A DNA stretch of 64,000 nucleotides. Source: Meiothermus sp. Pnk-1 (GTDB lineage Bacteria > Deinococcota > Deinococci > Deinococcales > Thermaceae). Positions within the stretch are counted from its first letter, which is position 1; each line of letters opens with the position of its first letter. The notes beneath the pieces are model-generated. The model saw only the letters and a program-made list of their open reading frames with translations, ran no database searches and had not been told where the DNA came from. This document shows positions 1 to 64,000 of this stretch, piece after piece. The translations under genes and the position numbers were made by a program. The DNA lies in contig NZ_QKOB01000003.1 in the NCBI RefSeq assembly GCF_003226535.1, forward strand, positions 1-64,000, given 5' to 3'.

Positions 1-37
1 GTCGCACTCGGGCGAAAGCTCGAGTGAGGATTGAAAC
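1..37 (+). CRISPR. terminal CRISPR repeat at window edge
   Basis: The first 37 bases form one unit that starts GTCGCACTCGGGCG, has a CTCGAG-centred inverted segment and ends in GGATTGAAAC. Many type I repeats end in ATTGAAAC. No second copy follows within the next several hundred bases, so this is either the leader-distal last repeat of an array to the left of the window or a lone repeat. The ATTGAAAC end on the plus strand implies transcription from left to right. No cas gene is visible here. Confidence 0.7.
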
Positions 38-118
38 GCCCAGCGCCTCTTTCGCCGCCGGTAGGCGGGGTGGCGCGTCAGCGCTCTGTCCCAACAGGGG
101 ATCGCCCCAATTGGGGGC

Positions 119-143
119 GGGTCGGGCTTCCTCAGCCCGACCC
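119..143. terminator. strong hairpin between CRISPR end and esterase gene
   Basis: There is a perfect 10-bp stem (GGGTCGGGCT against AGCCCGACCC) with a 5-base loop. It lies between the CRISPR repeat and the 3' end of the minus-strand gene at 169. A 12-bp palindrome, CCCCAATTGGGG, sits just beside it at 105-116. There is no U tract on either strand, so it is a probable bidirectional terminator or mRNA end-stabilising hairpin rather than a classical intrinsic terminator. Confidence 0.45.
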
Positions 144-168
144 AGCCCGCTATATCGTTCGCAGTGGC

Positions 169-1425
169 CTAGCGCGGCGTCCCCACCCCCGGGCCTAAGG
201 CGAGGGGCTTGTCGAGCCTCAGCCAGATCATCTCGTTGTCGTCTTTGACGTTCTGGCCGCGCCCGCCGGTGCCGGGGTAGTTGTTGTCGTTGAGGACCAG
301 CAGCGTCCTCGCATCCAGCACCAGCACGTCCTCGATGGTCACGAAGGGGAAGCGGAAGACCCCACCCTTGGTGTAGGGGGTCAGGTTGGCGGGATCGGCG
401 ATGTTGAGCAGGTCCGCCACCAGCTCTTTGGCGAAGAAGCCCTGGGCGTCCTTCCGGCTCAGGTCGACCTTGTAGATGCGCTTGAACTGCGCCGCCTCTC
501 CGGTGGCCTGGTCGCGCTCGATGACCAGGTACTCGTTGTCATTGACCACGGTGAAATCGCCGATGGAGTTGGTAGGGGCCTCGAGCCGGTAATAACCCAG
601 CAGCCGGGTGAACCGCTGGCTGGCCAGGTCGAACTCGTGGATCCGCAGGCTGCCCGCCGGGTCACCGGCCACGGTCTTCTCCAGCAGGGCATAGAGCTTG
701 GTCTTACCCGGGTTGATGGCCAGGCCCTCGTACCCACCCGAGGAGGGCAGGTTGGCCAGGCTCATCTGGCCGGGCTGGGGGCTGGCGGCCAGGAGCGCAG
801 GGTGCTGCGGCGAGCGCACCAGGTCCTTGGCCGGATCCTTGCCCGGGGCGAAGTCGGGGGTGGGGTAGGGGGGCTCGAGCAGCTTTCCGCTGGCGTCGAA
901 GTGCAGCAGGAAGGGCCCGAATTCGTCCCCGATCCACAGCGTGCCGTCCTGGGCGATCACGAAGGACTCGATGTCGAAATCGAAACCGGTGAGGTTGCGC
1001 TCGGGGGTGAACTCGTTGACGATGAAGAAGGGAATTTTCTTGTCGGGGTCACGCAGTTGGATGAAACTATCCACCCGCACGGTGCCGCTGCCCCCTTGGG
1101 GGGTCTTGGGATCGGGGGTGATCTGGTAAATGCGCAGCAGATAGTCCGGGCTGTTGTACTTGGCGCCGTAGCCGTTGTCGGGCATTACCCAGTAGGCGCC
1201 GCGGGTGCCGGGGGCGAACTGGATGGCGCTGAAGCCCTGCACTGGCTGGCTCGGGTAGGGGGGGCTGGCCTTCTTGCTGCCGTCGGCGTTGAACTGCCCC
1301 GAGGCGGGGCCGGGGGCAAAGGTATCGGCGGGCAACACAGCGTAGCCCACCAGCTCGGTCCGGGGGACCGACTGGGTGAGGCCCAGACCCAGTGCCATCG
1401 CGAGCAGAGCCAAGGTTTTGTTCAT
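169..1425 (-). CDS. secreted esterase-like phytase family protein
   Basis: This protein of about 418 residues begins with a hydrophobic signal peptide (MNKTLALLAMALGLGLTQ). The rest matches the 'esterase-like activity of phytase' family: an N-terminal block with GFSAIQF and WVMPDNGYGAK, a central GFDFDIESF followed by GTLWIGDEFGPFLLHFD, then GGYEGLAI, and a C-terminal IEDVLVLDARTLLVLNDNNYP. The family is secreted and beta-propeller-like, and its substrate is poorly defined; it may release phosphate from organic esters. The ATG at 1425 is preferred over an upstream GTG because GGAGG lies 6 bases before it. The alkaline phosphatase at 8658 is the only other phosphate-related gene nearby. Family assignment is fairly sure, substrate unknown. 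Confidence 0.8.
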   Translation of the reverse strand: MNKTLALLAMALGLGLTQSVPRTELVGYAVLPADTFAPGPASGQFNADGSKKASPPYPSQPVQGFSAIQFAPGTRGAYWVMPDNGYGAKYNSPDYLLRIYQITPDPKTPQGGSGTVRVDSFIQLRDPDKKIPFFIVNEFTPERNLTGFDFDIESFVIAQDGTLWIGDEFGPFLLHFDASGKLLEPPYPTPDFAPGKDPAKDLVRSPQHPALLAASPQPGQMSLANLPSSGGYEGLAINPGKTKLYALLEKTVAGDPAGSLRIHEFDLASQRFTRLLGYYRLEAPTNSIGDFTVVNDNEYLVIERDQATGEAAQFKRIYKVDLSRKDAQGFFAKELVADLLNIADPANLTPYTKGGVFRFPFVTIEDVLVLDARTLLVLNDNNYPGTGGRGQNVKDDNEMIWLRLDKPLALGPGVGTPR

Positions 1426-1534
1426 CACTATCCTCCGGCACCCAGTCTGGAGGCGGAGTGTCAGCGAAGTTTTTCCGGGGCGCTTGAAGCCCCGGCGAGG
1501 GGTGTACTACCTTGGGCCTCGAGGAGGCACGGAC

Positions 1535-1975
1535 GTGTTCAGGATCCTGTGTTGGGCCTGCGGCCTGATCCTGGTTCTCGCGGCCTGTGTGCCAAACCGT
1601 TACCAGGCGACAGACCTGATCATCTCCCATCGCTATGCCCTGCTGGTTACCGACGGGGTTCTCCTCTATCAGTGGGAGGAGGGGACGGTGGAGAAGACCG
1701 AGCTGCGCTTCCCGCCGGACTCCCCCTTCCGGCCCCGAAGCCTGCAAGAGTTCGCCGAGCGCCTGCGCGCTCAGCTCGAGGCCCGGGGCTTTGCGCTGCG
1801 GTGTTTCACCCACAACCCGTTCCCCATTCTGGGCGGCCCGCAGTACACCCTGCGCCTGGCTCGAGGGGCCGAGGGGGTGGGGATCCACCTCAAACCCCTG
1901 GAGCCGGTGGACACCTACCGGGTAGAGGTCGCCCCCGCCGACCCCGACCCTCCCCTGAGCTGCCCGGCCCGCTGA
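1535..1975 (+). CDS. small putative lipoprotein
   Basis: This 146-residue protein starts at a GTG with GAGGAGG about 7 bases upstream. It opens with a short hydrophobic stretch ending in LAAC, a lipobox, so the mature protein is expected to be lipid-anchored on the cell surface. The rest is mixed polar sequence with a basic, helix-like central part (LQEFAERLRAQLEARG) and two cysteines that could pair. It is transcribed divergently from the phytase-like gene, and the two share about 110 bases of upstream DNA. I do not recognise a family. Translation could also begin upstream in the same frame, but only this start has both a ribosome site and a clean signal peptide. Confidence 0.6.
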   Translation: MFRILCWACGLILVLAACVPNRYQATDLIISHRYALLVTDGVLLYQWEEGTVEKTELRFPPDSPFRPRSLQEFAERLRAQLEARGFALRCFTHNPFPILGGPQYTLRLARGAEGVGIHLKPLEPVDTYRVEVAPADPDPPLSCPAR

Positions 1976-2206
1976 GCGCGGGGGGGGGCAAACCCCAACA
2001 CCCCGCCCCGTAAGGCGCGGTCATGGCGAGGGCGGCTTTTCCATGAAAAACAAGCCGGGGCAGCCCCCGTCAGGCTAGGGGCTTCCCCTCCTGTCCCACG
2101 GCTTGGGCGCCACACGAACTCCCTCCTGCGCCGCTGTGCGCATTTGCTTTTTTAACAGGATAGAACACCGCTTCCCGGCAGTTGCGAAATGCCCAGACGT
2201 CGCCTA

Positions 2207-2235
2207 TTGCGTTTAGAGCCGGGTTTTGATATAAA
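2207..2235 (+). promoter_or_regulatory. promoter of the deoR-sugar transporter operon
   Basis: A -35 box TTGCGT (2207-2212) and a -10 box TATAAA (2230-2235) are separated by exactly 17 bases. They lie about 40 bases before the DeoR start codon, which gives a leader of roughly 34 bases. The rest of the 1976-2275 gap is GC-rich and shows no gene. Confidence 0.6.
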
Positions 2236-2275
2236 AACTCAACGCACAACCGAAACCATCCGAACTTCGCTGTCT

Positions 2276-3151
2276 ATGAATTCCCGTGACCGCCTGCAGC
2301 GCATCCTCGAGCTCATCAATCGCCATGGCACCCTTACCAATGCCGCCCTGGCCCGCGCCCTCGAGGTTTCCACCATGACCGTGCGGCGGGATCTGGATGT
2401 GCTGGAGCGCCAGGGATACCTCCGCCGGGTGCACGGCGGAGCGCGAATGGTGGACGAGCTGGACGTGGGATACGGGCTGCGCCAGGGGCGCAACATAGGG
2501 GCCAAGCGGCGCATCGGGGCGCGGGCAGCCGAGTTCGTACAGAACGGAGAGACCATCTATCTCGACGCCGGCACCACCGCCATGGAGGTGGCCCGAGCCC
2601 TCAAGCGCCGCGCTCTCAACGGGGTCCGCGTGGTGACTCACGCGGTCAACATCGCCGCCGAACTCTCCGGCAGCCCCGACTTGGGGGTGCTGCAGGTAGG
2701 GGGCGAGCTGTTCTTGCAAACCTACTCGGCTACCGGGCCGCTTGCGCTCGAGACCATCCGCCGCTTCAGCTTTGACCGGCTGTTCCTCGCGGCGCAGGGG
2801 GTGGATCTGGCCGCTGGTCTCACCAACTCCTCGCTGCTGGAGGCAGAGGTCAAGCGCGCCGCCATCGCCGCCAGCCGTTGGGTGTGTCTGGTTTGCGACG
2901 CCTCCAAGTGGGGCCGGGTGACCTTCGCCCCCTGCGGCAGCCTCGAAGACATCGACGTTTTCGTTACCGATTCGCGGCTTCCCCAAGAAGCCCGAAGCGA
3001 CCTCGAGAAACTCGGACTGGAGGTGATCACGGTCTCCCTCCCGGGGAGAAAGGAAAAAAACCCGTCTACCCTGAACCCCTCGTCTAGACAGCACATCAAG
3101 GAGCACCCTCCCGGCCTGAGGGCTGGGGCATCCACGAAAGGAGTCCTGTGA
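2276..3151 (+). CDS. DeoR-family transcriptional regulator
   Basis: This 291-residue regulator has the DeoR N-terminal winged helix: MNSRDRLQRILELINRHG, then ALARALEVSTMTVRRDLDVL and the wing YLRRVHGGA. It is followed by a DeoRC sensor domain with the usual DAGTTAMEVA and VVTHAVNIA motifs, which binds a sugar phosphate in this family. An upstream in-frame start would only add a tail rich in polar residues, and 2276 matches the family's N terminus. Its stop codon overlaps the start of the substrate-binding protein gene, so it is cotranscribed with the importer and probably represses it. The C terminus runs about 30 residues past the usual family end. Confidence 0.9.
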   Translation: MNSRDRLQRILELINRHGTLTNAALARALEVSTMTVRRDLDVLERQGYLRRVHGGARMVDELDVGYGLRQGRNIGAKRRIGARAAEFVQNGETIYLDAGTTAMEVARALKRRALNGVRVVTHAVNIAAELSGSPDLGVLQVGGELFLQTYSATGPLALETIRRFSFDRLFLAAQGVDLAAGLTNSSLLEAEVKRAAIAASRWVCLVCDASKWGRVTFAPCGSLEDIDVFVTDSRLPQEARSDLEKLGLEVITVSLPGRKEKNPSTLNPSSRQHIKEHPPGLRAGASTKGVL

Positions 3152-4089
3152 AAAGCGTAAAACAAGGGCCTATCGCACTGGTCTTGGTCCTCGCCCTGGG
3201 GATGGCCCTGGGGCAGGGGCAGCAGCTGACCAAGGTGGCTACGAACCTGGGCTCGCTGGGAAACCCGTTTTTCGTCCGTATGGGCCAAGGGGTCACGGAC
3301 GCGGCCAAGAAGATCAACCCCAACGTTCAGGTTATCGTAGAGGCCGCCGATTACGACGTGGGCAAGCAGAGCGCGGCGATCGACAACTACATCGCTGCCG
3401 GGGTACAGATCCTGGTCCTCAACCCCGCCGACCCGCAGGCGCTGGTGCCCGCGGTCAAACGGGCCAAGGCCGCAGGCATGACGGTGGTCTCGGCAGACGT
3501 AGGCATCAAGGAAGGCGCCGATGCCATCATCACCTCCAACAACGTGCAGGCGGGCACCCTGGCCTGTCAGTTCATCGCGGATAGGCTCAAGGGCAAAGGC
3601 AACGTGGTCATCATCAACGGGCCGCCGGTCACCGCGGTCACCGACCGAGTGGCGGGATGCAAACAGGTCTTCGCCAAGTACCCCGGCATCAAGATCCTCT
3701 CCGACAACCAAAACGCGGGGGGTAGCCGCGACGGCGGTCTCAAGGTCATGACCGACCTGCTCACCGCCTTCCCCAAGATCGACGCCGTCTTTGCCATCAA
3801 CGATCCCACCGGCATCGGCGCGGAGCTGGCGATCCGCCAGGCCAAGCGGGAAAAGGAGATGTTCATCACCGCCGTCGACGGCTCGCCGGATGCGGTCAAA
3901 GCCCTCAAGGATCCCAACTCGATCTTCCTGGCCAGCTCGGCCCAAGACCCCTACACCATGGCCGCCCGGGCGCTGGAGATCGGCTGGGAGATCCGCACCG
4001 GCAAGATGAAGCCCCAGACCAAGCCCATCCTGATCCCGGTGCGGCTCATCACCAAGGAAAACGTGGCCAGCTACAAAGGTTGGGAATAG
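3148..4089 (+). CDS. sugar ABC transporter substrate-binding protein (RbsB-like)
   Basis: This 313-residue periplasmic binding protein begins at GTG, overlaps the deoR stop and has GGAG just upstream. It has a signal peptide (about residues 1-22) and then the type I periplasmic-binding fold of the ribose/galactose group. Recognisable pieces are [29 protein letters not shown], the hinge-region VVIINGPP and the [15 protein letters not shown] segment. It captures a monosaccharide outside the membrane for the RbsA/RbsC-like proteins encoded next. The exact sugar cannot be read from the sequence, and no sugar kinase or isomerase gene is linked. Ribose is only the default guess for the family. Confidence 0.9.
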
Positions 4090-4106
4090 CCCCCAAGCTT
4101 GGGGCT
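4088..4106 (+). terminator. intercistronic hairpin after the binding-protein gene
   Basis: AGCCCC and GGGGCT form a 6-bp GC-rich stem around a 7-base loop, starting inside the stop codon of the binding-protein gene. There is no U tract. A hairpin here would protect the 3' end of the upstream message and let the binding protein be made in excess over the ATPase and permease, as is common in such operons. Confidence 0.5.
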
Positions 4107-4159
4107 GCTGTGGTTTGCTGCCTGTAGACCGGCAGCCCCGCCCCATCAAGGGATTCCTC

Positions 4160-5719
4160 ATGTCCGCGGTAGACCATCCGACCAACCCTCGGGCCGGGGC
4201 TGACCAGCCCCCGGCCCTCGAGATGCTGCATATCTCCAAAGCCTTCCCCGGGGTGCAGGCCCTAAAGGATGTGAGCTTCATCGCCTTTGCCGGAGAGGTG
4301 CACGCCCTTATGGGCGAAAACGGGGCAGGGAAGAGCACGCTGATGAAGATCCTGGCCGGGGCCTATACCGCCGACAGCGGGGAGATCCGGGTGTTCGGGC
4401 AGCCGGTGCGCATTCACAACCCCCTGGACGCACGCCGGGCGGGCATCAACCTCATCTACCAAGAGCTCAACCTGGCCCGCAACCTCACCGTAGCGGAGAA
4501 CCTCTTCATGGGGGTGGAGCCCTCTCGCGGCGGCCTCATCGACCGAAAATCCATGTACGCCGCTGCCCGCGAGGTGCTTCAGCAGCTCGGGGCCTCCTTC
4601 ACCCCGGACACCCCGCTCGCGCGGCTGAGCATCGCCGAGGGACAGCTGGTGGAGATCGCCCGGGCTTTGCTGTTCAAGGGCCGGGTGCTGGTGATGGACG
4701 AGCCCACGGCCGCCCTCTCCGAGCGGGAGACCGAACATCTGTTCCGCTTGATCCACCGCCTGCGCAGCCAGGGCATCGCCATCGTGTACATCTCCCACCG
4801 CATGGCCGAGGTGTATGCCCTGGCAGACCGGCTCACGGTGCTGCGGGACGGCCAGCTCATCGGCACCCTTGAGAAGGACCAGATCAACGCCGAGCGGGTG
4901 GTGCAGATGATGGTAGGGAGGCCCGTACAGGACTTCTATCAGCACCGCACGGCGCGCAGCAAGGGGGAGGTGGTCCTGGAGGTACGGAACATCACCGACG
5001 GCGCGCGGATTTTGCCCTCCAGTTTTAGCGTGCGCGCAGGAGAGATCCTGGGGTTAGCCGGGCTGGTAGGAGCGGGCCGTACCGAGCTGGCCCGGCTCAT
5101 CTTTGGGGCGGATCGCAAGACGGGCGGTGAGGTGCGGATAAAGGGCCAAGCGGTGTCGATCCATACCCCTGCCGATGCCCTGGCGGCGGGTATTGGGTAT
5201 GTGCCGGAGAACCGCAAGGAGCAGGGGCTGTTCCTCGAGATGGCCTCCGGCGATAACATCGCCATGAACGTGCTGGCAAAGCATGCCCTGGCGGGGGTGT
5301 TAAATCCGGTGAGCATCGCGCAGATGGTGCGCCGGGCGATCCAGGACCTCTCCATCCGGGTGCCCAGCCCCGCCACCCGCGCCAAGAGCCTTTCGGGGGG
5401 CAACCAGCAGAAGCTGTTGCTGGCCCGCTGGCTGGCCATCGGCCCCAAAGTGCTGTTGCTGGATGAGCCGACCCGCGGGGTGGATGTGGGGGCGAAAGCT
5501 GAGATCTACCGTCTGATCGGCGAGCTCGCCGTTCAGGGGGTGGCCGTGGTGTTTATCTCTTCGGAGCTGCCGGAGATTGTGGGCATGAGTGACCGCGTGC
5601 TGGTGATGCGCGAAGGGCGCATTGTGGGCGAGCTCGACCCCGCTCGGGGGGACGTCATCAGCCAGGAGAACATCATGGCCTACGCCACGGGGGTGCGAGT
5701 CATGGAGGTCCAGCCTTGA
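4160..5719 (+). CDS. sugar ABC transporter ATP-binding protein (RbsA/MglA type)
   Basis: This protein of about 519 residues carries two tandem ATPase domains, as in RbsA and MglA. The first has Walker [10 protein letters not shown] and Walker [12 protein letters not shown]. The second has a degenerate Walker A region ([11 protein letters not shown]), a signature LSGGNQQK and Walker [12 protein letters not shown]. Degeneration of the second Walker A is normal in this subfamily. The ATG at 4160 has AGGGA 7 bases upstream and avoids a proline-rich extension in the longer frame. It energises sugar uptake with the permease, whose TTG start overlaps its stop. The family is clear, the sugar is not. 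Confidence 0.92.
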
Positions 5720-6684
5720 GTTCGGAAAATCCCGTTCGGCGTTCGGGTAAGGCCTGGCGCGGCGAAGTTCTGGGGGCGCTGGGTATCCTCCCGGTACTGC
5801 TGTTGATCTGCTTGGTCTTTGCCCTGCTCTCGGCCAACTTCGCCACGGCCAGCAACGCCATCAACGTCCTGCGCCAGGCCTCGATTAACGTGGTGCTGGC
5901 GGCGGGCATGACCTTCGTGATCCTCACCGCGGGGATTGACCTCTCGGTGGGGGCCATCCTGGGGGCCTCGGCGGTGGTGGCCTTGCAGGTCTCCCTGCTT
6001 CCTCAATGGGGTTGGGCGGCTATCCCGGCGGGGCTTATGGCCGGGCTGGTCTTCGGTCTGATCAACGGGCTGCTGATCGCCTACCTCAGGCTGTCTCCCT
6101 TTGTGGTGACCCTGGGGGCGTTCAGCGCGGTTCGAGGAGCGGCGTACCTGCTGGCCAACAACGGCCAGACGGTGATCAACTCCAACCTGGGTTTCGCCGC
6201 CATCGGCAACGACAGCTTCCTGGGGGTTCCCTGGCTGGTCTGGATCGCCCTCGCGGTGATCCTGGTGAGCTGGTTTATCCTGCGGCGCACGGTGTTGGGG
6301 GTTCACATCTACGCGGTGGGCGGCAACGAGCAAGCCGCCCGGCTCACCGGCATCAAGGTGCCCCAGGTGCTGCTGTTCGTCTACGCCTTCAGCGGCCTGT
6401 GTGCGGGCTTGGCCGGCGTGATGAGCGCCGCACGGCTCTACAGCGCCAACGGCATTCTTGGGACGGGGTACGAGCTGGACGCCATCGCCGCGGTGGTGCT
6501 AGGGGGGACCAGCCTGGCAGGGGGTGTGGGTTCGGTGGTTGGCACGGCGGTGGGGGCCATGATCATCGCGGTGCTCAACAACGGACTGACCATTCTGGGG
6601 GTCTCCTCGTTCTGGCAGCTGGTGGTCAAGGGGGTGGTCATCGTGATCGCGGTGGCGGTAGACCGCCTGCGCAGCTCGAGGTAG
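5716..6684 (+). CDS. sugar ABC transporter permease (RbsC type)
   Basis: This 322-residue integral membrane protein is of the RbsC/BPD_transp_2 family, with eight or more hydrophobic segments. It has the conserved [15 protein letters not shown] block near residues 70-80, and the motif [18 protein letters not shown] in the cytoplasmic loop that docks on the ATPase. It starts at TTG with GGAGGT 6 bases upstream, and the TTGA overlaps the stop of the ATPase gene, so translation is coupled. It forms the channel of the sugar importer encoded from 3148. The 146 bases after it hold no gene; they separate it from a convergent gene and show no clear terminator. Confidence 0.92.
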
Positions 6685-6830
6685 CCGTTCCACGAGGCGG
6701 CGGGCGGGCCGTGCGGCGGCAGAGGCGGGTGTGCTTCCCCCTCTGCGTGCCAGCGCGCCGGTGTCCTGACGCGAAACACAAGGGGATCGGGGGCGCTTCC
6801 GCGGCAGCGTACAGCCAGCTAGGGCGGGTC

Positions 6831-8257
<1,427 letters not shown>

Positions 8258-8286
8258 CGTGCGGATTGTGGCCCTGAAGCGCAGGG

Positions 8287-8576
8287 TTAGCCCCGATGGT
8301 AGGGCCTGGGCGGCCCCTGCGTCAAGGCGGAGGCGAAGCCGGGGTCCAGCCGGGCCAGGTAGGCGCGGAGGTTGGAGGCGGTGTTGTACAGGCGGGTGTA
8401 CTTGTCCGACTCGACGTCGAGGGCAAGGCGCGCTGGCGAAGCAGAGCTGGCCGCCGCGCCCCAGGGCCAGGCGCACCCCGCGGGTAGCGGCGCAGCTGTC
8501 GCTTGCGGGGACCGGGGCTCCCTGCGGTACAGCCCGCCAGCAGGGCAGCTACGGCTATTGCAGCGATCCGATGCAT
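8287..8576 (-). pseudogene. frameshifted small lipoprotein gene
   Basis: On the minus strand an ATG at 8576 opens MHRIAAIAVAALLAGCTAG, a lipoprotein signal with lipobox LAGC. The frame then turns into proline- and arginine-rich nonsense. Coding-like sequence continues in the other two frames: first VRLALGRGGQLCFAS, then LALDVESDKYTRLYN and NLRAYLARLDPGFASALTQ, ending at a TAA at 8287. Two net frame changes, near 8475 and near 8425, would rebuild one protein of about 95 residues. The gene is either decayed or the sequence has base-count errors. Function unknown. Confidence 0.5.
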
Positions 8577-8657
8577 CCTGCCGAAGGCCTTCGGGGGCGG
8601 TGCGGCTGACAATTCCCTGAGGGTTTTTACCTATGGTTTAGCCGGGAGGAAATTCCG

Positions 8658-10415
<1,758 letters not shown>

Positions 10416-10430
10416 CCCTCCGGAAGCCCC

Positions 10431-10853
10431 ATGCGCTGGATGCTGATCGCCCTGCTGGCTCTAGGGGGGCTGGGCCAGGCCCAAAGCCCCCTGGAGTTCG
10501 GCGAACTCTACAGCAAGACCACCATTCGCGGGGTGGAGTTCTCCCCCAAGCTCCAGGCCCTGGCCGGAAAACGGGTGGTGATGCAGGGCTGGATGGCCCC
10601 CCCGCTCAAGCCCAAGCTGGACTTTTTCGTGCTGACCAAGGCTCCGCTGGCCACCTGCCCGTTCTGCTCCACCGCCGCCGACTGGCCCCCCGACATCGTG
10701 CTGGTGATCATGCCGCCGGGGCGCAGCGCCGAGCCCACCACGAAGCGCATCCAGGTCACGGGGCGGCTCGAGGTGGGGATCAAGACCGATGAAGACACCG
10801 GTTTCGTGAGCCTGGTGCGCATCTACGCGGACGGGGTGGAGGAGGTGCGCTGA
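10431..10853 (+). CDS. secreted protein with a CPFC motif next to an ABC exporter
   Basis: This 140-residue protein has a clear signal peptide (MRWMLIALLALGGLGQAQ). Its core reads VVMQGWMAPPLKPKLDFFVLT, then ATCPFCSTAADWPPDIVLV, and ends in a beta-rich RIQVTGRLEVG / GFVSLVRIYADGVEEV. This resembles a family of secreted OB-like proteins (DUF3299-like) often found beside MacB/LolD-type transporters, but that match is from memory. The paired cysteines in CPFC could bind a metal or undergo redox chemistry. Its stop overlaps the ATG of the ATPase gene (TGATG), so the three genes form one operon, 10431-12711. Substrate and role are unknown. Confidence 0.7.
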   Translation: MRWMLIALLALGGLGQAQSPLEFGELYSKTTIRGVEFSPKLQALAGKRVVMQGWMAPPLKPKLDFFVLTKAPLATCPFCSTAADWPPDIVLVIMPPGRSAEPTTKRIQVTGRLEVGIKTDEDTGFVSLVRIYADGVEEVR

Positions 10854-11515
10854 TGGCCGAGGTGCGCCTGCGGGGGGTGCTGTGCCGCTTTGGCGAGGAC
10901 GTGGCGCTGCGCTTTGCGGACCTGGAGATCCCCTCCGGCGAGCAGGCGGTGCTGCTGGGGCCTTCGGGGAGCGGGAAGACCACGCTGCTCCACCTCCTGG
11001 CCGGCTTGCGCTGCCCAAGCGCGGGGGAGGTGTGGGTGGACGGGCGCAACCTGGCCACCCTGGGCGAGGCCCAGCGCGACGCCTACCGGCGGGAGCGGGT
11101 AGGGTACTTGTTTCAGGACTTCTACCTCATGGAGGGGTACACCGCGCTCGAGAACGTGCTCTTGGGGCTGGGCATCGCCGGGGTGCGCGGGGCGGCGGCG
11201 CTGCGCCAGGCCACCGAGATCCTGCGCGCGGTGGGGCTGGGGCACCGCCTCTCCCACCCCCCCAAGCGCCTTTCCACCGGGGAGCGGCAGCGGGTGGCCC
11301 TGGCCCGGGCGGTGGCCCACCGCCCCCGGCTCCTGCTGGCCGACGAGCCCACCGCCCACCTGGACCGCCCCCGGGCCGGGGAGGCGCTGGACCTGCTCAC
11401 CCAGACGGCCAGGGCCATCGGGGCCACCCTGGTGGTGGCCACCCATGACCCCTGGGTGATGGAGCGCTTCCCCCGCCGGGTGGAGCTTCAGCCCCTCACC
11501 GCGAGGGCCGCATGA
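10853..11515 (+). CDS. ABC transporter ATP-binding protein (LolD/MacB type)
   Basis: This 220-residue ATPase has Walker [19 protein letters not shown]-loop LFQDFYLMEGYTALENVLLG, signature [15 protein letters not shown] and Walker B LLLADEPTAHLD. The order and spacing match the LolD/MacB/FtsE group, whose members drive FtsX-like permeases that act mechanically on lipoproteins or cell-wall substrates rather than forming a classical channel. Signature residue T in place of the second G-preceding residue is common in this subgroup. The gene starts one base inside the stop of the CPFC protein gene and overlaps the permease gene by ATGA, so all three are translationally coupled. Confidence 0.9.
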   Translation: MAEVRLRGVLCRFGEDVALRFADLEIPSGEQAVLLGPSGSGKTTLLHLLAGLRCPSAGEVWVDGRNLATLGEAQRDAYRRERVGYLFQDFYLMEGYTALENVLLGLGIAGVRGAAALRQATEILRAVGLGHRLSHPPKRLSTGERQRVALARAVAHRPRLLLADEPTAHLDRPRAGEALDLLTQTARAIGATLVVATHDPWVMERFPRRVELQPLTARAA

Positions 11516-12711
11516 CCCTCTGGACCGTTCTGCGCAACCTGCGGGTGAGGGCGGTCGCGACCGCCCTCACCCTGCTGGGGGTGGCCCTGGCCACCGCGAC
11601 CGCCCTGCTGGTGCCGTTGGTGCTGCGCTCGCTGGAGCGCGGGGCGGCGGACGCGGCTCAGGTCTTCGACCTGCTCATCGCGGCCCGGGGCAGCCCCACC
11701 CAGGCGGTGCTCTCGAGCCTCTACCTGCTTCAGCCGCCCATCGCCAACCTGCCCTTCGCCACCTACGAGCGGCTCGCCCGCGACCCCCGCAGCCGCTACG
11801 CGATCCCGCTGGGCTTTGGCGATAACTACCGGGGCTTCCCCCTCTTGGGCACCAATGCTCAAGTTTTTCAGCTGCGCCTCAAGCCCAGCGCACCCCCCTA
11901 CTTCCGCCTGCGCGCGGGGCGGACCTTCACCGCCACCTACGAGGCGGTGTTGGGGGCCCGGGCGGCGCGGGAGACCGGCTTGCGGATCGGCGACCGGTTC
12001 CTCAGCGCCCATGGGTTTTTCGCCAGCCAGGCCGAGGCCGCCAGCGCCGCGGCCCACCACCAGGAGGAGCGCTACCGGGTGGTAGGGGTGCTCGAGGCCA
12101 CCGGGGGCCCCTGGGACCGGGCCATCTTCGTTCCCATCGAGGCCTACTGGGAAGTCCACGGCGAAGGCCAGTCGGAGCGCCAGGTGACCGCCGTGCTCTA
12201 CACCGGCCGGCGCCTCTCCGATGTCTACCAGGTGGCCCAGGAGGTCAACCGCGAGGGCTTGGCCCAGGCGGTCTTCCCGGGGCAGGTCTTCGCCCAGACG
12301 CGGGAGCTGCTGCTGCAAGGCCAGTCGGCCTACGGAGCGCTTTCGCTGCTGGTGCTGGCCCTGGCGGCCCTCTTGGTTTGGCAGGGGGTGTACGCAGGGG
12401 GCCTCGAGCGCCGCCGCCGCACCGCCCTGCTGCGGGCGCTGGGGGCAGGGCGGGGTCTGGTCTTCGGGGTGGTGCTCCTCGAGACCCTGCTCGAGGTGGC
12501 GCTGGGGGTGGCGCTGGGCCTCTTGCTGGGCTGGAGCCTGGCCGCCTTGGGGGCGGGGGTTCTGGGAGAGCGGCTGGGGTTTTTCCTGCCCCCTCCGCAG
12601 CTCAGCGCCGATCTGGTGGCCCGGGTTTCGCTCCTGTTGCCCCTGGGCCTCCTGGCGGCCCTGCCGCCCGCCCTGCAGGCCGCGCGCGAGAGCCCGCTGG
12701 AGTACCTCTAG
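11512..12711 (+). CDS. FtsX-like ABC transporter permease
   Basis: This 399-residue protein has the MacB/FtsX layout: one membrane segment at residues about 15-40, a large external domain of roughly 220 residues, then three membrane segments near the C terminus (about 270-395). The last part includes the coupling region ERRRRTALLRALGAGRGLVFGVVLLE and the final PALQAARESPLEYL. The external domain has a MacB periplasmic-core look (FDLLIAARGSPTQAVLSSLYL). It partners the preceding ATPase. Transport or release of a lipoprotein or envelope component, perhaps the CPFC protein encoded first in the operon, is an inference. The operon ends here, 10 bases before a convergent gene. Confidence 0.88.
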   Translation: MTLWTVLRNLRVRAVATALTLLGVALATATALLVPLVLRSLERGAADAAQVFDLLIAARGSPTQAVLSSLYLLQPPIANLPFATYERLARDPRSRYAIPLGFGDNYRGFPLLGTNAQVFQLRLKPSAPPYFRLRAGRTFTATYEAVLGARAARETGLRIGDRFLSAHGFFASQAEAASAAAHHQEERYRVVGVLEATGGPWDRAIFVPIEAYWEVHGEGQSERQVTAVLYTGRRLSDVYQVAQEVNREGLAQAVFPGQVFAQTRELLLQGQSAYGALSLLVLALAALLVWQGVYAGGLERRRRTALLRALGAGRGLVFGVVLLETLLEVALGVALGLLLGWSLAALGAGVLGERLGFFLPPPQLSADLVARVSLLLPLGLLAALPPALQAARESPLEYL

Positions 12712-12721
12712 ACGGCCCGGC

Positions 12722-13048
12722 TCAGGGATGACCCAGGCGCTCGAGAGCCCGCTCCAACGGCAGGTCGTGCCCTGCGATCAGCGCCGCGAGGTCGTCGGTC
12801 ACCGCCACCTCGGGGACCACGTCGTACAGGGTGAGCTGGATCAGCTCCCCCTGCACCTTCCCGTCGGCGGCCAGCAGGGTGAGCTTGGTGCGCTCGCGGT
12901 AGGTCTTCAGGTTCGTCAGGCTTTGGCCCCCCAGGGCCGCGCGGGCCTGGTTCAGCAGATCGAGGGCTTGGGGCTCGAGGGCGGCCTTCTGCCCCCAGGC
13001 CAGCCCGACGAGCAGCGCCCCCACAAGCGAGACCGATTGTATGCGCAT
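12722..13048 (-). CDS. small secreted protein of unknown function
   Basis: This 108-residue protein starts with a signal peptide (MRIQSVSLVGALLVGLAWGQ). The mature part begins with an amphipathic helix (LDLLNQARAALGGQSLTNL). It continues with a beta-like stretch (TYRERTKLTLLAADGKVQGELIQLTLYDV cut here into its two halves at LLAADG) that loosely resembles the start of LolA-type lipoprotein carriers. It is too short to be a complete LolA. It stands alone on the minus strand between the convergent exporter operon and the IclR gene. Function unknown; a truncated outer-membrane-lipoprotein-sorting homologue is one possibility. Confidence 0.55.
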   Translation of the reverse strand: MRIQSVSLVGALLVGLAWGQKAALEPQALDLLNQARAALGGQSLTNLKTYRERTKLTLLAADGKVQGELIQLTLYDVVPEVAVTDDLAALIAGHDLPLERALERLGHP

Positions 13049-13082
13049 GCCCCAGGTTTAATCGCCCCCTGTCGGCCCCGTG

Positions 13083-13919
13083 TCATCGGCGCGTCAAACC
13101 GGTCCGCCCCGCGCCTTGGCTGGGGCCGCTCAACCCAGCAGCGCGCGGGCCGGGGGTGGTTGACAGCCCCACGGCCACGGCCTCGGCAGCCTCCCTGACG
13201 GCAGCGATGTACGTCTCGCGCCGCCGTTCGTCGAGGCGAGCCGTAAAGCCCGCGATGTTGAGGGCCCCCCGCAGCGTCCCGCCCGCTACCACCGGGGCGG
13301 CGATGGAAAATTCCCCCACCGCCCAGTCATCCACCGAGATCCGCACCCGCTGTTGGCGTACCCGCTCCAGCTCCGCCCGGAGCGCTTCCGGGGACGCGAG
13401 GGTGTAGGGGGTGAAGCGCTCGAGCGGCCCGGCGAGCACCGCCTCCTGGACCTCGGGCGGCGAGAAGGCCAGCAGCGCCACCCCCAGCCCCCCCACGTGC
13501 AGCGGCAGCCTCGAGCCCACCGCCCAGTCCACCCGCAGGGAGTAGCGCGAGGGGCGGCGGTCCACCACCATCCGTTCCAGGCCCACCCGCACCGCCAGCA
13601 GGACCAGCTCCCCGCTCAGTTCGGCCAGCCGGTCCAGGTGGGGATTGGCGGCGCGGATCAGGTCGTGGGGCCAGAAAGCCCTCTCGCCCAGCAGGTGCAG
13701 CTTGGGTCCCAGCCGGTAGCCCTTGCGCGCGTCGCGCACCACGTAACCGAGGGGCTCGAGGGTGGCCAGCAGGCGGAAGGTCTGGTTGTTGCTCAGCCCG
13801 GCCTGGCGGGCCAGATGGGTCAGCGAGGCCCCCTCGTGCTGGCTGAGGGTCTCGAGCAGGTGCAGGGCGGCCCTTACGGCGCGCACCTGGGGTTTGTCTG
13901 AGCGGGCGGAGGTTGACAT
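13083..13919 (-). CDS. IclR-family transcriptional regulator of the sugar operon
   Basis: This 278-residue protein has the IclR N-terminal winged helix (VRAVRAALHLLETLSQHEG, LTHLARQAGLSNNQTFRLLATLEPLGYV). A C-terminal effector-binding domain follows (LDRLAELSGELVLLAVR, VGSRLPLHVGGLGVALLAF, ISVDDWAVGEFSIAAPVV, GALNIAG). It is divergent from the sugar ABC importer at 14006, with a palindrome in between, so it most likely controls that operon and perhaps itself. The serine and glycine positions of the usual 'LHCTAxGKA' ligand loop appear here as LHVGGLGVAL, which is atypical and suggests a different inducer. The last 30 residues are low complexity. Confidence 0.88.
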   Translation of the reverse strand: MSTSARSDKPQVRAVRAALHLLETLSQHEGASLTHLARQAGLSNNQTFRLLATLEPLGYVVRDARKGYRLGPKLHLLGERAFWPHDLIRAANPHLDRLAELSGELVLLAVRVGLERMVVDRRPSRYSLRVDWAVGSRLPLHVGGLGVALLAFSPPEVQEAVLAGPLERFTPYTLASPEALRAELERVRQQRVRISVDDWAVGEFSIAAPVVAGGTLRGALNIAGFTARLDERRRETYIAAVREAAEAVAVGLSTTPGPRAAGLSGPSQGAGRTGLTRR

Positions 13920-13956
13920 GCGGATGACAGCCGAGGGTTAGCCTGGCCTGGCTGAT

Positions 13957-13980
13957 ACAGCAGAAATGTATTTCTACTGT
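13957..13980. promoter_or_regulatory. imperfect palindrome, candidate IclR operator
   Basis: A 24-base imperfect palindrome runs ACAGCAGAAATG then TATTTCTACTGT, with 20 of 24 positions symmetric. It is centred midway between the divergent IclR and sugar-importer start codons. A partial third half-site (ACAGAAATG) follows at 13981. Its size and position suit an IclR dimer-of-dimers site. Confidence 0.55.
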
Positions 13981-14005
13981 ACAGAAATGTCAAGGGGGTA
14001 TGAAC

Positions 14006-15280
14006 ATGAAGCGATGGACGGCGCTGTTGGCGGTTCTGGTGACCTCACTGCCGGGGTGGTCGTTGGCCCAGACCGTCACCATCCAGTACTGGCACATCAA
14101 CACCGAGAGCTTCGGCCTGCCCGCGGTGCGCGAGCTCATCGCCGAGTTTCAAAGGCGCAACCCCACGGTCCGCGTCGAGGAGCGTTTCCAACAGAACGCT
14201 TACACCGGCCTGCTGCAAAACCTGCAAGCGGCGCTGGCCGCCGGGAATCCGCCCGACGTAGCCCAGATCGGCTACCTCTACACCAACTACGTGGCCGAGA
14301 ACTTCCCCTTCGTTCCCCTCACCGACCTCCAGGGCAAATTCGGCGGCGACCTCTCGCGCTTCCCGGCCAACGTGATGGCCCTGGGCCAGGTGGGCGGAGT
14401 ACAGCTGGGCATGCCCTACGCCCTCTCCAACATCGTCACCTACTACAACGCCGACCTCTTCCGGCGGGCCGGGCTCAACCCCGACCAGCCACCCCAGACC
14501 TGGGCTGAGTGGCGAGCCGCCGCTCGCCAGCTCAAGGAGCGCACCGGCAAGCCCATCTATATCCAGCTCCTCGACGACAACTGGAGCCTGGAGGCCCTGA
14601 TCGCCTCCAACGGCGGGAGCCTGTTGACCTGCCAGAACGGCCATGCGGCCCCCGGCTTCGCCGGCCGGGAAGCGGTCGAGGCCTTGCAGTTCTGGGCCGA
14701 TCTGGTAAAGGAGGGGCTGGCCCTTAACACCCTGTGGAACCAGGGGGAGCAGGCCTTCTTGGCCGGTGAAGCCGCAGCCTACATGACCACCATCGCCAAA
14801 CGGGCTGGGCTGCAGGCGGGCGCCCAGGGCAAGTTTGAGCTGCGCGGCACCCGATTCCCCAGCTTCGGCTCCAAGCCCACCCGCCTGCCGGGCGGAGGTA
14901 ACGTGCTGGTGGTCTTCGCCAAGGACCCGGCCAAGCAGGAGGCGGCCTGGAAGTTCATCCGCTTCCTCACCTCCGAAGAGGGTTTCACCATCTGGACCAA
15001 GGGCACCGGTTACGTGCCCCTGCTGCCCAGCCTAGCCGATGACCCCCGTTACCTGAAGGACTTCATCGCACAAAACCCCATCCAGCGGATAGGCATCCAG
15101 CAGCTCCCCAACACCTACCGCTGGACCAGCTTCCCCGGCCCTAACGGCCTGGCCGCCTCGCAGGCCCTGTTCAAGGCCACCCAGCGGGCCCTCGGCGGAC
15201 AGGCCAGCGCCCAAACTGCCCTGGGCGAGGCCGCGCAAGAGGTGAGCCGGCTGCTCCAGGGGGAGAAATGTGTGCGCTAA
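14006..15280 (+). CDS. sugar ABC transporter substrate-binding protein (family 1)
   Basis: This protein of about 424 residues has a signal peptide (MKRWTALLAVLVTSLPGWSLAQ). The mature part is a family 1 extracellular solute-binding protein: VTIQYWHINTES, ELIAEFQRRNPTVRVEERF, the LQNLQAALAAGNPPDVAQIG block, the GMPYALSNIVTYYNADLFRRAGL hinge and the C-terminal WKFIRFLTSEEGFTIWTKGTGYVP. This family binds oligosaccharides or glycerol-3-phosphate-type ligands for CUT1 importers. Two ATGs are 6 bases apart; the second has the better spacing from AAGGGGG. It heads an operon of binding protein, two permeases and a phosphodiesterase. No ATPase gene is present, so a shared MsmX-like ATPase elsewhere is likely. 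Confidence 0.9.
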   Translation: MKRWTALLAVLVTSLPGWSLAQTVTIQYWHINTESFGLPAVRELIAEFQRRNPTVRVEERFQQNAYTGLLQNLQAALAAGNPPDVAQIGYLYTNYVAENFPFVPLTDLQGKFGGDLSRFPANVMALGQVGGVQLGMPYALSNIVTYYNADLFRRAGLNPDQPPQTWAEWRAAARQLKERTGKPIYIQLLDDNWSLEALIASNGGSLLTCQNGHAAPGFAGREAVEALQFWADLVKEGLALNTLWNQGEQAFLAGEAAAYMTTIAKRAGLQAGAQGKFELRGTRFPSFGSKPTRLPGGGNVLVVFAKDPAKQEAAWKFIRFLTSEEGFTIWTKGTGYVPLLPSLADDPRYLKDFIAQNPIQRIGIQQLPNTYRWTSFPGPNGLAASQALFKATQRALGGQASAQTALGEAAQEVSRLLQGEKCVR

Positions 15281-15307
15281 CTTGGCGCACTGCCGAGGTC
15301 ACGCCGC

Positions 15308-16228
15308 ATGGCCCCCGCGACCCGCTCCAGCCCTGCCCGCCCCAAGGGTCAGCCCCTAACCGGGCTGACCCCCTACCTGTATCTGGCCCCGGCCCTGCTG
15401 GCGCTGGGGTTATTCATCTATTACCCGCTGCTCAACACCGTATACATCAGCTTTCACGAGTGGAACCTGGTGAGCGCCAAGCGCACCTGGGTGGGCCTGG
15501 AGAACTACCGGACCCTGCTCGCCAGCCCCGACTTTCGGGGGATTCTGCTCCAGAGCGGGCTGTATGTGCTCCTGGCCCTGGTGGGCAACTTCCTGCTTCC
15601 CGTGGGGCTGGCCCTGCTCACCTTGCAGGTGGGCGAGCGGGAGGGTGAGGTTTACCAGTCGCTCCTCTTCGCCCCCACAGTGGTGGCGGTCTCGGTGGGG
15701 AGCTTGGTCTGGTTGTGGTTTTACCTGCCCGCCGGGGGGGTGTTCAACGGCCTGCTGGCCCAGCTCGGCTTGCCCCCCCAGCCCTGGCTGAGCAGCTCCG
15801 CTATGGCCCTCCCGGCGGTCTCGCTGGTGGCGGCCTGGAAGTATTTGGGGTTTCACTACCTGATCGCCCTGGCCGGACTGCGGGCTATCCCCCGCGAGTA
15901 CCTGGAGGCGGCCCGCGTGGACGGGGCTTCCGGTCTCGCCCTGCTGAGGAGGGTGGTGCTGCCGCTATTTGGGCCGAGCGCCTTGTTCCTTTTTCTCTCC
16001 ACGGTGATTCAGTCGCTCGAGTACGCCTTTATCCCCATCGAGGTCCTGACCCAAGGGGGGCCCTTCGGCAGCACCTCCAACCTGATGTACGCGGTCTGGC
16101 AGGAGGCCTTCAAGTTCTTCCGGGCCGGGCTGGCCTCGGCCCAGGCGGTGGTGATGATCGCGCTGTTTGCCGGGTTCATCCTGTGGCAGTTCCGGCTTTT
16201 GGAGCGGAGGGTGGGGTATGAGCGCTAG
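15308..16228 (+). CDS. sugar ABC transporter permease (UgpA/MalF type)
   Basis: This 306-residue membrane protein has six predicted membrane segments and a proline-rich cytoplasmic N terminus. It is of the CUT1 MalF/UgpA type: YLYLAPALLALGLFIYYPLLNTVYISF, then the docking (EAA) loop EYLEAARVDGASGLALLRRVVLPLFGP, and a final TQGGPFGSTSNLMYAVWQEAF. GAGGT lies 7 bases upstream of the ATG. Together with the next permease it forms the channel for the sugar bound by the 14006 protein. Its stop lies inside the next gene, an 11-base overlap, which implies translational coupling. Confidence 0.92.
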   Translation: MAPATRSSPARPKGQPLTGLTPYLYLAPALLALGLFIYYPLLNTVYISFHEWNLVSAKRTWVGLENYRTLLASPDFRGILLQSGLYVLLALVGNFLLPVGLALLTLQVGEREGEVYQSLLFAPTVVAVSVGSLVWLWFYLPAGGVFNGLLAQLGLPPQPWLSSSAMALPAVSLVAAWKYLGFHYLIALAGLRAIPREYLEAARVDGASGLALLRRVVLPLFGPSALFLFLSTVIQSLEYAFIPIEVLTQGGPFGSTSNLMYAVWQEAFKFFRAGLASAQAVVMIALFAGFILWQFRLLERRVGYER

Positions 16229-17042
16229 GCGGGGGGCCTGGCTGGCACGAGGGGTGCTGCTGCTGGCGGTGGCGGCGGTGCTGGCCCCCATGCTCTACCA
16301 GATCGGTTTAAGCCTCAAGCCCGCCCCCGAGGTCTTCGGCTCGGCGCTGAGCCCGCTGTCCTGGCCACCGGTCCTGGATAACTATCGAAGCGTGCTGGAG
16401 AAACTGCCCTTCGGTCGCTACCTCTTCAACACCCTGGTCTTCGCGCTGGGGGTCACCCTGGGACAGCTCGTCCTGGCGATTCCGGCGGCCTACGCCTTCA
16501 GCGCTTACCGCTTCCGCGGGCAGGGGTTTTTGTTCGGACTGGTGCTGGTGAGCCTGATGATCCCCTTCGTGGTGACCTACCTGCCCAACTATTTGCTCCT
16601 GGCCCGGCTCGGGCTGCTCAACACCCTACCGGGGCTGATCCTGCCCATGCTGGCCGGCGGTTACGGCATCTTTTTGCTGCGCCAGCATTTCAAGAGTTTC
16701 CCCCTGAGCATCCTCGAGGCCGCCCAGGTGGACGGGGCCAGTACCTGGCAGATCCTGTGGCGGGTGCTGGTTCCGGCCAACCTCCCGGCCATCTCCGCGC
16801 TGGCGGTGTACCTGCTCATCAACGCCTGGAACCAGTTCGTCTGGCCCCTGCTGGTGGCCAACCGGCCGGAGGTCTACGTGCTCACCGTGGCGGTGCAGCG
16901 CTTCGCCGGGGGCGAAGGGGTGAACGACTGGGGGGCCATGATGGCTGCCGCCACCCTCGCCACCCTGCCCACGCTGCTGCTCTACCTGGCCGTGCGCAAG
17001 GCGATCCTGGAGACCTTCACCGAAGGAGCCGTCAAGGGATGA
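16218..17042 (+). CDS. sugar ABC transporter permease (UgpE/MalG type)
   Basis: This 274-residue protein is the second CUT1 permease, with six hydrophobic segments. It has the AYAFSAYRFRGQ loop, the VTYLPNYLLLARLGLLNT segment and the docking loop ILEAAQVDGASTWQILWRVLVP. The ATG at 16218 overlaps the preceding permease gene and gives the usual short cytoplasmic N terminus (MSARRGAWLARGVLLLAVAA). The longer frame would only add translated sequence of the previous gene. It pairs with the 15308 protein, and its stop overlaps the next gene by ATGA. Confidence 0.92.
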   Translation: MSARRGAWLARGVLLLAVAAVLAPMLYQIGLSLKPAPEVFGSALSPLSWPPVLDNYRSVLEKLPFGRYLFNTLVFALGVTLGQLVLAIPAAYAFSAYRFRGQGFLFGLVLVSLMIPFVVTYLPNYLLLARLGLLNTLPGLILPMLAGGYGIFLLRQHFKSFPLSILEAAQVDGASTWQILWRVLVPANLPAISALAVYLLINAWNQFVWPLLVANRPEVYVLTVAVQRFAGGEGVNDWGAMMAAATLATLPTLLLYLAVRKAILETFTEGAVKG

Positions 17043-17821
17043 CCCGACTTTTGTTCATCGGCGATATCGTAGGCCAGGCCGGGCTGCAGTACTTAGAGGC
17101 CCGACTGCCCAAGCTGATTGCCCACTATCGGCCCGATTTCATCGTCGCCAATGCCGAAAACCTGGACCTGACCGGGCCGGGCTTCGGGATGCTGCCGCAG
17201 AGCCTGGAGCGCCTACTGGCCCTGGGGGTGGATCTGGTAACCGGCGGGAACCACTCCTGGGACGGGCCACACGCCCCGCAGGTACAGGCCCACCCCAGGG
17301 TCCTGCGCCCCCTCAACTACAGCCCCGCCGCCCCCGGCAAGGGGTCGGCGGTGCTGGAAAAGGGCGGCTACCGGCTGGGGGTGGTCAACCTGGCCAGCCG
17401 CACCGCGCTGCCCTGGGCCGACGACCCGGTGACCGCCATGGAGAGGGTTTTAGCCCATTGGGAGGGCCGCCTCGACGGCATCGCGGTGGACTTTCACGGC
17501 GAGTCGGTGTACGAGAAGCTGGGCTTTGCCTTTCTCTTTGACGGGCGGGTCTCGGCGGTGCTGGGCACCCACACCCACGTCCCCACCCTGGACACCCGGG
17601 TGCTGCCCGGGGGTACTGCCTACGTCTCCGACGTGGGGATGACCGGGCCCGGTGGGGGGATGCAGGGGCTACGCCCAGAAGGCCTTGTCTCCTGGATGCG
17701 CCACCGGCTGCCGGGCCAGGAGAACCTCGAGCTGGCTTCAGGGCCGGTAGAGCTGGGAGCGGTGCTGGTCGGACTCGAGGGGGCGAGGGCCGTCTCGATC
17801 GAGCGCTTGCCCTTCACATGA
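17039..17821 (+). CDS. YmdB-family metallophosphoesterase
   Basis: This 260-residue protein carries all the metal-site motifs of the YmdB family (B. subtilis YmdB is a 2',3'-cyclic nucleotide phosphodiesterase): GDIVG at residue 8, NAENL, GGNHSWD, VDFHGESVYEK and GTHTHVPTLDTRVLPGG. It likely binds two metal ions and acts in the cytoplasm on cyclic nucleotides or other phosphoesters. It overlaps the second sugar permease gene by ATGA, so it is made with the importer, which is an unusual pairing. It could be a signalling arm tied to sugar uptake or simply a housekeeping gene caught in the operon. The 17822-18054 stretch after it is GC-rich and shows no gene. Confidence 0.88.
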   Translation: MTRLLFIGDIVGQAGLQYLEARLPKLIAHYRPDFIVANAENLDLTGPGFGMLPQSLERLLALGVDLVTGGNHSWDGPHAPQVQAHPRVLRPLNYSPAAPGKGSAVLEKGGYRLGVVNLASRTALPWADDPVTAMERVLAHWEGRLDGIAVDFHGESVYEKLGFAFLFDGRVSAVLGTHTHVPTLDTRVLPGGTAYVSDVGMTGPGGGMQGLRPEGLVSWMRHRLPGQENLELASGPVELGAVLVGLEGARAVSIERLPFT

Positions 17822-18054
17822 GCTTTCAAACCCTTTCGCGGCTCAGCCCGCAAGGGCCCCGATGCCGGGGAAGCGGCTGCTTTGCCCGAGACGCTTCTTT
17901 CGCCGCGAAGCGGGGTAGGGCAAACACGTCTAAAGCCGCTCGCAGAGCAGGACTGGATCTGCGGCATACTGCTCTCATGTCCAGGACAGAAACCGTCGTG
18001 CTCAGGCTGCGCTCCCCGGGGCTCGTTCACACATAAACCTTGACGCAGTCCATT

Positions 18055-18077
18055 TACCATTTTTCTGGGAAATGGTA
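18055..18077. promoter_or_regulatory. inverted repeat before the toxin-antitoxin pair
   Basis: TACCATTT (18055-18062) and AAATGGTA (18070-18077) form perfect 8-base arms around a 7-base centre, ending 13 bases before the antitoxin ATG. A TTGACG at 18040 and a CATACT at 18082 are possible promoter parts, but their spacing is poor. Antitoxins of this type usually bind such a site and repress their own operon. Confidence 0.55.
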
Positions 18078-18090
18078 TTGTCATACTGTA

Positions 18091-18345
18091 ATGGTAACCC
18101 TGCGCAAAGAGGTAGAACTGGGTACCGGTGGCCGGGTGGTGATCCCGGCGGAGATGCGCGAGGCCCTGGACCTGCACCCCGGTGACCGTCTGGTGTTAAC
18201 CCTAAAGGATGGGCGGCTCGAGCTGACCACCCCTAAGGCCATCCTACGCAAGCTCCACGGGAGCTTGGCCAAAGACGATGGCAGGGATCTCACCGCCGAA
18301 CTGCTCGCTGAGCGGCGCGAGGCAGCGGAGGGCAAGGGGTGGTGA
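18091..18345 (+). CDS. AbrB/MazE-type antitoxin (VapB-like)
   Basis: This 84-residue protein begins with a swapped-hairpin AbrB domain: LRKEVELGTGGRVVIPAEMREALDLHPGDRLVLTLKDGRLEL. The C-terminal 35 residues (LRKLHGSLAKDDGRDLTAELLAERREAAEGKGW, read as two parts) are charged and probably thread into the toxin's active site. The start is placed at 18091 because the AbrB fold begins there and the inverted repeat lies directly upstream; there is almost no leader. Its 3' end overlaps the PIN-domain gene by 7 bases, the usual arrangement of a type II toxin-antitoxin pair. Confidence 0.85.
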   Translation: MVTLRKEVELGTGGRVVIPAEMREALDLHPGDRLVLTLKDGRLELTTPKAILRKLHGSLAKDDGRDLTAELLAERREAAEGKGW

Positions 18346-18731
18346 TCGACGCCTCCGCCCTGATCGCTTTCCTCCGCAAGGAAGAGGGGCACGAGAAGGT
18401 CGCCAAAATCCTGACCCAGCGAGAGTGCGTGCTATCCACAGTGACCCGCACCGAGCTGATGGGGAAGCTGGTCGGTAGCGGGAGCTACACCGAAACCGAG
18501 GTGAGGGAAACCCTCGAGCTGCTGGCCGAAGCGCTTGAGGTTGTGCCCTTCGACCTGGAGCAGTCCGACCTGGCCGCCTTTTGGTACGCCCGCCGCAAGC
18601 CTTACAACCTGAGCCTGGGGGACTGCGTGTGCCTAGCGCTGGCCGAGGCGCGGGGGCTCGAGGTGCTCACCGCCGAGTCGGCCTGGGCCAGGCTTCCCAA
18701 CCTGCGGGTGAAGGTAAACATCGCTCGCTGA
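18339..18731 (+). CDS. PIN-domain ribonuclease toxin (VapC-like)
   Basis: This 130-residue protein has the PIN fold. Acidic metal-binding residues are visible at D4 (MVIDASALIAFL), E39 (TRTELMGKL) and D95 (LSLGDCVCLALA). The fourth position, usually D in 'LTxD', is E113 here (LTAESAWARL), which is likely tolerated. VapC-type toxins cleave tRNA or rRNA when their antitoxin is lost. The GTG start overlaps the AbrB gene. On a plasmid-like replicon such a pair would stabilise inheritance, which fits the replication origin about 4 kb downstream. Confidence 0.87.
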   Translation: MVIDASALIAFLRKEEGHEKVAKILTQRECVLSTVTRTELMGKLVGSGSYTETEVRETLELLAEALEVVPFDLEQSDLAAFWYARRKPYNLSLGDCVCLALAEARGLEVLTAESAWARLPNLRVKVNIAR

Positions 18732-19035
18732 GCCGGGGCAGATATTGGCAAAGGCCCTCGGGACGCTCCCCAGGTCGGGTGAGGAGGGGCGCTGCCGGGC
18801 TTTCTGTGGCCACCGGGGGGTGGCAGGGGACCGCCCACGTGGGCATCCCCTCGGAACGTAGCGGGAAGCCGGGGCCCTCAGGCATGGGGGAAAACGGCGC
18901 TCTGGAAAGCCCTCTCCCCTCAAGGACGCCAACGCCTCCTTGCCTTCCCCCAGGGAGCGTGTTAGGTTGAGGGCGAAGCGGAAGGCTGCGTATGCCAGAG
19001 GGGCTAGAGGCGGTAGGTATGGGGGTCTTGGGCGG
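18732..19035. other. intergenic stretch without a recognised gene
   Basis: These 304 bases are GC-rich. They hold a short palindrome, CCCACGTGGG, near 18834, but no open frame with a ribosome site, no recognisable promoter and no RNA motif. They separate the toxin gene from the MocR gene. Confidence 0.5.
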
Positions 19036-20436
19036 ATGAGCCCGGAGGCGCCCCCCCAGCCCGCTCACCAGACCCTGGCCCAGCAGCTAAGGGAGAACTT
19101 GCGCGGGCTCGAGCCCGGCACCCGCTTACCTGCAGTGCGGGAGCTGGTGGCGCGGTATGGGGTGAGCCCGGTCACGGTCCACAAAGCCCTCCGCCAGCTC
19201 GCCCAGCAGGGGCTGGTGGTGGTGCGGCCCGGCAGCGGTACCTACGTGGCCGAGCGCAGGATAGCGCAGGAAGACTACGGCTGGCAGGAGGTCGCGCTGG
19301 GCCAGCCACCTGACCCCACGACGGGGATCCGAGAGCTGATGGGGCCGGCCAAGGCCGGGATGCTCCCGCTGGGCGAGGCCTACCCCGACCGCTCGCTCAC
19401 GGCGCTGAAGGAAATCCAAGCCGCCGTCCGCCGGGTGGCGCGGCGGCTGGAGGTGTGGGACTGGGCCCCCGCCGAGGGCCTGGAGAGTCTGCGCAGCGTG
19501 GTAGCGGGGGAACTCGGCGCGGGCTTTACCTCGCGCGATGTCCAGATCACGCCGGGGGCCCAGGCCGCCCTCTCCACGGCGTTCAGGGCGCTGGCGGCGC
19601 CGGGAAGCCCCATCCTGATGGAATCGCCCACCTATCCAGGGGCCATCGGGGTAGCCCGCAGCCTGGGGCTCAACCCCATCCCGGTCCCCGTGGACGCTCA
19701 GGGGGTGCGGCCCGAGCTGTTGCAGGAGGCCTTTGCCAAAAGCGGGGCCCGGGTCTTCTACTGCCAGCCCCTGCACGCCAACCCCAGCGGCGCGGTGCTC
19801 TCCCCCGAGCGCCGCAAGACCGTGCTGAGGGTAGCCGAGGCCGCCGGGGCCTTCGTGGTGGAGAACGACTACGCCCGCGAGCTGAGCTTCGAAGCCGAGG
19901 CCCCCCCGCCGCTGGCAGCCCTCGAGCCCAGCCGGGTAGTCTACATCCGCTCCTTCTCCAAGACCACCGCCCCCGGCCTGCGGGTGGCCGCCGTGGTGGC
20001 CAAGGGCCCCGCGGGGTCGCGCATCCGCTCGCTGCGGGTGCTGGATGATCACTTCGTCTCGCTCCTCTTGCAGGAAGTGGCGGTAGACGTGCTGACCGCC
20101 CCCTCGCGCCGAACCCACCTGCAACGCCTCCGGGCCGAACTGCGGCGGCGCAGAGACGCCGCTTTGGAGCTCCTGCGGGAACTCCTGCCCCAGCTCAGGC
20201 CCTGGACCATACCCACCGGGAGCGTATTCCTGTGGCTGCGCCTGCCCGAGGGCTGGGACGACGTGGAGGCCTCGAGGCGGGCCATGCTGGCCGGGGTGCA
20301 GGTCTTTCCGGGGCGCATCTTCTTCCCGGGCGAGCCCTCTGGTCCTTTCCTGCGCCTGAGCTACGCCGCCGTAGGCGTGGAAGGGCTGCGGGAGGGCATC
20401 ACCCGGCTGGCCGAGGCCCTGGAAGCTCGAGGCTAA
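19036..20436 (+). CDS. MocR-type regulator (GntR domain fused to aminotransferase)
   Basis: This protein of about 466 residues has a GntR winged helix at residues 10-75 (LAQQLRENLRGLEPGTRLPAVRELVARYGVSPVTVHKALRQL, read in parts, with SGTYVAE). A fold-type I aminotransferase domain follows: ITPGAQAALSTAFRAL, the YCQPLHANPSGAVLSPERR block, NDYARELSF and the PLP lysine in SFSKTTAPGLRVAAVV (K309). MocR proteins sense PLP or amino compounds and regulate nearby genes. No PLP synthesis or amine pathway gene lies beside it, so the target is unclear. The ATG at 19036 matches the family start. It is a regulator rather than an enzyme, judging by the fusion. Confidence 0.85.
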   Translation: MSPEAPPQPAHQTLAQQLRENLRGLEPGTRLPAVRELVARYGVSPVTVHKALRQLAQQGLVVVRPGSGTYVAERRIAQEDYGWQEVALGQPPDPTTGIRELMGPAKAGMLPLGEAYPDRSLTALKEIQAAVRRVARRLEVWDWAPAEGLESLRSVVAGELGAGFTSRDVQITPGAQAALSTAFRALAAPGSPILMESPTYPGAIGVARSLGLNPIPVPVDAQGVRPELLQEAFAKSGARVFYCQPLHANPSGAVLSPERRKTVLRVAEAAGAFVVENDYARELSFEAEAPPPLAALEPSRVVYIRSFSKTTAPGLRVAAVVAKGPAGSRIRSLRVLDDHFVSLLLQEVAVDVLTAPSRRTHLQRLRAELRRRRDAALELLRELLPQLRPWTIPTGSVFLWLRLPEGWDDVEASRRAMLAGVQVFPGRIFFPGEPSGPFLRLSYAAVGVEGLREGITRLAEALEARG

Positions 20437-20568
20437 TGTGTTATCATTAGGCGCGAATCCCTGGAGTATCGTTACTCAAAAACAGGACATAAAGCCTTGA
20501 GCGTTACTCATCTGGTTCGCGCGAAGGCCGCAGCAGCATCGTGCTGCCGCGAGGCGTGGAGGTTGACC

Positions 20569-21102
20569 TTGAGGCGAATGCTGGGGTTAGCGGTTTTGGT
20601 CGGCGGGCTCCTGGCGGGGATGGCCCAGGAGGCCGGGCTCGGCGACTACAAGACCCGGCTGGTGCACTACGCCACCGTGGACCGGGTGGATGGGTTTATC
20701 CGCGACATCTACATCTCACCCCAGGCGCTTTCGGCCGTGCGCCAGCAAAAGCCCCTCCCGCCGGGAACGCTCGTGCTGGTGGACCTACACCGGGCCAAAC
20801 CCGATGGCCGGGGCGGCTTCGTGCGGGAAGGCGGCCTCCTGGTGCGCGTCTCCGACGAGCCCTACGTCCACGTCATGATCCGCCAGGAAGGGGAGGGTAG
20901 CTCGTCGTGGCGCTTTGCCGCCCTCGAGCCCAGGACCGGAGCCCCCGAGCCCGGCGTGGAGCTGCCAGGAGACTGCCTGGAATGCCACCGCGCCGCCCTG
21001 GCCAGCGAGATGCTCTTCAGCTACCCCCAGCTGCTCGAGTTCTCCCGCAGCGGCAAGGTGCAGCACAGCTTCTGCAACCAACCCGGCCGCCAGCTTTGCT
21101 AG
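20569..21102 (+). CDS. cytochrome P460-like secreted haem protein
   Basis: This protein of about 177 residues has a signal peptide (LRRMLGLAVLVGGLLAGMAQ). It then has a cytochrome P460-like domain: DYKTRLVHYATVDRVDGF, IRDIYISPQAL, GTLVLVDLHRAK, SWRFAALEP and a single c-type haem motif, CLECH, near residue 140. The TTG at 20569 has GGAGG 6 bases upstream; the ATG at 20578 is a weaker alternative. P460 proteins act outside the cytoplasm in redox chemistry of small nitrogen compounds or as electron carriers, but the exact role here is unknown. It precedes the beta-propeller gene by 16 bases and is probably cotranscribed with it. Confidence 0.7.
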   Translation: MRRMLGLAVLVGGLLAGMAQEAGLGDYKTRLVHYATVDRVDGFIRDIYISPQALSAVRQQKPLPPGTLVLVDLHRAKPDGRGGFVREGGLLVRVSDEPYVHVMIRQEGEGSSSWRFAALEPRTGAPEPGVELPGDCLECHRAALASEMLFSYPQLLEFSRSGKVQHSFCNQPGRQLC

Positions 21103-21118
21103 CGGCGAAAGGAGCGTT

Positions 21119-22303
21119 ATGCGCATATCTCTTCTCCTTTTGGCCTCGAGCCTCCTCTCCCTACCTACCCCGGTCAACCTCGACCCTACCCAGGATGCGG
21201 CCTACCCCTCGCTAGATATCGACCGGCAGGGTCGAGCGGTGGTGGCCTGGGTGGAAAGGAGCGGCGGGGTCTACAAGGCCTACGTGCGCCGCTGGGAGGG
21301 CACCGGCTGGAGGCGGCTGGGCGGGGCCCTCAACCGCGAGGATGCCTGGAACGCCTCCTATGCCCTGGTGCGCATAGGCCCCGACGGCCAGCCCGTCGTG
21401 GCCTGGACCGAGAAGAACCCGGTGTCCCAGGGCAAGCTGCTGGGCAACGGCAAGCTCTACGCCGCGCGCTGGGATGGCCAAGCCTGGCGGATGCTGGGCG
21501 GCTCTCCCAGCCAGAGCCCCCTCACCCTCTCCGACATCCCCCGCATGGCCCTCGACCCCCAGGGCAACCCCTACCTGCAGTGGAGCGAGATGCCCCCCGA
21601 CTTCAACGGCGACAGCGTCTACGTCAAGCGCTGGACCGGCAGCGAATGGCAGATGGTGGATAACGGCTCGCTCAGCACCGACATCAGCAGCTCCTCGCGC
21701 TCGAGGGACATCGCGGTGGACTCCCAGGGGCAGGCCGTGCTGGCCTGGAGCGTCCAGCTCTACAGGGAGGGCGAGGGGCCGCTGGGGTTCAACGTGTACG
21801 CCGGCACCTGGAACGGCGAGCGTTGGGTGCCTTTCGGCAGCTCGCTCAACGCCGACCCCTACAGCTACGCCGCCGGGGTCTCCATCGCCATCGACCGCCA
21901 GGACCGCCCGGTGGTGGCCTACCACGAGGCCGGGGGCGGCAAGGGCTACAACGTCTACGTCAAGCGCTGGGAGGGCGGGCGCTGGGTGCCCTTTGGCCAG
22001 AGCGTCAACGCCCTCAGCGGCGGCGGCGCTCAGCCCAAGGTGGCCCTCGACGCCAGGGGTAACCCGGTGGTGGGCTGGCTGGAGAACACGGGGCGGCTCG
22101 AGCTGCGCGTGGCGCGCTGGGACGGCAAAGGATGGGTACGGCTGGGCCCGGCGGTGAGCACCAACGAGGCCGCGGCCTTCTCGCTGGCGATCGGTTCCGA
22201 CGACCAGCCCCTGGTGGCCTGGCACGAGGGCCGGGAGGGGCAGCGCCGGGTGTTCGTGGCGCACTGGAACGGGAGGGCTTGGGCGGGGCTGGGCGGCAAT
22301 TAG
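21119..22303 (+). CDS. secreted beta-propeller repeat protein
   Basis: This 394-residue protein has a signal peptide (MRISLLLLASSLLSLPTP) and about six to seven copies of a roughly 50-residue repeat. Each repeat carries a D..G.PVVAW or VVAY strand followed by VYVKRW(E/T)G..W and a short LG/FG turn. Clear copies are GRAVVAWVERSGGVYKAYVRRW, GQPVVAWTEKN, RPVVAYHEAGGG and QPLVAWHEGREGQ. The pattern suggests a beta-propeller, probably binding a ligand or partner outside the cell. AAAGGAG lies 6 bases before the ATG. It ends two bases before the first iteron of the replication origin. Family name uncertain; the repeat architecture is seen directly. Confidence 0.75.
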   Translation: MRISLLLLASSLLSLPTPVNLDPTQDAAYPSLDIDRQGRAVVAWVERSGGVYKAYVRRWEGTGWRRLGGALNREDAWNASYALVRIGPDGQPVVAWTEKNPVSQGKLLGNGKLYAARWDGQAWRMLGGSPSQSPLTLSDIPRMALDPQGNPYLQWSEMPPDFNGDSVYVKRWTGSEWQMVDNGSLSTDISSSSRSRDIAVDSQGQAVLAWSVQLYREGEGPLGFNVYAGTWNGERWVPFGSSLNADPYSYAAGVSIAIDRQDRPVVAYHEAGGGKGYNVYVKRWEGGRWVPFGQSVNALSGGGAQPKVALDARGNPVVGWLENTGRLELRVARWDGKGWVRLGPAVSTNEAAAFSLAIGSDDQPLVAWHEGREGQRRVFVAHWNGRAWAGLGGN

Positions 22304-22304
22304 G

Positions 22305-22732
22305 TATCGGAATACTTGGCCATTTCGACCCCCCGACTATCGGAATACTTGGCTATTTCCTCCCTCGAGGTATCGGAATACTTGGCCAAAGGCACGGGGT
22401 ATCGGAATACTTGGCCAGTTGGGTCCGCCGGGGTATCGGAATACTTGGCCATTTCGCCTCTGGTAGAGGGCAAGAAAGGCGTACCAGACAGGGTTTTTCC
22501 CCGATGCCCCCAGCCTTCGGTCTCCTATCGGAATACTTGGCCATTTCCTCCCTCGAGGTATCGGAATACTTGGCTTTTTTAGGTATCGGAATACTTGGCC
22601 ATTTCGACCCCCCGACTATCGGAATACTTGGCTATTTTAAAGCCCCCCCTATCGGAATACTCGGCCAAAACCGACGTAAAAGTATCGGAATACTTGGCCG
22701 TTTGAGGGGCAAAACTATCGGAATACTTGGCC
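22305..22732 (+). repeat. iteron array of a replication origin (12 direct repeats)
   Basis: Twelve direct copies of a 17-base unit, TATCGGAATACTTGGC plus C or T, start at 22305, 22338, 22371, 22400, 22434, 22526, 22559, 22584, 22617, 22650, 22683 and 22716. Only the tenth differs in the core (CTCGG for CTTGG). Seven of the eleven intervals are exactly 33 bases and one is 34, so most copies sit on the same face of the helix. The array lies directly upstream of a plasmid-type initiator gene and is the expected binding region of that protein. Confidence 0.92.
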
Positions 22733-22775
22733 AAACGATCCGACTTTTCCCGTCTACTACGCCATTCGCAAGCGC

Positions 22776-22841
22776 GCCTTGATGTTGACATTAATATCAT
22801 TAGTTTTTAAATCAATGACTCTTAAAGATCATCATCAAGGC
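22776..22841. promoter_or_regulatory. AT-rich region with inverted repeat upstream of repA
   Basis: GCCTTGATG (22776-22784) and CATCAAGGC (22833-22841) are perfect inverted repeats bracketing an AT-rich stretch of about 48 bases. That stretch stands out in this GC-rich DNA. It holds TTGACA at 22785 and a possible -10 (TAAATC) 17 bases on. A direct repeat GCAAGCGCG (22768 and 22848) sits at its edges. This could be the DNA unwinding element, an autoregulatory operator, or both. Confidence 0.6.
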
Positions 22842-22867
22842 TTGTCTGCAAGCGCGGCGGGCCCTCG

Positions 22868-22873
22868 TATAAT
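22868..22873 (+). promoter_or_regulatory. candidate -10 box of repA
   Basis: A perfect TATAAT lies 43 bases before the chosen repA start. The best -35 candidate (TTGTCT at 22842) is 20 bases away, which is too far for a strong promoter, so this box may need activation or may be fortuitous. Confidence 0.4.
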
Positions 22874-22915
22874 CGGGATGCGGCGGCGCCAACGGAAGTG
22901 AGCGAGGGGTGGACG

Positions 22916-24319
22916 ATGGCCCAGAAGAGCCCGAACGACAACAATGAGATTCAGCGCTTTGATGAGGCTAACGTGGCCCGGCTCGGTCTGATCAGCATTC
23001 AAGAGCGCATACCTTCTGACTTCACCAGCTGGACCATCGACTTTGCCGTGGATGGCCGCCAGGCCCGGCTTTCCTGCGTGGCGGTGGCGGAGCACGGCGG
23101 GGTGCCGCACGGCCTGGACAACGACGTCTCGCTGGCCCTCATCACCCTTTATCAGGAGGCCGGCAGCCCCGAGGACGGCACCATCGTTACCACTGCCTAC
23201 CGTATCCTCTCGGTGATCGGCTGGGATACCAGTGGCCACTACTACCAAGCCCTCAAAGAGAGCCTCGACCGGCTCACCACCGCCACCTTCACCGCGAGCG
23301 AGGCCTGGCGCAGCGGCAAGAAGTGGACTACGGTCAAGTTCCGCTACATCGACCGCCTGGAATATACCAGCGAGGATGATAAGCTGGGGCTCTCGGGGCA
23401 GAGCGTGCTCAAGATCAAACTGGCTCGGGAGATCGTAGAGTCGATCCGGGCCAAGTACCTCAAACCCCTCGACCTCGAGTTTCTCACCAGCCTGGACCGC
23501 CCCCTCACCCGCGCCCTCTACCGCCTGCTGGACGCCCAGCGAATCACGCCGGAGGGGGGAGAGGTGACCCAGTTTCGCACCAATATCGTCGAGTGGGCCA
23601 AGGCTTGCAAGATCGTCGACCAGACCCCCAGCCGAGTGCGTCGCACCCTCGAAGGGGCGCACGCCGAGCTGGTCGAGCGGGGCTACCTGGCCGCGGTGGA
23701 GTACCAGGGGCGAGGTCCCAAGCAGGAGGTGATCTATACCTTCGCCAAGCAGGCTGCTCTCCCCGAGGGGGCTCGCGAGGTGGTGGCGCGGCTCTCCCGT
23801 TATGGGGTGGCCCGTCCGGTAGCCCATAGCCTGATCGGGGTCTATGGTCTCGAGCGGGTGGAGGAGCGGATCGCCCGCTTCGAGGCCATTCTCCTCGCGG
23901 GGTATACCCCGCGCAACCGGGCGGGTTTTTTGGTGGACGTGGTGCGCGATGAAGAGGGCAAGTACAGCGACCCCGAGGGGTTCGTCTCGAAAAGCCGGCG
24001 GATGGAGGCGGATGCGGCCAAGGCCAAGCGGGCTGAGGCCGCCAAGCGGGCCGAGGAGCGTAAAAATCAGCAAGCCGAGGCCGAGTGGGAAAGCCTCGAC
24101 GCCAAGGGTCGGGCCGCCAAGGCCATGCGCATACTCAGCTTGATTCTGGGCAAACACGTGCCAATCCGCTACTTCAGCGGGCTGATGGAGGCTTTCGAGA
24201 GCGGGCGGCTGGATCCGCGCGAGGTCGCCGAGGGGGCGGTGCGGGCTCAGGTGCAGCTGCAGCTGGTACCCTTTACCCAGGAGCTGATGCGGGTGCTGGA
24301 CAGCCTCGAAGCGGAATGA
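22916..24319 (+). CDS. repA: plasmid replication initiator protein (RepA/RPA type)
   Basis: This protein of about 467 residues resembles the 'replication initiator protein A' family of large plasmids. It has an N-terminal block IQRFDEANVARLGLISIQERIPSDFTSW, a winged-helix-like region with NDVSLALITLYQEAGSPEDG and YYQALKESLDRLTTATFTAS. A second such region follows with LEFLTSLDRPLTRALYRLLDAQR and IVDQTPSRVRRTLEGAHAELV. The C-terminal third is a charged, alanine-rich coiled coil. The ATG at 22916 has GAGGGG 5 bases upstream; a GTG at 22898 is in frame but has a poorer site. It should bind the iterons just upstream and open the origin. No parA or parB genes are in the window. Confidence 0.88.
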   Translation: MAQKSPNDNNEIQRFDEANVARLGLISIQERIPSDFTSWTIDFAVDGRQARLSCVAVAEHGGVPHGLDNDVSLALITLYQEAGSPEDGTIVTTAYRILSVIGWDTSGHYYQALKESLDRLTTATFTASEAWRSGKKWTTVKFRYIDRLEYTSEDDKLGLSGQSVLKIKLAREIVESIRAKYLKPLDLEFLTSLDRPLTRALYRLLDAQRITPEGGEVTQFRTNIVEWAKACKIVDQTPSRVRRTLEGAHAELVERGYLAAVEYQGRGPKQEVIYTFAKQAALPEGAREVVARLSRYGVARPVAHSLIGVYGLERVEERIARFEAILLAGYTPRNRAGFLVDVVRDEEGKYSDPEGFVSKSRRMEADAAKAKRAEAAKRAEERKNQQAEAEWESLDAKGRAAKAMRILSLILGKHVPIRYFSGLMEAFESGRLDPREVAEGAVRAQVQLQLVPFTQELMRVLDSLEAE

Positions 24320-24648
24320 CCCAGCCCCTCAGCAGCGACGAGACCCGCGACCTGGCCGGGGCCGTCCGCAAGTGCGCAGTTGGGGCAAACTCGTAGACAG
24401 GATGGGCCAGGTGGGTTCGGATGGCGTCGTGAACGATCGCCATCTGCGCTGCATACCAATTCCCCCTCATCGAGGTCGGCTGATCGGAACGCTGACTGTG
24501 AAATCTTTCATGCCTGGCCGACACCCTCAAGTCCTGGATGGTTTACGTTTGGCTTCCTAGCAGGCTCTGGCCAGGGTAACCCGAGCCCTAGGGTGTTCCC
24601 AGGCCCCGCCGTTCCGATCCCTCGAGCCCCTTGCTCACCGGCACTGTA
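24320..24648. other. intergenic stretch after repA
   Basis: These 329 bases have no convincing gene. On the minus strand there is a fragment that would read RGNWYAAQMAIVHDAI and a short overlapping MKDFTVSVPISRPR. This slightly recalls the edge of a transposase, but neither frame is long or supported by a ribosome site, and no inverted ends were found. It may be decayed DNA next to the origin. Confidence 0.35.
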
Positions 24649-25551
24649 CTATAGAGAGTCAAAGAAAGCCCAGATGGCCTCAGTAGCACTGAAGTCGCGG
24701 CTGGTTCGGCCCACCAAATCCTCCGGCAGATACTGCCATCCCCCCGGCCAGGTATGCCCACCTCCGTTTACTCGGTAGAAGAGCACCTGGCTTCCCTGGG
24801 CGCAAGCCCAGCGGCGGAAAAGGGTTTGGGTTCCGTCTTGCACCGGATCGATGAGCTTCTCCTCGACGGGAGAGGTCCCACAGGTATTCAGCCTGCGCCA
24901 GAAGTCCACCGCTTCCTCAGCCGAGAGGATGGCCCCACCAGCCCCCACCTTGGGGATCCCGCCCGCGGCTGGGAGGATGGGGTCCAGGGTTCCATGGATG
25001 AAGAGAATCGGTACCGGACGCGAAGGGTGGCAGGTGGCGGTGAGGCGCTCGGGGAAGGTGGCCGCCACTACGGCAAAGGCCGCGATCTCATCGGAGAGTT
25101 CACAGGCCATCCGCCCCACCATCAACCCTCCATTGGAAATTCCCGCGGCGTATATTCGCCGGGGATCTACCCCGTACTTTTGGATAAGCTGCTCGATCAA
25201 GGATCGGAGAAAGGCCACGTCGTCCACCCCGGCTTGCTCGGCCTTGGTGGTTCCCCGGCCATCGGCCCAGCTTTGCTTATAGCCGTTGGGATAGACCACC
25301 AAGAATCCCGCCCGGTCAGCTAATTCATCCATTCCGGCCAAACGACGCATGCCGTGCCCGTTGCCCCCACCTCCGTGCAATACCAGCAAGAGGGGTAATC
25401 GGGCACCGGCGTGAGGGGGAAGGTGGCCTTCGTAGGTGCGTACCTGGCCACCGCTTTGGATCTCTCCGCGGAAGTCTGCGGCGAGGCTTTGGCGGGGGGC
25501 GCAGCACACCAGCAAAGCCAGGATTAGGAGAAGGCCCCGCATACGGGTCAT
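24649..25551 (-). CDS. secreted CE1/PHB-depolymerase-type esterase
   Basis: This 300-residue alpha/beta hydrolase has a signal peptide with cysteines ([18 protein letters not shown]). Visible parts are the oxyanion loop [18 protein letters not shown], nucleophile elbow [11 protein letters not shown] (S139), acid D190 in [11 protein letters not shown] and base H266 in [10 protein letters not shown]. This is the polyhydroxybutyrate depolymerase / feruloyl esterase (CE1, LpqC-like) group. The ATG overlaps the stop of the CoA-transferase gene (ATGA), so it is the last gene of the pca operon. In that setting, release of a hydroxycinnamate or other aromatic acid from an ester is more likely than PHB breakdown, but this is inference from position. 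Confidence 0.82.
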
Positions 25552-26879
25552 CGAAACCGCGCGGCGGTCTTGGCCCGCACCTCTTCCAAAGTGGCCCCCG
25601 GCATCAGCTCCAGAAGGGTGAGTTGTCCTTCAGGGTAACCGAACACCGCCAGCTCGGTGATCACCAGGTCTACCGCGTGCCTCGCGGTGAGGGGTAGGTC
25701 GCACTCGGGCACGATCTTGGAAGAGCCGTCGGGGTTGGTGTGGGTCATGGTGATGATGAGCTTCTTAGCCCCCGAGGCCAGGTCCATCGCCCCCCCCACC
25801 CCCAGCAAGGGTTTACCGGGCACCGCCCAGTTGGCCAGGTTGGCCTTTTCGTCTACTTGCAACCCGCCCATGATCGCCACGTCCACGTGCCCCCCACGGA
25901 TCATGGCGAAGGAATCGGCGCTGTCGAAGTAGGAAGCCCCCGGCAGGGCAGTTACCGGGATTTTGCCCGCATTTACCGGGTAATCCATCGCGCCACCCTC
26001 CTCGGGCGCCGGCCCCACCCCCAGCATGCCGTTCTCGCTGTGCAGGATGATGCCCATCTCGGGCGTGATGAGGTCGGCCACCAGGGTGGGGATGCCGATG
26101 CCCAGATTGACCACGTCGCCGGGTTTGAGTTCCTGCAAGGCCCGACGGGCTATGGCCAGGCGCTTGGGATCCGCTTTTTTGCTCCCCTCCACCGAGGCCG
26201 AGGAGCCCAGCAGCTCCGGGGTCATCTTGGCCTCCACCAGATAATCCACGTAGCAGCCGGGGGTGTGGACCTGGTTGGGGTCGATCTCGCCCACCGGGAC
26301 GATCTGCTCGACCTCCGCGATCACCAAGTCGGCGGCGGTGGCCATGGCCTTGTTGAAGTTCTGCTCGGTCATGCGGTAGACCAGGTTGCCGGCGGTGTCG
26401 GCCTTCCAGGCTCGGATAAAAGCCACGTTGCCCCGCAGGGGCTCGACGAATACGTATTCCTTCCCGCCGATGACGCGGGTCTCTTTGCCCCTGGCGAGCA
26501 GGGTTCCGGCCGCGGTGGGCGTATAGAACCCGCCAAGGCCCGCCCCCCCGGCCCGCAGGGCCTCGGCCAGCGAGCCCTGTGGGAGCAACTCGACCTCGAT
26601 GGCCCCGCTCTGCGCGGCTTGCACGGCCTCGGGGTTGGAGGTGAAGTACGAGCCGATGGCTTTCTTGATCTGCCCGTTGCGCAGCAACCGCCCACCGCCC
26701 AGCCCGGCCTCTCCGACGTTGTTGCCCACATAGGTGAGGTTTTTGACCGGCCTTTGGGCCAGGGCGTGCAGCAGGTGCACGGGGTTGCCGGTCATGCCAA
26801 AACCCCCCACCAGCAGGGTATCTCCGTCCTTGACTTTCGCCGCCGCTTCTTCCGCGGTGATCTGTGGAACGCGTTTCAC
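25548..26879 (-). CDS. pcaIJ: fused 3-oxoacid CoA-transferase (A and B subunits), probable 3-oxoadipate CoA-transferase
   Basis: This protein of about 443 residues joins both subunits of a family I CoA-transferase. The A half (about 1-220) has [28 protein letters not shown] and [20 protein letters not shown]. The B half has [17 protein letters not shown] and the catalytic glutamate in [11 protein letters not shown], then [23 protein letters not shown]. It moves CoA from succinyl-CoA to a 3-oxo acid. Given pcaB, G, H, C and D just upstream in the same operon, 3-oxoadipate is the expected substrate. Acetoacetate transferases share the same motifs, so the assignment rests on context. The GTG at 26879 follows GGGAGGG by 5 bases. 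Confidence 0.87.
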
Positions 26880-26945
26880 CCGATCCCTCCCAAGTCTCGC
26901 GGCGAGGGGAGGCCCCAGGCGCGCCAAACTCCATGGCCGGGCGCC

Positions 26946-28286
26946 TCAGCCATGCAAAACCCCCTCCGCCTGCTGCAACACCCGGTCGATGAAGAGCTGG
27001 CTCGAGCCCAGATAGCCCTCCTCGCTCAAGGCCTCCCAGTCCAGCGGGAAGCCCACCCGCTCCCGCACCACCTCCACCAGGTGGCGCCCTTCGGAGCGCG
27101 CCGCCCTGGCCGCCTCCCGCACGAGGGCTTTGGCCTGGTCGCGGTCCATGTGCTCGGCCAGGGCGAAGCTTATGGCTTCGGCCAGCATCAGCCCCCGCGA
27201 GGCCCTCAGGTTGGCCTGCATCCCCGCGGGGTGCACCACCATTCCCTCGCTCAGGCAGCGGGCCTGATGGAGGGCGGCGGCGGTATGAGAAAACATCTGC
27301 GGCAGGGTGAGCCACTCCAACTGCCAACCGTGGGTGGCCCGCTCGTGCTCGGCGATCAGGGCCTGGTGGACGGCGGATAGCAACGCCGCATTGGCCCGGG
27401 CTGAGGCCAGGATGACCTCGCTCCTCACCGGATTGGATTTCTGCGGCAGGGTGGAGGAGCCCCCCCGGTCGGCCTCGGCGCTTTCCGAAACCTCGCCCAC
27501 CTCGCTCTGCGCGAGCAGGATGACGTCCTGGGCCATCTTGGCCAGGCTGCCGGTGAGCAGCGAGAGCCACCCCGCCAACTCGGCCAGGTTGTCGCGGGCG
27601 GTGTGCCAGGGGATGGGGGGGGTGCCCAGGCCCAGCTCGCGGGCCAGGCCCTCCACGACCCTCACCCCCTCCTCCCCCAGCGCGGCCAGGGTGCCCACCG
27701 CACCGCCCAGCTGCACCACCAAAAGCCGCCCTTTGAGCTCTTCCAGGCGCTCCAGATCGCGCAGCAGCGGGGCCATCCAGCCCGCCACCTTGAAGCCGAA
27801 GGTGATGGGCAGGGCTTGCTGGGCGTGGGTGCGCCCGGCCATCAGGGTGTGGCGGTGCCGCCGGGCCAGGCCGGCCAGGGCCCGCAGGGTTCGGCGCAGC
27901 TCGTCCTCCAGCAGCCCCAGCGCCGAGCGCGCTTGCAGGATGAAGGCGGTGTCCAGGATGTCCTGGGTGGTGGCCCCCCAGTGGAGGTAGGGGCCGTGTT
28001 CGCTTCCGACGGCCTTCCGTAGCTGCGTCACCAGGCCGGCGATGGGAACCCCATCCCGCTCGGTCTGCCGGGCCAAAGCCTCCCAGTCCGGGATGAAGCT
28101 TTGCAAACCCCCGATGGCCGCCGCGGCCTCCGGGGGAATGATCCCCAGCTCCCCCTGCACCTTGGCCAAGGCGACCTCGACCTCGAGCAAGAACCCCACC
28201 CAGCGCTCGTCGCGGAAGAGCTCGGCCAGGGCCGGCTCGCCGTAGAGCCTTTCAAACAGCCTGGATTCACTCGGCAGAAAAGGCAT
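26946..28286 (-). CDS. pcaB: 3-carboxy-cis,cis-muconate cycloisomerase
   Basis: This 446-residue protein of the fumarase/aspartase superfamily has the signature GGSSTLPQKSNPVRSE. It also has the conserved HWGATTQDILDTAF and GRTHAQQALPITFGFKVAGW blocks with catalytic-site residues. Its C-terminal cap domain is shortened as in PcaB enzymes. It lactonises 3-carboxymuconate, the product of protocatechuate 3,4-dioxygenase, to 4-carboxymuconolactone. It sits two bases after pcaG in the operon. Adenylosuccinate lyase is the main alternative in this superfamily, but the gene neighbourhood argues strongly for PcaB. Confidence 0.9.
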   Translation of the reverse strand: MPFLPSESRLFERLYGEPALAELFRDERWVGFLLEVEVALAKVQGELGIIPPEAAAAIGGLQSFIPDWEALARQTERDGVPIAGLVTQLRKAVGSEHGPYLHWGATTQDILDTAFILQARSALGLLEDELRRTLRALAGLARRHRHTLMAGRTHAQQALPITFGFKVAGWMAPLLRDLERLEELKGRLLVVQLGGAVGTLAALGEEGVRVVEGLARELGLGTPPIPWHTARDNLAELAGWLSLLTGSLAKMAQDVILLAQSEVGEVSESAEADRGGSSTLPQKSNPVRSEVILASARANAALLSAVHQALIAEHERATHGWQLEWLTLPQMFSHTAAALHQARCLSEGMVVHPAGMQANLRASRGLMLAEAISFALAEHMDRDQAKALVREAARAARSEGRHLVEVVRERVGFPLDWEALSEEGYLGSSQLFIDRVLQQAEGVLHG

Positions 28287-28288
28287 GG

Positions 28289-28840
28289 CTACAGATCGAA
28301 GAACACCGTCTCCCCCTCGCCCTGCAAGCGGATGTCCCAGCGGTACACCACGCCGTCGGGGGTCTGGCAGCGCTGGGCCAGCAAGGTGGAACGGCGCGCG
28401 GGCTCGAGGGCGGCAAAGATCGGGTCCTGGGTGTTGTCGTGGTCGGAGAAGTACAGCCGGGTGACGGCGTGGATCAGCATCCCCCGGGCGAAGACCCGCA
28501 CGTCGATGTAGGGCACCGGGCTGGGGGGAACCGGCCCCGGCTTGACGGTGCGGAACCAGAACCCCTCGCCCATCGTCCCCGAGCGGCCAAAACCCCTGAA
28601 GTGGGGGTCGGCCTGGGCGTGCTGGGGGTCGGCGGGGTGACGGAAGCGCCCTTGGGCGTCGGCCTGCCAGATCTCCACCAAGGCGTCGTCTATCGGCACC
28701 CCGTCCCCGTCCAGCACCCGGCCTTTCAGGGTGATCCGCTCCCCCAGGGTCTGCTCGTTCACCAGGATGTTGCCCCCTTCGCGCACCAGGGCGAAGGCGA
28801 AGAAGGGACCCACGGTTTGGCTGGGCGACTGCGGGCGCAT
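28289..28840 (-). CDS. pcaG: protocatechuate 3,4-dioxygenase alpha subunit
   Basis: This 183-residue protein has the intradiol dioxygenase beta-sandwich: SQTVGPFFAFALV at the start, LKGRVLDGDGVPIDDALVEIW, then GRFRHP and GFGRSGTMGEGFWFRTVKPG. It lacks the iron-binding tyrosine and histidine pair, which reside in the beta subunit, as expected for PcaG. With PcaH it forms the oxygenase that opens protocatechuate between its two hydroxyl groups. Its ATG overlaps the pcaH stop by one base (TGATG), so the two subunits are made together. The length is close to the usual 200 residues for the family. Confidence 0.92.
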   Translation of the reverse strand: MRPQSPSQTVGPFFAFALVREGGNILVNEQTLGERITLKGRVLDGDGVPIDDALVEIWQADAQGRFRHPADPQHAQADPHFRGFGRSGTMGEGFWFRTVKPGPVPPSPVPYIDVRVFARGMLIHAVTRLYFSDHDNTQDPIFAALEPARRSTLLAQRCQTPDGVVYRWDIRLQGEGETVFFDL

Positions 28841-29550
28841 CAGTGGCCTCCCTCCTCGAAGTACATCCGGTCGTAACCGGCGAGCACGATGTCGAAGCGG
28901 TAGCCCAGGGCCCACTCGGGGCGGGTGAGCTCGAGGTCGAAGCTCGAGATGAGGCGCTCGCGGGCTTTGACGTTGGGGATGCCTTGGTAGATGGGATCGT
29001 GCTCGAGCAAGGGGTCGCCGGGGAAGTACATCTGGGTGACCAACCGTTCGCTGAAGTTGCGCCCGATGAGGGAGAAGTGGATGTGGGCCGGCCTCCAGGC
29101 GTTGGGGTGGTTCCTCCAGGGGTAAGCGCCGGGCTTGATGGTGATGAAGCGATAGCAACCCCGTTCGTCGGTGAGGGTGCGGCCCGCGCCGACGAAGTTG
29201 GGGTCCAGAGGCGCATCGTGCTGGTCGTTTTTGTGGATGTACCGCCCGGCGGCGTTGGCCTGCCAGATCTCGATCAAGACCCCCGGCACCCCCCGCCCGT
29301 TCTCGTCGAGCACCCGACCGCTCACGATGATGCGCTCCCCCAAAGGTTCCCCGTTCTTGGCGGCGTTTTGGGTCAGGTCGTGGTCCAGGGGGCCGATATC
29401 CCCCTCGCCGTAGACGGGACCGGTGCGCTCCAGAAGCGAGGCCGGCAAGGGCACCAGGGGGTGGTGGGGGGCCCGGCGCACGGTGGCCACATAGGGGCTG
29501 TAGAGGTAGGGGGGCTGGATGCTCCAGTCCAGTACGCGGCTTTGGCTCAT
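28840..29550 (-). CDS. pcaH: protocatechuate 3,4-dioxygenase beta subunit (iron-binding)
   Basis: This 236-residue protein holds all four Fe(III) ligands with the spacing known from PcaH enzymes: Y104 (AGRYIHKNDQHD), Y143 (KPGAYPWRNHPN), H156 and H158 (RPAHIHFSLIG). The N-terminal part carries YLYSPYVATVRRAPHHPLVPLP and the core has GRVLDENGRGVPGVLIEIWQAN. It catalyses intradiol cleavage of protocatechuate to 3-carboxy-cis,cis-muconate with PcaG. The ATG at 29550 overlaps the pcaC stop (ATGA). All key residues are intact, so the enzyme should be active. Confidence 0.95.
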   Translation of the reverse strand: MSQSRVLDWSIQPPYLYSPYVATVRRAPHHPLVPLPASLLERTGPVYGEGDIGPLDHDLTQNAAKNGEPLGERIIVSGRVLDENGRGVPGVLIEIWQANAAGRYIHKNDQHDAPLDPNFVGAGRTLTDERGCYRFITIKPGAYPWRNHPNAWRPAHIHFSLIGRNFSERLVTQMYFPGDPLLEHDPIYQGIPNVKARERLISSFDLELTRPEWALGYRFDIVLAGYDRMYFEEGGH

Positions 29551-29918
29551 ACTTCCTCCTTGAAAACCTCCTTGGCGATGGCAAAGGCCCGGTTGGCCGC
29601 CGGTACCCCGGCATAAACCGCAACCTGCATCAGCACCTCGCGTACCTCTTCGGGGCGCACCCCGGTATTGGCGGTGGCCCGCAGGTGTAGGGCCAGCTCG
29701 TGTTCGTGGCCCAGGGCTGCCAGCAGGGCCAGGGTGAGCAGGTGGCGGGTTTTGCGCTCGAGCCCTTCCCGTCCCCAAACCTCTCCCCAGGCGTACTCGG
29801 TGATGAAGCGCTGAAAGTCGGCGTCAAAGGGCGTGGTGCGGGCCTGGGCCTGGGCCACGTACGCCGTCCCCAGCACCGCCCGGCGGTTGTTCAGCCCGCG
29901 TTCATATCTATCGTCCAC
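29547..29918 (-). CDS. pcaC: 4-carboxymuconolactone decarboxylase
   Basis: This 123-residue all-helical protein of the CMD family reads RYERGLNNRRAVLGTAYVAQA, FQRFITEYAWGEVWGREGL and RKTRHLLTLALLAALGHEHEL. It continues with HLRATANTGVRPEEVREVLMQVAVYAGVPAANRAF, given here in pieces of the classic PcaC pattern. It decarboxylates 4-carboxymuconolactone to 3-oxoadipate enol-lactone. The GTG start lies 11 bases inside the end of pcaD, and its stop overlaps the pcaH start. Here it is a separate gene, unlike the PcaL fusion of some Gram-positive bacteria. Confidence 0.93.
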   Translation of the reverse strand: MDDRYERGLNNRRAVLGTAYVAQAQARTTPFDADFQRFITEYAWGEVWGREGLERKTRHLLTLALLAALGHEHELALHLRATANTGVRPEEVREVLMQVAVYAGVPAANRAFAIAKEVFKEEV

Positions 29919-30696
29919 CGTGGGCCTCCAAAAAGGCGCGGATTTCGTTCAGGGTGGCCTCGGGTTGCTCGATGCAGGGCAGGTGGGCGGCTCCCTCGAT
30001 GAGCCGCAGCGGGGCCCCCAGCTCCTGGGCCAGCGCCTCCGAGAGGGCAGGCGGGGTGGAGGGGTCTTGGGCCCCGCACACTACCAGCGCCGGAGCCCGT
30101 ACCGCCTCCAGCCCCCCGCGCAGGTCGGCATCCCGCAAGGCCGCGCAGGTTCCGAGGTAGCCCTCGGTCGGGGTGCGCGCAAGCATGTGGTAGTAGCCCT
30201 GCGCGGCGGCGGGTTGCTCCCGGAAAAAAGTCGGGGTAAACCAGCGGGCGATGACCCCCTTGGCCACCTCGGCCAACGAGGTCTCCTCGATGGCCCGGAT
30301 GCGCCCGTCCCAGCTTTCTGCACTCCCGATGCGGGCCCCGGTGTCCATCAGCACCAGCGCACGGGTGCGCTCGGGATGGGTACGGGCGAAGTCGAGGGCG
30401 ATCATCCCCCCTACCGAGATGCCTACCAGGCTGACCTGCTCGAGGGCAAGGTGGTCGAGCAGGGCCTTTAGATCCCGGGTGTGGTCGGCCAGGGTGTAGG
30501 GTGGGGGTGGGGCCTCGGAGAGGCCGTGGCCGCGTTTGTCGTAACGCACCACCTGGAAACGGGAGGCGAGCCCTGCGGCCTGGGCGTCCCAGAGGCGCAG
30601 GTCGCTGCCCAAGGAGTTGATGAAGACCACCGGGGGACCTTCCCCCTCGAGCCGGTAGTGCAGGACAAGACCGTTTACCTTGGCAAAGCGCGTCAT
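29908..30696 (-). CDS. pcaD: 3-oxoadipate enol-lactonase
   Basis: This 262-residue alpha/beta hydrolase has oxyanion-side VVFINSLGSDLRLWD, the RYDKRGHGLSEAP block and nucleophile S94 in LVGISVGGMIALDFA. It also has acid D in CGAQDPSTPP and base H in GAAHLPCIEQPE. These motifs match PcaD/CatD enzymes, which hydrolyse the enol-lactone to 3-oxoadipate. It is the first structural gene of the pca operon, 9 bases after the IclR gene on the same strand. Other small hydrolases share the fold, but the surrounding pathway makes PcaD the clear choice. Confidence 0.9.
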   Translation of the reverse strand: MTRFAKVNGLVLHYRLEGEGPPVVFINSLGSDLRLWDAQAAGLASRFQVVRYDKRGHGLSEAPPPPYTLADHTRDLKALLDHLALEQVSLVGISVGGMIALDFARTHPERTRALVLMDTGARIGSAESWDGRIRAIEETSLAEVAKGVIARWFTPTFFREQPAAAQGYYHMLARTPTEGYLGTCAALRDADLRGGLEAVRAPALVVCGAQDPSTPPALSEALAQELGAPLRLIEGAAHLPCIEQPEATLNEIRAFLEAHGGR

Positions 30697-30705
30697 ACCC
30701 CTCCC

Positions 30706-31509
30706 TCAGATTCCCAACAGCGGCACCAGCGAGGCCGCGGCCTGGAGCAACACCGGCAGCGTGCGCTTCAAAAGCTCCTCCCGGCTCACCCGCCCGGCCT
30801 GCACCCCCACATTCATGGCCGCCAGCACCCGGCCCCGCGCGTTTTTCACCGGCACGGCCAACGAGCGCAGCCCCAGCTCGAGTTCCTGGTCTACCAGGGC
30901 ATAGCCTTGGCCGCGCACCCGCGCCAGCTCTTCGCGCAGGAGTTCGGGGTCGGTGAGGGTGTGGGGGGTCAGGGGGCGCAGGGGCGTGCGCTGTAGGTAG
31001 GCCTCCAGCTCTGCGGGCTCCAGGGCGGCCAGCAGCACCCGGCCCATGGAGGTGCAGTAAGCGGGCAGGCGGCTGCCCACCCCCAGCCCCACCGAGATGA
31101 CGCGGCGGGTGGCGGCGCGGGCAATGTAGACGATCTCCCCGCCGTCCAAGATGCTGGCCGAGCAGGACTCGTGAAGCTGGGCGCTCACTTCCTCCAGCAC
31201 CGGCTGGAGCAGGCGGGGCAGGGGGGTAGAGGAGAGGTAGGCATGGCCCAGGCTCAGGATTTTGGGGGTCAGCCAGAACAGTTTGCCGTCGGTGGCCACA
31301 TAGCCGAGGGTGTGCAGGGTCAAAAGCGAGCGCCTGGCGGTGGCCCGGCTGAGGCCGGTGAGGCGGGCCACTTCGCTGATGGTAAGGCGCTCGTGGCCCT
31401 CGTCGAAGCAGCGAATCACCGAGAGCCCCCTCGCCAGGGCCTCCACGAAAAAGCTCTCCTGTTCGTTGTGGGCCTCGGCTTCCAGCACCGCCTCGGGCAA
31501 GAGATTCAT
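30706..31509 (-). CDS. pcaR: IclR-family regulator of the pca operon (PcaR/PcaU-like)
   Basis: This protein of about 267 residues has an IclR winged helix (FVEALARGLSVIRCFDEGHERLTISEVARLTGLSRATARRSLL, seen as two helices). It also has the ligand domain with VGLGVGSRLPAYCTSMGRVLLAAL, YALVDQELELGLRSLAVPV and AMNVGVQAGRVS. This matches the PcaR/PcaU/PobR subgroup, which responds to aromatic acids such as 3-oxoadipate or protocatechuate. The ATG at 31509 is chosen because a promoter -10 box sits only 10 bases upstream, leaving a leader of about 4 bases. It is the first gene of the pca operon and probably controls it together with itself. Confidence 0.85.
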   Translation of the reverse strand: MNLLPEAVLEAEAHNEQESFFVEALARGLSVIRCFDEGHERLTISEVARLTGLSRATARRSLLTLHTLGYVATDGKLFWLTPKILSLGHAYLSSTPLPRLLQPVLEEVSAQLHESCSASILDGGEIVYIARAATRRVISVGLGVGSRLPAYCTSMGRVLLAALEPAELEAYLQRTPLRPLTPHTLTDPELLREELARVRGQGYALVDQELELGLRSLAVPVKNARGRVLAAMNVGVQAGRVSREELLKRTLPVLLQAAASLVPLLGI

Positions 31510-31519
31510 GATGGAAGGG

Positions 31520-31548
31520 ATTATAGCACGGGCTGTGCGTTCTGTGAA
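31520..31548 (-). promoter_or_regulatory. promoter of the pca operon
   Basis: On the minus strand TTCACA (31548-31543) and a perfect TATAAT (31525-31520) are 17 bases apart. Transcription would start near 31513, only about 4 bases before the IclR start codon, so that message is nearly leaderless. Confidence 0.75.
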
Positions 31549-31551
31549 CAT

Positions 31552-31568
31552 TGTGCGCTATACGCACA
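31552..31568. promoter_or_regulatory. palindromic operator upstream of the pca promoter
   Basis: TGTGCG and CGCACA form perfect 6-base arms around CTATA, just upstream of the pca -35 box. A weaker related pair (GCAC and GTGC) lies between the promoter boxes near 31526. The position suits activation or repression by the IclR protein. The 3' end of the next gene on the same strand is only 11 bases away. Confidence 0.6.
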
Positions 31569-31578
31569 CAAGGCCGCC

Positions 31579-32367
31579 TTAGTTGCCGGATTGCCCCTTT
31601 TCCATCTCGCCCAGCCAGGCTTCGGTGGCCTGGGCCATAAGCGGTTTCAGCCCCAGCTCTTGCAGCATCGCCGCCGCGGCCGCCATCTCCTCCCGTCGGC
31701 GCCGGGCGTGGCGCAGGCTACCCTCCACCAACCGGTCAACGAGCGCGGCGTTGGCCTCCTCCAGGGTCTGGGCGATGTTCTGACGGGTCTCGGCCTCGAG
31801 GCCAAGCCGCCGGGCCGCCTCCAAAGCCTCCCCCACCGCCGCCGCCAGCCCTTTGAAGAAGATGCTGCGCAGGAGCTTGCGGGTGGCGGCGGCCCCCGGC
31901 GCTTCCCCTACCACTTCCACCACCGCGCCCAACGGCCCCAGCCGCTCGGCATAGGCCAAAGCCCCCGGCCCCGAGGCGAGCGCTGGGGTGCGCAGGCCCC
32001 TGCCCGGCACCGGGCTCATCAGGGCGATGTCGGCGAAAAGAGCCCCGGTGGGGGCTACCGCCTCGCAGAGGGCCCGCTTGAGCGCCGGGGCCGCGGTGTT
32101 GAGGTCGGCGTAGACCACCCCCGGCCCCAGCACCGGGGCCACCCGCTGGGCCACCTCGAGCGCCACCCGGGCCCAGTTCACGCTGAGGACAACCCCGGCC
32201 CCCCAGGCCGCCTCGGCCTCGCTGGAAGCCCGCCGGATCCCCGGCACGCCTTTTTCGGGAATGGGGTCGTAGCCCACCACCTCCGCCCCGGCCTGCAGGA
32301 GGTCTTGGGCGATGGCCGCTCCGGCCTCACCCAGGCCCAGCACGGCAATTGACAGGTTCTTGTCCAC
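31579..32367 (-). CDS. 6PGDH-like NAD(P)-dependent dehydrogenase (DUF1932)
   Basis: This protein of about 262 residues has a Rossmann fold with VLGLGEAGAAIAQDLLQAG. It contains VLSVNWARVALEVAQRVAP and VYADLNTAAPALKRALCEAV, the latter in place of the usual 'D.ST..P' substrate motif. An all-helical C-terminal domain follows with the lysine block ATRKLLRSIFFKGLAAAVGEAL. It belongs to the 3-hydroxyisobutyrate / 6-phosphogluconate dehydrogenase superfamily with a DUF1932 C terminus. The GTG at 32367 is supported by the fold start but has a weak ribosome site. It is the last gene of the ring-cleavage block, 13 bases after the tannase gene. A role oxidising or reducing a ring-cleavage intermediate is inference. 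Confidence 0.72.
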   Translation of the reverse strand: MDKNLSIAVLGLGEAGAAIAQDLLQAGAEVVGYDPIPEKGVPGIRRASSEAEAAWGAGVVLSVNWARVALEVAQRVAPVLGPGVVYADLNTAAPALKRALCEAVAPTGALFADIALMSPVPGRGLRTPALASGPGALAYAERLGPLGAVVEVVGEAPGAAATRKLLRSIFFKGLAAAVGEALEAARRLGLEAETRQNIAQTLEEANAALVDRLVEGSLRHARRRREEMAAAAAMLQELGLKPLMAQATEAWLGEMEKGQSGN

Positions 32368-32380
32368 AGAAGATCTCGTG

Positions 32381-34084
32381 TTAGTAAGGTGTGCAAGTAA
32401 AGTTGGCTGCGTCGTTGGCTTGTGCCTGAGTGGGATTGGCTGGGCCAGTGTATCTGGGGTAGGTACCGTACTCGCATAATGGGCGAGTACGCCCATTGGT
32501 TGCTGCAGTTGCAGAACTGGTGTTGCCGTCCACTGCAATAAGGTGCTCCGGTGCTTCCCCTCGCTCGACCCAGGCTTCCAGCGTTGATAGCCAATCGTGC
32601 CGAGCTGTGAAAATACCGCTGCCATGTCCCATCCCCGGAATCAGATAGAAGCGGGCAAATTTTCTGACCTCTGCCTGCCCCATGTCCGCCACCAGCTTGT
32701 TCCAATAAGCAATAGTGTTGTGGGGCGTGATGGAATCGTCAATGGTACCGTGAGTAAGAATCATCTTACCCCCCTTGGCAATAAACCGGCTGTAATCGGT
32801 GCTAACCGCATCCGCCCAGCTTGAAACTTGCTGAATGCGGCTCACCCATTGGCTTGGTTCAAAGGCTAAGGGGTCATAGTTCATGTCCCGGGTGATGAAC
32901 CCTTGAATGGCGCCCTTAGCCGGGAAGAGCTGGAACGCTGAGCCGTCAGGGGCAAAGGGAAACTTACTCAAGTCGGCGGTGTTGCTGCGTCCCAGATGGT
33001 TCTGGGTAAACGTTGCTCCCTCTAGGATAGGCCAACGGGGATAACTGGTACTGCCCCCAGCAAAAGCAAAGCCAAACTGTACGGGCGAAGCGATTTTCTC
33101 CACTGCCGCAAGCTGAGGATCAGAAAGACAAGTCTCCCCAGTGTCGGCCCCACCAGGGCAACGCAAGGCTGCTCTAATGCTTTCAGTGCTTACCTTGGCG
33201 TTACAGGCGCGCACATCGCTGATGATGCCATCTTCAAGGCCATCTAAACCATCACACTGTGCCCGCACATAAGCAACCAAGGTAGCAACCTTAGCTGGGT
33301 TCATCCACGCAGGACTAGGCACGCCCAGCTTGTTGCCGTAGATAGCCCTGGCCTGAGCCCACGCACCCAGCCACATGTTGATAACGTTGTAAGCTGGGTA
33401 GTGGGCAACTATGCCGTTGTAGTCGTCCGGATAGCGTTGGGCAGCGTCAAGGGCTTCATGGCCGCCTTGCGAACCACCTATAAAGTAGGTGTAGCGGGGC
33501 TCTTGGCGATATACCCGCCGAATAAGGAATTTGGCGACATCCAACGTCTTTTTAATCTGCCATTGGGCGAAATTCATCAGCTCTTCCTGATTTAAAGCAA
33601 AACTGGTATCAAAAGGTGGTTTCCCCTCGGAAGAGTGACCGGAGTCGCTGCCCAGGGTAACGTAACCACGGGCTAATGGAGTAGGGACGTTAGCCGGCGC
33701 ACCACTAAATGGATCCAATCCTGTCACCACCGTTCCGTTGGTGCCTCCACCCCCGTACTGCAATACCCGCTGATTCCACCTTTTGGGAAGGTTGACTTCA
33801 AAGCGAATGGGGGAGGCTGTGGGATCCACTGCCCAAATGTTGCCGGTGACCTTGCAGTAGCTACGTGGATAGCCTGCTATATCCGTATCGTTCACGTCAG
33901 TGGCCGCCAAAACCATCGCTCCACTTGTAGGCAACCCAATTGCGCTTATAGGTATGACCAAGCCTGCCAAGCTTGAGCAAGACCGCTGAGCTTCCACATT
34001 GGTGATTGGAGCCGACTGCGCTTGGGTTAGCGCGACCAGAGGTCCAACTACCCCCACAACCGTGAAGATTCCTACCCTCCTCAT
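32381..34084 (-). CDS. tannase/feruloyl-esterase family protein, likely horizontally acquired
   Basis: This 567-residue secreted protein has a signal peptide (about 1-23) and the tannase/FaeB alpha/beta hydrolase fold. Visible parts are VNLPKRWNQRVLQYGGGGTNG, the nucleophile S205 in FIGGSQGGHEALDAAQRYP and a calcium-type loop CDGLDGLEDGIISDVRAC. The acid is D449 in LTHGTIDDSITP and the base is H487 in IPGMGHGSG. The family splits esters of gallate, hydroxycinnamates or related phenolic acids. The Cys-Ser and His-Cys pairs of classical members are Gly-Ser and His-Gly here. Base composition is near 50% G+C in sampled lines against about 80% in neighbours. GGAGG lies just upstream of the ATG. 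Ester specificity cannot be read from sequence. Confidence 0.85.
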   Translation of the reverse strand: MRRVGIFTVVGVVGPLVALTQAQSAPITNVEAQRSCSSLAGLVIPISAIGLPTSGAMVLAATDVNDTDIAGYPRSYCKVTGNIWAVDPTASPIRFEVNLPKRWNQRVLQYGGGGTNGTVVTGLDPFSGAPANVPTPLARGYVTLGSDSGHSSEGKPPFDTSFALNQEELMNFAQWQIKKTLDVAKFLIRRVYRQEPRYTYFIGGSQGGHEALDAAQRYPDDYNGIVAHYPAYNVINMWLGAWAQARAIYGNKLGVPSPAWMNPAKVATLVAYVRAQCDGLDGLEDGIISDVRACNAKVSTESIRAALRCPGGADTGETCLSDPQLAAVEKIASPVQFGFAFAGGSTSYPRWPILEGATFTQNHLGRSNTADLSKFPFAPDGSAFQLFPAKGAIQGFITRDMNYDPLAFEPSQWVSRIQQVSSWADAVSTDYSRFIAKGGKMILTHGTIDDSITPHNTIAYWNKLVADMGQAEVRKFARFYLIPGMGHGSGIFTARHDWLSTLEAWVERGEAPEHLIAVDGNTSSATAATNGRTRPLCEYGTYPRYTGPANPTQAQANDAANFTCTPY

Positions 34085-34095
34085 AGACCTCCTCC

Positions 34096-34755
34096 CTACG
34101 TTTTTTCCCTTGGCACCTTAGACAGTTCACCTTCGACATGAGAGCGCAGGCCGTAGAGGTCAACGGAGAGCTCCCCCGCCTGGAAGCGCCCGCGCAGGCC
34201 CTCTTCCCGCTGGGCACGAGCCTGGGCGGCCTCGAGCACCTCCCTCGAGCGCTCCTTGGCCACCACCACTGCCCCGTCGGCGTCCAGCACCAGGATGTCG
34301 CCGGTACGGATAAGGGCCCCGCCCAGTTGCAAGGGAACCCCGATCTGCCCCAGCGATTTGCGCTCGGCCCCCTTAGCCCGCACGTACCGGGTCCAGATGG
34401 GCAGGCCCATCTGGGCCAGCTCCTCGGCGTCGCGCACCGCGGCGTCCACCAGCATCCCGGCGGCCCCCTGGGCTTTGGCCTGGGTGGCCAAAAGTTCCCC
34501 CACCAGCGCTACCGGGGCGGGCTCGGGCATGGCGAAGACCAGCACCTCGCCGGGCCGCACCGCGGCCATGGCCGCGTGGACCATCAGGTTGTCATTCTGG
34601 GCGCACAACACCGTCAGAACGGGCCCCGCCACCCGGCTGCCGGGCACGAGCGGCAAGAGGGGCAGGTCTACCAGCCCCTCCCGTCCCGAAGCCTCGTAGA
34701 CCGTGGCCACCCCCAGCCGGGCTAGGGTTTGCAGTTCGTCTTGGCTCAGGCTCAT
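34096..34755 (-). CDS. RraA-family aldolase (GalC/HMG-CHA aldolase-like)
   Basis: This 219-residue protein of the RraA/4-hydroxy-4-methyl-2-oxoglutarate aldolase family has LGVATVYEASGREGLV and GPVLTVLCAQNDNLMVHAAM. It has the metal/substrate motif GMLVDAAVRDAEELAQMGLPIW with the essential R-D pair, then LQLGGALIRTGDILVLDADGAVVV. Members split 4-carboxy-4-hydroxy-2-oxoadipate to pyruvate and oxaloacetate in gallate and protocatechuate meta-pathways. Its ATG overlaps the stop of the GalB-like gene (ATGA), so the hydratase and aldolase are produced together, exactly the two consecutive steps of that pathway. RraA-type RNase E inhibitors look similar but would not be expected here. Confidence 0.85.
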   Translation of the reverse strand: MSLSQDELQTLARLGVATVYEASGREGLVDLPLLPLVPGSRVAGPVLTVLCAQNDNLMVHAAMAAVRPGEVLVFAMPEPAPVALVGELLATQAKAQGAAGMLVDAAVRDAEELAQMGLPIWTRYVRAKGAERKSLGQIGVPLQLGGALIRTGDILVLDADGAVVVAKERSREVLEAAQARAQREEGLRGRFQAGELSVDLYGLRSHVEGELSKVPREKT

Positions 34756-35462
34756 AAGCTCCTCACCACCTGGGGCAGCGCGCGCTGGAAGGCCTCGGCG
34801 CGCTCGATGTCCTTGTGGCCGGCGATGCGGCGGGCGTGGTTGGCCCGGTGGGCGGCCCGCTCGCCGTAGTACTGGCGCAGATAACCCTGCGAGGCGAAGG
34901 CCTCCATAGCCTTTTGCTTTTTCTCCCAGACCGGGGTGATGTCCAGGAAGAGCGTGGGCACGAAGCCGCACAGCTCGGGTTGGTGGGGCTCAAAGAGCAA
35001 AAACTCGGGGGGCCGCACGGTGCGGAAGGCGCTGGCCACCCCGGCCCCGCTGGCGAGCTGGCGGGCTTTCTCCACCGCCTCGTAGGTCACCGGGTGGTCG
35101 GGGTTGAAGGGGTCCTTCTCGGGGTGGGTCAGGAGCAGGTCCGGGGCGGTCTCCACGATGATCTCGACCAGGCGCTCCAGAGCTCGCTCGTCCACCCGCA
35201 AGGGGTAGTCGCCCAGATCCAGGCACTCGAAGCTGGCCCCCAAAGCCTCGGCGGCCTGGGTGGCCTCGGCGTGGCGGATAGCCTTGACCCGCTCGAGGGT
35301 CTGCCCCGGCTCCTTCCACAGCTCTCCCGACTCCCCGCGCTCGCCGTAGCTCAGGGCCACCACCCGCGCCTGCCCCCCCTGGGCGCACACGCTGGCGATG
35401 GCCCCCCCAGCCCGCCAGACGAAGTCGGCGGCGTGGGCGCTGAAGACCAGCATCCGCTTCAT
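34752..35462 (-). CDS. galB: PIG-L family hydratase, GalB-like (4-oxalomesaconate hydratase)
   Basis: This 236-residue protein is of the PIG-L (LmbE) fold but carries SAHAADFVWRAGGAI instead of the deacetylase HPDD motif. This variant, with ALSYGERGESGELW, is what I know from GalB, the zinc hydratase that converts 4-oxalomesaconate to 4-carboxy-4-hydroxy-2-oxoadipate. Other conserved pieces are LLLTHPEKDPFNPDHPVTYEAV and GFVPTLFLDITPVW. It overlaps its upstream and downstream neighbours by ATGA, and the next gene encodes the matching aldolase. A sugar deacetylase is possible by fold but does not fit the motif or the context. Confidence 0.82.
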   Translation of the reverse strand: MKRMLVFSAHAADFVWRAGGAIASVCAQGGQARVVALSYGERGESGELWKEPGQTLERVKAIRHAEATQAAEALGASFECLDLGDYPLRVDERALERLVEIIVETAPDLLLTHPEKDPFNPDHPVTYEAVEKARQLASGAGVASAFRTVRPPEFLLFEPHQPELCGFVPTLFLDITPVWEKKQKAMEAFASQGYLRQYYGERAAHRANHARRIAGHKDIERAEAFQRALPQVVRSL

Positions 35463-36370
35463 GCCCGCCCTCCTTTGGCCAGCTTCACGGGGTTGGTCAC
35501 GGCCATCTGGCGCACCTCGGCTTCGTCAAAGCCCGCTTCCAAGAGCTTGTCGGCAAAGAGGGCCAGCCCGTCCTCTACGGGAGGGTTCTTGGGCTGGCCT
35601 AAGTCGGTGGAAAGAACGTTACGCTCCACCCCGGTAGCCCGGATGGCCTCAAACACCCGTTCCCAGGGCACCTTGCCGCTCCAGGAGGGCACCAGGCAGC
35701 GCTCGAGGTAGGCCCCCTGCTGGGCCAGGTAGCGCTGCTCGGGGATGGGCAGGGCCTGGGTGGGGTAGTCGGGGTGGGTGACCACGATGTAGCGCACCCC
35801 TTCCTCCAAGGCGGCCTCCACCACCTTCAGAATCTCCGCGCGGCCCAAGTGCCCGGTGGCCAGCACCAGGCCGTGCCGGGCCACTACCCCCAGCACCTGG
35901 CGCAGGGCCGGCACCACCCGCCCGTTGGCGTCCAGCGCCTCGATGGGATCGAGGGGTAGCCCGGCCTCTCGGAACTCCACTTGCAGCTTGGCCCACAGGG
36001 GCTTTTTCTCCGGGGGCAGGGCGTCGGCCTCCCGGGCTTCGTTGGCCGCGTCCACGGTGGGCAGCCAGACGATGCGGGCCCCCTCGCGGGCGGCGATCTC
36101 CACCGCCACCGGGTTCAGCCCTCCCACCCCGTGGTTCAGGGTCAGGCTGCCCAGTACCTCCACCTCCGGCACCACCCGCCGGGCCAAGAGGGCCCGCTCG
36201 GCGGTCGGGACGTAATGGGACTTGAGCACGAAGCCGGCCAGGCCCCGTTCGCGGAAGCGCTGGGCCAGCTCGAGGTCGTGGGTGTGGCGGGGGATCACGT
36301 CGGGTTCGATGTGCACATGCAGGTCGTAGGCGCCTTGCACCAGTTCGATGGCGCGTTCGCTGGGGGTCAT
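35459..36370 (-). CDS. DUF6282-type amidohydrolase-like protein, possible lactonase
   Basis: This protein of about 303 residues begins ELVQGAYDLHVHIEPD, a metal-binding HxH strand of the amidohydrolase/PHP type. It has further histidines in VLKSHYVPTAE, LATGHLGRAEI and VVTHPDYPTQALP, and an aspartate in NVLSTDLGQPKNPP. It matches what I know as DUF6282. By analogy with LigI, the amidohydrolase-fold lactonase that opens 2-pyrone-4,6-dicarboxylate to 4-oxalomesaconate, it could make the GalB substrate, but no direct evidence shows that. Its ATG overlaps the GntR gene stop, and GGAAGGAG lies upstream. Membership in the operon is clear, the reaction is not. Confidence 0.7.
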   Translation of the reverse strand: MTPSERAIELVQGAYDLHVHIEPDVIPRHTHDLELAQRFRERGLAGFVLKSHYVPTAERALLARRVVPEVEVLGSLTLNHGVGGLNPVAVEIAAREGARIVWLPTVDAANEAREADALPPEKKPLWAKLQVEFREAGLPLDPIEALDANGRVVPALRQVLGVVARHGLVLATGHLGRAEILKVVEAALEEGVRYIVVTHPDYPTQALPIPEQRYLAQQGAYLERCLVPSWSGKVPWERVFEAIRATGVERNVLSTDLGQPKNPPVEDGLALFADKLLEAGFDEAEVRQMAVTNPVKLAKGGRA

Positions 36371-37023
36371 AGGGTACTCCTTCCGATGCGTTTGAGGGCC
36401 GCGATGACGCCCCCCAGGTGGGCCTTCATGGCGGCTTCGGCCTCTTCGGGTTGGTGGGCGGCCACCGCGGCGATGATCCGGCGGTGCTCCTCCAAGGACT
36501 GCTGGGGGCGGCCCGGCACCAGGATGGTGTGGAACTGGTGCCGCACCCCCTGGGCCCGCAGCCCCTCGATGAGCCGGGCTGCGGTCTGGTGACCGGAGAT
36601 TTCCACCAAGGTGCGGTGGAGCAGGCTGTTGAGCTCGGACATGCCCCACAGGTCGCCCGCGCGGTGGCGCTCCTCCATCTGGCGGTGGATGGCCCACAGG
36701 GCCTCGGCCTGCTCGGGGGTGGCCTTGCGGGCCGCGTGGTGGGCGGCCAGGGCCTCCAGCGCGGCGCGGGCCTCTAAGATCTCCACCGCCTCGGCCTCGC
36801 CGATGGTGCGCACCCGCGCCCCCCGGAAGGGCTCGCTCTCTACCAGACCCTCCTGCTCGAGCCGGGCCAAGGCGGTGCGGATGGCCGCCCGCCCCACCCC
36901 GAAGCGCTCGGAGAGCTCCTTCTCTACTAAGCGCTGCCCCGGCAGCAGCTCCCCGGCCAGAATGGCCCGCCGCACCAGAAGGTAGGCGCTCTGGGTCTCG
37001 GTGGACTTCTCCGTCACCGCCAT
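36367..37023 (-). CDS. GntR-family regulator (FCD type) of the aromatic genes
   Basis: This 218-residue protein has a GntR winged helix (AYLLVRRAILAGELLPGQRLVEKELSERFGVGRAAIRTALARL, in the usual order) and a helical FCD sensor domain (ILEARAALEALAAHHAARKATPEQ, LNSLLHRTLVEISGH, HQFHTILVPGRPQQSLEEH). FCD proteins bind carboxylic acids, often with a metal held by Asp/His residues. It is the second gene of the ring-cleavage operon. VanR/FadR-like GntR proteins favour TTGT-N2-ACAA palindromes, and exactly such sites lie over the -35 boxes at 38046 and 45902. It is therefore the likely repressor of both operons, relieved by an aromatic acid or ring-cleavage product. Confidence 0.87.
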   Translation of the reverse strand: MAVTEKSTETQSAYLLVRRAILAGELLPGQRLVEKELSERFGVGRAAIRTALARLEQEGLVESEPFRGARVRTIGEAEAVEILEARAALEALAAHHAARKATPEQAEALWAIHRQMEERHRAGDLWGMSELNSLLHRTLVEISGHQTAARLIEGLRAQGVRHQFHTILVPGRPQQSLEEHRRIIAAVAAHQPEEAEAAMKAHLGGVIAALKRIGRSTL

Positions 37024-37024
37024 C

Positions 37025-38005
37025 TCAGGCCTCCTGGGCCTCTACCGGGGGGGTGCCGTAGGTGTGGAAGGTGGGCACCGTCTGCAGCCCCCAGGCCTGG
37101 CCCCGCTTGCGCTCCTCCTCGTTCCAAACGATGGGCTTCCAGTCCGGGGCCAGGAGCAACCGGGCCCCCGGGCAGGCCACCTCGAAGCGGTTGCCCCCCG
37201 GCTCGTAGACGTAGAGGAAGAAGGTCTGCTGGATGGCGTGCTTGTGCGGCCCGGTCTCGATCTTGACCCCGTGCTCCAAGCAGATATCTGCTGCTCTTAG
37301 CACCTCCTCGCGGCTGTCCACCGCGTAGGTGCAGTGGTGAAAGCGGCCCCTGGCCCCCAGGTGGTCTTTGGTGATGGCTACGTCGTAGGTCTTGTTGTTG
37401 CTGGTGAGCCAGACTCCCTGCTCGTCCCCCCCGCTGAAGATGATCTGCTCGGTGACTTTCATCCCCAGGTTGCCCTCCATGAACAGCCGCATGGCCCGCA
37501 CGTCCGCGGCCAGCAGGTTGATGTGGTCGAGCCGGCGCAGGTTGGCCCCTTTGCCAGGGAAGCGGGAAGCTTGGTTCTTGAGGGCGGGCCGGGTGGCCTC
37601 GGTGGGGGTGTACCAGGTGGTCTCGTAGTAGAGCTCCACAAGGTGCCCGTCCGGGGTGTGGAAGCGGTAGGCCGGGCCGTGGCCGCGCTCCTCCACCCAG
37701 CCCTGGCCCAGCCCGCTCTGCTCCAGGACCCGCACCCGCCGGGCGAGGGCCTCGGGGCTCCTGACCCGGAAGGCGAAGTGTCCCAGGCCGGGCTGGGGGG
37801 CGGCGGTGAGCTTGAGGGTGTGGTGCTCATAGTCGTCCCAGCCGCGCAGGTAAACCGAGTTGGGGGTGGATTCGCTCACGCTCAGGCCCATCACCTCGGT
37901 GAAGAAGTGGAGGCTTTGCTCGAGCTTCGGGGTGAGGAGCTCGAGGTGGGCCAGGTGGGCCAGGTCGCAGTAGGGCCAGACCCCTTCAGTGCTTACTTCG
38001 GACAT
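37025..38005 (-). CDS. type I (VOC) extradiol dioxygenase, catechol 2,3-dioxygenase-like
   Basis: This protein of about 326 residues has two VOC domains. Fe(II) ligands are visible as H161 (RLDHINLLAADV), H224 (GRFHHCTYAVDS) and E275 (GGNRFEVACPG), with spacing close to XylE-type enzymes. The N-terminal domain reads LAHLELLTPKLEQSLHFFTEVMGL. It should open a catechol ring next to the diol. Substrate is uncertain: catechol itself, or a carboxylated catechol such as protocatechuate or gallate if it feeds the GalB/RraA genes that follow. The ATG at 38005 has GGAGG 5 bases upstream. It is the first gene of the operon running down to 31579 and starts just after a promoter with an operator. Confidence 0.87.
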   Translation of the reverse strand: MSEVSTEGVWPYCDLAHLAHLELLTPKLEQSLHFFTEVMGLSVSESTPNSVYLRGWDDYEHHTLKLTAAPQPGLGHFAFRVRSPEALARRVRVLEQSGLGQGWVEERGHGPAYRFHTPDGHLVELYYETTWYTPTEATRPALKNQASRFPGKGANLRRLDHINLLAADVRAMRLFMEGNLGMKVTEQIIFSGGDEQGVWLTSNNKTYDVAITKDHLGARGRFHHCTYAVDSREEVLRAADICLEHGVKIETGPHKHAIQQTFFLYVYEPGGNRFEVACPGARLLLAPDWKPIVWNEEERKRGQAWGLQTVPTFHTYGTPPVEAQEA

Positions 38006-38022
38006 GGGAACCTCCTGCACGC

Positions 38023-38055
38023 ATGCTAGCCATAGTTGACCACATTGTCAACAAT
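38023..38055 (-). promoter_or_regulatory. promoter and GntR operator of the ring-cleavage operon
   Basis: On the minus strand TTGACA (38051-38046) and TAGCAT (38028-38023) are 17 bases apart. The -35 box lies within a perfect 12-base palindrome, ATTGTTGACAAT (38055-38044), with ATTGT/ACAAT arms. The same palindrome occurs at 45900. Binding there would block RNA polymerase. Confidence 0.75.
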
Positions 38056-38089
38056 CCGTGCGGCAAACGCCCAGGGAGGGGCCCCTGGG

Positions 38090-39292
38090 CTAGGCCGGGA
38101 CCTCCCCTCCCACCCACCCGGCGTAGCGGCCGCTGGTGTAGAGGCCCACGTAGTTCTCGGCCAGAAAACGCCGCAGGTGGGGGCTTTCGGCTAGGTGGCG
38201 GAGCTGGGCGGTGCGCAGGCCGTCGTCGAAGGGATCGGCGGGGGTGTGGAGCAGGGTGGTCATGAAGTAAGAGAAGAGCTCGGCCTGCCAGACGTGGCGC
38301 AGCGCGTCCTGGGTGTAGCCCAGCAGGAAGCCCTCCTCGCCCCGCCGGTAGTAGGCCAGCAGGGCCCGGTACAACAGCACCGCGTCGGAGAGGGCCAGGT
38401 TCATGCCCTTGGCCCCGGTGGGCGGCACCACGTGGGCCGCGTCGCCCATCAGGAAGAAGCGGCCGTGCTGCATGGGCTCCACCACCAAAGAGCGCAAGGG
38501 GGTGAGGCTCTTTTCCAACAGGGGCCCCGGGCGCACCTCGGCCACCCCCGCAAGCCGCTCGCTGAGCTCGGCCCAGATGCGCTCCTCGGGCCAGTCCTCG
38601 AGCCGCTCCTCCACCCCCACTTGCAGGTAGTTCCTCGAGCGGGTGGGCGAGCGCATGCTGAAAAGGGCAAAGCCACGGGGATGGCTGGCGTAGATGAGCT
38701 CCTCGGCAGCGGGTAGGGCCTCGGCCAGAATGCCCAGCCAGGCGAAGGGGTAGTTTTTCTGGTACAGCCGGGCTCCGGGTATCTGGGCCCGCAGCCGGCT
38801 GTGCGAGCCATCGGCCCCCACCACAAACTCGCAGGCGAGCTGCTCGGTAGCCCCCTCGGGGGTTCGGTAGAGCAGGCGCAGGCCCTCCGGGGCGGCCTCC
38901 AGGCCCAACACCTCGTGCTCGAAGCGAATCTCCCCGCCCTGGGCCAGGTAGAGCCGGATCATGTCCTGCACCACAAACTGCTGGCCATAGACCCAGATGC
39001 TCTTCCCCTCGGTGAGGCTAGGGAAGTCCAGGTGGTGCAGGGCCCCGTCGAAGGCCAGGTAGACCCCGCGGTGCTCTAAGCCCTGCTCGAGCATCCGCTC
39101 CCCCAGCCCGGCCCGGCGCAGAATCTCCCTGCTGCCCCACTCCAGCACCCCGGCGCGGATGCGGTGGGGGCTGGTCTCCAGGTACTCGCGGCTTCTGGCC
39201 TCGAGCACCACCGCCTCAATCCCCTCGCGGTGCAGCAGGTGGGCCAGCAAGAGCCCCGCCGGCCCCGCCCCCACGATGCCCACCTTAACCAT
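38090..39292 (-). CDS. pobA: 4-hydroxybenzoate 3-monooxygenase
   Basis: This 400-residue flavoprotein has an N-terminal FAD motif VGIVGAGPAGLLLAHLLHREG, the class A NADPH/FAD DG motif CEFVVGADGSHSRLR and the C-terminal FAD-binding FFLMGDAAHVVPPTGAKGMNLALSDA. The SPHRIRAGVLEWGSREIL and RNYLQVGVEERLEDW regions match PobA rather than phenol or salicylate hydroxylases. It hydroxylates 4-hydroxybenzoate to protocatechuate, feeding the pca genes at 25548-30696. It is the last gene of the operon that starts with livK at 45845; its ATG overlaps the stop of the 84-residue protein gene. Confidence 0.9.
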   Translation of the reverse strand: MVKVGIVGAGPAGLLLAHLLHREGIEAVVLEARSREYLETSPHRIRAGVLEWGSREILRRAGLGERMLEQGLEHRGVYLAFDGALHHLDFPSLTEGKSIWVYGQQFVVQDMIRLYLAQGGEIRFEHEVLGLEAAPEGLRLLYRTPEGATEQLACEFVVGADGSHSRLRAQIPGARLYQKNYPFAWLGILAEALPAAEELIYASHPRGFALFSMRSPTRSRNYLQVGVEERLEDWPEERIWAELSERLAGVAEVRPGPLLEKSLTPLRSLVVEPMQHGRFFLMGDAAHVVPPTGAKGMNLALSDAVLLYRALLAYYRRGEEGFLLGYTQDALRHVWQAELFSYFMTTLLHTPADPFDDGLRTAQLRHLAESPHLRRFLAENYVGLYTSGRYAGWVGGEVPA

Positions 39293-39539
39293 GCTCCCCT
39301 CCGAAGAGGATCAGGTCGGAAAGCGGCCGGGCTTCCACGCCCTCCTCGTCGGGGCCGAAGGGGGTGGAAAGCAGCCGCGAGAAGGTCTCCACCGGCTGCC
39401 AGGTGAGGGCCTCGAGCTCCAGGGGGTCGAGCTCCACGCGGTAGCCCAGGCGCGGGGAGGTAATGCATAGCCGCTCCCCGTTGCGGGTGGCGATCTTCTC
39501 CACCGTCACGGTAGTGAACTCGTTGGTCAGGGTGAGCAT
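39285..39539 (-). CDS. small protein between Rieske dioxygenase and pobA
   Basis: This 84-residue protein has no signal peptide or membrane segment. It reads TNEFTTVTVEKIATRNGERLC, then ITSPRLGYRVELDPLELEALTW, and ends in an acidic tail (ARPLSDLILFGGEHG). It overlaps pobA by 8 bases and follows the beta-subunit gene by 10, so it is a true operon member. I do not recognise the family with certainty; short proteins of this kind occur next to Rieske dioxygenase subunits in other bacteria. It could be an assembly or accessory factor, but this is a guess. Confidence 0.65.
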   Translation of the reverse strand: MLTLTNEFTTVTVEKIATRNGERLCITSPRLGYRVELDPLELEALTWQPVETFSRLLSTPFGPDEEGVEARPLSDLILFGGEHG

Positions 39540-39549
39540 GGGTACCTCC

Positions 39550-40062
39550 CTAGAAGAAAAAGGCCAGGTTGTGGGTGGGCAGGGTGGCGCTGTCCAGGAT
39601 CACCGTGCGGCCGGCCAGCCGCCAGCCCCCCTCCTCCTGCCGCCAGACGTCGCGGCGCTCGGCCGAGAGAAAGGTGTGGTCGGGCCGGTCCCAGCGGCTC
39701 CTGAAGATGAGCAGGTTGGAGCGCACCTCGGTCTCCTCGCCCTTGGGGGTGGGCCTGGGCTCGCCGATGCGCACGTTGGTCACGAAGTGGCGCAGGCGGG
39801 AAGGGGGGTCTTCGGCCCAGGCGAAGCCGGTCTCGAGGCGGGCCACGCGCATCTCGAGGGAGGTGTAGTCTTCGTCCAGGTGGTACATCCCCCCCATCAC
39901 CCCGCTCACCCCGCCCTCCGGGCCCCGCTCCTTGGTGACCCGCACCGGCACCCGGTAGCGCACGTCCTCGGCTAGCAGGGTCAGCCACTCCCGGTAGCGC
40001 CCCTCATCGAGCAGCTCGGCTTCCTTGTACAGGCAGTTGAGCAAGGCTTGCACACGGTCCAT
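39550..40062 (-). CDS. aromatic-ring-hydroxylating dioxygenase beta subunit
   Basis: This 170-residue protein has the cone-shaped SnoaL/NTF2-like fold of dioxygenase small subunits: LLNCLYKEAELLDEGRYREWLTLLAEDVRYRVPVRV, then EDYTSLEMRVARLETGFAWAED, RLRHFVTNVRI and AERRDVWRQEEGGWRLAGRTVILDS, quoted in parts of the usual pattern. It stabilises the alpha hexamer and does not bind metal. It starts 8 bases after the alpha-subunit gene. A GAGGTGG lies directly before the ATG at 40062. The pair is complete, but no ferredoxin or reductase is encoded nearby. Confidence 0.88.
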   Translation of the reverse strand: MDRVQALLNCLYKEAELLDEGRYREWLTLLAEDVRYRVPVRVTKERGPEGGVSGVMGGMYHLDEDYTSLEMRVARLETGFAWAEDPPSRLRHFVTNVRIGEPRPTPKGEETEVRSNLLIFRSRWDRPDHTFLSAERRDVWRQEEGGWRLAGRTVILDSATLPTHNLAFFF

Positions 40063-40070
40063 GGCCCACC

Positions 40071-41405
40071 TCAAGAGAGGAGCATCTCCAGGTAACGGCG
40101 GTGAAAGTTGCGCATGTTGGCGTCGGTGAAGTTGAGCCCGTAGGCCACCCCCGGCCCCGGCCAGTTGGGGTCGGGCTCGAGCTCGAGCCCCATGCGGTAG
40201 TTGAGGCGCAGCTCCCGGCCCTGGGCGGTGGCGGCGTTGTGGGCCACGTGGCTCCAGATCTCGGTGTCGTCCTGCTCGAAGGTGCCCGAGGAGCCGAAAA
40301 AGCGCAGGTAGGAGTGCCGGGTCTTCTCCTTGAACCACTCCGGGGCGTCTTTTTCCACCAAGGCCCAGGAGAAAATCTCGATGCGGCCCGGTCCCAAGGG
40401 GTGCCAGACCCGGAAGGTGAGCATCGGCACGGTGCCTTGGTACTTGTGGTCGGGCTTGCGGATGGGGTTGTGGAAGGAGAAGTTGGGGAAGAGCGTGACC
40501 AGCAGGATGCGGGTCTCGCGGGCGGTCTCGAACTGCTCACGGGTGGGGTAGGAGGTGCGGGCCCGCTCGAGCATCTCCTCCGGGTAGCCCCAGAAGGGGG
40601 GCAGCTTGGCCCCGGGCGGGGCCCCCACCACCATGCTGCCGTGACCCTTGCCGGGGATGTGAATCTGTTCGCCGTACATGGCGTACTTGGCGTCCTTGGG
40701 GGCGATGCCCAGCTCGATGAGCGAGCGGTGGGTCATGAGGGTGTGGTAGCTGTCGCTCAGGAAGGTCTCCAGCGCCAGCTTCCAGTCGGTGTGGACCACC
40801 CAGCGCTGGGGCGGACCCAGCACCTCGAGGCCCGCCGGGCTGCGCTTGGTCACGAGCTCCAAGTACCAGCGGATCTCCCCCAGCCACTCCTCGAGGCCCG
40901 GGGCCTCGGGGTCGAGGTTGCCGAAGATCATCCCGTCGAAGACCTCGAGGCGAGGAATGGGGCATAACCCCCACTCCGCCTTGTTGAAGCCGGGCCCAAA
41001 GGCCTCGCGCTCGGCCGGCACCCCGATCAGCCGGCCGTCGTTGCGGTAGGTCCAGCCGTGGAAGGGGCAGCGGAAGTGGCTGGCGTTGCCCAGCTCGGCC
41101 CGGCAGACCCGCATCCCCCGGTGGCGGCACATGTCGAGCAAGGCCCGCACCACCCCGTCCTCGCCCCGCACCACGATGTAGGGGTTGTTCAGCACGTAGC
41201 GCAGCACGTAATCGCCGGGGTTGGGGATCTCCGACTCGTGGGCCAGATACACCCAGGAGCGGCTGAAGATCTTCTCCTTTTCCAGCTCAAAAAGCTCGGG
41301 GTCGTTGAAGATCCAGGCCGGCACCAGCCCGTCCTCTATTCCCTCCTGCAGCTCCTCCAGCATCCGGCCAAGCCGAGAGGAGACCCCACCTTTGACCCTC
41401 GCCAT
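40071..41405 (-). CDS. Rieske aromatic-ring-hydroxylating dioxygenase alpha subunit
   Basis: This protein of about 444 residues has the Rieske [2Fe-2S] site with C93 and H95 (LDMCRHRGMRV) and C113 and H116 (FRCPFHGWTYRNDGRLIG). The mononuclear iron site has D218, H221 and H226 (ETFLSDSYHTLMTHR). All key residues are present, so it should add two oxygen atoms to an aromatic ring. The substrate is unknown; a benzoate-type or hydroxybenzoate-type acid would fit the operon. The ATG at 41405 follows GAGGTGA by 5 bases and is 13 bases from the transporter ATPase gene. An electron supply must come from elsewhere in the genome. Confidence 0.9.
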   Translation of the reverse strand: MARVKGGVSSRLGRMLEELQEGIEDGLVPAWIFNDPELFELEKEKIFSRSWVYLAHESEIPNPGDYVLRYVLNNPYIVVRGEDGVVRALLDMCRHRGMRVCRAELGNASHFRCPFHGWTYRNDGRLIGVPAEREAFGPGFNKAEWGLCPIPRLEVFDGMIFGNLDPEAPGLEEWLGEIRWYLELVTKRSPAGLEVLGPPQRWVVHTDWKLALETFLSDSYHTLMTHRSLIELGIAPKDAKYAMYGEQIHIPGKGHGSMVVGAPPGAKLPPFWGYPEEMLERARTSYPTREQFETARETRILLVTLFPNFSFHNPIRKPDHKYQGTVPMLTFRVWHPLGPGRIEIFSWALVEKDAPEWFKEKTRHSYLRFFGSSGTFEQDDTEIWSHVAHNAATAQGRELRLNYRMGLELEPDPNWPGPGVAYGLNFTDANMRNFHRRYLEMLLS

Positions 41406-41418
41406 ACGTTCACCTCGC

Positions 41419-42867
41419 TCACACACCCAAATACCGCTGCAACACAGCCCCGCTGGCCTCCTGGGGGCGGCCCTCCCACACGATCTCGCCGTGCTCCAGG
41501 ATGTAGACCCGGTCCGCCACCGCCAGCGCCATCTGCACGTTCTGCTCGGCCAGCAAGACCGTCTCGCCCTCGGCCTTCAGGGTGCGGATCACCTCCGCCA
41601 CCTGCCGCACCATCAGGGGCGAGAGCCCCTCGGTGGGCTCGTCCATCAAGACCAGCTTGGGGTTGCGCAAAAGGGCCCGGGCCACGGCCACCATCTGCTG
41701 CTCCCCTCCCGAGAGCGCGCGGGAAGGGTTTTTGCGCCGCTCGGCCAGCCGAGGGAAGACCTCCAGCACCCGCTCCAGCGTCCAGCGGCCCTGCTGCCCC
41801 CAGGCCGCCATGCGCAGCTCTTCTTCTACCGAAAGCCCATCGAACATCCGCCGCCCCTGGGGCACCAGGGTCAGGCCCAGCTCGGCCCGGCGGTGGGTGG
41901 GCAGGCGGCCAATCTCCTGCCCCAGAAACACCACCTCCCCCTCCTGGAGGGGAAGCAAGCCCATCAGGGCCGAGAGCAGGGTGGTCTTGCCCATGCCGTT
42001 GCGGCCCAAAAGGGCCACCACCTCCCCCTGACCCACCTGCAGGCTCACCCCCTCCAGCACCCGCATGGGTCCGTAGCCGGCCGAAAGCCCCGCACAGCGC
42101 AACACCTCCGGGCCTGCGGCGGTGGCCTGGCCCATCTGCCAGCCCTGGCCCACGTAGATCTCCTGCACCTTGGGGTCTTGCCGGATGGCCTCGGGCTCGC
42201 CCTCGGCCACCACCTCGCCGTAGTGCAGCACCGTGACCCGCTGGGCAAACCTGAGGGCATACTCCAGGTCGTGCTCTACCAGCAGCACGGTCATCTGCGG
42301 ATCCAGGCTCAGGATGAGCGCCCCGATCCGCTCCCGCTCGGCCCCGGAGAGGCCCGCCAGGGGCTCGTCCAGAAGCAGCACTTTGGGGTTTTGCACCAGG
42401 GCCATGGCGATCTCGAGCTGCCGCTTCTCCCCGTGCGAAAGCTGGGCGGCTTTCAGCTGGGCTCGCTCGGACAGCCCCACCTTGCTCAGCGCGGCCTGTA
42501 CTTCGGGGTCCGGCGCGAGCGGCTCCGAGAGGCGTCGGCTTCTCCCTAAAGCCGCCTGGCGGGCCAGGGCTACGTTCTCCCAGACCATAAGCTCCGGGAA
42601 GGCGTTGGAGCGTTGGAAGGTGCGGCCCAACCCCAGCCGGGCTACCCGTTCTTGGGGCAGCCCGCTCACCTCGCGCCCACCCAAGTAGACCTTTCCCTGG
42701 GTGGGCCGGAGCTCCCCCGCCACCACCTTGAAGAGGGTGCTTTTGCCTGCGCCGTTGGGCCCGATCACGGCCCGGCGCTCCCCCACCGCTACCTTCAGGT
42801 TCACCCCGGCCAGGGCCAATAGCCCCCCGAAGGCCCGCTTTACCCCTTCGACCCTAAGCGCCTCCAC
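41419..42867 (-). CDS. fused LivG-LivF ATPase of a branched-chain-type ABC importer
   Basis: This protein of about 482 residues is two ATPases in one chain. The first half is LivG-like (Walker A GPNGAGKST, signature LSHGEKRQLEIAMAL, Walker B LLLDEPLAGLSG). The second half is LivF-like (Walker A GRNGMGKTTLL, signature LSGGEQQMVAVARAL, Walker B VLMDEPTEGLSP). A linker of about 15 residues joins them near residue 250. These are normally separate genes. The GTG at 42867 has GGAGG 5 bases upstream; an in-frame GTG at 42873 overlaps that site. It energises uptake of what is probably an aromatic acid, judging by the hydroxylase genes in the same operon. Confidence 0.9.
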   Translation of the reverse strand: MEALRVEGVKRAFGGLLALAGVNLKVAVGERRAVIGPNGAGKSTLFKVVAGELRPTQGKVYLGGREVSGLPQERVARLGLGRTFQRSNAFPELMVWENVALARQAALGRSRRLSEPLAPDPEVQAALSKVGLSERAQLKAAQLSHGEKRQLEIAMALVQNPKVLLLDEPLAGLSGAERERIGALILSLDPQMTVLLVEHDLEYALRFAQRVTVLHYGEVVAEGEPEAIRQDPKVQEIYVGQGWQMGQATAAGPEVLRCAGLSAGYGPMRVLEGVSLQVGQGEVVALLGRNGMGKTTLLSALMGLLPLQEGEVVFLGQEIGRLPTHRRAELGLTLVPQGRRMFDGLSVEEELRMAAWGQQGRWTLERVLEVFPRLAERRKNPSRALSGGEQQMVAVARALLRNPKLVLMDEPTEGLSPLMVRQVAEVIRTLKAEGETVLLAEQNVQMALAVADRVYILEHGEIVWEGRPQEASGAVLQRYLGV

Positions 42868-43801
42868 GCTCACCTCCGATCCGCCGCTCCAGCAGGGGCC
42901 ACAGCCCCTCGCGGGCGAACAGCACCGTGCCGATGAGGAGCAGCCCCACGAACACGCCCCACAGGTCGGTGAACGAGCTCACCCAGGACTGCACGAAGGT
43001 GTACAGCAGTGCGCCAAAGGCCGCGCCCCACAGGCCCCGGCTGCCCCCCAGGAGCACCATCACCATCAAGGTGGCCGAGGTCAGCCAGAAGAGGTCGTGG
43101 GGGCTGATGAAGCTGCGGTGCAGGGCCAGCCCGCCCCCGGCCAGCCCGGTGAGGGCCCCGGTGAGGACGAAAAGCGAGAGCTTGTAGTAAAAGGTCGGCA
43201 CCCCCAGCGAGCGGATTTTCTCCTCGTTCTGGCGGATGGCCTCGAGGGTCTTGCCGTAGGGGGTACGAAGCAGATAGCGCAGGCCCCAAATGCTGCCCAA
43301 AAGCGTCAGCAGCGCTATCCCGTGCAGGACTCTGGGGTTTAAGGCGAGCCCCGCAAGGCTCAGCCCGTCGTCGCCACCGGTAAGCGCATTCCACTTGTAG
43401 GCCGCCGAGTAGACCATCTGCCCAAAGGCCAAGGTCAGCATCAGCACGAAGATCCCCTGGGTACGGAAGAGCAGCAGCCCGGTGAGGAGGGCGAACCCTG
43501 CCGATACCAGCACGGCCAACCCCAAGGCCGGCAGCACAGGCATCCCCCCCTTGAGGGCCAGGCCCACCGTGTAGGCCCCCAGGCCCAAAAAGGCCGCCTG
43601 GCCCAGCGAGGGTACCCCGCCGTGGCCCAACAACACGCTCAGCGCCACCGCCGCCAGGGCCAGCAGAGCGGCCTCGGTGGCCAGGTAGAGCGGGTATCCC
43701 CCCAACGCCAGCGGCAGCAGCCACAGCAGCACCAGCCCTGCCCGCAAGATCGCCGGCGGCAAGCGGCCAGACCCCGAGCGGAGTTCGCTGCCGGCCATCA
43801 T
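42854..43801 (-). CDS. LivM-type ABC importer permease
   Basis: This 315-residue membrane protein has about eight to ten hydrophobic segments and LivM motifs: VLLGHGGVPSLGQAAFLGLGAYTV, then LSLAGLALNPRVL, the docking loop YGKTLEAIRQNEEKIRSLGVPTFYYKLSLFVL and GGSRGLWGAAFGALLYTF. It forms half of the importer channel with LivH. Its start overlaps the livH stop (ATGA), and its end overlaps the start of the fused ATPase gene. Like other HAAT systems it could move branched-chain amino acids, urea or aromatic acids; context favours aromatics. Confidence 0.9.
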   Translation of the reverse strand: MMAGSELRSGSGRLPPAILRAGLVLLWLLPLALGGYPLYLATEAALLALAAVALSVLLGHGGVPSLGQAAFLGLGAYTVGLALKGGMPVLPALGLAVLVSAGFALLTGLLLFRTQGIFVLMLTLAFGQMVYSAAYKWNALTGGDDGLSLAGLALNPRVLHGIALLTLLGSIWGLRYLLRTPYGKTLEAIRQNEEKIRSLGVPTFYYKLSLFVLTGALTGLAGGGLALHRSFISPHDLFWLTSATLMVMVLLGGSRGLWGAAFGALLYTFVQSWVSSFTDLWGVFVGLLLIGTVLFAREGLWPLLERRIGGERGGA

Positions 43802-44655
43802 GCCATCCTCCGGCCTAGCAGCCCCTCCGGCCTCAAGGCCAGCACCAGGGCCATCAGGGCGAAGATCAAGAACATCGCGGCCTGGGGCAGGAACAAGCGC
43901 CCAAAGCCGTCCACCAGCCCCACCAGAACAGCCCCCCAGAAAGCCCCCTCGATGCGGCCTAACCCCCCGATCACCACCACGATCAGGGCGAAGAGGGTCA
44001 TCTGGGCATCGAGACCGGGGGCCAGGGCGATCATGGGGCCCCCCACCACCCCTCCCAGCCCGGCCAGGGCAGCGCCGAAGGCAAAGGTCAACAGGCTTAT
44101 CCGGGCGGGCCGGAGGCCCAGGGTGCTGGCCATGGCGGGGTCGGCGGTCACCGCCCGCACCTGCACCCCAAAGGGTGTTCGGGAGAGCAGCAGCCGCATC
44201 AGCAGGAAGAGCGAGACCCCTACGGCCAGCACGAACAGGGGGTACTTGGGGTAGATAAAAGAGCCCAGCAGCAGCGGCCCGGCCAGGGCTTCCGGCGGGG
44301 GGACCGAGCGGACCCCCGCGCCGAAAGCGGCCCGGAGCAGGTCGGAGACCACGAACCCCAAGCCGATGGTAAGCAGCACCTGCTCGAGCTCCCGTCCGTG
44401 CAATCCCCGCAGCAAAAAGCGCTCCACCGCCACTCCGAAGACCCCTACCAGCAAGGGAACCACCAGCAAGGCCAGCCAGAAGTTCACACTGCTTCCCAAG
44501 GCCATGCCCAAGTAGGCCCCCAGCATGTATAAGGCCCCGTGGGCCAAGTTGATCACCCGGGCCACCCCAAAGATCAGCGAGAGGCCTGAGGCCAGCAGAA
44601 ACAGCAGCATGGCGAAGGCCAGGCTGTTGAGGAGTTGGATTCCCAGGAGCATCAT
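43798..44655 (-). CDS. LivH-type ABC importer permease
   Basis: This 285-residue membrane protein of the LivH family reads LLNSLAFAMLLFLLASGLSLIFGVARVINLAHGALYMLGAYL at the start, which is the most conserved block of LivH (quoted in brief: LSLIFGVARVINLAHGALYM). It also has LLTIGLGFVVSDLLRAAFG, the coupling loop VQVRAVTADPAMASTLGLRP and the VVIGGLGRIEGAFWGA segment. It pairs with LivM in the channel. Its ATG lies 2 bases after the binding-protein gene stop, and its stop overlaps the livM start. Confidence 0.9.
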   Translation of the reverse strand: MMLLGIQLLNSLAFAMLLFLLASGLSLIFGVARVINLAHGALYMLGAYLGMALGSSVNFWLALLVVPLLVGVFGVAVERFLLRGLHGRELEQVLLTIGLGFVVSDLLRAAFGAGVRSVPPPEALAGPLLLGSFIYPKYPLFVLAVGVSLFLLMRLLLSRTPFGVQVRAVTADPAMASTLGLRPARISLLTFAFGAALAGLGGVVGGPMIALAPGLDAQMTLFALIVVVIGGLGRIEGAFWGAVLVGLVDGFGRLFLPQAAMFLIFALMALVLALRPEGLLGRRMA

Positions 44656-44657
44656 GG

Positions 44658-45845
44658 CTACTTCCCGGGATCGCGCACGATGCCCAGGTCGGCGAGCTGG
44701 CGGTTGGCCAGTACCCCTTCCACCCGGGCTACCTCCCGCGCGTAGACGTGCTGGGTGGCGTTGTTGGTCTCCGGGTCCATCTGCACGAAGCCGCGCGGGC
44801 TGATGATCTTGGCGTTTTCAAAAGCCCTCAGGAACCGGCGGCGGTTATCCACATCGCCCTCTGCGGCGTTGATGGCGTCTACGATGAACTGCATGGCGTC
44901 GTAACCGCGCACCGCAAAGTGGTTGGGGGTGGCGTTGTACTTTTGCCGGTAGGCTTTGATGAAATCTCGGTTGGTGCTGTTGTTGAGGGTGTAGACCCAG
45001 TGGTCGGCGCTCTTGGCCCCCAAAGCGGCCTCCCCGATGGCCTCGAGCACGTTCTCGTCGGTTACCTCGCCGCTCACCGCAAGCTGCACCGTGCGGTTGA
45101 GGCCGAACTGGGCGAACTGCCGCAGGAAGATCACCGCGTCGCTCCCCGATAGCACCGCGTGTACGACCTCTGGCCGGGCGGAGGCGATGCGCGAGATCAC
45201 CGCGCTGTAGTCGGTGCTGCCCAGGGGGGTGTAGAGCTCGGCCACCACCTCTCCACCGGCCTGTTGGAAACCTTCCTTGAAGGCCGCGGTGGCCTCCTTG
45301 CCAAAAGCGTAATCCAGCGCCAGCAGAAAGGCTTTTTTCCCCACGTTGCGCGCCACCCAAGGCCCCATCGGATAGTGCTGTTGCCAGGCGCTGATGGAGG
45401 TGCGGAAGATGTAGGGGCTTCTGCGCTCGCGGGTGATGCCGTTGGCCGCCGCGTTGGCGACGATCAGCGGGACCTGCCGCTCGTGGACGTAATCGCGCAC
45501 GGCGTAGGCCGAGGAGGAAAGGACAATCCCCGCCAGCAGGTTAACCCGGTCTTGCTCCACCAGCTTGCGCACCTTGCGCACCGCCACCGCTGGATCAGCC
45601 TCCTCATCTTCCTTGAGCAGCTGGATGCGCCGTCCGCCCGCTTGATAACCTACTTTATCCAGGTAAAGCTCCATCCCCCGGGTGATCTCTTGCCCTAGCC
45701 GGGCGTAGGGTCCCGAATAGGAAAGCACCACCCCGATGCGCAGGGAATCCTGCTGGGCCAGCGAAGGAGAAAAGCGGCTCAAGGAAGCCATGCCCAAAAG
45801 CCCCAACCCTGCACGGATCACCTGCCTACGGTGTATATTGCCCAT
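44658..45845 (-). CDS. LivK-type substrate-binding protein with a Tat-like signal
   Basis: This 395-residue periplasmic binding protein has an unusual N terminus, IHRRQVIRAGLGLLGMASLS. This is a twin-arginine-type signal rather than the usual Sec peptide. The mature domain reads LRIGVVLSYSGPYARLGQEITRGMELYL, VVLSSSAYAVRDYVHERQVP, the LLALDYAFGKEATAAFKEGFQQAGG hinge and VRGYDAMQFIVDAI. The ATG at 45845 has GGAGGTTAACC just upstream. It heads the operon with the Rieske and pobA genes, so aromatic acid binding is the best guess. An in-frame start 42 bases upstream would mask the signal. Confidence 0.88.
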   Translation of the reverse strand: MGNIHRRQVIRAGLGLLGMASLSRFSPSLAQQDSLRIGVVLSYSGPYARLGQEITRGMELYLDKVGYQAGGRRIQLLKEDEEADPAVAVRKVRKLVEQDRVNLLAGIVLSSSAYAVRDYVHERQVPLIVANAAANGITRERRSPYIFRTSISAWQQHYPMGPWVARNVGKKAFLLALDYAFGKEATAAFKEGFQQAGGEVVAELYTPLGSTDYSAVISRIASARPEVVHAVLSGSDAVIFLRQFAQFGLNRTVQLAVSGEVTDENVLEAIGEAALGAKSADHWVYTLNNSTNRDFIKAYRQKYNATPNHFAVRGYDAMQFIVDAINAAEGDVDNRRRFLRAFENAKIISPRGFVQMDPETNNATQHVYAREVARVEGVLANRQLADLGIVRDPGK

Positions 45846-45877
45846 GGTTAACCTCCTGGCTGTGGTTTGTGAGCAGG

Positions 45878-45911
45878 AGTCTACCAAATAGTCGGCTAGA
45901 TTGTCAACAAT
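45878..45911 (-). promoter_or_regulatory. promoter and GntR operator of the importer-hydroxylase operon
   Basis: On the minus strand TTGACA (45907-45902) and TAGACT (45883-45878) are 18 bases apart. The -35 box lies inside the palindrome ATTGTTGACAAT (45911-45900), identical in all 12 bases to the site at 38044. A leader of about 30 bases with GGAGGTTAACC follows. Confidence 0.75.
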
Positions 45912-45947
45912 TTGCCGGGGCCAGCCCGTACGGGCTACCCCCCAGCG

Positions 45948-46126
45948 GTGACTTCGGATGAGCGGCTCAGCGCATTTTTTCTCAACCCCGAAAACTGCGC
46001 TGCGCAGCCGGTAGAGGTGGTCTTCCGGGCGGGGTGGTGATCGCCGTGGAGCGCCTGGACCCGGCGGATAAAAGCCGCCGAGGTGGTGTGGCAGCGGCCT
46101 TCCGGCTTTTTCGGCGCGGGGCCGAT
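45948..46126 (+). other. coding-like fragment broken by a frame change
   Basis: A plus-strand GTG reads VTSDERLSAFFLNPENCAAQ and PVEVVFRAGW before a stop at 46038. The next frame continues as VVIAVERLDPADKSRRGGVAAAF and FRLFRRGADQL into the 3' end of the neighbouring minus-strand gene. The residue mix looks like protein, but no family is recognised and it may be chance in GC-rich DNA. Nothing else is seen between 45912 and 46125. Confidence 0.2.
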
Positions 46127-48321
46127 CAGCTCAGCAGCGCCGGCTCGAGCCGGTACTCCTCGTCCTTGACGTACACCCAGCGCCGCCCGGCCAGGGTCGC
46201 CAGGCCCAGCCCCCCTGCCATGAAGGCGAGCAGGGTCAGAGCGGGGTGAAGCCAGTCCCCCGCGTAGGAGCCGAACAGCGTAGCGCGCATGGCCTCGAGC
46301 AGGTGGGTGACCGGGAGCCAGGGGTGAATCAGGCGGAAAAAGGGCGGCGAGAGCTCGATCGGAAAGTTACCCCCGGCGGAGACGAACTGCAGGATCAACA
46401 ATAGCGAGACCAGCGCCCGCCCCGCCCCGCCCAGCAGCAGCATGATGGCGCCGGCCACCGCCATAAAGGCCAGCGCCCCCAAAAGCAGCACCAGGAAAAA
46501 TCCAAACCCGTTGGCTACCGCGCCCCGCATCAGCCAGGCGATAATCCCGCCGGTGGCGAGGGCCTGGGCGAGGGCGATTAGGGCGGCTGGGGCGAGCTTG
46601 ACCAGCACCTTGGCCAGCTGGCTTTCCCCTCGCGCCGCCTCGGGGAGGTGGGTGTAGTTGAAGAACATGCTCAGGATCAGCACCCCCATCCACAGCGAGA
46701 AGCCGGCGAACAAGGGGGCGGTGGCGAGGCCGTTGTTGGGCACCGGGTGCAGGTTCTCGTGGCGGGGCACGACCGAGGTGGCCAGCCCGCGGGCATCTCC
46801 GTTCAGCGGGCTAGAGGCGGGGATCTTTTGGTAGACCAGCTCGAGCCCCCGCGCCAGGCTCTCCGCTCCGCTTTGGAGCTTCCCGCTCCCGGCGCTGAGC
46901 TGCTGGCTGCCTGCGGCGAGCTTGTCTAGCCCCTGGCTCAGCTCGCCGGACCTCTGGCTCAGCTCCTGTGCGCCGCTATTCAGGCGCGCCAGATCGCCTT
47001 CGGCGGGCAACCGCGCGGCCATGCCCTGCATCCCGCTACCGAGCTGCCGCGTGCCGCTCACCAAAGCCCGCACCCCCTGGCCTAGCCGCTGCGCGCCGGT
47101 AGCCAGCTCTTGGCCAGCGGTATCGGCCTCGCTCATCCCCTGCGAGAGGCGGGTGGCGCCTGCGTTCAGGCTTGCCGCCCCGGAGGCCGCCTGGGCCGTC
47201 TTTTCGGCGATGCTCGCGGCCCCTTGGTGCAGGGCCTGTGACCCCGTGTACGCCTCGGCGAGGCCCTTGGAGAGGGGGCTGTTGGGGCCGCCCAGCTTGA
47301 GCGCGTCCAGCTTGGCCAGCCCGCGGGAGAGCTCTTGGCTTTTCTCGGCCAGCATCGCGCTGCCCTGGGCCAGCTGGCCCAGGCCGTCCTTGAGCTGGGC
47401 ACTGCCCGAGGCCAACTCGGCGCTGCCGCCCTCGAGCTCGTGCAGGCCGTGGGAAAGCCGGGATGCGCCGTCCGCCAGGCGTTGGCTGCCCGTATCCAGC
47501 TGGTCGAGCTGGGCCTCGCTGGGCAGCCTGTCCACCACCGTGCGGATCCCTCCGGAGAGCCGGTTCATGCCCTCGGTGAGGGCCCCCACGCCCTGGCTGA
47601 GGGTTTGCGCCCCCTGATGGAGCCGGGCGGCCCCGTGGGAGGCGGCGGCGAGGCCCTGGGCCAGCGCCTGGCTGCCGCTATGCAGGCGGCTAGCGCCTTC
47701 CAGCAGCTGGTCGGCTCCCCCCTGCAGCTGCCCCAGGGCTTGCTTGAGCTGCGCCAGCCCGCTCGAGGTGTGCAGTACCGCGGCCCAGCGCTTTTCCTCG
47801 AGGGTGGCGTTGATGCTGTCGCTGAGGGTGGTGGCAAAGCGCTTGCCGATGGTCGAGGCAAAATAACTGTTTCCCTCGGCGCTCACCAGGACGAGGTTGG
47901 CCGGGCGGTTCCCCCGCCCCTCCAGGGCCTGGGCACTGAAGCCGGAGGGGATGATCACGGCGAAGTACACCTCGCCCCGATCCACCGCGGCGCGTGCGGC
48001 CTGGGCGGAGGGATAGCGCCTGAAGTCAAAGCTCTTCTTCTCCAGCAAGCTTTTTTCGAGTTCCCGGCCCAGGTCTACGCGCTCGTTGGCGAAACGGGTG
48101 CCCTCGTCGAGGTTGACCAGCCCTACCGGCAGATGGGCCAGATTGCCATAAGGATCCCAGGCGCCGCTGATCTGGATCAGGGCGAACAGCGCCGGCAGCA
48201 AGGCGATGCCCAGCAGCAGCACCACCACCTGGCGGTTGGACCCGACATGGGCCAGCTCACGCGCTAGAAAGCTCCAAAAACCCAGTTTTGCCGTGGAGGA
48301 GGTTTGAGGGGATGGCGACAT
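46126..48321 (-). CDS. YhgE/Pip-family membrane protein
   Basis: This 731-residue protein has one membrane segment near residues 33-52 and then the YhgE/Pip N-terminal domain (HLPVGLVNLDEGTRF, ERVDLGRELEKSLLEKKSFDF). The next 330 residues are a long helical stretch of G..L..G repeats such as LSQGVGALTEGMNRLSGGI and ELATGAQRLGQGV. The C-terminal 200 residues have five membrane segments of the ABC-2 permease kind (GGNFPIELSPPFFRLIHPWLPVTHLLEAMRATLFG in part). The family includes phage-infection protein and ESX-linked or drug-export membrane proteins. It follows the MarR gene by 29 bases, so it is probably an efflux or envelope function induced by small molecules. Confidence 0.87.
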   Translation of the reverse strand: MSPSPQTSSTAKLGFWSFLARELAHVGSNRQVVVLLLGIALLPALFALIQISGAWDPYGNLAHLPVGLVNLDEGTRFANERVDLGRELEKSLLEKKSFDFRRYPSAQAARAAVDRGEVYFAVIIPSGFSAQALEGRGNRPANLVLVSAEGNSYFASTIGKRFATTLSDSINATLEEKRWAAVLHTSSGLAQLKQALGQLQGGADQLLEGASRLHSGSQALAQGLAAASHGAARLHQGAQTLSQGVGALTEGMNRLSGGIRTVVDRLPSEAQLDQLDTGSQRLADGASRLSHGLHELEGGSAELASGSAQLKDGLGQLAQGSAMLAEKSQELSRGLAKLDALKLGGPNSPLSKGLAEAYTGSQALHQGAASIAEKTAQAASGAASLNAGATRLSQGMSEADTAGQELATGAQRLGQGVRALVSGTRQLGSGMQGMAARLPAEGDLARLNSGAQELSQRSGELSQGLDKLAAGSQQLSAGSGKLQSGAESLARGLELVYQKIPASSPLNGDARGLATSVVPRHENLHPVPNNGLATAPLFAGFSLWMGVLILSMFFNYTHLPEAARGESQLAKVLVKLAPAALIALAQALATGGIIAWLMRGAVANGFGFFLVLLLGALAFMAVAGAIMLLLGGAGRALVSLLLILQFVSAGGNFPIELSPPFFRLIHPWLPVTHLLEAMRATLFGSYAGDWLHPALTLLAFMAGGLGLATLAGRRWVYVKDEEYRLEPALLS

Positions 48322-48350
48322 GGGAAGCTCCTTCGTTGGGGCCCGGCGGC

Positions 48351-48806
48351 CTAGATCAGGCGGCGCAGCAGGTCCAGGAGGGTTTCGCGCTCGCCGGGAC
48401 GCAGCGGGGAGAGAAACTCCTCCTGGGTGCGCAGGACGATCTTCTCGGCCTGCTCGATGGCCTGTCGGCCCGAGGGGGTGAGCACCAGGCGGTAGGCCCG
48501 GCGGTCGTGGGGGTTGGGGTGGCGCTCGAGGTAGCCCTTGGCCTCGAGGTCGTCCACTATCCCCACCACGGTGGTGCGGTCGATGCGCAGCTTGCGCCCC
48601 AGCTCGATCTGGGACTGCGGGCCTTGCAAGTAGAGCAGGGCCAGGAAACCCAACTGCTTGAAGTCCAGCCGCAACCCGGCCAGCTCCGCGTTGACCCGCC
48701 CCTGTAGGAAAGCGGCGGCCTTGGACAGCACGAAGCCGAGGTAGGGCAGGAGCTCCGCGGGGAGCGGCGGCTCGGCCTTGATGTCGGGTTCGCCCAAAAC
48801 AATCAC
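48351..48806 (-). CDS. MarR-family regulator
   Basis: This 151-residue protein has the MarR winged helix: LRLDFKQLGFLALLYLQGPQ, IELGRKLRIDRTTVVGIVDDLEAKGYL and the wing ERHPNPHDRRAYRLVLT, followed by a dimerisation helix (LSPLRPGERETLLDLLRRL). It probably represses itself and the YhgE/Pip gene downstream until a small aromatic or other ligand binds. The GTG at 48806 has GAGG upstream (GATGAGGTGATTG). It is divergent from the sulfate operon riboswitch region, but its operator lies on its own side. Confidence 0.88.
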   Translation of the reverse strand: MIVLGEPDIKAEPPLPAELLPYLGFVLSKAAAFLQGRVNAELAGLRLDFKQLGFLALLYLQGPQSQIELGRKLRIDRTTVVGIVDDLEAKGYLERHPNPHDRRAYRLVLTPSGRQAIEQAEKIVLRTQEEFLSPLRPGERETLLDLLRRLI

Positions 48807-48818
48807 CTCATCTGACGA

Positions 48819-48850
48819 TCACTTTAGGTGAATATCCCCAAGGCTGTCAA
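48819..48850 (-). promoter_or_regulatory. marR promoter with palindrome
   Basis: On the minus strand TTGACA (48850-48845) and TAAAGT (48826-48821) are 18 bases apart. A palindrome, TCAC-CTAAA-GTGA (48831-48819), covers the -10 box, which suits MarR autorepression. Confidence 0.6.
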
Positions 48851-48952
48851 TCCTCCCGGCACCGGGGGATTGTTTACAAGTTTTGTCACTTATGCTAGCC
48901 TACCTTCCATCCCGGCACGGGGCCGGGAGGGGGAGCGGCAGCGCCCCTGGAT

Positions 48953-49084
48953 CTTATCCAGAGCAGCAGAGGGAACGGCCCTGCGAAGCTGCGGCAACCC
49001 GTAGGGGCTTTCAGCCAGCAAGCTGAAGTGTCTTTGCGTAGGTGCCAATTCCGGCCCGGAGGCCATCCGGGAAAGATAAGGAGG
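48953..49084 (+). promoter_or_regulatory. SAM-I (S-box) riboswitch of the sulfate assimilation operon
   Basis: The S-box order is clear: P1 CTTATC (48953-48958) with GATAAG (49075-49080), AGAGCAGCAGAGGGAAC, GGCCCTGCGA, GCGGCAACC, a P3 arm with loop, AGGTGCCAATTCC, a P4 arm (GGCCCGGAGGCCATCC) and GAAAGATAAG. The ribosome site AAGGAGG is 49078-49084, so the 3' strand of P1 includes its first three bases. SAM binding should stabilise P1 and block ribosome access. A weak promoter (TTTACA 48873, TAGCCT 48896, 17-base spacer) lies upstream. Confidence 0.93.
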
Positions 49085-49087
49085 TCG

Positions 49088-49786
49088 GTGTGTTCGAAGC
49101 TATGGCTAACTGGCGGGTCATGCGGGGGCTTCTGTGTTCCGGGCGGTGTTGTCCTGGCCTTCTGGGCGATCGGCGCGTTGAACCTTTCGGCATGGGAGCA
49201 CGGCATGGGCTTGTCGGAATACAAACCTCTTCATAACCCTCCCCTCGAGGCCCCCTCCACCGCGCAGCGCATCCAGGGCGGGGTGCACCGCCCCGGCATG
49301 AGCTACCGGGTGCAGCTGGCCTGGGACGGCAAGCGCCTCACTGGGCGGCTGGGCGGGGCGATCTTGGGCGAGAACCTCTACCTCGAGGCCCAGGGGAGAG
49401 AGTTGTTGGGCTCGCTCTCGAGCAGCCTGCGGGCTTTTGCCCTGCACGCCAAGCTCGAAGGAAATTACCTCCAGTTCCGCCGGGTCGGGGCTGAGCATGG
49501 CTCGAGCGCGTCGCTGGAGCTTTCGGGGGGAAGGGCCTCGGGGTGGGTGTACCTCGAGACGTGTGTTTCGCTGCGCGAAAGCAGCGAGGACCGGGCGCAG
49601 CCGGTGGAGGTGGAGTTCGGCCCTTCCCGGCTCCTGGCCCGCATCGGCCCCGATCAGGCGGTGACGCTGCACCACCCCGGCTTTGCGGCCTGGGTGCTGG
49701 CCGCGGCGGCGCTGGCGGCCGACCTGGCGGCCCGCGACGCCTGGCGGGTGTTGCTGGAGAGCTACGCGGGGTGGGCGGAAGCATGA
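49088..49786 (+). CDS. first gene of the sulfate operon, unknown membrane-anchored protein
   Basis: This protein of up to 232 residues has one hydrophobic segment near the N terminus ([16 protein letters not shown]). A beta-rich domain follows with [47 protein letters not shown] and a C-terminal helix with [21 protein letters not shown] do not recognise the family. The start is uncertain: the GTG at 49088 is only 3 bases from GGAGG. A GTG at 49090 in another frame has better spacing and begins [14 protein letters not shown], but stops at 49236. A frame change near 49130 would join them. Its stop overlaps cysC by ATGA. Confidence 0.55.
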
Positions 49787-50319
49787 GCGGGGTGGTGGTT
49801 TGGTTTACCGGGCTTTCCGGCGCGGGCAAGACCACCCTGGCCAAAGCCCTCGAGGTCCACCTCTACGAGGCCGGCCAGAAGGTCGAGCACCTCGACGGCG
49901 ACGCGGTGCGCGAGCACCTGTCGAAGGGGCTGGGCTTTAGCCGCGAGGACCGCGACACCAACATCCGTCGCATCGGCTTCGTGGCCAACCTGCTGGCCAA
50001 GCACGGGGTGATCGTGCTGGTGAGCGCGATCAGCCCCTACCGGGCCACCCGCGAGGAGGTGCTCGCGCAGGCCCCGAGGAAGCTCGAGGTCTTCGTGGAC
50101 GCCCCCCTGGAGGCCCTGATCCAGCGCGACGTGAAGGGGCTATACGCCAGGGCGCTCAAGGGGGAGATCGCCAACTTCACCGGCATCTCCGACCCCTACG
50201 AGCCGCCCCTGCACCCCGATGTGCACCTGCGCACCGACCAGATGAGCTTTCAGGAGTGCCTGGATCGCCTATTGGAGGCGCTCGCGCGGCTGGGGGTGGA
50301 TGTGGAGGTGCGGGCGTGA
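49783..50319 (+). CDS. cysC: adenylylsulfate (APS) kinase
   Basis: This 178-residue kinase has the P loop [14 protein letters not shown], the APS-binding [36 protein letters not shown] region (key DGD and R-E-D-R-D motifs) and the lid [26 protein letters not shown]. It phosphorylates APS, made by Sat, to PAPS. The gene overlaps the preceding unknown gene and cysH (GTGA), so it lies inside the operon. The last residues diverge from E. coli CysC only in the C-terminal helix. Function is secure. Confidence 0.93.
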
Positions 50320-51002
50320 AGACGGGGCCGGAGCTTTCCACCCCCGACGCCTGGGATGCGGAAACCGATCCCTTGGCGGTCATCGGGTGGGCGCTGGAAC
50401 AGCACCCCGACCTGCTCATGACCAGCGCCTTCAACCTCAACGGCGTGGTGCTCATCGACCTGGCCGCCCAGGCGGGCTACACCGGCGAGGTGGTGTTCGT
50501 GGACACCGGCTACCACTTCCCCGAGACCCTGCAGACCCGCGATCGCCTGGCGGCCCGCTATCCCCAGATGCGCTTCGTCACCTTGAGCGCTGGTTTGGGG
50601 GAGGAGCCCTGGGGGGAAGAGCGTTACCGCAGCGACCCCGACGGCTGCTGCGCCGCGCGCAAGGTGGCCCCCCTGCGCGAGTACCTGGCCCGGAAGAACC
50701 CCAGCGCCCTGCTCAACGCCCGAAGCCGCGACCAGGCTTCGACCCGGGCCTCGCTCGGCTTCCTCGAGCGGGGGGAGCGCTTGCGCATCAACCCGCTGGC
50801 CTACTGGAGGCGCGATAGGCTGGAGGCCTATGCCCGCGAGCGCGACCTGCCGGTCAACCCGCTGTACTGGTCGGGCTTCCTGAGCATCGGCTGCTGGCCC
50901 TGCACCCGGGCGGTGCGCCCCGGGGAGGAGGCCAGGGCGGGCCGCTGGGAGGGCAAAGGCAAAGCCGAGTGCGGGTTGTGGGTGGGGGAGAGGGCGCTGT
51001 AG
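50316..51002 (+). CDS. cysH: APS/PAPS reductase with a four-cysteine iron-sulfur site
   Basis: This 228-residue protein has the PP-loop-type core ([33 protein letters not shown]). It has the cysteine pair CC at 111-112 and C193/C196 in [11 protein letters not shown], a pattern that binds [4Fe-4S] and marks APS reductases of the plant/assimilatory type. The catalytic C219 lies in KAECGLW, where most enzymes have ECGLH. It reduces activated sulfate to sulfite. The GTG at 50316 overlaps cysC. An APS-type reductase next to an APS kinase gene leaves open whether APS or PAPS is used. Confidence 0.9.
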
Positions 51003-51036
51003 GGCCTCCCCATCCCCCGAGAAGGAGAGTGCTGTC

Positions 51037-52203
51037 GTGAATCAGTTGACAAATCTTGTCCACAATTCTGCCCAGCCTCAGGGGCACCCGGCGCCCCACG
51101 GGGGAGTCCTGGTGGACCGGCTGGTGCAGGCTGATCCTCGTGAATACGCCCATCTCCCCGCCCTCGAGCTCGGGGAGCGCAGCTACGCCGACCTCGAGCT
51201 CATCGCCACCGGCGTCTACTCCCCGCTGGAGGGATTCTTGGGCGAGGCCGACTACCGGAGCGTGGTCGAGCACATGCGCCTGGCCAACGGGCTGCCCTGG
51301 AGCATCCCCATCACCCTGAGCGTGCCCAAAGACCAGGCCCGCAGCTATCGGGGAAACGTGCGGCTGACTCGAAATGGCCAGACCGTCGGCCTACTCGAGG
51401 TCCTTGAGCAGTACACCCCGGACCGGCAAAAAGAGGCCCTCGAGGTCTACCGCACCACCGACCCCGCCCACCCTGGCGTGGCCGCCCTTTTGCGCCAGGG
51501 CGAGGTCAACCTGGCCGGGCGGGTGAGCCTATTCCGGCTGGATCGGGGGGAGTTTCCCCGCTATCACTTCACCCCCCGCGAGACCCGCGCCCTGTTTCGC
51601 GGTTGGCGCACGGTGGTGGCCTTCCAAACCCGCAACCCCATCCACCGCGCCCACGAGTACTTGCACAAGGTGGCCCTCGAGCACATCGACGGCCTCTTCT
51701 TGAACCCCCTGGTGGGTGCGACCAAGCAAGACGACGTGCCGGCGCGGGTGCGGATGCGGGCCTACGAGGTATTGCTGGAGCGCTACTACCCCAAGGAGCG
51801 GGTGCTGTTGGGGGTCTACCCCGCGGCCATGCGCTACGCCGGGCCGCGTGAGGCCATTTTGCACGCCATCAGCCGCAAGAACTACGGCTGCACCCACTTC
51901 ATCGTGGGGCGCGACCACGCCGGGGTGGGCAGCTACTACGGCCCCTACGAGGCCCAGGAGATCTTCGCGGCCTTCCGCCCGGAGGAGATCGGCATCGAGA
52001 TCCTCAAGTTCGAGCACACCTTCTACTGCCGCACCTGCGGCGCTATCGCCTCCGCACGCACCTGCCCGCACGACCGGGAACACCACCTCATCCTCTCAGG
52101 GACCCGCGTGCGCGAACTCTTGCGCTCGGGGGCCGCGCTGCCGCCGGAGTTCACCCGCCCCGAGGTGGCCGAGGTGTTGCGCGCGGCCTATCAACCTGCC
52201 TGA
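51037..52203 (+). CDS. sat: sulfate adenylyltransferase
   Basis: This 388-residue ATP sulfurylase has the motifs [13 protein letters not shown] (nucleotide-binding), [26 protein letters not shown] and [11 protein letters not shown]. Near the C terminus it has a zinc-site-like cysteine set, [18 protein letters not shown]. It makes APS from sulfate and ATP, the first step after uptake. It is the homo-oligomeric Sat type, not CysDN. The GTG at 51037 adds about 12 residues before [10 protein letters not shown], the usual N terminus. The 34-base gap before it has a ribosome site (AAGGAG). Confidence 0.94.
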
Positions 52204-52215
52204 AGGAGAAACTTT

Positions 52216-53202
52216 ATGTTGCGAACCCTGCTGATCTTGCTGACCCTGCTCGTGGGCGTGGGCCTGGCCCAAAACCTCACCTTGCTCAACGTCTCCTATG
52301 ACCCTACCCGCGAGCTCTATGCCGATATCAACGCCGCCTTCGCCAAATACTGGAAGGAGCGCACTGGCCAGAACGTGACCATCAACCAATCCCACGGCGG
52401 CTCGGCGCGCCAGGCGAGAAGCGTGATCGATGGCCTCGAGGCCGATGTGGTGACGCTGGCCTTGGCCTACGATATCGACGCCATCGCCGACAAGGGGCTT
52501 CTGGCGGCGAACTGGCAAAGCCGCTTGCCCTTCAACAGCTCCCCCTACACCTCGACCATCGTCTTCCTGGTTAGAAAAGGCAACCCCAAAGGCATCAAGG
52601 ACTGGGAGGACCTGGTGAAACCCGGCATCCAGGTCATCACCCCTAACCCCAAGACCTCGGGCGGGGCCCGTTGGAATTTCCTGGCCGCCTGGGGCTTCGC
52701 CCGGCGCAAGTACGGCAGTGAGGAAAGCGCCCAAGACTTCGTGAGCGCCCTTTACAAAAACGTGCCGGTGCTCGACTCGGGGGCTAGGGGCGCGACCACC
52801 ACCTTTGTCGAGCGGGGCATCGGCGACGTGCTGTTGGCCTGGGAAAACGAGGCCTTTTTGGCCCTGAAGGAATTCGGGGCCGACAAATTCGAAATCGTGG
52901 TGCCTTCGGTGAGCATTCTGGCTGAACCGCCGGTGACTTGGGTGGATCGAACCGTGCAGAGAAAGGGTACCCTGGCCGTGGCCCAGGCCTATCTGCAGTT
53001 CCTCTATAGCCAGGAGGGGCAGGAGATCATCGCCCGGAACTACTACCGCCCGCGCCTGGCGAGCGTGGCGCAGCGCTACGCCAACCGCTTCCCCAAAATC
53101 TCCCTCTTCACCATCAAGGACTTTGGTGGCTGGCGCGCCGCTCAAGCTCGCTTCTTCAACGACGGCGGGGTGTTTGATCGGATCTACAGGCCCGGTCAGT
53201 AA
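52216..53202 (+). CDS. sbp: sulfate-binding periplasmic protein
   Basis: This 328-residue protein has a signal peptide ([19 protein letters not shown]). It is the sulfate-binding family throughout: [46 protein letters not shown], the sulfate-contact [20 protein letters not shown] and [14 protein letters not shown], then [14 protein letters not shown]. It binds sulfate (or thiosulfate) outside the membrane for CysTWA. AAGGAG lies 7 bases upstream. It begins the transporter part of the operon. Confidence 0.94.
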
Positions 53203-53222
53203 CCCCGCAAAGCAAGGAAGCC

Positions 53223-54062
53223 ATGGCGAGCGTATACCACCCTCCATACCGACCCCTGCCCGGTTTTGGGCTGTCGTTGGGCTACAGCCTCCTTTACCTG
53301 AGCCTGATCGTGCTCATCCCGCTGGGAGCGCTGGTTCTAAAGGCCTCGAGCCTCTCTCCAGGAGAGCTGTGGGCCCTGGTGTCCTCGCCGCGGGTGGTGG
53401 CGGCGCTCACGCTCTCCTTCGGGGCCGCGGCCATCGCCTCGCTGATCAACCTGCCCCTGGGACTTCTGCTGGCGTGGGTGCTGACGCGCTGCGAATTCCC
53501 CGGCCGACGTGTGGTGGACGCGCTGATCGACCTCCCTTTCGCCCTGCCCACGGCGGTTGCGGGCATCACCCTCACCTCTTTGCTCGCGCAGAACGGTTGG
53601 GTCGGATCGCTTTTGCAGCCCCTGGGCCTTAAGGTGGCCTATACCCGGCTCGGGGTGGTGATCGCTTTGGTGTTCATCGGGATTCCTTTCGTAGTGCGTA
53701 CGGTGCAGCCGGTGCTGGAAGAGCTGAGCCAGGAGCTCGAGGAGGCCGCCCTGACCCTGGGAGCCAGCCGCTGGCAGACCTTCCGGCGGGTGATCTTCCC
53801 CCTGCTGCTCCCGGCCTTGCTCACCGGCTTCAGCCTGGCGTTGGCCCGCACCGTCGGGGAGTACGGTTCGATCGTTTTCATCTCGGGCAACCTGCCCTTC
53901 CAGACCGAGATCGCTCCCCTACTGATCGTGGCGCGACTCGAGCAGTACGACTACGCGGGGGCGGCGGCCATCGGGGTGAGCATGCTGGTCGCCTCGCTAT
54001 CGCTGCTGTTGGTCATTAACGGCCTACAGGCTCGCCTCTCTCGTCCTCTGGAGGACCGATGA
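53223..54062 (+). CDS. cysT: sulfate ABC transporter permease CysT
   Basis: This 279-residue permease has six hydrophobic segments. It has CysT motifs: [45 protein letters not shown] and the docking loop [44 protein letters not shown], whose EAA core is [15 protein letters not shown]. It pairs with CysW to pass sulfate into the cell. The stop overlaps the cysW start (ATGA). It begins 20 bases after sbp with AAGGAAG upstream. Confidence 0.93.
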
Positions 54063-54910
54063 GCTCCACCCTCTCTGCTCCTCGCCAAAGGCTTTGGAAT
54101 AGGGTGAACTGGAGCAAGGCCGTGCTGGTCGGGCTGGCTTTGGTCGTTGTGGGGCTTTTCCTGATCCTGCCGGTTGTCGCCGTATTCGTTCAGGGTCTGC
54201 GTCAGGGGCTGGAGTACTACCTCGGCGCCATCACCCAGCCCGACGCGAAGGCGGCGGTCCGATTGACCCTTACGGTGGTGGCCATCGTGCTCCCGCTCAA
54301 CACCCTCTTTGGGATCGCCGCGGCCTGGGCCATCGCCAAACACCGCTTCCCCGGACGGAGCCTCCTTGTCTCCCTCGTCGAGCTTCCGCTTTCGGTTTCG
54401 CCGGTGATTTCAGGGCTGGTGTATGTGCTGCTCTTCGGGCGGCAAGGGTACCTAGGCCCCTGGCTCGAGGCCCACGACCTCAAGGTCGTCTTCGCCCTCC
54501 CCGGTATAGTGCTGGCTACGGCCTTCGTCACCATCGCCTACGTGGCCCGTGAGCTCATCCCCCTGATGCAGGCCCAGGGCCGTGAGGAGGAGGAAGCCGC
54601 CCTAACCCTCGGGGCTTCCGGTTGGCAGATCTTTTGGCGGGTCACCCTACCCGGTATTCGCTGGGGCCTGTTGTACGGCGTGATCATGTGCAATGCCCGG
54701 GCTATGGGGGAGTTCGGTGCGGTGGCGGTGGTCTCGGGCCACATCCGGGGACAAACCGCTACCGTGCCCCTATACGTGGAAATGCTCTACAACGAGTATC
54801 AGGGGGTGGCCGCTTTCGCGGTCGCCTCGCTGCTGACCTTGCTGGCTTTAGGGACGCTTCTGGCCAAGAGCCTGTTGACCTGGAGGATCCGCCATGAACA
54901 TCAGGGTTGA
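54059..54910 (+). CDS. cysW: sulfate ABC transporter permease CysW
   Basis: This 283-residue permease has the CysW layout: [39 protein letters not shown] (in part), [21 protein letters not shown] and [40 protein letters not shown] with the EAA loop. It ends with [26 protein letters not shown]. It completes the sulfate channel with CysT. The gene overlaps cysT by ATGA and cysA by 17 bases. Confidence 0.93.
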
Positions 54911-55871
54911 GAACCTCAGCAAGCGCTTTGGCAACTTCACCGCGCTAGAAGGGGTCAGCCTGGAGGTCCACAGCGGCGAGCTGGTGGCGCTGCTGGGCCC
55001 TTCGGGGTCGGGCAAGACCACGCTGCTCAGGGTCATCGCCGGCCTCGAGGTACCCGATTCGGGCCGGGTATGGCTAGACCATGAGGACGCCACCCGCCGG
55101 CCACCGGGGGAACGGCGGGTGGGCTTTGTCTTTCAGCACTACGCCCTCTTCAAGCACATGACGGTGTTCGAGAACGTAGCTTTTGGGCTTCGGGTACGCC
55201 CCCGGGCCAGCCGGCCTAGCCGGGGTGAGCTCGAGGCGAGGGTACACGAGCTCCTCCGCCTCGTCCAGCTTGATTGGGCAGCGCGTCGCTACCCCACCCA
55301 GCTCTCGGGCGGTCAGCGCCAGCGGGTGGCGCTGGCCCGGGCCCTTGCGGTCGAACCCAGGGTGCTCCTGTTGGACGAACCCTTCGGCGCACTGGACGCC
55401 AAGGTGCGGGAGGAGCTGCGCCGCTGGTTGCGCAGGCTGCACAGCGAGATTGGTTTGACCAGCATCTTTGTCACCCACGACCAGGAAGAAGCGCTGGAGA
55501 TCGCCCACCGGGTGGTGGTGTTCAACCGGGGGAGGATCGAGCAAATCGGCACCCCCGAGGAGGTCTACGACCATCCGGCCACCCCCTTCGTATACCACTT
55601 CCTGGGACGCTCGAATGCTTTGGCCAGCGGCTTTGTTCGCCCCCACGAGTTCGCGGTTTCGGCCCGGCCCGCGGAGGGCTACCGCCCGGGCGTGCTCCGA
55701 CACCTGCGCCTGATCGGGGCGGTGGCGCGGCTGGAGGTGGAAACCCCTGAGTCTGAGGGGTTCGTCGAGATCGAACTGCCCAGGGCGGAGCTGGGGCGCT
55801 TGGATCTAGGGGAGGGATCGGTCATCTATTACAGGCCTCAACGATTTAAGCAGTTTGCGGAGGTGAACTAA
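54894..55871 (+). CDS. cysA: sulfate ABC transporter ATP-binding protein CysA
   Basis: This 325-residue ATPase has Walker [20 protein letters not shown]-loop [22 protein letters not shown], signature [15 protein letters not shown], Walker [19 protein letters not shown] and a TOBE-like C-terminal domain ([13 protein letters not shown], then [19 protein letters not shown]). [19 protein letters not shown] is typical of CysA. It drives sulfate uptake. It starts inside the end of cysW and ends 2 bases before the siroheme gene. Confidence 0.93.
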
Positions 55872-55873
55872 CG

Positions 55874-56530
55874 ATGCCCTACTACCCGGTGCTGCTGGAC
55901 CTGCGGGATAAGCGGGTGCTGTTCGTGGGCGGGGGCTGGGAGACGGAGGCCAAGGTCAAGGGGCTCTTGGCGGTGGGGGCCAGGGTGACGCTGATCTCCC
56001 CCCTCGAGCACAAAGGCCTCGAGCCCCTGGCCCTCGAGGGTCGGATCCACTGGCTGCGGCGGGGGTATCGGCGGGGGGACCTGGCGGGCTTCTCCCTGGT
56101 GATCTCCCACCCCAGCGATAAATCGCTCAACGCCCGCATCGCCCAGGAGGCCAGGGAGCGGGGGGTGTGGCTCAACGCGGTGGACGACCCCGCCCACTGC
56201 GACTTCATCCTGCCCGCCGTCCACCGCCAGGGGGAGTTGGTGATCGCGGTCTCCACCGGCGGGGCGGCCCCGGCCTTGGGGGTGCGCATCAAGCAGCGGC
56301 TGGCCCGGGAGTTCGGCCCGGAGTACGCGGAGTACCTGCGGCTGCTGCGCTCGCTGCGAGCGGTGGTGCAGCAGACCTACCCCCAGGACTTCGAAGCCCG
56401 CAAGGCGGCCTGGTACCGCATGGTGGACAGCCCCGCCCTGGAGCGGGTGGCGCGGGGTGACCTCGAGGGGGCCAGGGAGGTCTTGCTGGCGGCCTTGCGC
56501 CACGGTCCTGAAGCGGAGGTGGCCTGGTGA
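55874..56530 (+). CDS. precorrin-2 dehydrogenase/sirohydrochlorin ferrochelatase-like protein
   Basis: This 218-residue protein matches the N-terminal part of CysG (Met8/SirC type). It has YYPVLLDLRDKRVLFVGGGWETEAKVKGLLA with a Rossmann NAD motif, RGDLAGFSLVISHPSDKSLNARIA, then WLNAVDDPAHCDFILPAVHRQGELVIAVSTGGAAPALGVRIK, in which the catalytic-type aspartate DDP is present. It oxidises precorrin-2 and may insert iron to give siroheme, the cofactor of sulfite reductase encoded two genes on. The motif reads GGG rather than GGGxVA. It overlaps the methyltransferase gene (GTGA). Confidence 0.9.
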   Translation: MPYYPVLLDLRDKRVLFVGGGWETEAKVKGLLAVGARVTLISPLEHKGLEPLALEGRIHWLRRGYRRGDLAGFSLVISHPSDKSLNARIAQEARERGVWLNAVDDPAHCDFILPAVHRQGELVIAVSTGGAAPALGVRIKQRLAREFGPEYAEYLRLLRSLRAVVQQTYPQDFEARKAAWYRMVDSPALERVARGDLEGAREVLLAALRHGPEAEVAW

Positions 56531-57276
56531 GGGGCAAGGTGTACCTGGTGGGGGCGGGCCCGGGTGACCCCGAACTGCTGACCCTCAAGGCCCTGCGGGT
56601 GTTGCAGGAGGCCGAGGTGGTGCTCTACGACCGCTTGGTGGGCGAAGGGGTCTTGCAACTCGTCCACCCCGCCGCTCAGCTCCTCTACGTGGGCAAGGAG
56701 CTGGGCCAGCAAGAATGCGTGCAGGGCGAGATCTTCCGGCAGATGCTCCACCACGCCCGCGCGGGGCGGAAGGTGGTGCGGCTGAAGGGGGGCGACCCCA
56801 TGGTCTACGGTCGGGGGGGAGAGGAGTGGGTGTTTCTGGCTCAGGAGGGCATCGCGGTGGAGCTGGTGCCCGGCGTCAGCTCGTCTTTGGCCCTGCCCGG
56901 CCTGGCGGGTATCCCGCTGACCTTGCGGGGGGTGGCGGGGGGCTTCGCGGTGCTCTCGGGGCACGCCCAGGGGGGGGTGCTGCCCGGGTTCAGCCCCTAC
57001 GCCTCCATCGACACCCTGGTGATCCTGATGGGGGTCAAAGCGCGGGTCCAGATCGCCCGTGGGCTGATCGAGGCCGGACGCTCGCCGCAGGAGCCGGTGG
57101 CCTTCATCGAGAACGGCTCCACCCCCCAGGAGCGGGTGGTGACCGCCACGCTGGGGGAGGTGGCCCAAGGGGGGGTCGAGGTGCGATCCCCTGCGGTGTG
57201 GGTCATCGGAGAGGTGGTGCGCTTACGGGAGCGTTTGCGGGCGGCGGAGCAGGCCGCCGCGAGAGCTTTGGTTTAG
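56527..57276 (+). CDS. cobA: uroporphyrinogen-III C-methyltransferase
   Basis: This 249-residue SUMT has the expected order: VYLVGAGPGDPELLTLKALRVL, VVLYDRLV, RKVVRLKGGDPMVYGRGGEEW, VELVPGVSSSLALPGLAGIPLT, then VILMGVKARVQIARGLIEAG and PVAFIENGSTPQERVV. It adds two methyl groups from SAM to uroporphyrinogen III to give precorrin-2, the first committed step to siroheme. The GTG overlaps the previous gene. As it uses SAM and sits in a SAM-controlled operon, its supply and its control share one metabolite. Confidence 0.92.
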   Translation: MRGKVYLVGAGPGDPELLTLKALRVLQEAEVVLYDRLVGEGVLQLVHPAAQLLYVGKELGQQECVQGEIFRQMLHHARAGRKVVRLKGGDPMVYGRGGEEWVFLAQEGIAVELVPGVSSSLALPGLAGIPLTLRGVAGGFAVLSGHAQGGVLPGFSPYASIDTLVILMGVKARVQIARGLIEAGRSPQEPVAFIENGSTPQERVVTATLGEVAQGGVEVRSPAVWVIGEVVRLRERLRAAEQAAARALV

Positions 57277-57288
57277 GGAGAAAAAGCT

Positions 57289-58977
57289 ATGTCAGAAGCC
57301 AAGCTGTCCAAAGTCGAATACGTAAAGATCGCCAGCCACCGCCTGCGCGGGCCGGTCGATGCCGAGCTCAACAACGGCAGCGACCACTTCAGCGAAGAGG
57401 GCTACCAGATCCTCAAGTTTCACGGCATCTACCAACAGGACGACCGCGACGTGCGCAAAGCGCGCAAGGCCCAGGGCCTGGGGCCGGACTACTCCTTCAT
57501 GATCCGGGTGGCGATACCCGGCGGGGTGCTCACGCCCGAGCAGTACCTCGCCCTCGACCGGCTGGCCGACGAGCTGGGCAACGCCACCCTGCGCCTCACC
57601 ACCCGCCAGGCCATCCAGTACCACGGGGTGCGCAAGGGCGGCCTCAAGCCGCTGATTCAGGTCTTGAACCGGAATCTTCTCACCACCCTCTCGGCCTGCG
57701 GGGACGTGGTGCGCAACATTGTGGCCTGCCCCGCGCCCTTCGTGGACCGCCAGCGTGCCGAGCTATACCGCTACGCCAAAGCGCTCTCCGAGCGGCTCAA
57801 GCCCAAAACCCGCGCCTACTACGAGATCTGGCTCGATGGGGAGAGGGCCGCCAGCCTGGAGGAGGCCGAGCCCCTCTACGGCGACACCTACCTGCCGCGC
57901 AAGTTCAAGATCGGCTTCGCCTTCCCCGGTGACAACTGCGTGGACGTCTACACCCAGGACATCGGCATCGTCCCGGTGATGGGGGAGGGGGGGCTCGAGG
58001 GCTTCACCCTGCTGGTGGGGGGCGGGCTGGGCCAGAGCCACGGGGCCAAGGAGACCCACCCCGTCCTGGCCAAACCCCTCGCCACCGTTCGGCCCGAGCA
58101 GCTATTCGAGGTCGTCGAGGCCATCGTCAAGGTGCAGCGCGACCACGGGCGGCGCGACGACCGCAAGTATAGCCGCATGAAGTACCTGGTTGAGGCCTGG
58201 GGCCTCGAGCGCTTCCGGGCCGAGGTCGAGCGCTACGTGGGCTACGCCCTGCCCGAAGCCCGGGCGCTGGAGTGGCTCTCCGGCGACGACCACCTGGGCT
58301 GGCACCCGCAGGGCGACGGCAAGCTGTTCTTCGGGCTGTTTGTGGAGAACGGGCGGGTCAAGGAAAACCTGCGCGCGGCGATCCGCGAGGTGGTCGAGCG
58401 CTTTGCCCCCGAGGTGCGCCTCACCGCCCAGCAGAACCTGCTCTTCGTCGGTATCGATCCTTCCGACCAGGCCGCCCTCGAGGCCATCTTCCGCGACCAC
58501 GGGGTGGCCCTGCCCGGCACGCTCCCGCTCGTCGTGCAAAACGCCATGGCCTGCCCGGCGCTGCCCACCTGCGGCCTGGCCATCACCGAGAGCGAGCGGG
58601 TGATGCCCCAGGTGATCCGCCAGATCGACGCGCTGCTGGATAGGCTGGGGCTGAAGGACGGCCCCATCCCCCACGTCCGCATGACCGGCTGTCCCAACGG
58701 CTGTGCCCGGCCCTACAGCGCCGAGGTGGGCCTGGTGGGGCGCAGCCTGAACTCCTACACCCTCTACCTGGGCGGCAGCCCCTTGGGCACCCGGCTGGGG
58801 GAGGTTTACCTCGACAACGTGGGGCGCGAGGAGATCGCGGCTAGGCTGGAGCCCGTCCTCGAGGCCTACAAGCGCGAGCGGCGGGAGGGGGAGGCCTTCG
58901 GCGACTACTGCCACCGGGTGGGGGTGAAGGCGCTTCAAGAACGCTTTAGCGACCGGGAAGCTTCGTATGGGCGCTGA
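57289..58977 (+). CDS. sir: siroheme sulfite reductase (ferredoxin-type hemoprotein)
   Basis: This 562-residue protein has the two ferrite-reductase halves of sulfite/nitrite reductases. The first has LRLTTRQAIQYHGVRKGGLKPLIQ and ACGDVVRNIVACPAP. The second has the [4Fe-4S]-siroheme ligands C422 and C428 (MACPALPTCGLAITESERVMP) and C468 and C472 (RMTGCPNGCARPYSAEVGLVG). It reduces sulfite to sulfide with six electrons. There is no flavoprotein subunit gene, so ferredoxin or another donor is likely. Nitrite reductase is the main alternative by fold, but the operon is for sulfate. It is the last gene, after AGGGAG. Confidence 0.93.
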   Translation: MSEAKLSKVEYVKIASHRLRGPVDAELNNGSDHFSEEGYQILKFHGIYQQDDRDVRKARKAQGLGPDYSFMIRVAIPGGVLTPEQYLALDRLADELGNATLRLTTRQAIQYHGVRKGGLKPLIQVLNRNLLTTLSACGDVVRNIVACPAPFVDRQRAELYRYAKALSERLKPKTRAYYEIWLDGERAASLEEAEPLYGDTYLPRKFKIGFAFPGDNCVDVYTQDIGIVPVMGEGGLEGFTLLVGGGLGQSHGAKETHPVLAKPLATVRPEQLFEVVEAIVKVQRDHGRRDDRKYSRMKYLVEAWGLERFRAEVERYVGYALPEARALEWLSGDDHLGWHPQGDGKLFFGLFVENGRVKENLRAAIREVVERFAPEVRLTAQQNLLFVGIDPSDQAALEAIFRDHGVALPGTLPLVVQNAMACPALPTCGLAITESERVMPQVIRQIDALLDRLGLKDGPIPHVRMTGCPNGCARPYSAEVGLVGRSLNSYTLYLGGSPLGTRLGEVYLDNVGREEIAARLEPVLEAYKRERREGEAFGDYCHRVGVKALQERFSDREASYGR

Positions 58978-59079
58978 TTGTTACCCGCCTACACCTTGGC
59001 TAAAGCCTTAGGCTTCTCTGGCGGGGCAGTTAGAGACCTTGCGACGTGAGGCGAGGAACCTTGGACTAGAAGCAAATTC

Positions 59080-59105
59080 GGCGGGGCGTTCACGCCAACC
59101 CCGCC
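59080..59105. terminator. hairpin between sulfite reductase and convergent GntR gene
   Basis: GGCGGGG and CCCCGCC form a 7-bp stem around a loop that contains a smaller GCG-TTCA-CGC hairpin. It lies in the 167-base gap between convergent genes. No U tract follows on either strand, so termination is plausible but not certain. Confidence 0.4.
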
Positions 59106-59144
59106 TACAGGGGCAAGGCGTTGGTCTTGCCGGCGATGGGCTTG

Positions 59145-59867
59145 CTACGTCGAGGGGGTTTTGCGACAGAGCATATCCAGCACGGTGTTGAGTTTTTCAG
59201 GAACATAACCAGGCTCTAGCTGTGCAAATGCCACTAGGGCCGTATGGGTGTAATGGCGGGCCATGCATTCTATGGCGGCTTCCACATCATAGCGGATAGC
59301 GGCGTCTAACATGGCCCTATGTTCAGCTTGTCGAAGCTGGCCACCCTCGGGCCTGGCGCGGAAGAAAGAAAGACGGTAGCGCTCAGCATGGTCGTAAAGC
59401 TGGGCGATTTCTTCCAGCCAGCGCGGCCCTGCTGCTCGTACGAAACGTAAGTGAAAAGCCCGATGAGGAGCGTCCATGCGCTCGATATCCTGGGTGCGGA
59501 TGTAGTGTTCTATTTGGGCATAAAGGCCTTCCAGCTCAGCGAAATCTTCCGAAGTGAGGAGGGGAATGGTCAGGCGCATGGCCATGGCCTCGAGAGTGAT
59601 GCGCAGGGTATAGATCTCCTCGGCGTCGGAAACCGAAAGTTCGGCAATGCGCACCCGGCGGTTGGGTTCTTGTACCACCAAACCTTCCCGCTGTAGCAAG
59701 CGCAAAGCCTCGCGCAGGGGAGTACGGCCAACCCCTAAATCGCGGGCCAACTCCAGCTGGCTGGTGACTTGGCCTGGGGCCAAGCTGCCGCGCAGGATAG
59801 AGCTACGCAACCGGTCGTGGATGAGCAACACGTTCTGTCCATCGCGGCCTGCGGGTGTCTTATTCAT
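59145..59867 (-). CDS. GntR-family regulator (FCD type) of the second HAAT importer
   Basis: This 240-residue protein has a GntR winged helix (LIHDRLRSSILRGSLAPGQVTSQLELARDLGVGRTPLREALRLLQREGLV in the usual order) and an FCD domain with ITLEAMAMRLTIPLLTSEDF, DAPHRAFHLRFVRAAG and AEHRAMLDAAIRYDVEAAIECM. The Asp/His pattern for a metal-bound carboxylate ligand is present. It is divergent from the importer operon at 59997, and a site like that of the other GntR operon covers the -35 box between them. It likely represses that importer until its ligand appears. Codon use is slightly less GC-rich than in the neighbours. Confidence 0.87.
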   Translation of the reverse strand: MNKTPAGRDGQNVLLIHDRLRSSILRGSLAPGQVTSQLELARDLGVGRTPLREALRLLQREGLVVQEPNRRVRIAELSVSDAEEIYTLRITLEAMAMRLTIPLLTSEDFAELEGLYAQIEHYIRTQDIERMDAPHRAFHLRFVRAAGPRWLEEIAQLYDHAERYRLSFFRARPEGGQLRQAEHRAMLDAAIRYDVEAAIECMARHYTHTALVAFAQLEPGYVPEKLNTVLDMLCRKTPST

Positions 59868-59888
59868 AACCCACTGCTCCAGTTTAAC

Positions 59889-59921
59889 ATTGTTGACACA
59901 GAATCACAAAGTGTATATAGT
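59889..59921 (+). promoter_or_regulatory. promoter and GntR-type operator of the second importer
   Basis: TTGACA (59893-59898) and TATAGT (59916-59921) are 17 bases apart, a strong promoter for the operon starting at 59997. The -35 box lies in ATTGTTGACACA (59889-59900), which matches 10 of 12 bases of the palindrome found at 38044 and 45900. The region is AT-rich against its surroundings. Confidence 0.7.
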
Positions 59922-59996
59922 TTTTGCAAATGCACACATAGAGGTGGATTGTGCTTAGAGACACCGCGGCTCAACGTTCGTCGAAAGGGGGAGGCC

Positions 59997-61151
59997 ATGA
60001 ACAGGTTTTGGCAGGCTGTCTTGGTGTTAGGCCTATCTCTGGGGGGGTTGGGGCAAGCCCAATCCCAGCCCATCCGGGTAGGGTTTATTGGAGGCCTGAG
60101 CGGGGGCTTCATCCAACCCGAACCTCCTCGCATTGTGGAGGCTTACTTTGAGCGGATAAACGCTCAGGGGGGGATTCAGGGACGCAAGCTCGAGCTGTAC
60201 GTGGAAGACGACAAGACCGACCCCGCCGCGGCCAGCCAGGCTGCCCGGCGGCTGGTGGATAGCCTGGGGGTGGTGGCTCACGTGGGCAGCGCCAGCGCGC
60301 TGGACTGCAGCGTGAACGGGGCCTTCTATGCGCAGCGGGGCCTGGTCTCCATCCAGGGTACCGGGGTAGACCCCCTCTGCTTCCGTAACCCCAACATCTC
60401 CGCGGTGAACACCGGACCGTTTGTGGCCACTACGCTGGTGCTACAGTACGCCGCGCAAACCCTGAAAAAAGAGAAGATCTGCGCCTTTTTTACCCAGCTT
60501 CCGGGCCTCGAGCCGGCTTACCGCGAGGCGGTGGCCGAGTTCGAGCAGATTACCGGGAAGAAAATCTTGCTGCAGGACTACAGCTACAAGCCCGGGGACG
60601 ACCCCACCCCGCTGGTGCTGCGGGTACGGCAGGCTGGATGTGAGGCCACGCTCTTTGCGGGAAGTGACGCCTTCGCCATCTCTTGGATGAACGCGGCTCT
60701 GGCCCAGAACCTCCTGCGGGCTACCCAATGGCTCTTCCTGCCTTCTACCTATACCGAGGCTTTCGCTCGGGCTATGGGCTCGCGGGCCAACGGGGTGCAG
60801 GTAGCCTCCGAGCTCGAGCCCTACCTGGGTAACAGCCCTGCGCTGAACGACTGGCGCGAGCTCTCCCGCCAGAACAACATCCCCCTCACCTCCTTTAGTC
60901 TGGCCAGCTACTTGGCCGCGGAGATCTTCGTCAACACCCTGAAGACCATCCAGGGGGAGATCACCCGGGAGAGCGTCACCGCGGCCTTCAAGCGCATGCG
61001 CCCCTATCGCACTCCCCTGCTGGGCGACCCCTACACCTTTGGTGATGCCCCGGCCCACCGCTCCAACCAGAGCATCAAGATGCTCGAGCTGCGCGACGGG
61101 ACTTACCGCCTCGCCTATCCGGGCTGGATCCGCCTGCAACGCTCCCGTTAG
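59997..61151 (+). CDS. LivK-type substrate-binding protein of the second importer
   Basis: This protein of about 384 residues has a Sec signal peptide (MNRFWQAVLVLGLSLGGLGQAQ). The mature domain has VGFIGGLSGGFIQPEPPRIVEAYFERINAQGGIQGRKLELYVEDDKTDPAAASQAARRLV, quoted only for its order, then VGSASALDCSVNGAFYAQRGLVS and the AYREAVAEFEQITGKK hinge. It belongs to the LivK/AmiC fold but differs from the 44658 protein in signal type and in the ligand loops, so the substrate is probably different. The ATG at 59997 has GGGGGAGG just upstream. Ligand unknown. Confidence 0.87.
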   Translation: MNRFWQAVLVLGLSLGGLGQAQSQPIRVGFIGGLSGGFIQPEPPRIVEAYFERINAQGGIQGRKLELYVEDDKTDPAAASQAARRLVDSLGVVAHVGSASALDCSVNGAFYAQRGLVSIQGTGVDPLCFRNPNISAVNTGPFVATTLVLQYAAQTLKKEKICAFFTQLPGLEPAYREAVAEFEQITGKKILLQDYSYKPGDDPTPLVLRVRQAGCEATLFAGSDAFAISWMNAALAQNLLRATQWLFLPSTYTEAFARAMGSRANGVQVASELEPYLGNSPALNDWRELSRQNNIPLTSFSLASYLAAEIFVNTLKTIQGEITRESVTAAFKRMRPYRTPLLGDPYTFGDAPAHRSNQSIKMLELRDGTYRLAYPGWIRLQRSR

Positions 61152-61154
61152 GCC

Positions 61155-62009
61155 ATGCTGCAAGCTGCGTTAGCCGGTCTGCTTTCAGGAGGCGCCTACG
61201 CCTTGCTGGCGGTGTGTCTGGTGCTTCTTTACCGCATGACCGGCACCCTCAACTTCGCCCTGGGGGCTACGGGGGTCTTCGGCACCTTTGTGATGTTCAG
61301 TCTCCACGAGCAAGGTCGGCCTCTGGGGCTTGCGGTGGGGTTGGGGCTGTTGGTCTCGTTGGGAATAGGCGGCCTGCTGGGTTGGGCGATGGTCCGCTGG
61401 TTCGGCGAGGCCCCGCTCCAGGTGCGCTCGAGCGTGACCATCGCCTACTTGATCGCCCTCCTCACCTTGGGCTTTTGGATCTTCGGCACCAACCCTAAGC
61501 CAGTGCCCCACCTGGTGGGGTTTGGCGGGGTGGAAATCCTGGGGCTGAGGGTTCCCTTCGCCACGCTGGTCACCCTGGGGCTAGCGGGCCTTTTGGCTGT
61601 TGGGGTAGGGCTTTTCTTGCGGCGCACCAGGGTGGGCGTCTGGCTGCGGGCCTTGGCCGAGCGGCCCACCGCCGCCGAGCTTTTGGGGGTGCCGGTCGGG
61701 GCCCTCACGGTGGGGGTCTGGGCCTTTGCTGGCGGGGTCTCGGCCCTGGCCATCATGCTCATCGCCCCCAACCGCTCGCCGGAGTTCGGGGTGCTCTCGC
61801 TGCTGGTGCTGCCCGCTCTAGCCGGGGCGCTGGTGGGCCTTTTTAGGAGCTTCCCGCTGGCCTTGGCGGGAGGGCTGGGCATCGGCCTCATCGAGGGGGT
61901 GGCCTCGAGCCTACCTATCGCCCCTTATCGGCAGGCCCTTTGGTTTTTGGTGATGCTGGCGGCCTTGCTCTGGTCGCAGCGCAAGGAAGTGTGGGATGCG
62001 GCGCGTTAG
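61155..62009 (+). CDS. LivH-type permease of the second importer
   Basis: This 284-residue membrane protein is LivH-like: AGLLSGGAYALLAVCLVLLYRMTGTLNFALGATGVF at the start, AYLIALLTLGFWIFGTNP, the coupling loop GVWLRALAERPTAAELLGVPVG and a final SSLPIAPYRQALWFLVMLAALLWSQRK. It lies 3 bases after the binding-protein gene and overlaps the fused LivM-LivG gene by 14 bases. With the fused protein's permease half it forms the channel. Nothing in it reveals the substrate. Confidence 0.88.
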   Translation: MLQAALAGLLSGGAYALLAVCLVLLYRMTGTLNFALGATGVFGTFVMFSLHEQGRPLGLAVGLGLLVSLGIGGLLGWAMVRWFGEAPLQVRSSVTIAYLIALLTLGFWIFGTNPKPVPHLVGFGGVEILGLRVPFATLVTLGLAGLLAVGVGLFLRRTRVGVWLRALAERPTAAELLGVPVGALTVGVWAFAGGVSALAIMLIAPNRSPEFGVLSLLVLPALAGALVGLFRSFPLALAGGLGIGLIEGVASSLPIAPYRQALWFLVMLAALLWSQRKEVWDAAR

Positions 62010-63672
62010 CGGGTTGGGTTGGGTGGGGCTGTTGCTGCTGGTCGCCCTGCCGGGGCTAATTTCGGGCTACTGGCTCTTCCTGGCTACGGGGATACTCATC
62101 GCCAGCCTCCTCACCTGGAGCCTGGGGCTTCTGGGCGGGATGGCCGGCTTGGTCTCGCTCTGCCAGCTTTCGCTGGCTGGGGTGGGAGGTTGGGTGGTGG
62201 CCTACTTCAACGCCAACGAACTGCCAGTACCCTTTGTGCTCCAGGTGCTAATTGGGTCCCTGACGGCTTTGGGTATCGGGGTGCTTATCGGCCTACCCTC
62301 GCTGCGGGTGCGAGGGATTCACCTGGCGGTGGTCAGCTTGGGCTTTGCCGCGGTGGCCGACCTCTTCTTTACCCTGCTCAACTTTCCCGGGGGGGTGATC
62401 GGCAAGCCGGTGGTGCGTCCGGGATGGCTGACCTCTGACGCGGCCTACTACTGGTTCTGCCTAGGGGTCTTGCTCTGCTGCATGGGCCTGGGTCTTTGGC
62501 TTTACCAAAGCCGCTGGGGCAGCGCCTGGCTGGCGGTTAAGCACTCAGAGCGGGCTGCCGCGGCCATGGGGATCAATGTGAGCGGGGCCAAGCTCTGGGC
62601 CTTTGCCTTGAGCGCGGGGATGGCCGGGCTCGCGGGGGGGCTGCTGGCCGGGCTCTTGGGGCTGCTCTCGGCCAGCAACTTCGCCCCCACGGGCTCGCTG
62701 GTTCTGTTCGCCAGCGCGGTGATGGTGGGGGCGCAGTACCCTGCGGGGGCTTTCTTGGCCGGGGGGATGAGCTGGTTGGTGCCGGAGCTCCTGAGTCGGC
62801 TGGGCCTCTCGCAAAACCTGGGCAACTTGTTCTTTGCCTTCGGGGTCTTGATGGCCCTCAAGGCCGGGGGCGGTGTCTTCGAGGTGGCGGTGCGCAACCG
62901 GGGGCGGCGCACCGAGGCCAGGCCGCTTCCCACCCCTGGCTCGAGCCTCCCCCCCCGGCCTGGCCCCAGGCCCGTCCTGGAGGTGCGGGGCCTCTCGATG
63001 AGCTATGGCCCGGTACAGGCCCTCCAGCGGGTGAGCTTCGCCCTCAGAGAAGGGCAGGTGCTGGGCCTAATCGGTCCCAACGGGGCGGGCAAGTCGAGCC
63101 TGGTGGATGCGGTGAGCGGCTTCGTGCCCTATCAGGGAGGGGTGCGCTTCTTGGGGCAGGCCCTGGAGGGACTTTCGCCCAGCCAGCGGGCCCGGGCAGG
63201 GCTGCGGCGCAGCTTCCAGCAGGACCGCACCATCCCCGAGCTCGGGGTGCAGGCCTACCTCGAGCTCGCCGCTGGCCGACGCCTCACCCCTGCCGAACTC
63301 GCCGAGGCCCAGGCCTTCGCCGGGTTAGACGATCCGAAGGTGCCCCTTTACGCCTTGGATGTGGGCACCCGACGGAGGCTGGAGGTGGCCGGAATCCTGG
63401 CCGCAAGGCCCCGGGTGGTGCTTTTGGACGAGCCCGCAGCCGGCCTTTCGGTCCACGAGAGCCGCGCTTTGGCCGAGCGCATCGCCCAGATACCGGCGGT
63501 GTACGGGGCGGCGGTCTTGCTCATCGAGCACGACATGGAGGTGGTGCGGCGGGCCTGCGACGAGGTGGTGGTGCTGGACTTTGGGGTGGTGATTGAAGCA
63601 GGCCCCACCGCTATGGTGCTCTCCAGCCCCAAGGTGGTGGCGGCCTACCTGGGCGAGGAGGTGGCGGTGTGA
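61996..63672 (+). CDS. fused LivM permease-LivG ATPase of the second importer
   Basis: This 558-residue protein joins a LivM permease (residues about 1-300, with LPSLRVRGIHLAVVSLGFAAVADLFF and the loop SAWLAVKHSERAAAAMGINVSGAKLW) to a LivG ATPase (about 330-558) through a proline-rich linker (PGSSLPPRPGPRP). The ATPase has Walker A GPNGAGKSSL near residue 360 and Walker B VVLLDEPAAGLS. The signature helix reads LDVGTRRRLEVAGIL instead of LSYGQQRRLEIARAL, so the C-loop is degenerate. Fusion of a permease with its ATPase is common for exporters but unusual for importers of this class. It overlaps both neighbours. Confidence 0.88.
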   Translation: MRRVSGLGWVGLLLLVALPGLISGYWLFLATGILIASLLTWSLGLLGGMAGLVSLCQLSLAGVGGWVVAYFNANELPVPFVLQVLIGSLTALGIGVLIGLPSLRVRGIHLAVVSLGFAAVADLFFTLLNFPGGVIGKPVVRPGWLTSDAAYYWFCLGVLLCCMGLGLWLYQSRWGSAWLAVKHSERAAAAMGINVSGAKLWAFALSAGMAGLAGGLLAGLLGLLSASNFAPTGSLVLFASAVMVGAQYPAGAFLAGGMSWLVPELLSRLGLSQNLGNLFFAFGVLMALKAGGGVFEVAVRNRGRRTEARPLPTPGSSLPPRPGPRPVLEVRGLSMSYGPVQALQRVSFALREGQVLGLIGPNGAGKSSLVDAVSGFVPYQGGVRFLGQALEGLSPSQRARAGLRRSFQQDRTIPELGVQAYLELAAGRRLTPAELAEAQAFAGLDDPKVPLYALDVGTRRRLEVAGILAARPRVVLLDEPAAGLSVHESRALAERIAQIPAVYGAAVLLIEHDMEVVRRACDEVVVLDFGVVIEAGPTAMVLSSPKVVAAYLGEEVAV

Positions 63673-64000
63673 GCTTGGAGGTGCGCGGGCTGCATGTGGC
63701 TCGAGGCCAGGCCCCGGTGGTGCGGGGGGTGAGCTTCAGCGCACCACCGGGGGAGGTGACGGCGCTTTTGGGCCCCAACGGGGCGGGCAAGACCACGCTG
63801 CTCGAGGCCCTTTCGGGCATCCTGCCGGCACAGAGGGGAGAGGTATGGCTTTTGGGGGTTCGGGTAGAGCGAGCCTCGAGGGTAGCCCGCTCCCGGGCCG
63901 GGTTGGCCCATGTGGAGCAAGGCCGCTCGGTCTTTCCCGGACTCACGGTGGAGGAGAACCTGTGGGTAGGAGCCAGAGCTGGCTTGGAGGAAGCTTTTCG
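63669..64000 (+). CDS. LivF-type ATPase of the second importer (cut by window end)
   Basis: The first 110 residues are present: SLEVRGLHVARGQAPVVRGVSFSAPPGEVTALLGPNGAGKTTLLEALSGILPAQRGEVWLLG, with Walker A GPNGAGKTT, then the Q-loop-like region LAHVEQGRSVFPGLTVEENLW, a typical LivF block. The signature and Walker B lie beyond 64000. The GTG at 63669 overlaps the stop of the fused gene. It would complete the importer as the second ATPase. Confidence 0.88.
   Translation, partial: MSLEVRGLHVARGQAPVVRGVSFSAPPGEVTALLGPNGAGKTTLLEALSGILPAQRGEVWLLGVRVERASRVARSRAGLAHVEQGRSVFPGLTVEENLWVGARAGLEEAF

What the first reader, a model, noticed from the sequence alone, without database searches (positions are those of the whole stretch)
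31579..38055. Compact tannin/gallate-type degradation module with a VOC dioxygenase in place of the usual ring-cleaving enzyme
One operon carries a tannase-family esterase, a type I extradiol dioxygenase, a DUF6282 amidohydrolase-like protein, a GalB-like hydratase, an RraA aldolase, a 6PGDH-like dehydrogenase and a GntR regulator. GalB and the RraA aldolase are the last two steps of the gallate and protocatechuate 4,5-cleavage route, giving pyruvate and oxaloacetate (established). The LigAB/GalA-type dioxygenase and the GalD tautomerase of known pathways are not encoded here. The VOC enzyme may open the ring, the DUF6282 protein may act as the lactonase, and the dehydrogenase may act on the semialdehyde. 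This would be a new combination in a heat-loving lineage (inference).
Basis: partly seen in the sequence, partly recalled or inferred. Interest (0 to 1): 0.8.

Follow-up and report, generated by a model that had tools for sequence, protein, structure and literature searches.

The report
Gallate operon with swapped ring-opening enzyme
A heat-loving bacterium carries a gene set that most likely breaks down gallate, a building block of tannins and lignin, but opens the ring with an enzyme unrelated to the known gallate enzyme and uses an uncharacterised protein family for the next step; the same swap recurs in bacteria of several phyla, so it looks like an overlooked route for degrading plant aromatics.

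Summary
The genes reported are all present. The conserved unit is VOC dioxygenase–GntR–DUF6282–GalB–CHA aldolase–DUF1932 dehydrogenase. The tannase between the last two is a low-GC insertion missing from all relatives. GalB and the aldolase match their characterised namesakes, so the pathway must pass through 4-oxalomesaconate. No LigB-type dioxygenase and no GalD homologue was found in the genome.

Best evidence: in Pantoea the VOC gene occupies the galA position of a cluster whose other genes are 50-85% identical to a Klebsiella cluster that has ordinary galA. Agrobacterium, Rhizobium and Thioclava show galB–VOC–galC–galD. In Armatimonadota a LigM/DesA-type O-demethylase directly follows the VOC gene. 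Gal-linked VOCs form one clade in which the catalytic His of type I extradiol dioxygenases is Tyr in 18 of 18 sequences, against His in 8 of 8 catechol/HPCD-type sequences.

Gallate is therefore the likeliest substrate. No biochemistry was done.

The parts
37025..38005 (-). VOC (type I) extradiol dioxygenase, 326 aa; proposed gallate dioxygenase. Metal ligands His161, His224, Glu275; Tyr207 where other type I enzymes have a catalytic His
   Evidence: positional swap with galA
37385..37387 (-). codon of Tyr207 (HPCD His200 position)
   Evidence: Tyr in 18 of 18 clade members, His in 8 of 8 catechol/HPCD-type rows
36367..37023 (-). GntR-family (FCD) regulator of the module
35459..36370 (-). DUF6282, amidohydrolase-fold protein (invariant His18, His20, Lys50, His174, His199, Asp256); proposed 4-oxalomesaconate tautomerase in place of GalD
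   Evidence: pLDDT 94.4; fold; slot exchange
34752..35462 (-). GalB, 4-oxalomesaconate hydratase (PIG-L fold)
   Evidence: 5cgz E 5.7e-60 over full length
34096..34755 (-). GalC/LigK-type 4-carboxy-4-hydroxy-2-oxoadipate aldolase (RraA fold)
   Evidence: NF006731, 204.6 bits against cut-off 179; 3noj E 1.3e-48
32381..34084 (-). tannase/feruloyl-esterase-family esterase with a likely signal peptide, recent insertion into the operon
   Evidence: GC; absent in relatives; MHETase and feruloyl esterases are nearest solved structures
31579..32367 (-). DUF1932 / 6PGDH-like NAD(P)-dependent dehydrogenase, conserved accessory of gal clusters, role unknown
38044..38055 (-). operator-like element ATTGTTGACAAT in the VOC promoter
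   Evidence: conserved upstream of VOC across Thermaceae
45900..45911 (-). second exact copy of ATTGTTGACAAT, promoter of the transporter-Rieske-PobA operon
38090..39292 (-). PobA-type 4-hydroxybenzoate 3-monooxygenase with the PHBH active-site residues conserved
39285..39539 (-). conserved 84-aa protein of unknown function
   Evidence: (no Pfam match)
39550..40062 (-). Rieske oxygenase beta subunit
40071..41405 (-). Rieske oxygenase alpha subunit
41419..45887 (-). branched-chain-amino-acid-type ABC importer (fused ATPases, two permeases, binding protein), likely for aromatic acids
25548..31551 (-). IclR regulator and beta-ketoadipate genes (pcaD, pcaC, pcaH, pcaG, pcaB, CoA transferase): a separate protocatechuate route

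Best explanation
The module is a gallate catabolic operon assembled with non-orthologous enzymes. Gallate enters from tannin ester hydrolysis or from O-demethylated syringyl lignin units. The VOC enzyme opens the ring to 4-oxalomesaconate; this is the ordinary 2,3-cleavage of a type I catechol dioxygenase applied to a 3-hydroxy-5-carboxycatechol. DUF6282 shifts the double bond (the step done by GalD/LigU elsewhere), GalB adds water, and the RraA-fold aldolase splits the product into pyruvate and oxaloacetate. GntR controls the operon through ATTGTTGACAAT, shared with the upstream transporter-Rieske-PobA operon. DUF1932 is a conserved accessory dehydrogenase of unknown role. Shown by sequence: gene content, conservation, families of GalB and the aldolase, absence of LigB and PrpF families from the genome, positional exchange of VOC and GalA. 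Inferred: substrate, DUF6282 activity, regulation.
For: GalB and CHA aldolase fix 4-oxalomesaconate as the intermediate. Pantoea piersonii: MFS-VOC / LysR / galB-galC-galD-DUF1932; Klebsiella pneumoniae: MFS-galA / LysR / galB-galC-galD-DUF1932, shared genes 50-85% identical, no VOC. Agrobacterium, Rhizobium, Thioclava: galB-VOC-galC-galD; the A. tumefaciens cluster ends in a tannase. Virgisporangium has DUF6282 next to a tannase. Armatimonadota: the gene after VOC scores above the cut-off for vanillate/3-O-methylgallate demethylase LigM. VOCs linked to galB/galC (in two cases to the aldolase with a PF04909 amidohydrolase) form one clade (98/97) with Tyr207 in 18/18. Tautomerase slot: GalD, DUF6282 or CHMI (PF02962) alternate, and none of the VOC-bearing loci examined has two of them. 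Own genome lacks LigB and PrpF families. The VOC-bearing Meiothermus genomes and this one also have pcaGH, so protocatechuate has its own route.
Against: No enzyme activity is known for any member of the VOC clade; NCBIfam calls the window protein catechol 2,3-dioxygenase above its cut-off (330 against 320 bits). The shared operator ties the module to PobA, whose product is protocatechuate, not gallate. DUF1932 has no place in the gallate scheme. Eight actinobacterial loci without VOC carry DUF6282 together with a PrpF-family gene, so DUF6282 is not simply a GalD substitute there. Solirubrobacterales VOCs in similar clusters keep His at position 207. The Klebsiella galA match is in pieces.
Confidence: 0.72

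Rival explanations
1. A protocatechuate 4,5-cleavage pathway: VOC cleaves protocatechuate made by PobA to 4-carboxy-2-hydroxymuconate semialdehyde, DUF1932 oxidises it to the pyrone dicarboxylate, DUF6282 is the lactonase, then GalB and the aldolase.
For: PobA with an intact PHBH active site is upstream and shares the operator. DUF6282 has an amidohydrolase fold, and the lactonase LigI (4d8l) is among the structural matches. Five enzymes map onto five steps.
Against: The VOC clusters of Pantoea, Agrobacterium, Rhizobium, Thioclava and G274 have no lactonase gene but do have a tautomerase. DUF1932 also sits in a galA-containing cluster. Canonical protocatechuate 4,5 clusters in Azospirillum and Nitratireductor carry LigC- and LigI-type genes and no DUF1932. 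The VOC-bearing Meiothermus genomes and this one already have pcaGH. Type I enzymes usually cleave 4-substituted catechols on the proximal side, which would not lead to 4-oxalomesaconate (established chemistry).
Confidence: 0.15
2. The VOC enzyme is an ordinary catechol 2,3-dioxygenase that happens to lie next to a gal lower module.
For: Scores above the NCBIfam catechol 2,3-dioxygenase cut-off.
Against: It lies outside the clade of Thermus catechol enzymes that sit beside a protocatechuate-decarboxylase-type gene or dmpG genes. The Pantoea member scores below that cut-off while the T. oshimai catechol paralogue is above it. Linkage to galB/galC is kept across several phyla, and no dmpG was found in the Meiothermus-type module loci.
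Confidence: 0.06
3. The true substrate is a close relative of gallate, such as 3-O-methylgallate, with a methyl ester of 4-oxalomesaconate as product and one of the unassigned proteins as esterase.
For: LigM/DesA-type demethylase next to VOC in Armatimonadota and related GCV_T proteins beside the module in Thermomicrobiota; Roseomonas has VOC next to an alpha/beta hydrolase, with a Rieske alpha subunit and a VanB-type reductase nearby.
Against: Pantoea and Agrobacterium clusters have no intracellular esterase in the operon and match galA clusters one for one.
Confidence: 0.07

Closest known systems
P. putida KT2440-type gallate operon (galTAPRBCD)
   Same: Same hydratase (GalB) and aldolase (GalC) families; same intermediate expected; the Pantoea version matches a galA-containing cluster gene by gene apart from the dioxygenase
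   Different: GalA (LigB/LigA fusion, type II) replaced by a VOC enzyme; GalD (PrpF fold) replaced by DUF6282 in Thermaceae; GntR instead of LysR; extra DUF1932
Protocatechuate 4,5-cleavage pathway (ligABCIJKU / pmd)
   Same: Lower steps from 4-oxalomesaconate
   Different: No LigB, no GalD/LigU in the genome; no LigI-type gene in the module; separate pca ortho operon alongside
Thermus oshimai JL-2 lignin-aromatic gene cluster on pTHEOS01 (Chakraborty et al. 2021, doi 10.1128/AEM.01589-20, known here only through a citing paper, PMC10815724)
   Same: Carries the same six genes and the same transporter-Rieske-PobA set
   Different: That plasmid also has a second VOC beside a carboxymuconolactone-decarboxylase-family gene and a dmpG-type lower pathway; in the window protocatechuate has pcaGH instead. 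The cited paper could not be read, so whether it assigns the module is unknown
Type I extradiol dioxygenases (XylE, HPCD, 3lm4/7q2a; PDB 9wgj)
   Same: Fold, iron ligands, HPCD Tyr257 and His248 equivalents
   Different: Tyr instead of the catalytic His200; HPCD Arg243 and Arg293 (carboxylate binding) not conserved; clade-specific Arg299, Gln303, Ala304, His314. 9wgj (labelled catechol 1,2-dioxygenase, about half identical) carries the same residues

Membership tests
Gallate degradation pathway (gal) | GalB-type 4-oxalomesaconate hydratase | tested here: met
Gallate degradation pathway (gal) | GalC/LigK CHA aldolase | tested here: met
Gallate degradation pathway (gal) | GalA gallate dioxygenase of the LigB superfamily | tested here: not met
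   PF02900 absent from the genome; VOC enzyme at the galA position in relatives
Gallate degradation pathway (gal) | GalD 4-oxalomesaconate tautomerase (PrpF fold) | tested here: not met
   PF04303 absent; DUF6282 present instead
Gallate degradation pathway (gal) | conversion of gallate to pyruvate and oxaloacetate | not testable with these tools
   needs enzyme assays
Protocatechuate 4,5-cleavage pathway | LigAB dioxygenase | tested here: not met
Protocatechuate 4,5-cleavage pathway | LigC dehydrogenase and LigI lactonase in the cluster | tested here: not met
   no PF04909 or Gfo/Idh gene in the module; present in canonical clusters
Type I extradiol dioxygenase (VOC) | 2-His-1-carboxylate iron ligands | tested here: met
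   His161, His224, Glu275
Type I extradiol dioxygenase (VOC) | second-sphere catalytic His (HPCD His200) | tested here: not met
   Tyr207
Catechol 2,3-dioxygenase equivalog TIGR03211 | score above curated cut-off | tested here: met
   330.4 against 320.2 bits; the Pantoea clade member is below it
Amidohydrolase superfamily (DUF6282) | TIM barrel with HxH and further His/Asp metal ligands | tested here: met
   model pLDDT 94.4, fold matches, invariant His18, His20, His174, His199, Asp256

The most novel reading that the evidence does not exclude
A widespread, apparently undescribed clade of VOC-fold gallate dioxygenases, with Tyr in place of the otherwise conserved catalytic His, has replaced GalA in gal operons of several phyla, and DUF6282 is a new, amidohydrolase-fold family of 4-oxalomesaconate tautomerases.
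Probability: 0.6. Interest if true: 0.72.

Novelty: new variant of a known kind. Interest (0 to 1): 0.64.

Why it matters
If right, it gives a function to two large groups of misnamed or unnamed genes (VOC proteins called 'catechol 2,3-dioxygenase' and DUF6282), explains how tannin- and syringyl-lignin-using bacteria without galA can degrade gallate, and supplies a heat-stable gallate dioxygenase. A type I extradiol enzyme with Tyr instead of the acid-base His would test directly what that residue does.

Tried and rejected
Catechol 2,3-dioxygenase taken at face value: rejected because of the separate clade, the gal linkage and the catechol paralogues in Thermus. DUF1932 as a semialdehyde dehydrogenase specific to VOC clusters: considered seriously, dropped when a Klebsiella galA cluster was found to end in the same gene. 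Tannase as an original module member: rejected on composition and absence in relatives. LigB-type genes in the actinobacterial DUF6282 genomes: present in 12 of 27 but with no steady link.
Full report
OBSERVATION. The genes named in the finding are all there, on the minus strand. From 5' to 3' the operon is VOC dioxygenase (37025-38005), GntR (36367-37023), DUF6282 (35459-36370), GalB (34752-35462), RraA-fold aldolase (34096-34755), tannase (32381-34084), DUF1932 dehydrogenase (31579-32367). Upstream on the same strand lies a transporter-Rieske oxygenase-84-aa protein-PobA operon (38090-45887), downstream an IclR-pca beta-ketoadipate operon (25548-31551).

WHAT IS CONSERVED. Ten of 41 genomes of the same genus, family and order (own included) carry DUF6282. 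In the nine relatives fetched, the order VOC-GntR-DUF6282-GalB-RraA-DUF1932 recurs (one locus is cut by the contig end; in L019 the VOC and DUF1932 genes are damaged), and the tannase is absent at this place in every one. The tannase has GC 55% and GC3 57% against about 67-72% and 85-92% for its neighbours: a recent insertion. Its nearest solved relatives are MHETase and feruloyl esterases. The Thermus oshimai JL-2 plasmid has the same six genes with an aldehyde dehydrogenase and an importer divergent from them. In a survey of 111 Deinococcota genomes, 21 had a VOC at E 1e-75 or better: 17 an intact one at 73% identity or more, one a damaged copy, three only a catechol-type paralogue at about 45%.

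THE FIXED POINTS. GalB has one PDB match under E 1e-5, the 4-oxalomesaconate hydratase of P. putida. The aldolase matches the CHA aldolase 3noj and passes the NCBIfam model NF006731. So the pathway passes 4-oxalomesaconate (established biochemistry of those families). The genome has no LigB-family and no PrpF/GalD-family gene.

WHY GALLATE. A search of plasmids with the VOC protein found it, at 56-66% identity, in gal clusters of other phyla. Agrobacterium tumefaciens (walnut isolate), A. vitis, Rhizobium and Thioclava have galB-VOC-galC-galD with DUF1932 and LysR nearby; the A. tumefaciens cluster ends with a tannase. Pantoea piersonii has MFS-VOC, LysR, galB-galC-galD-DUF1932. A Klebsiella pneumoniae locus has the same genes at 50-85% identity but with ordinary galA at the place of VOC (its galA match is split into pieces in that assembly). 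Pseudomonas oryzihabitans has the classical galA arrangement. In Armatimonadota the gene about 30 bases after VOC passes the LigM (vanillate/3-O-methylgallate O-demethylase) cut-off, and related GCV_T proteins sit beside the module in Thermomicrobiota. Chemically, the usual 2,3-cleavage of type I enzymes on gallate gives 4-oxalomesaconate directly; on protocatechuate the usual proximal cleavage would not (inference from established regiochemistry).

THE DIOXYGENASE. It is a C23O-like type I enzyme by family score with the usual iron ligands. In a 31-sequence tree the gal-linked VOCs of Thermaceae, G274, Armatimonadota, Thermomicrobiota, Alpha/Gammaproteobacteria and Nonomuraea group together (18 sequences, support 98/97), apart from the Thermus catechol paralogues. 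All 18 have Tyr at the position of HPCD His200, which is His in the eight catechol- and HPCD-type sequences compared; they share His17, Tyr59, Arg232, Arg237, Arg299, Gln303, Ala304 and His314. HPCD's carboxylate-binding Arg243 and Arg293 are not kept. Solirubrobacterales VOCs from DUF6282-GalB-aldolase clusters branch separately and keep His, so Tyr is not essential to the module. PDB entry 9wgj, named catechol 1,2-dioxygenase by its depositors, shows the clade residues in alignment.

DUF6282. The AlphaFold model is confident (pLDDT 94.4) and has an amidohydrolase-type barrel; matches include the lactonase LigI but also dipeptidases and deacetylases, so the fold does not decide the reaction. 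Context does better: VOC-bearing clusters carry one of GalD (Proteobacteria, Nonomuraea), DUF6282 (Thermaceae, Thermomicrobiota, Armatimonadota, Solirubrobacterales) or a CHMI-family tautomerase (G274), and none examined carried two. Most DUF6282 loci were fetched by DUF6282 itself, so the absence of GalD there is the informative half. Methylobacterium and Roseomonas loci have neither GalD nor DUF6282 but a PF04909-type amidohydrolase. Against a simple equivalence, eight actinobacterial loci without VOC have DUF6282 and a PrpF-family gene together, six of them with a PF04909 amidohydrolase.

DUF1932. Present in most VOC clusters but also in the Klebsiella galA cluster, and absent from the Azospirillum and Nitratireductor protocatechuate 4,5 clusters and from the P. 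oryzihabitans gal cluster. Its role in gallate use is open.

REGULATION. ATTGTTGACAAT occurs twice without mismatch in the window, before VOC and before the transporter-Rieske-PobA operon (four sites counting one mismatch; 0.24 expected), and both sites recur in several Meiothermus genomes; T. oshimai has the transporter site exactly and the VOC site with one mismatch. This suggests one GntR regulon for lignin-type aromatic acids (inference). PobA keeps the PHBH active-site residues, so it should make protocatechuate, which the VOC-bearing Meiothermus genomes and the window's genome can pass to PcaGH.

VERDICT. Prior description cannot be ruled out because two key papers could not be read.

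Noticed in passing
window 39285-39539: An 84-aa protein without Pfam match, conserved (about 78-90% identity) between the Rieske beta subunit and PobA genes in Meiothermus and in Thermus oshimai.
   Followed up: partly
window 39550-41405: Rieske oxygenase alpha/beta pair with no ferredoxin, reductase or dihydrodiol dehydrogenase in the operon; substrate unknown.
   Followed up: no
L157 (G000:C3:60001-76000), 7362-8423: A second VOC dioxygenase of the same genome (about 40% identical) in a cluster with an SDR-like protein, an FAD-linked-oxidase-like protein, a cyclase-like protein and a PF04909 amidohydrolase.
   Followed up: partly
L158 (G000:C3:438000-452000), 6499-7467: A third type I dioxygenase that groups with HpaD, in what looks like a homoprotocatechuate cluster.
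   Followed up: partly
L044, L082, L098, L103, L104: Actinobacterial clusters with RraA aldolase, PrpF, DUF1932, a PF04909 amidohydrolase, DUF6282 and an NMT1-type ABC importer but no ring-opening enzyme nearby; the imported substrate is unknown.
   Followed up: partly
L022 and L023: Haloarchaeal plasmids with DUF6282 beside a large FAD/Fe-S oxidase and an amidohydrolase (with MmgE/PrpD in L023): a different use of DUF6282.
   Followed up: no
L019 / G024:C1:927867-928592: In one Thermus genome the gal-type VOC gene has an internal stop and DUF1932 is truncated, while the catechol-type paralogue is intact.
   Followed up: no
L106:156-1535 (T. oshimai plasmid): A carboxymuconolactone-decarboxylase-family gene directly before a catechol-type C23O, with a dmpG lower pathway nearby; fits the reported protocatechuate decarboxylase route.
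   Followed up: partly
PDB 9wgj: Labelled catechol 1,2-dioxygenase (an intradiol activity) but its sequence is a type I extradiol enzyme of the clade described here; name probably wrong.
   Followed up: partly
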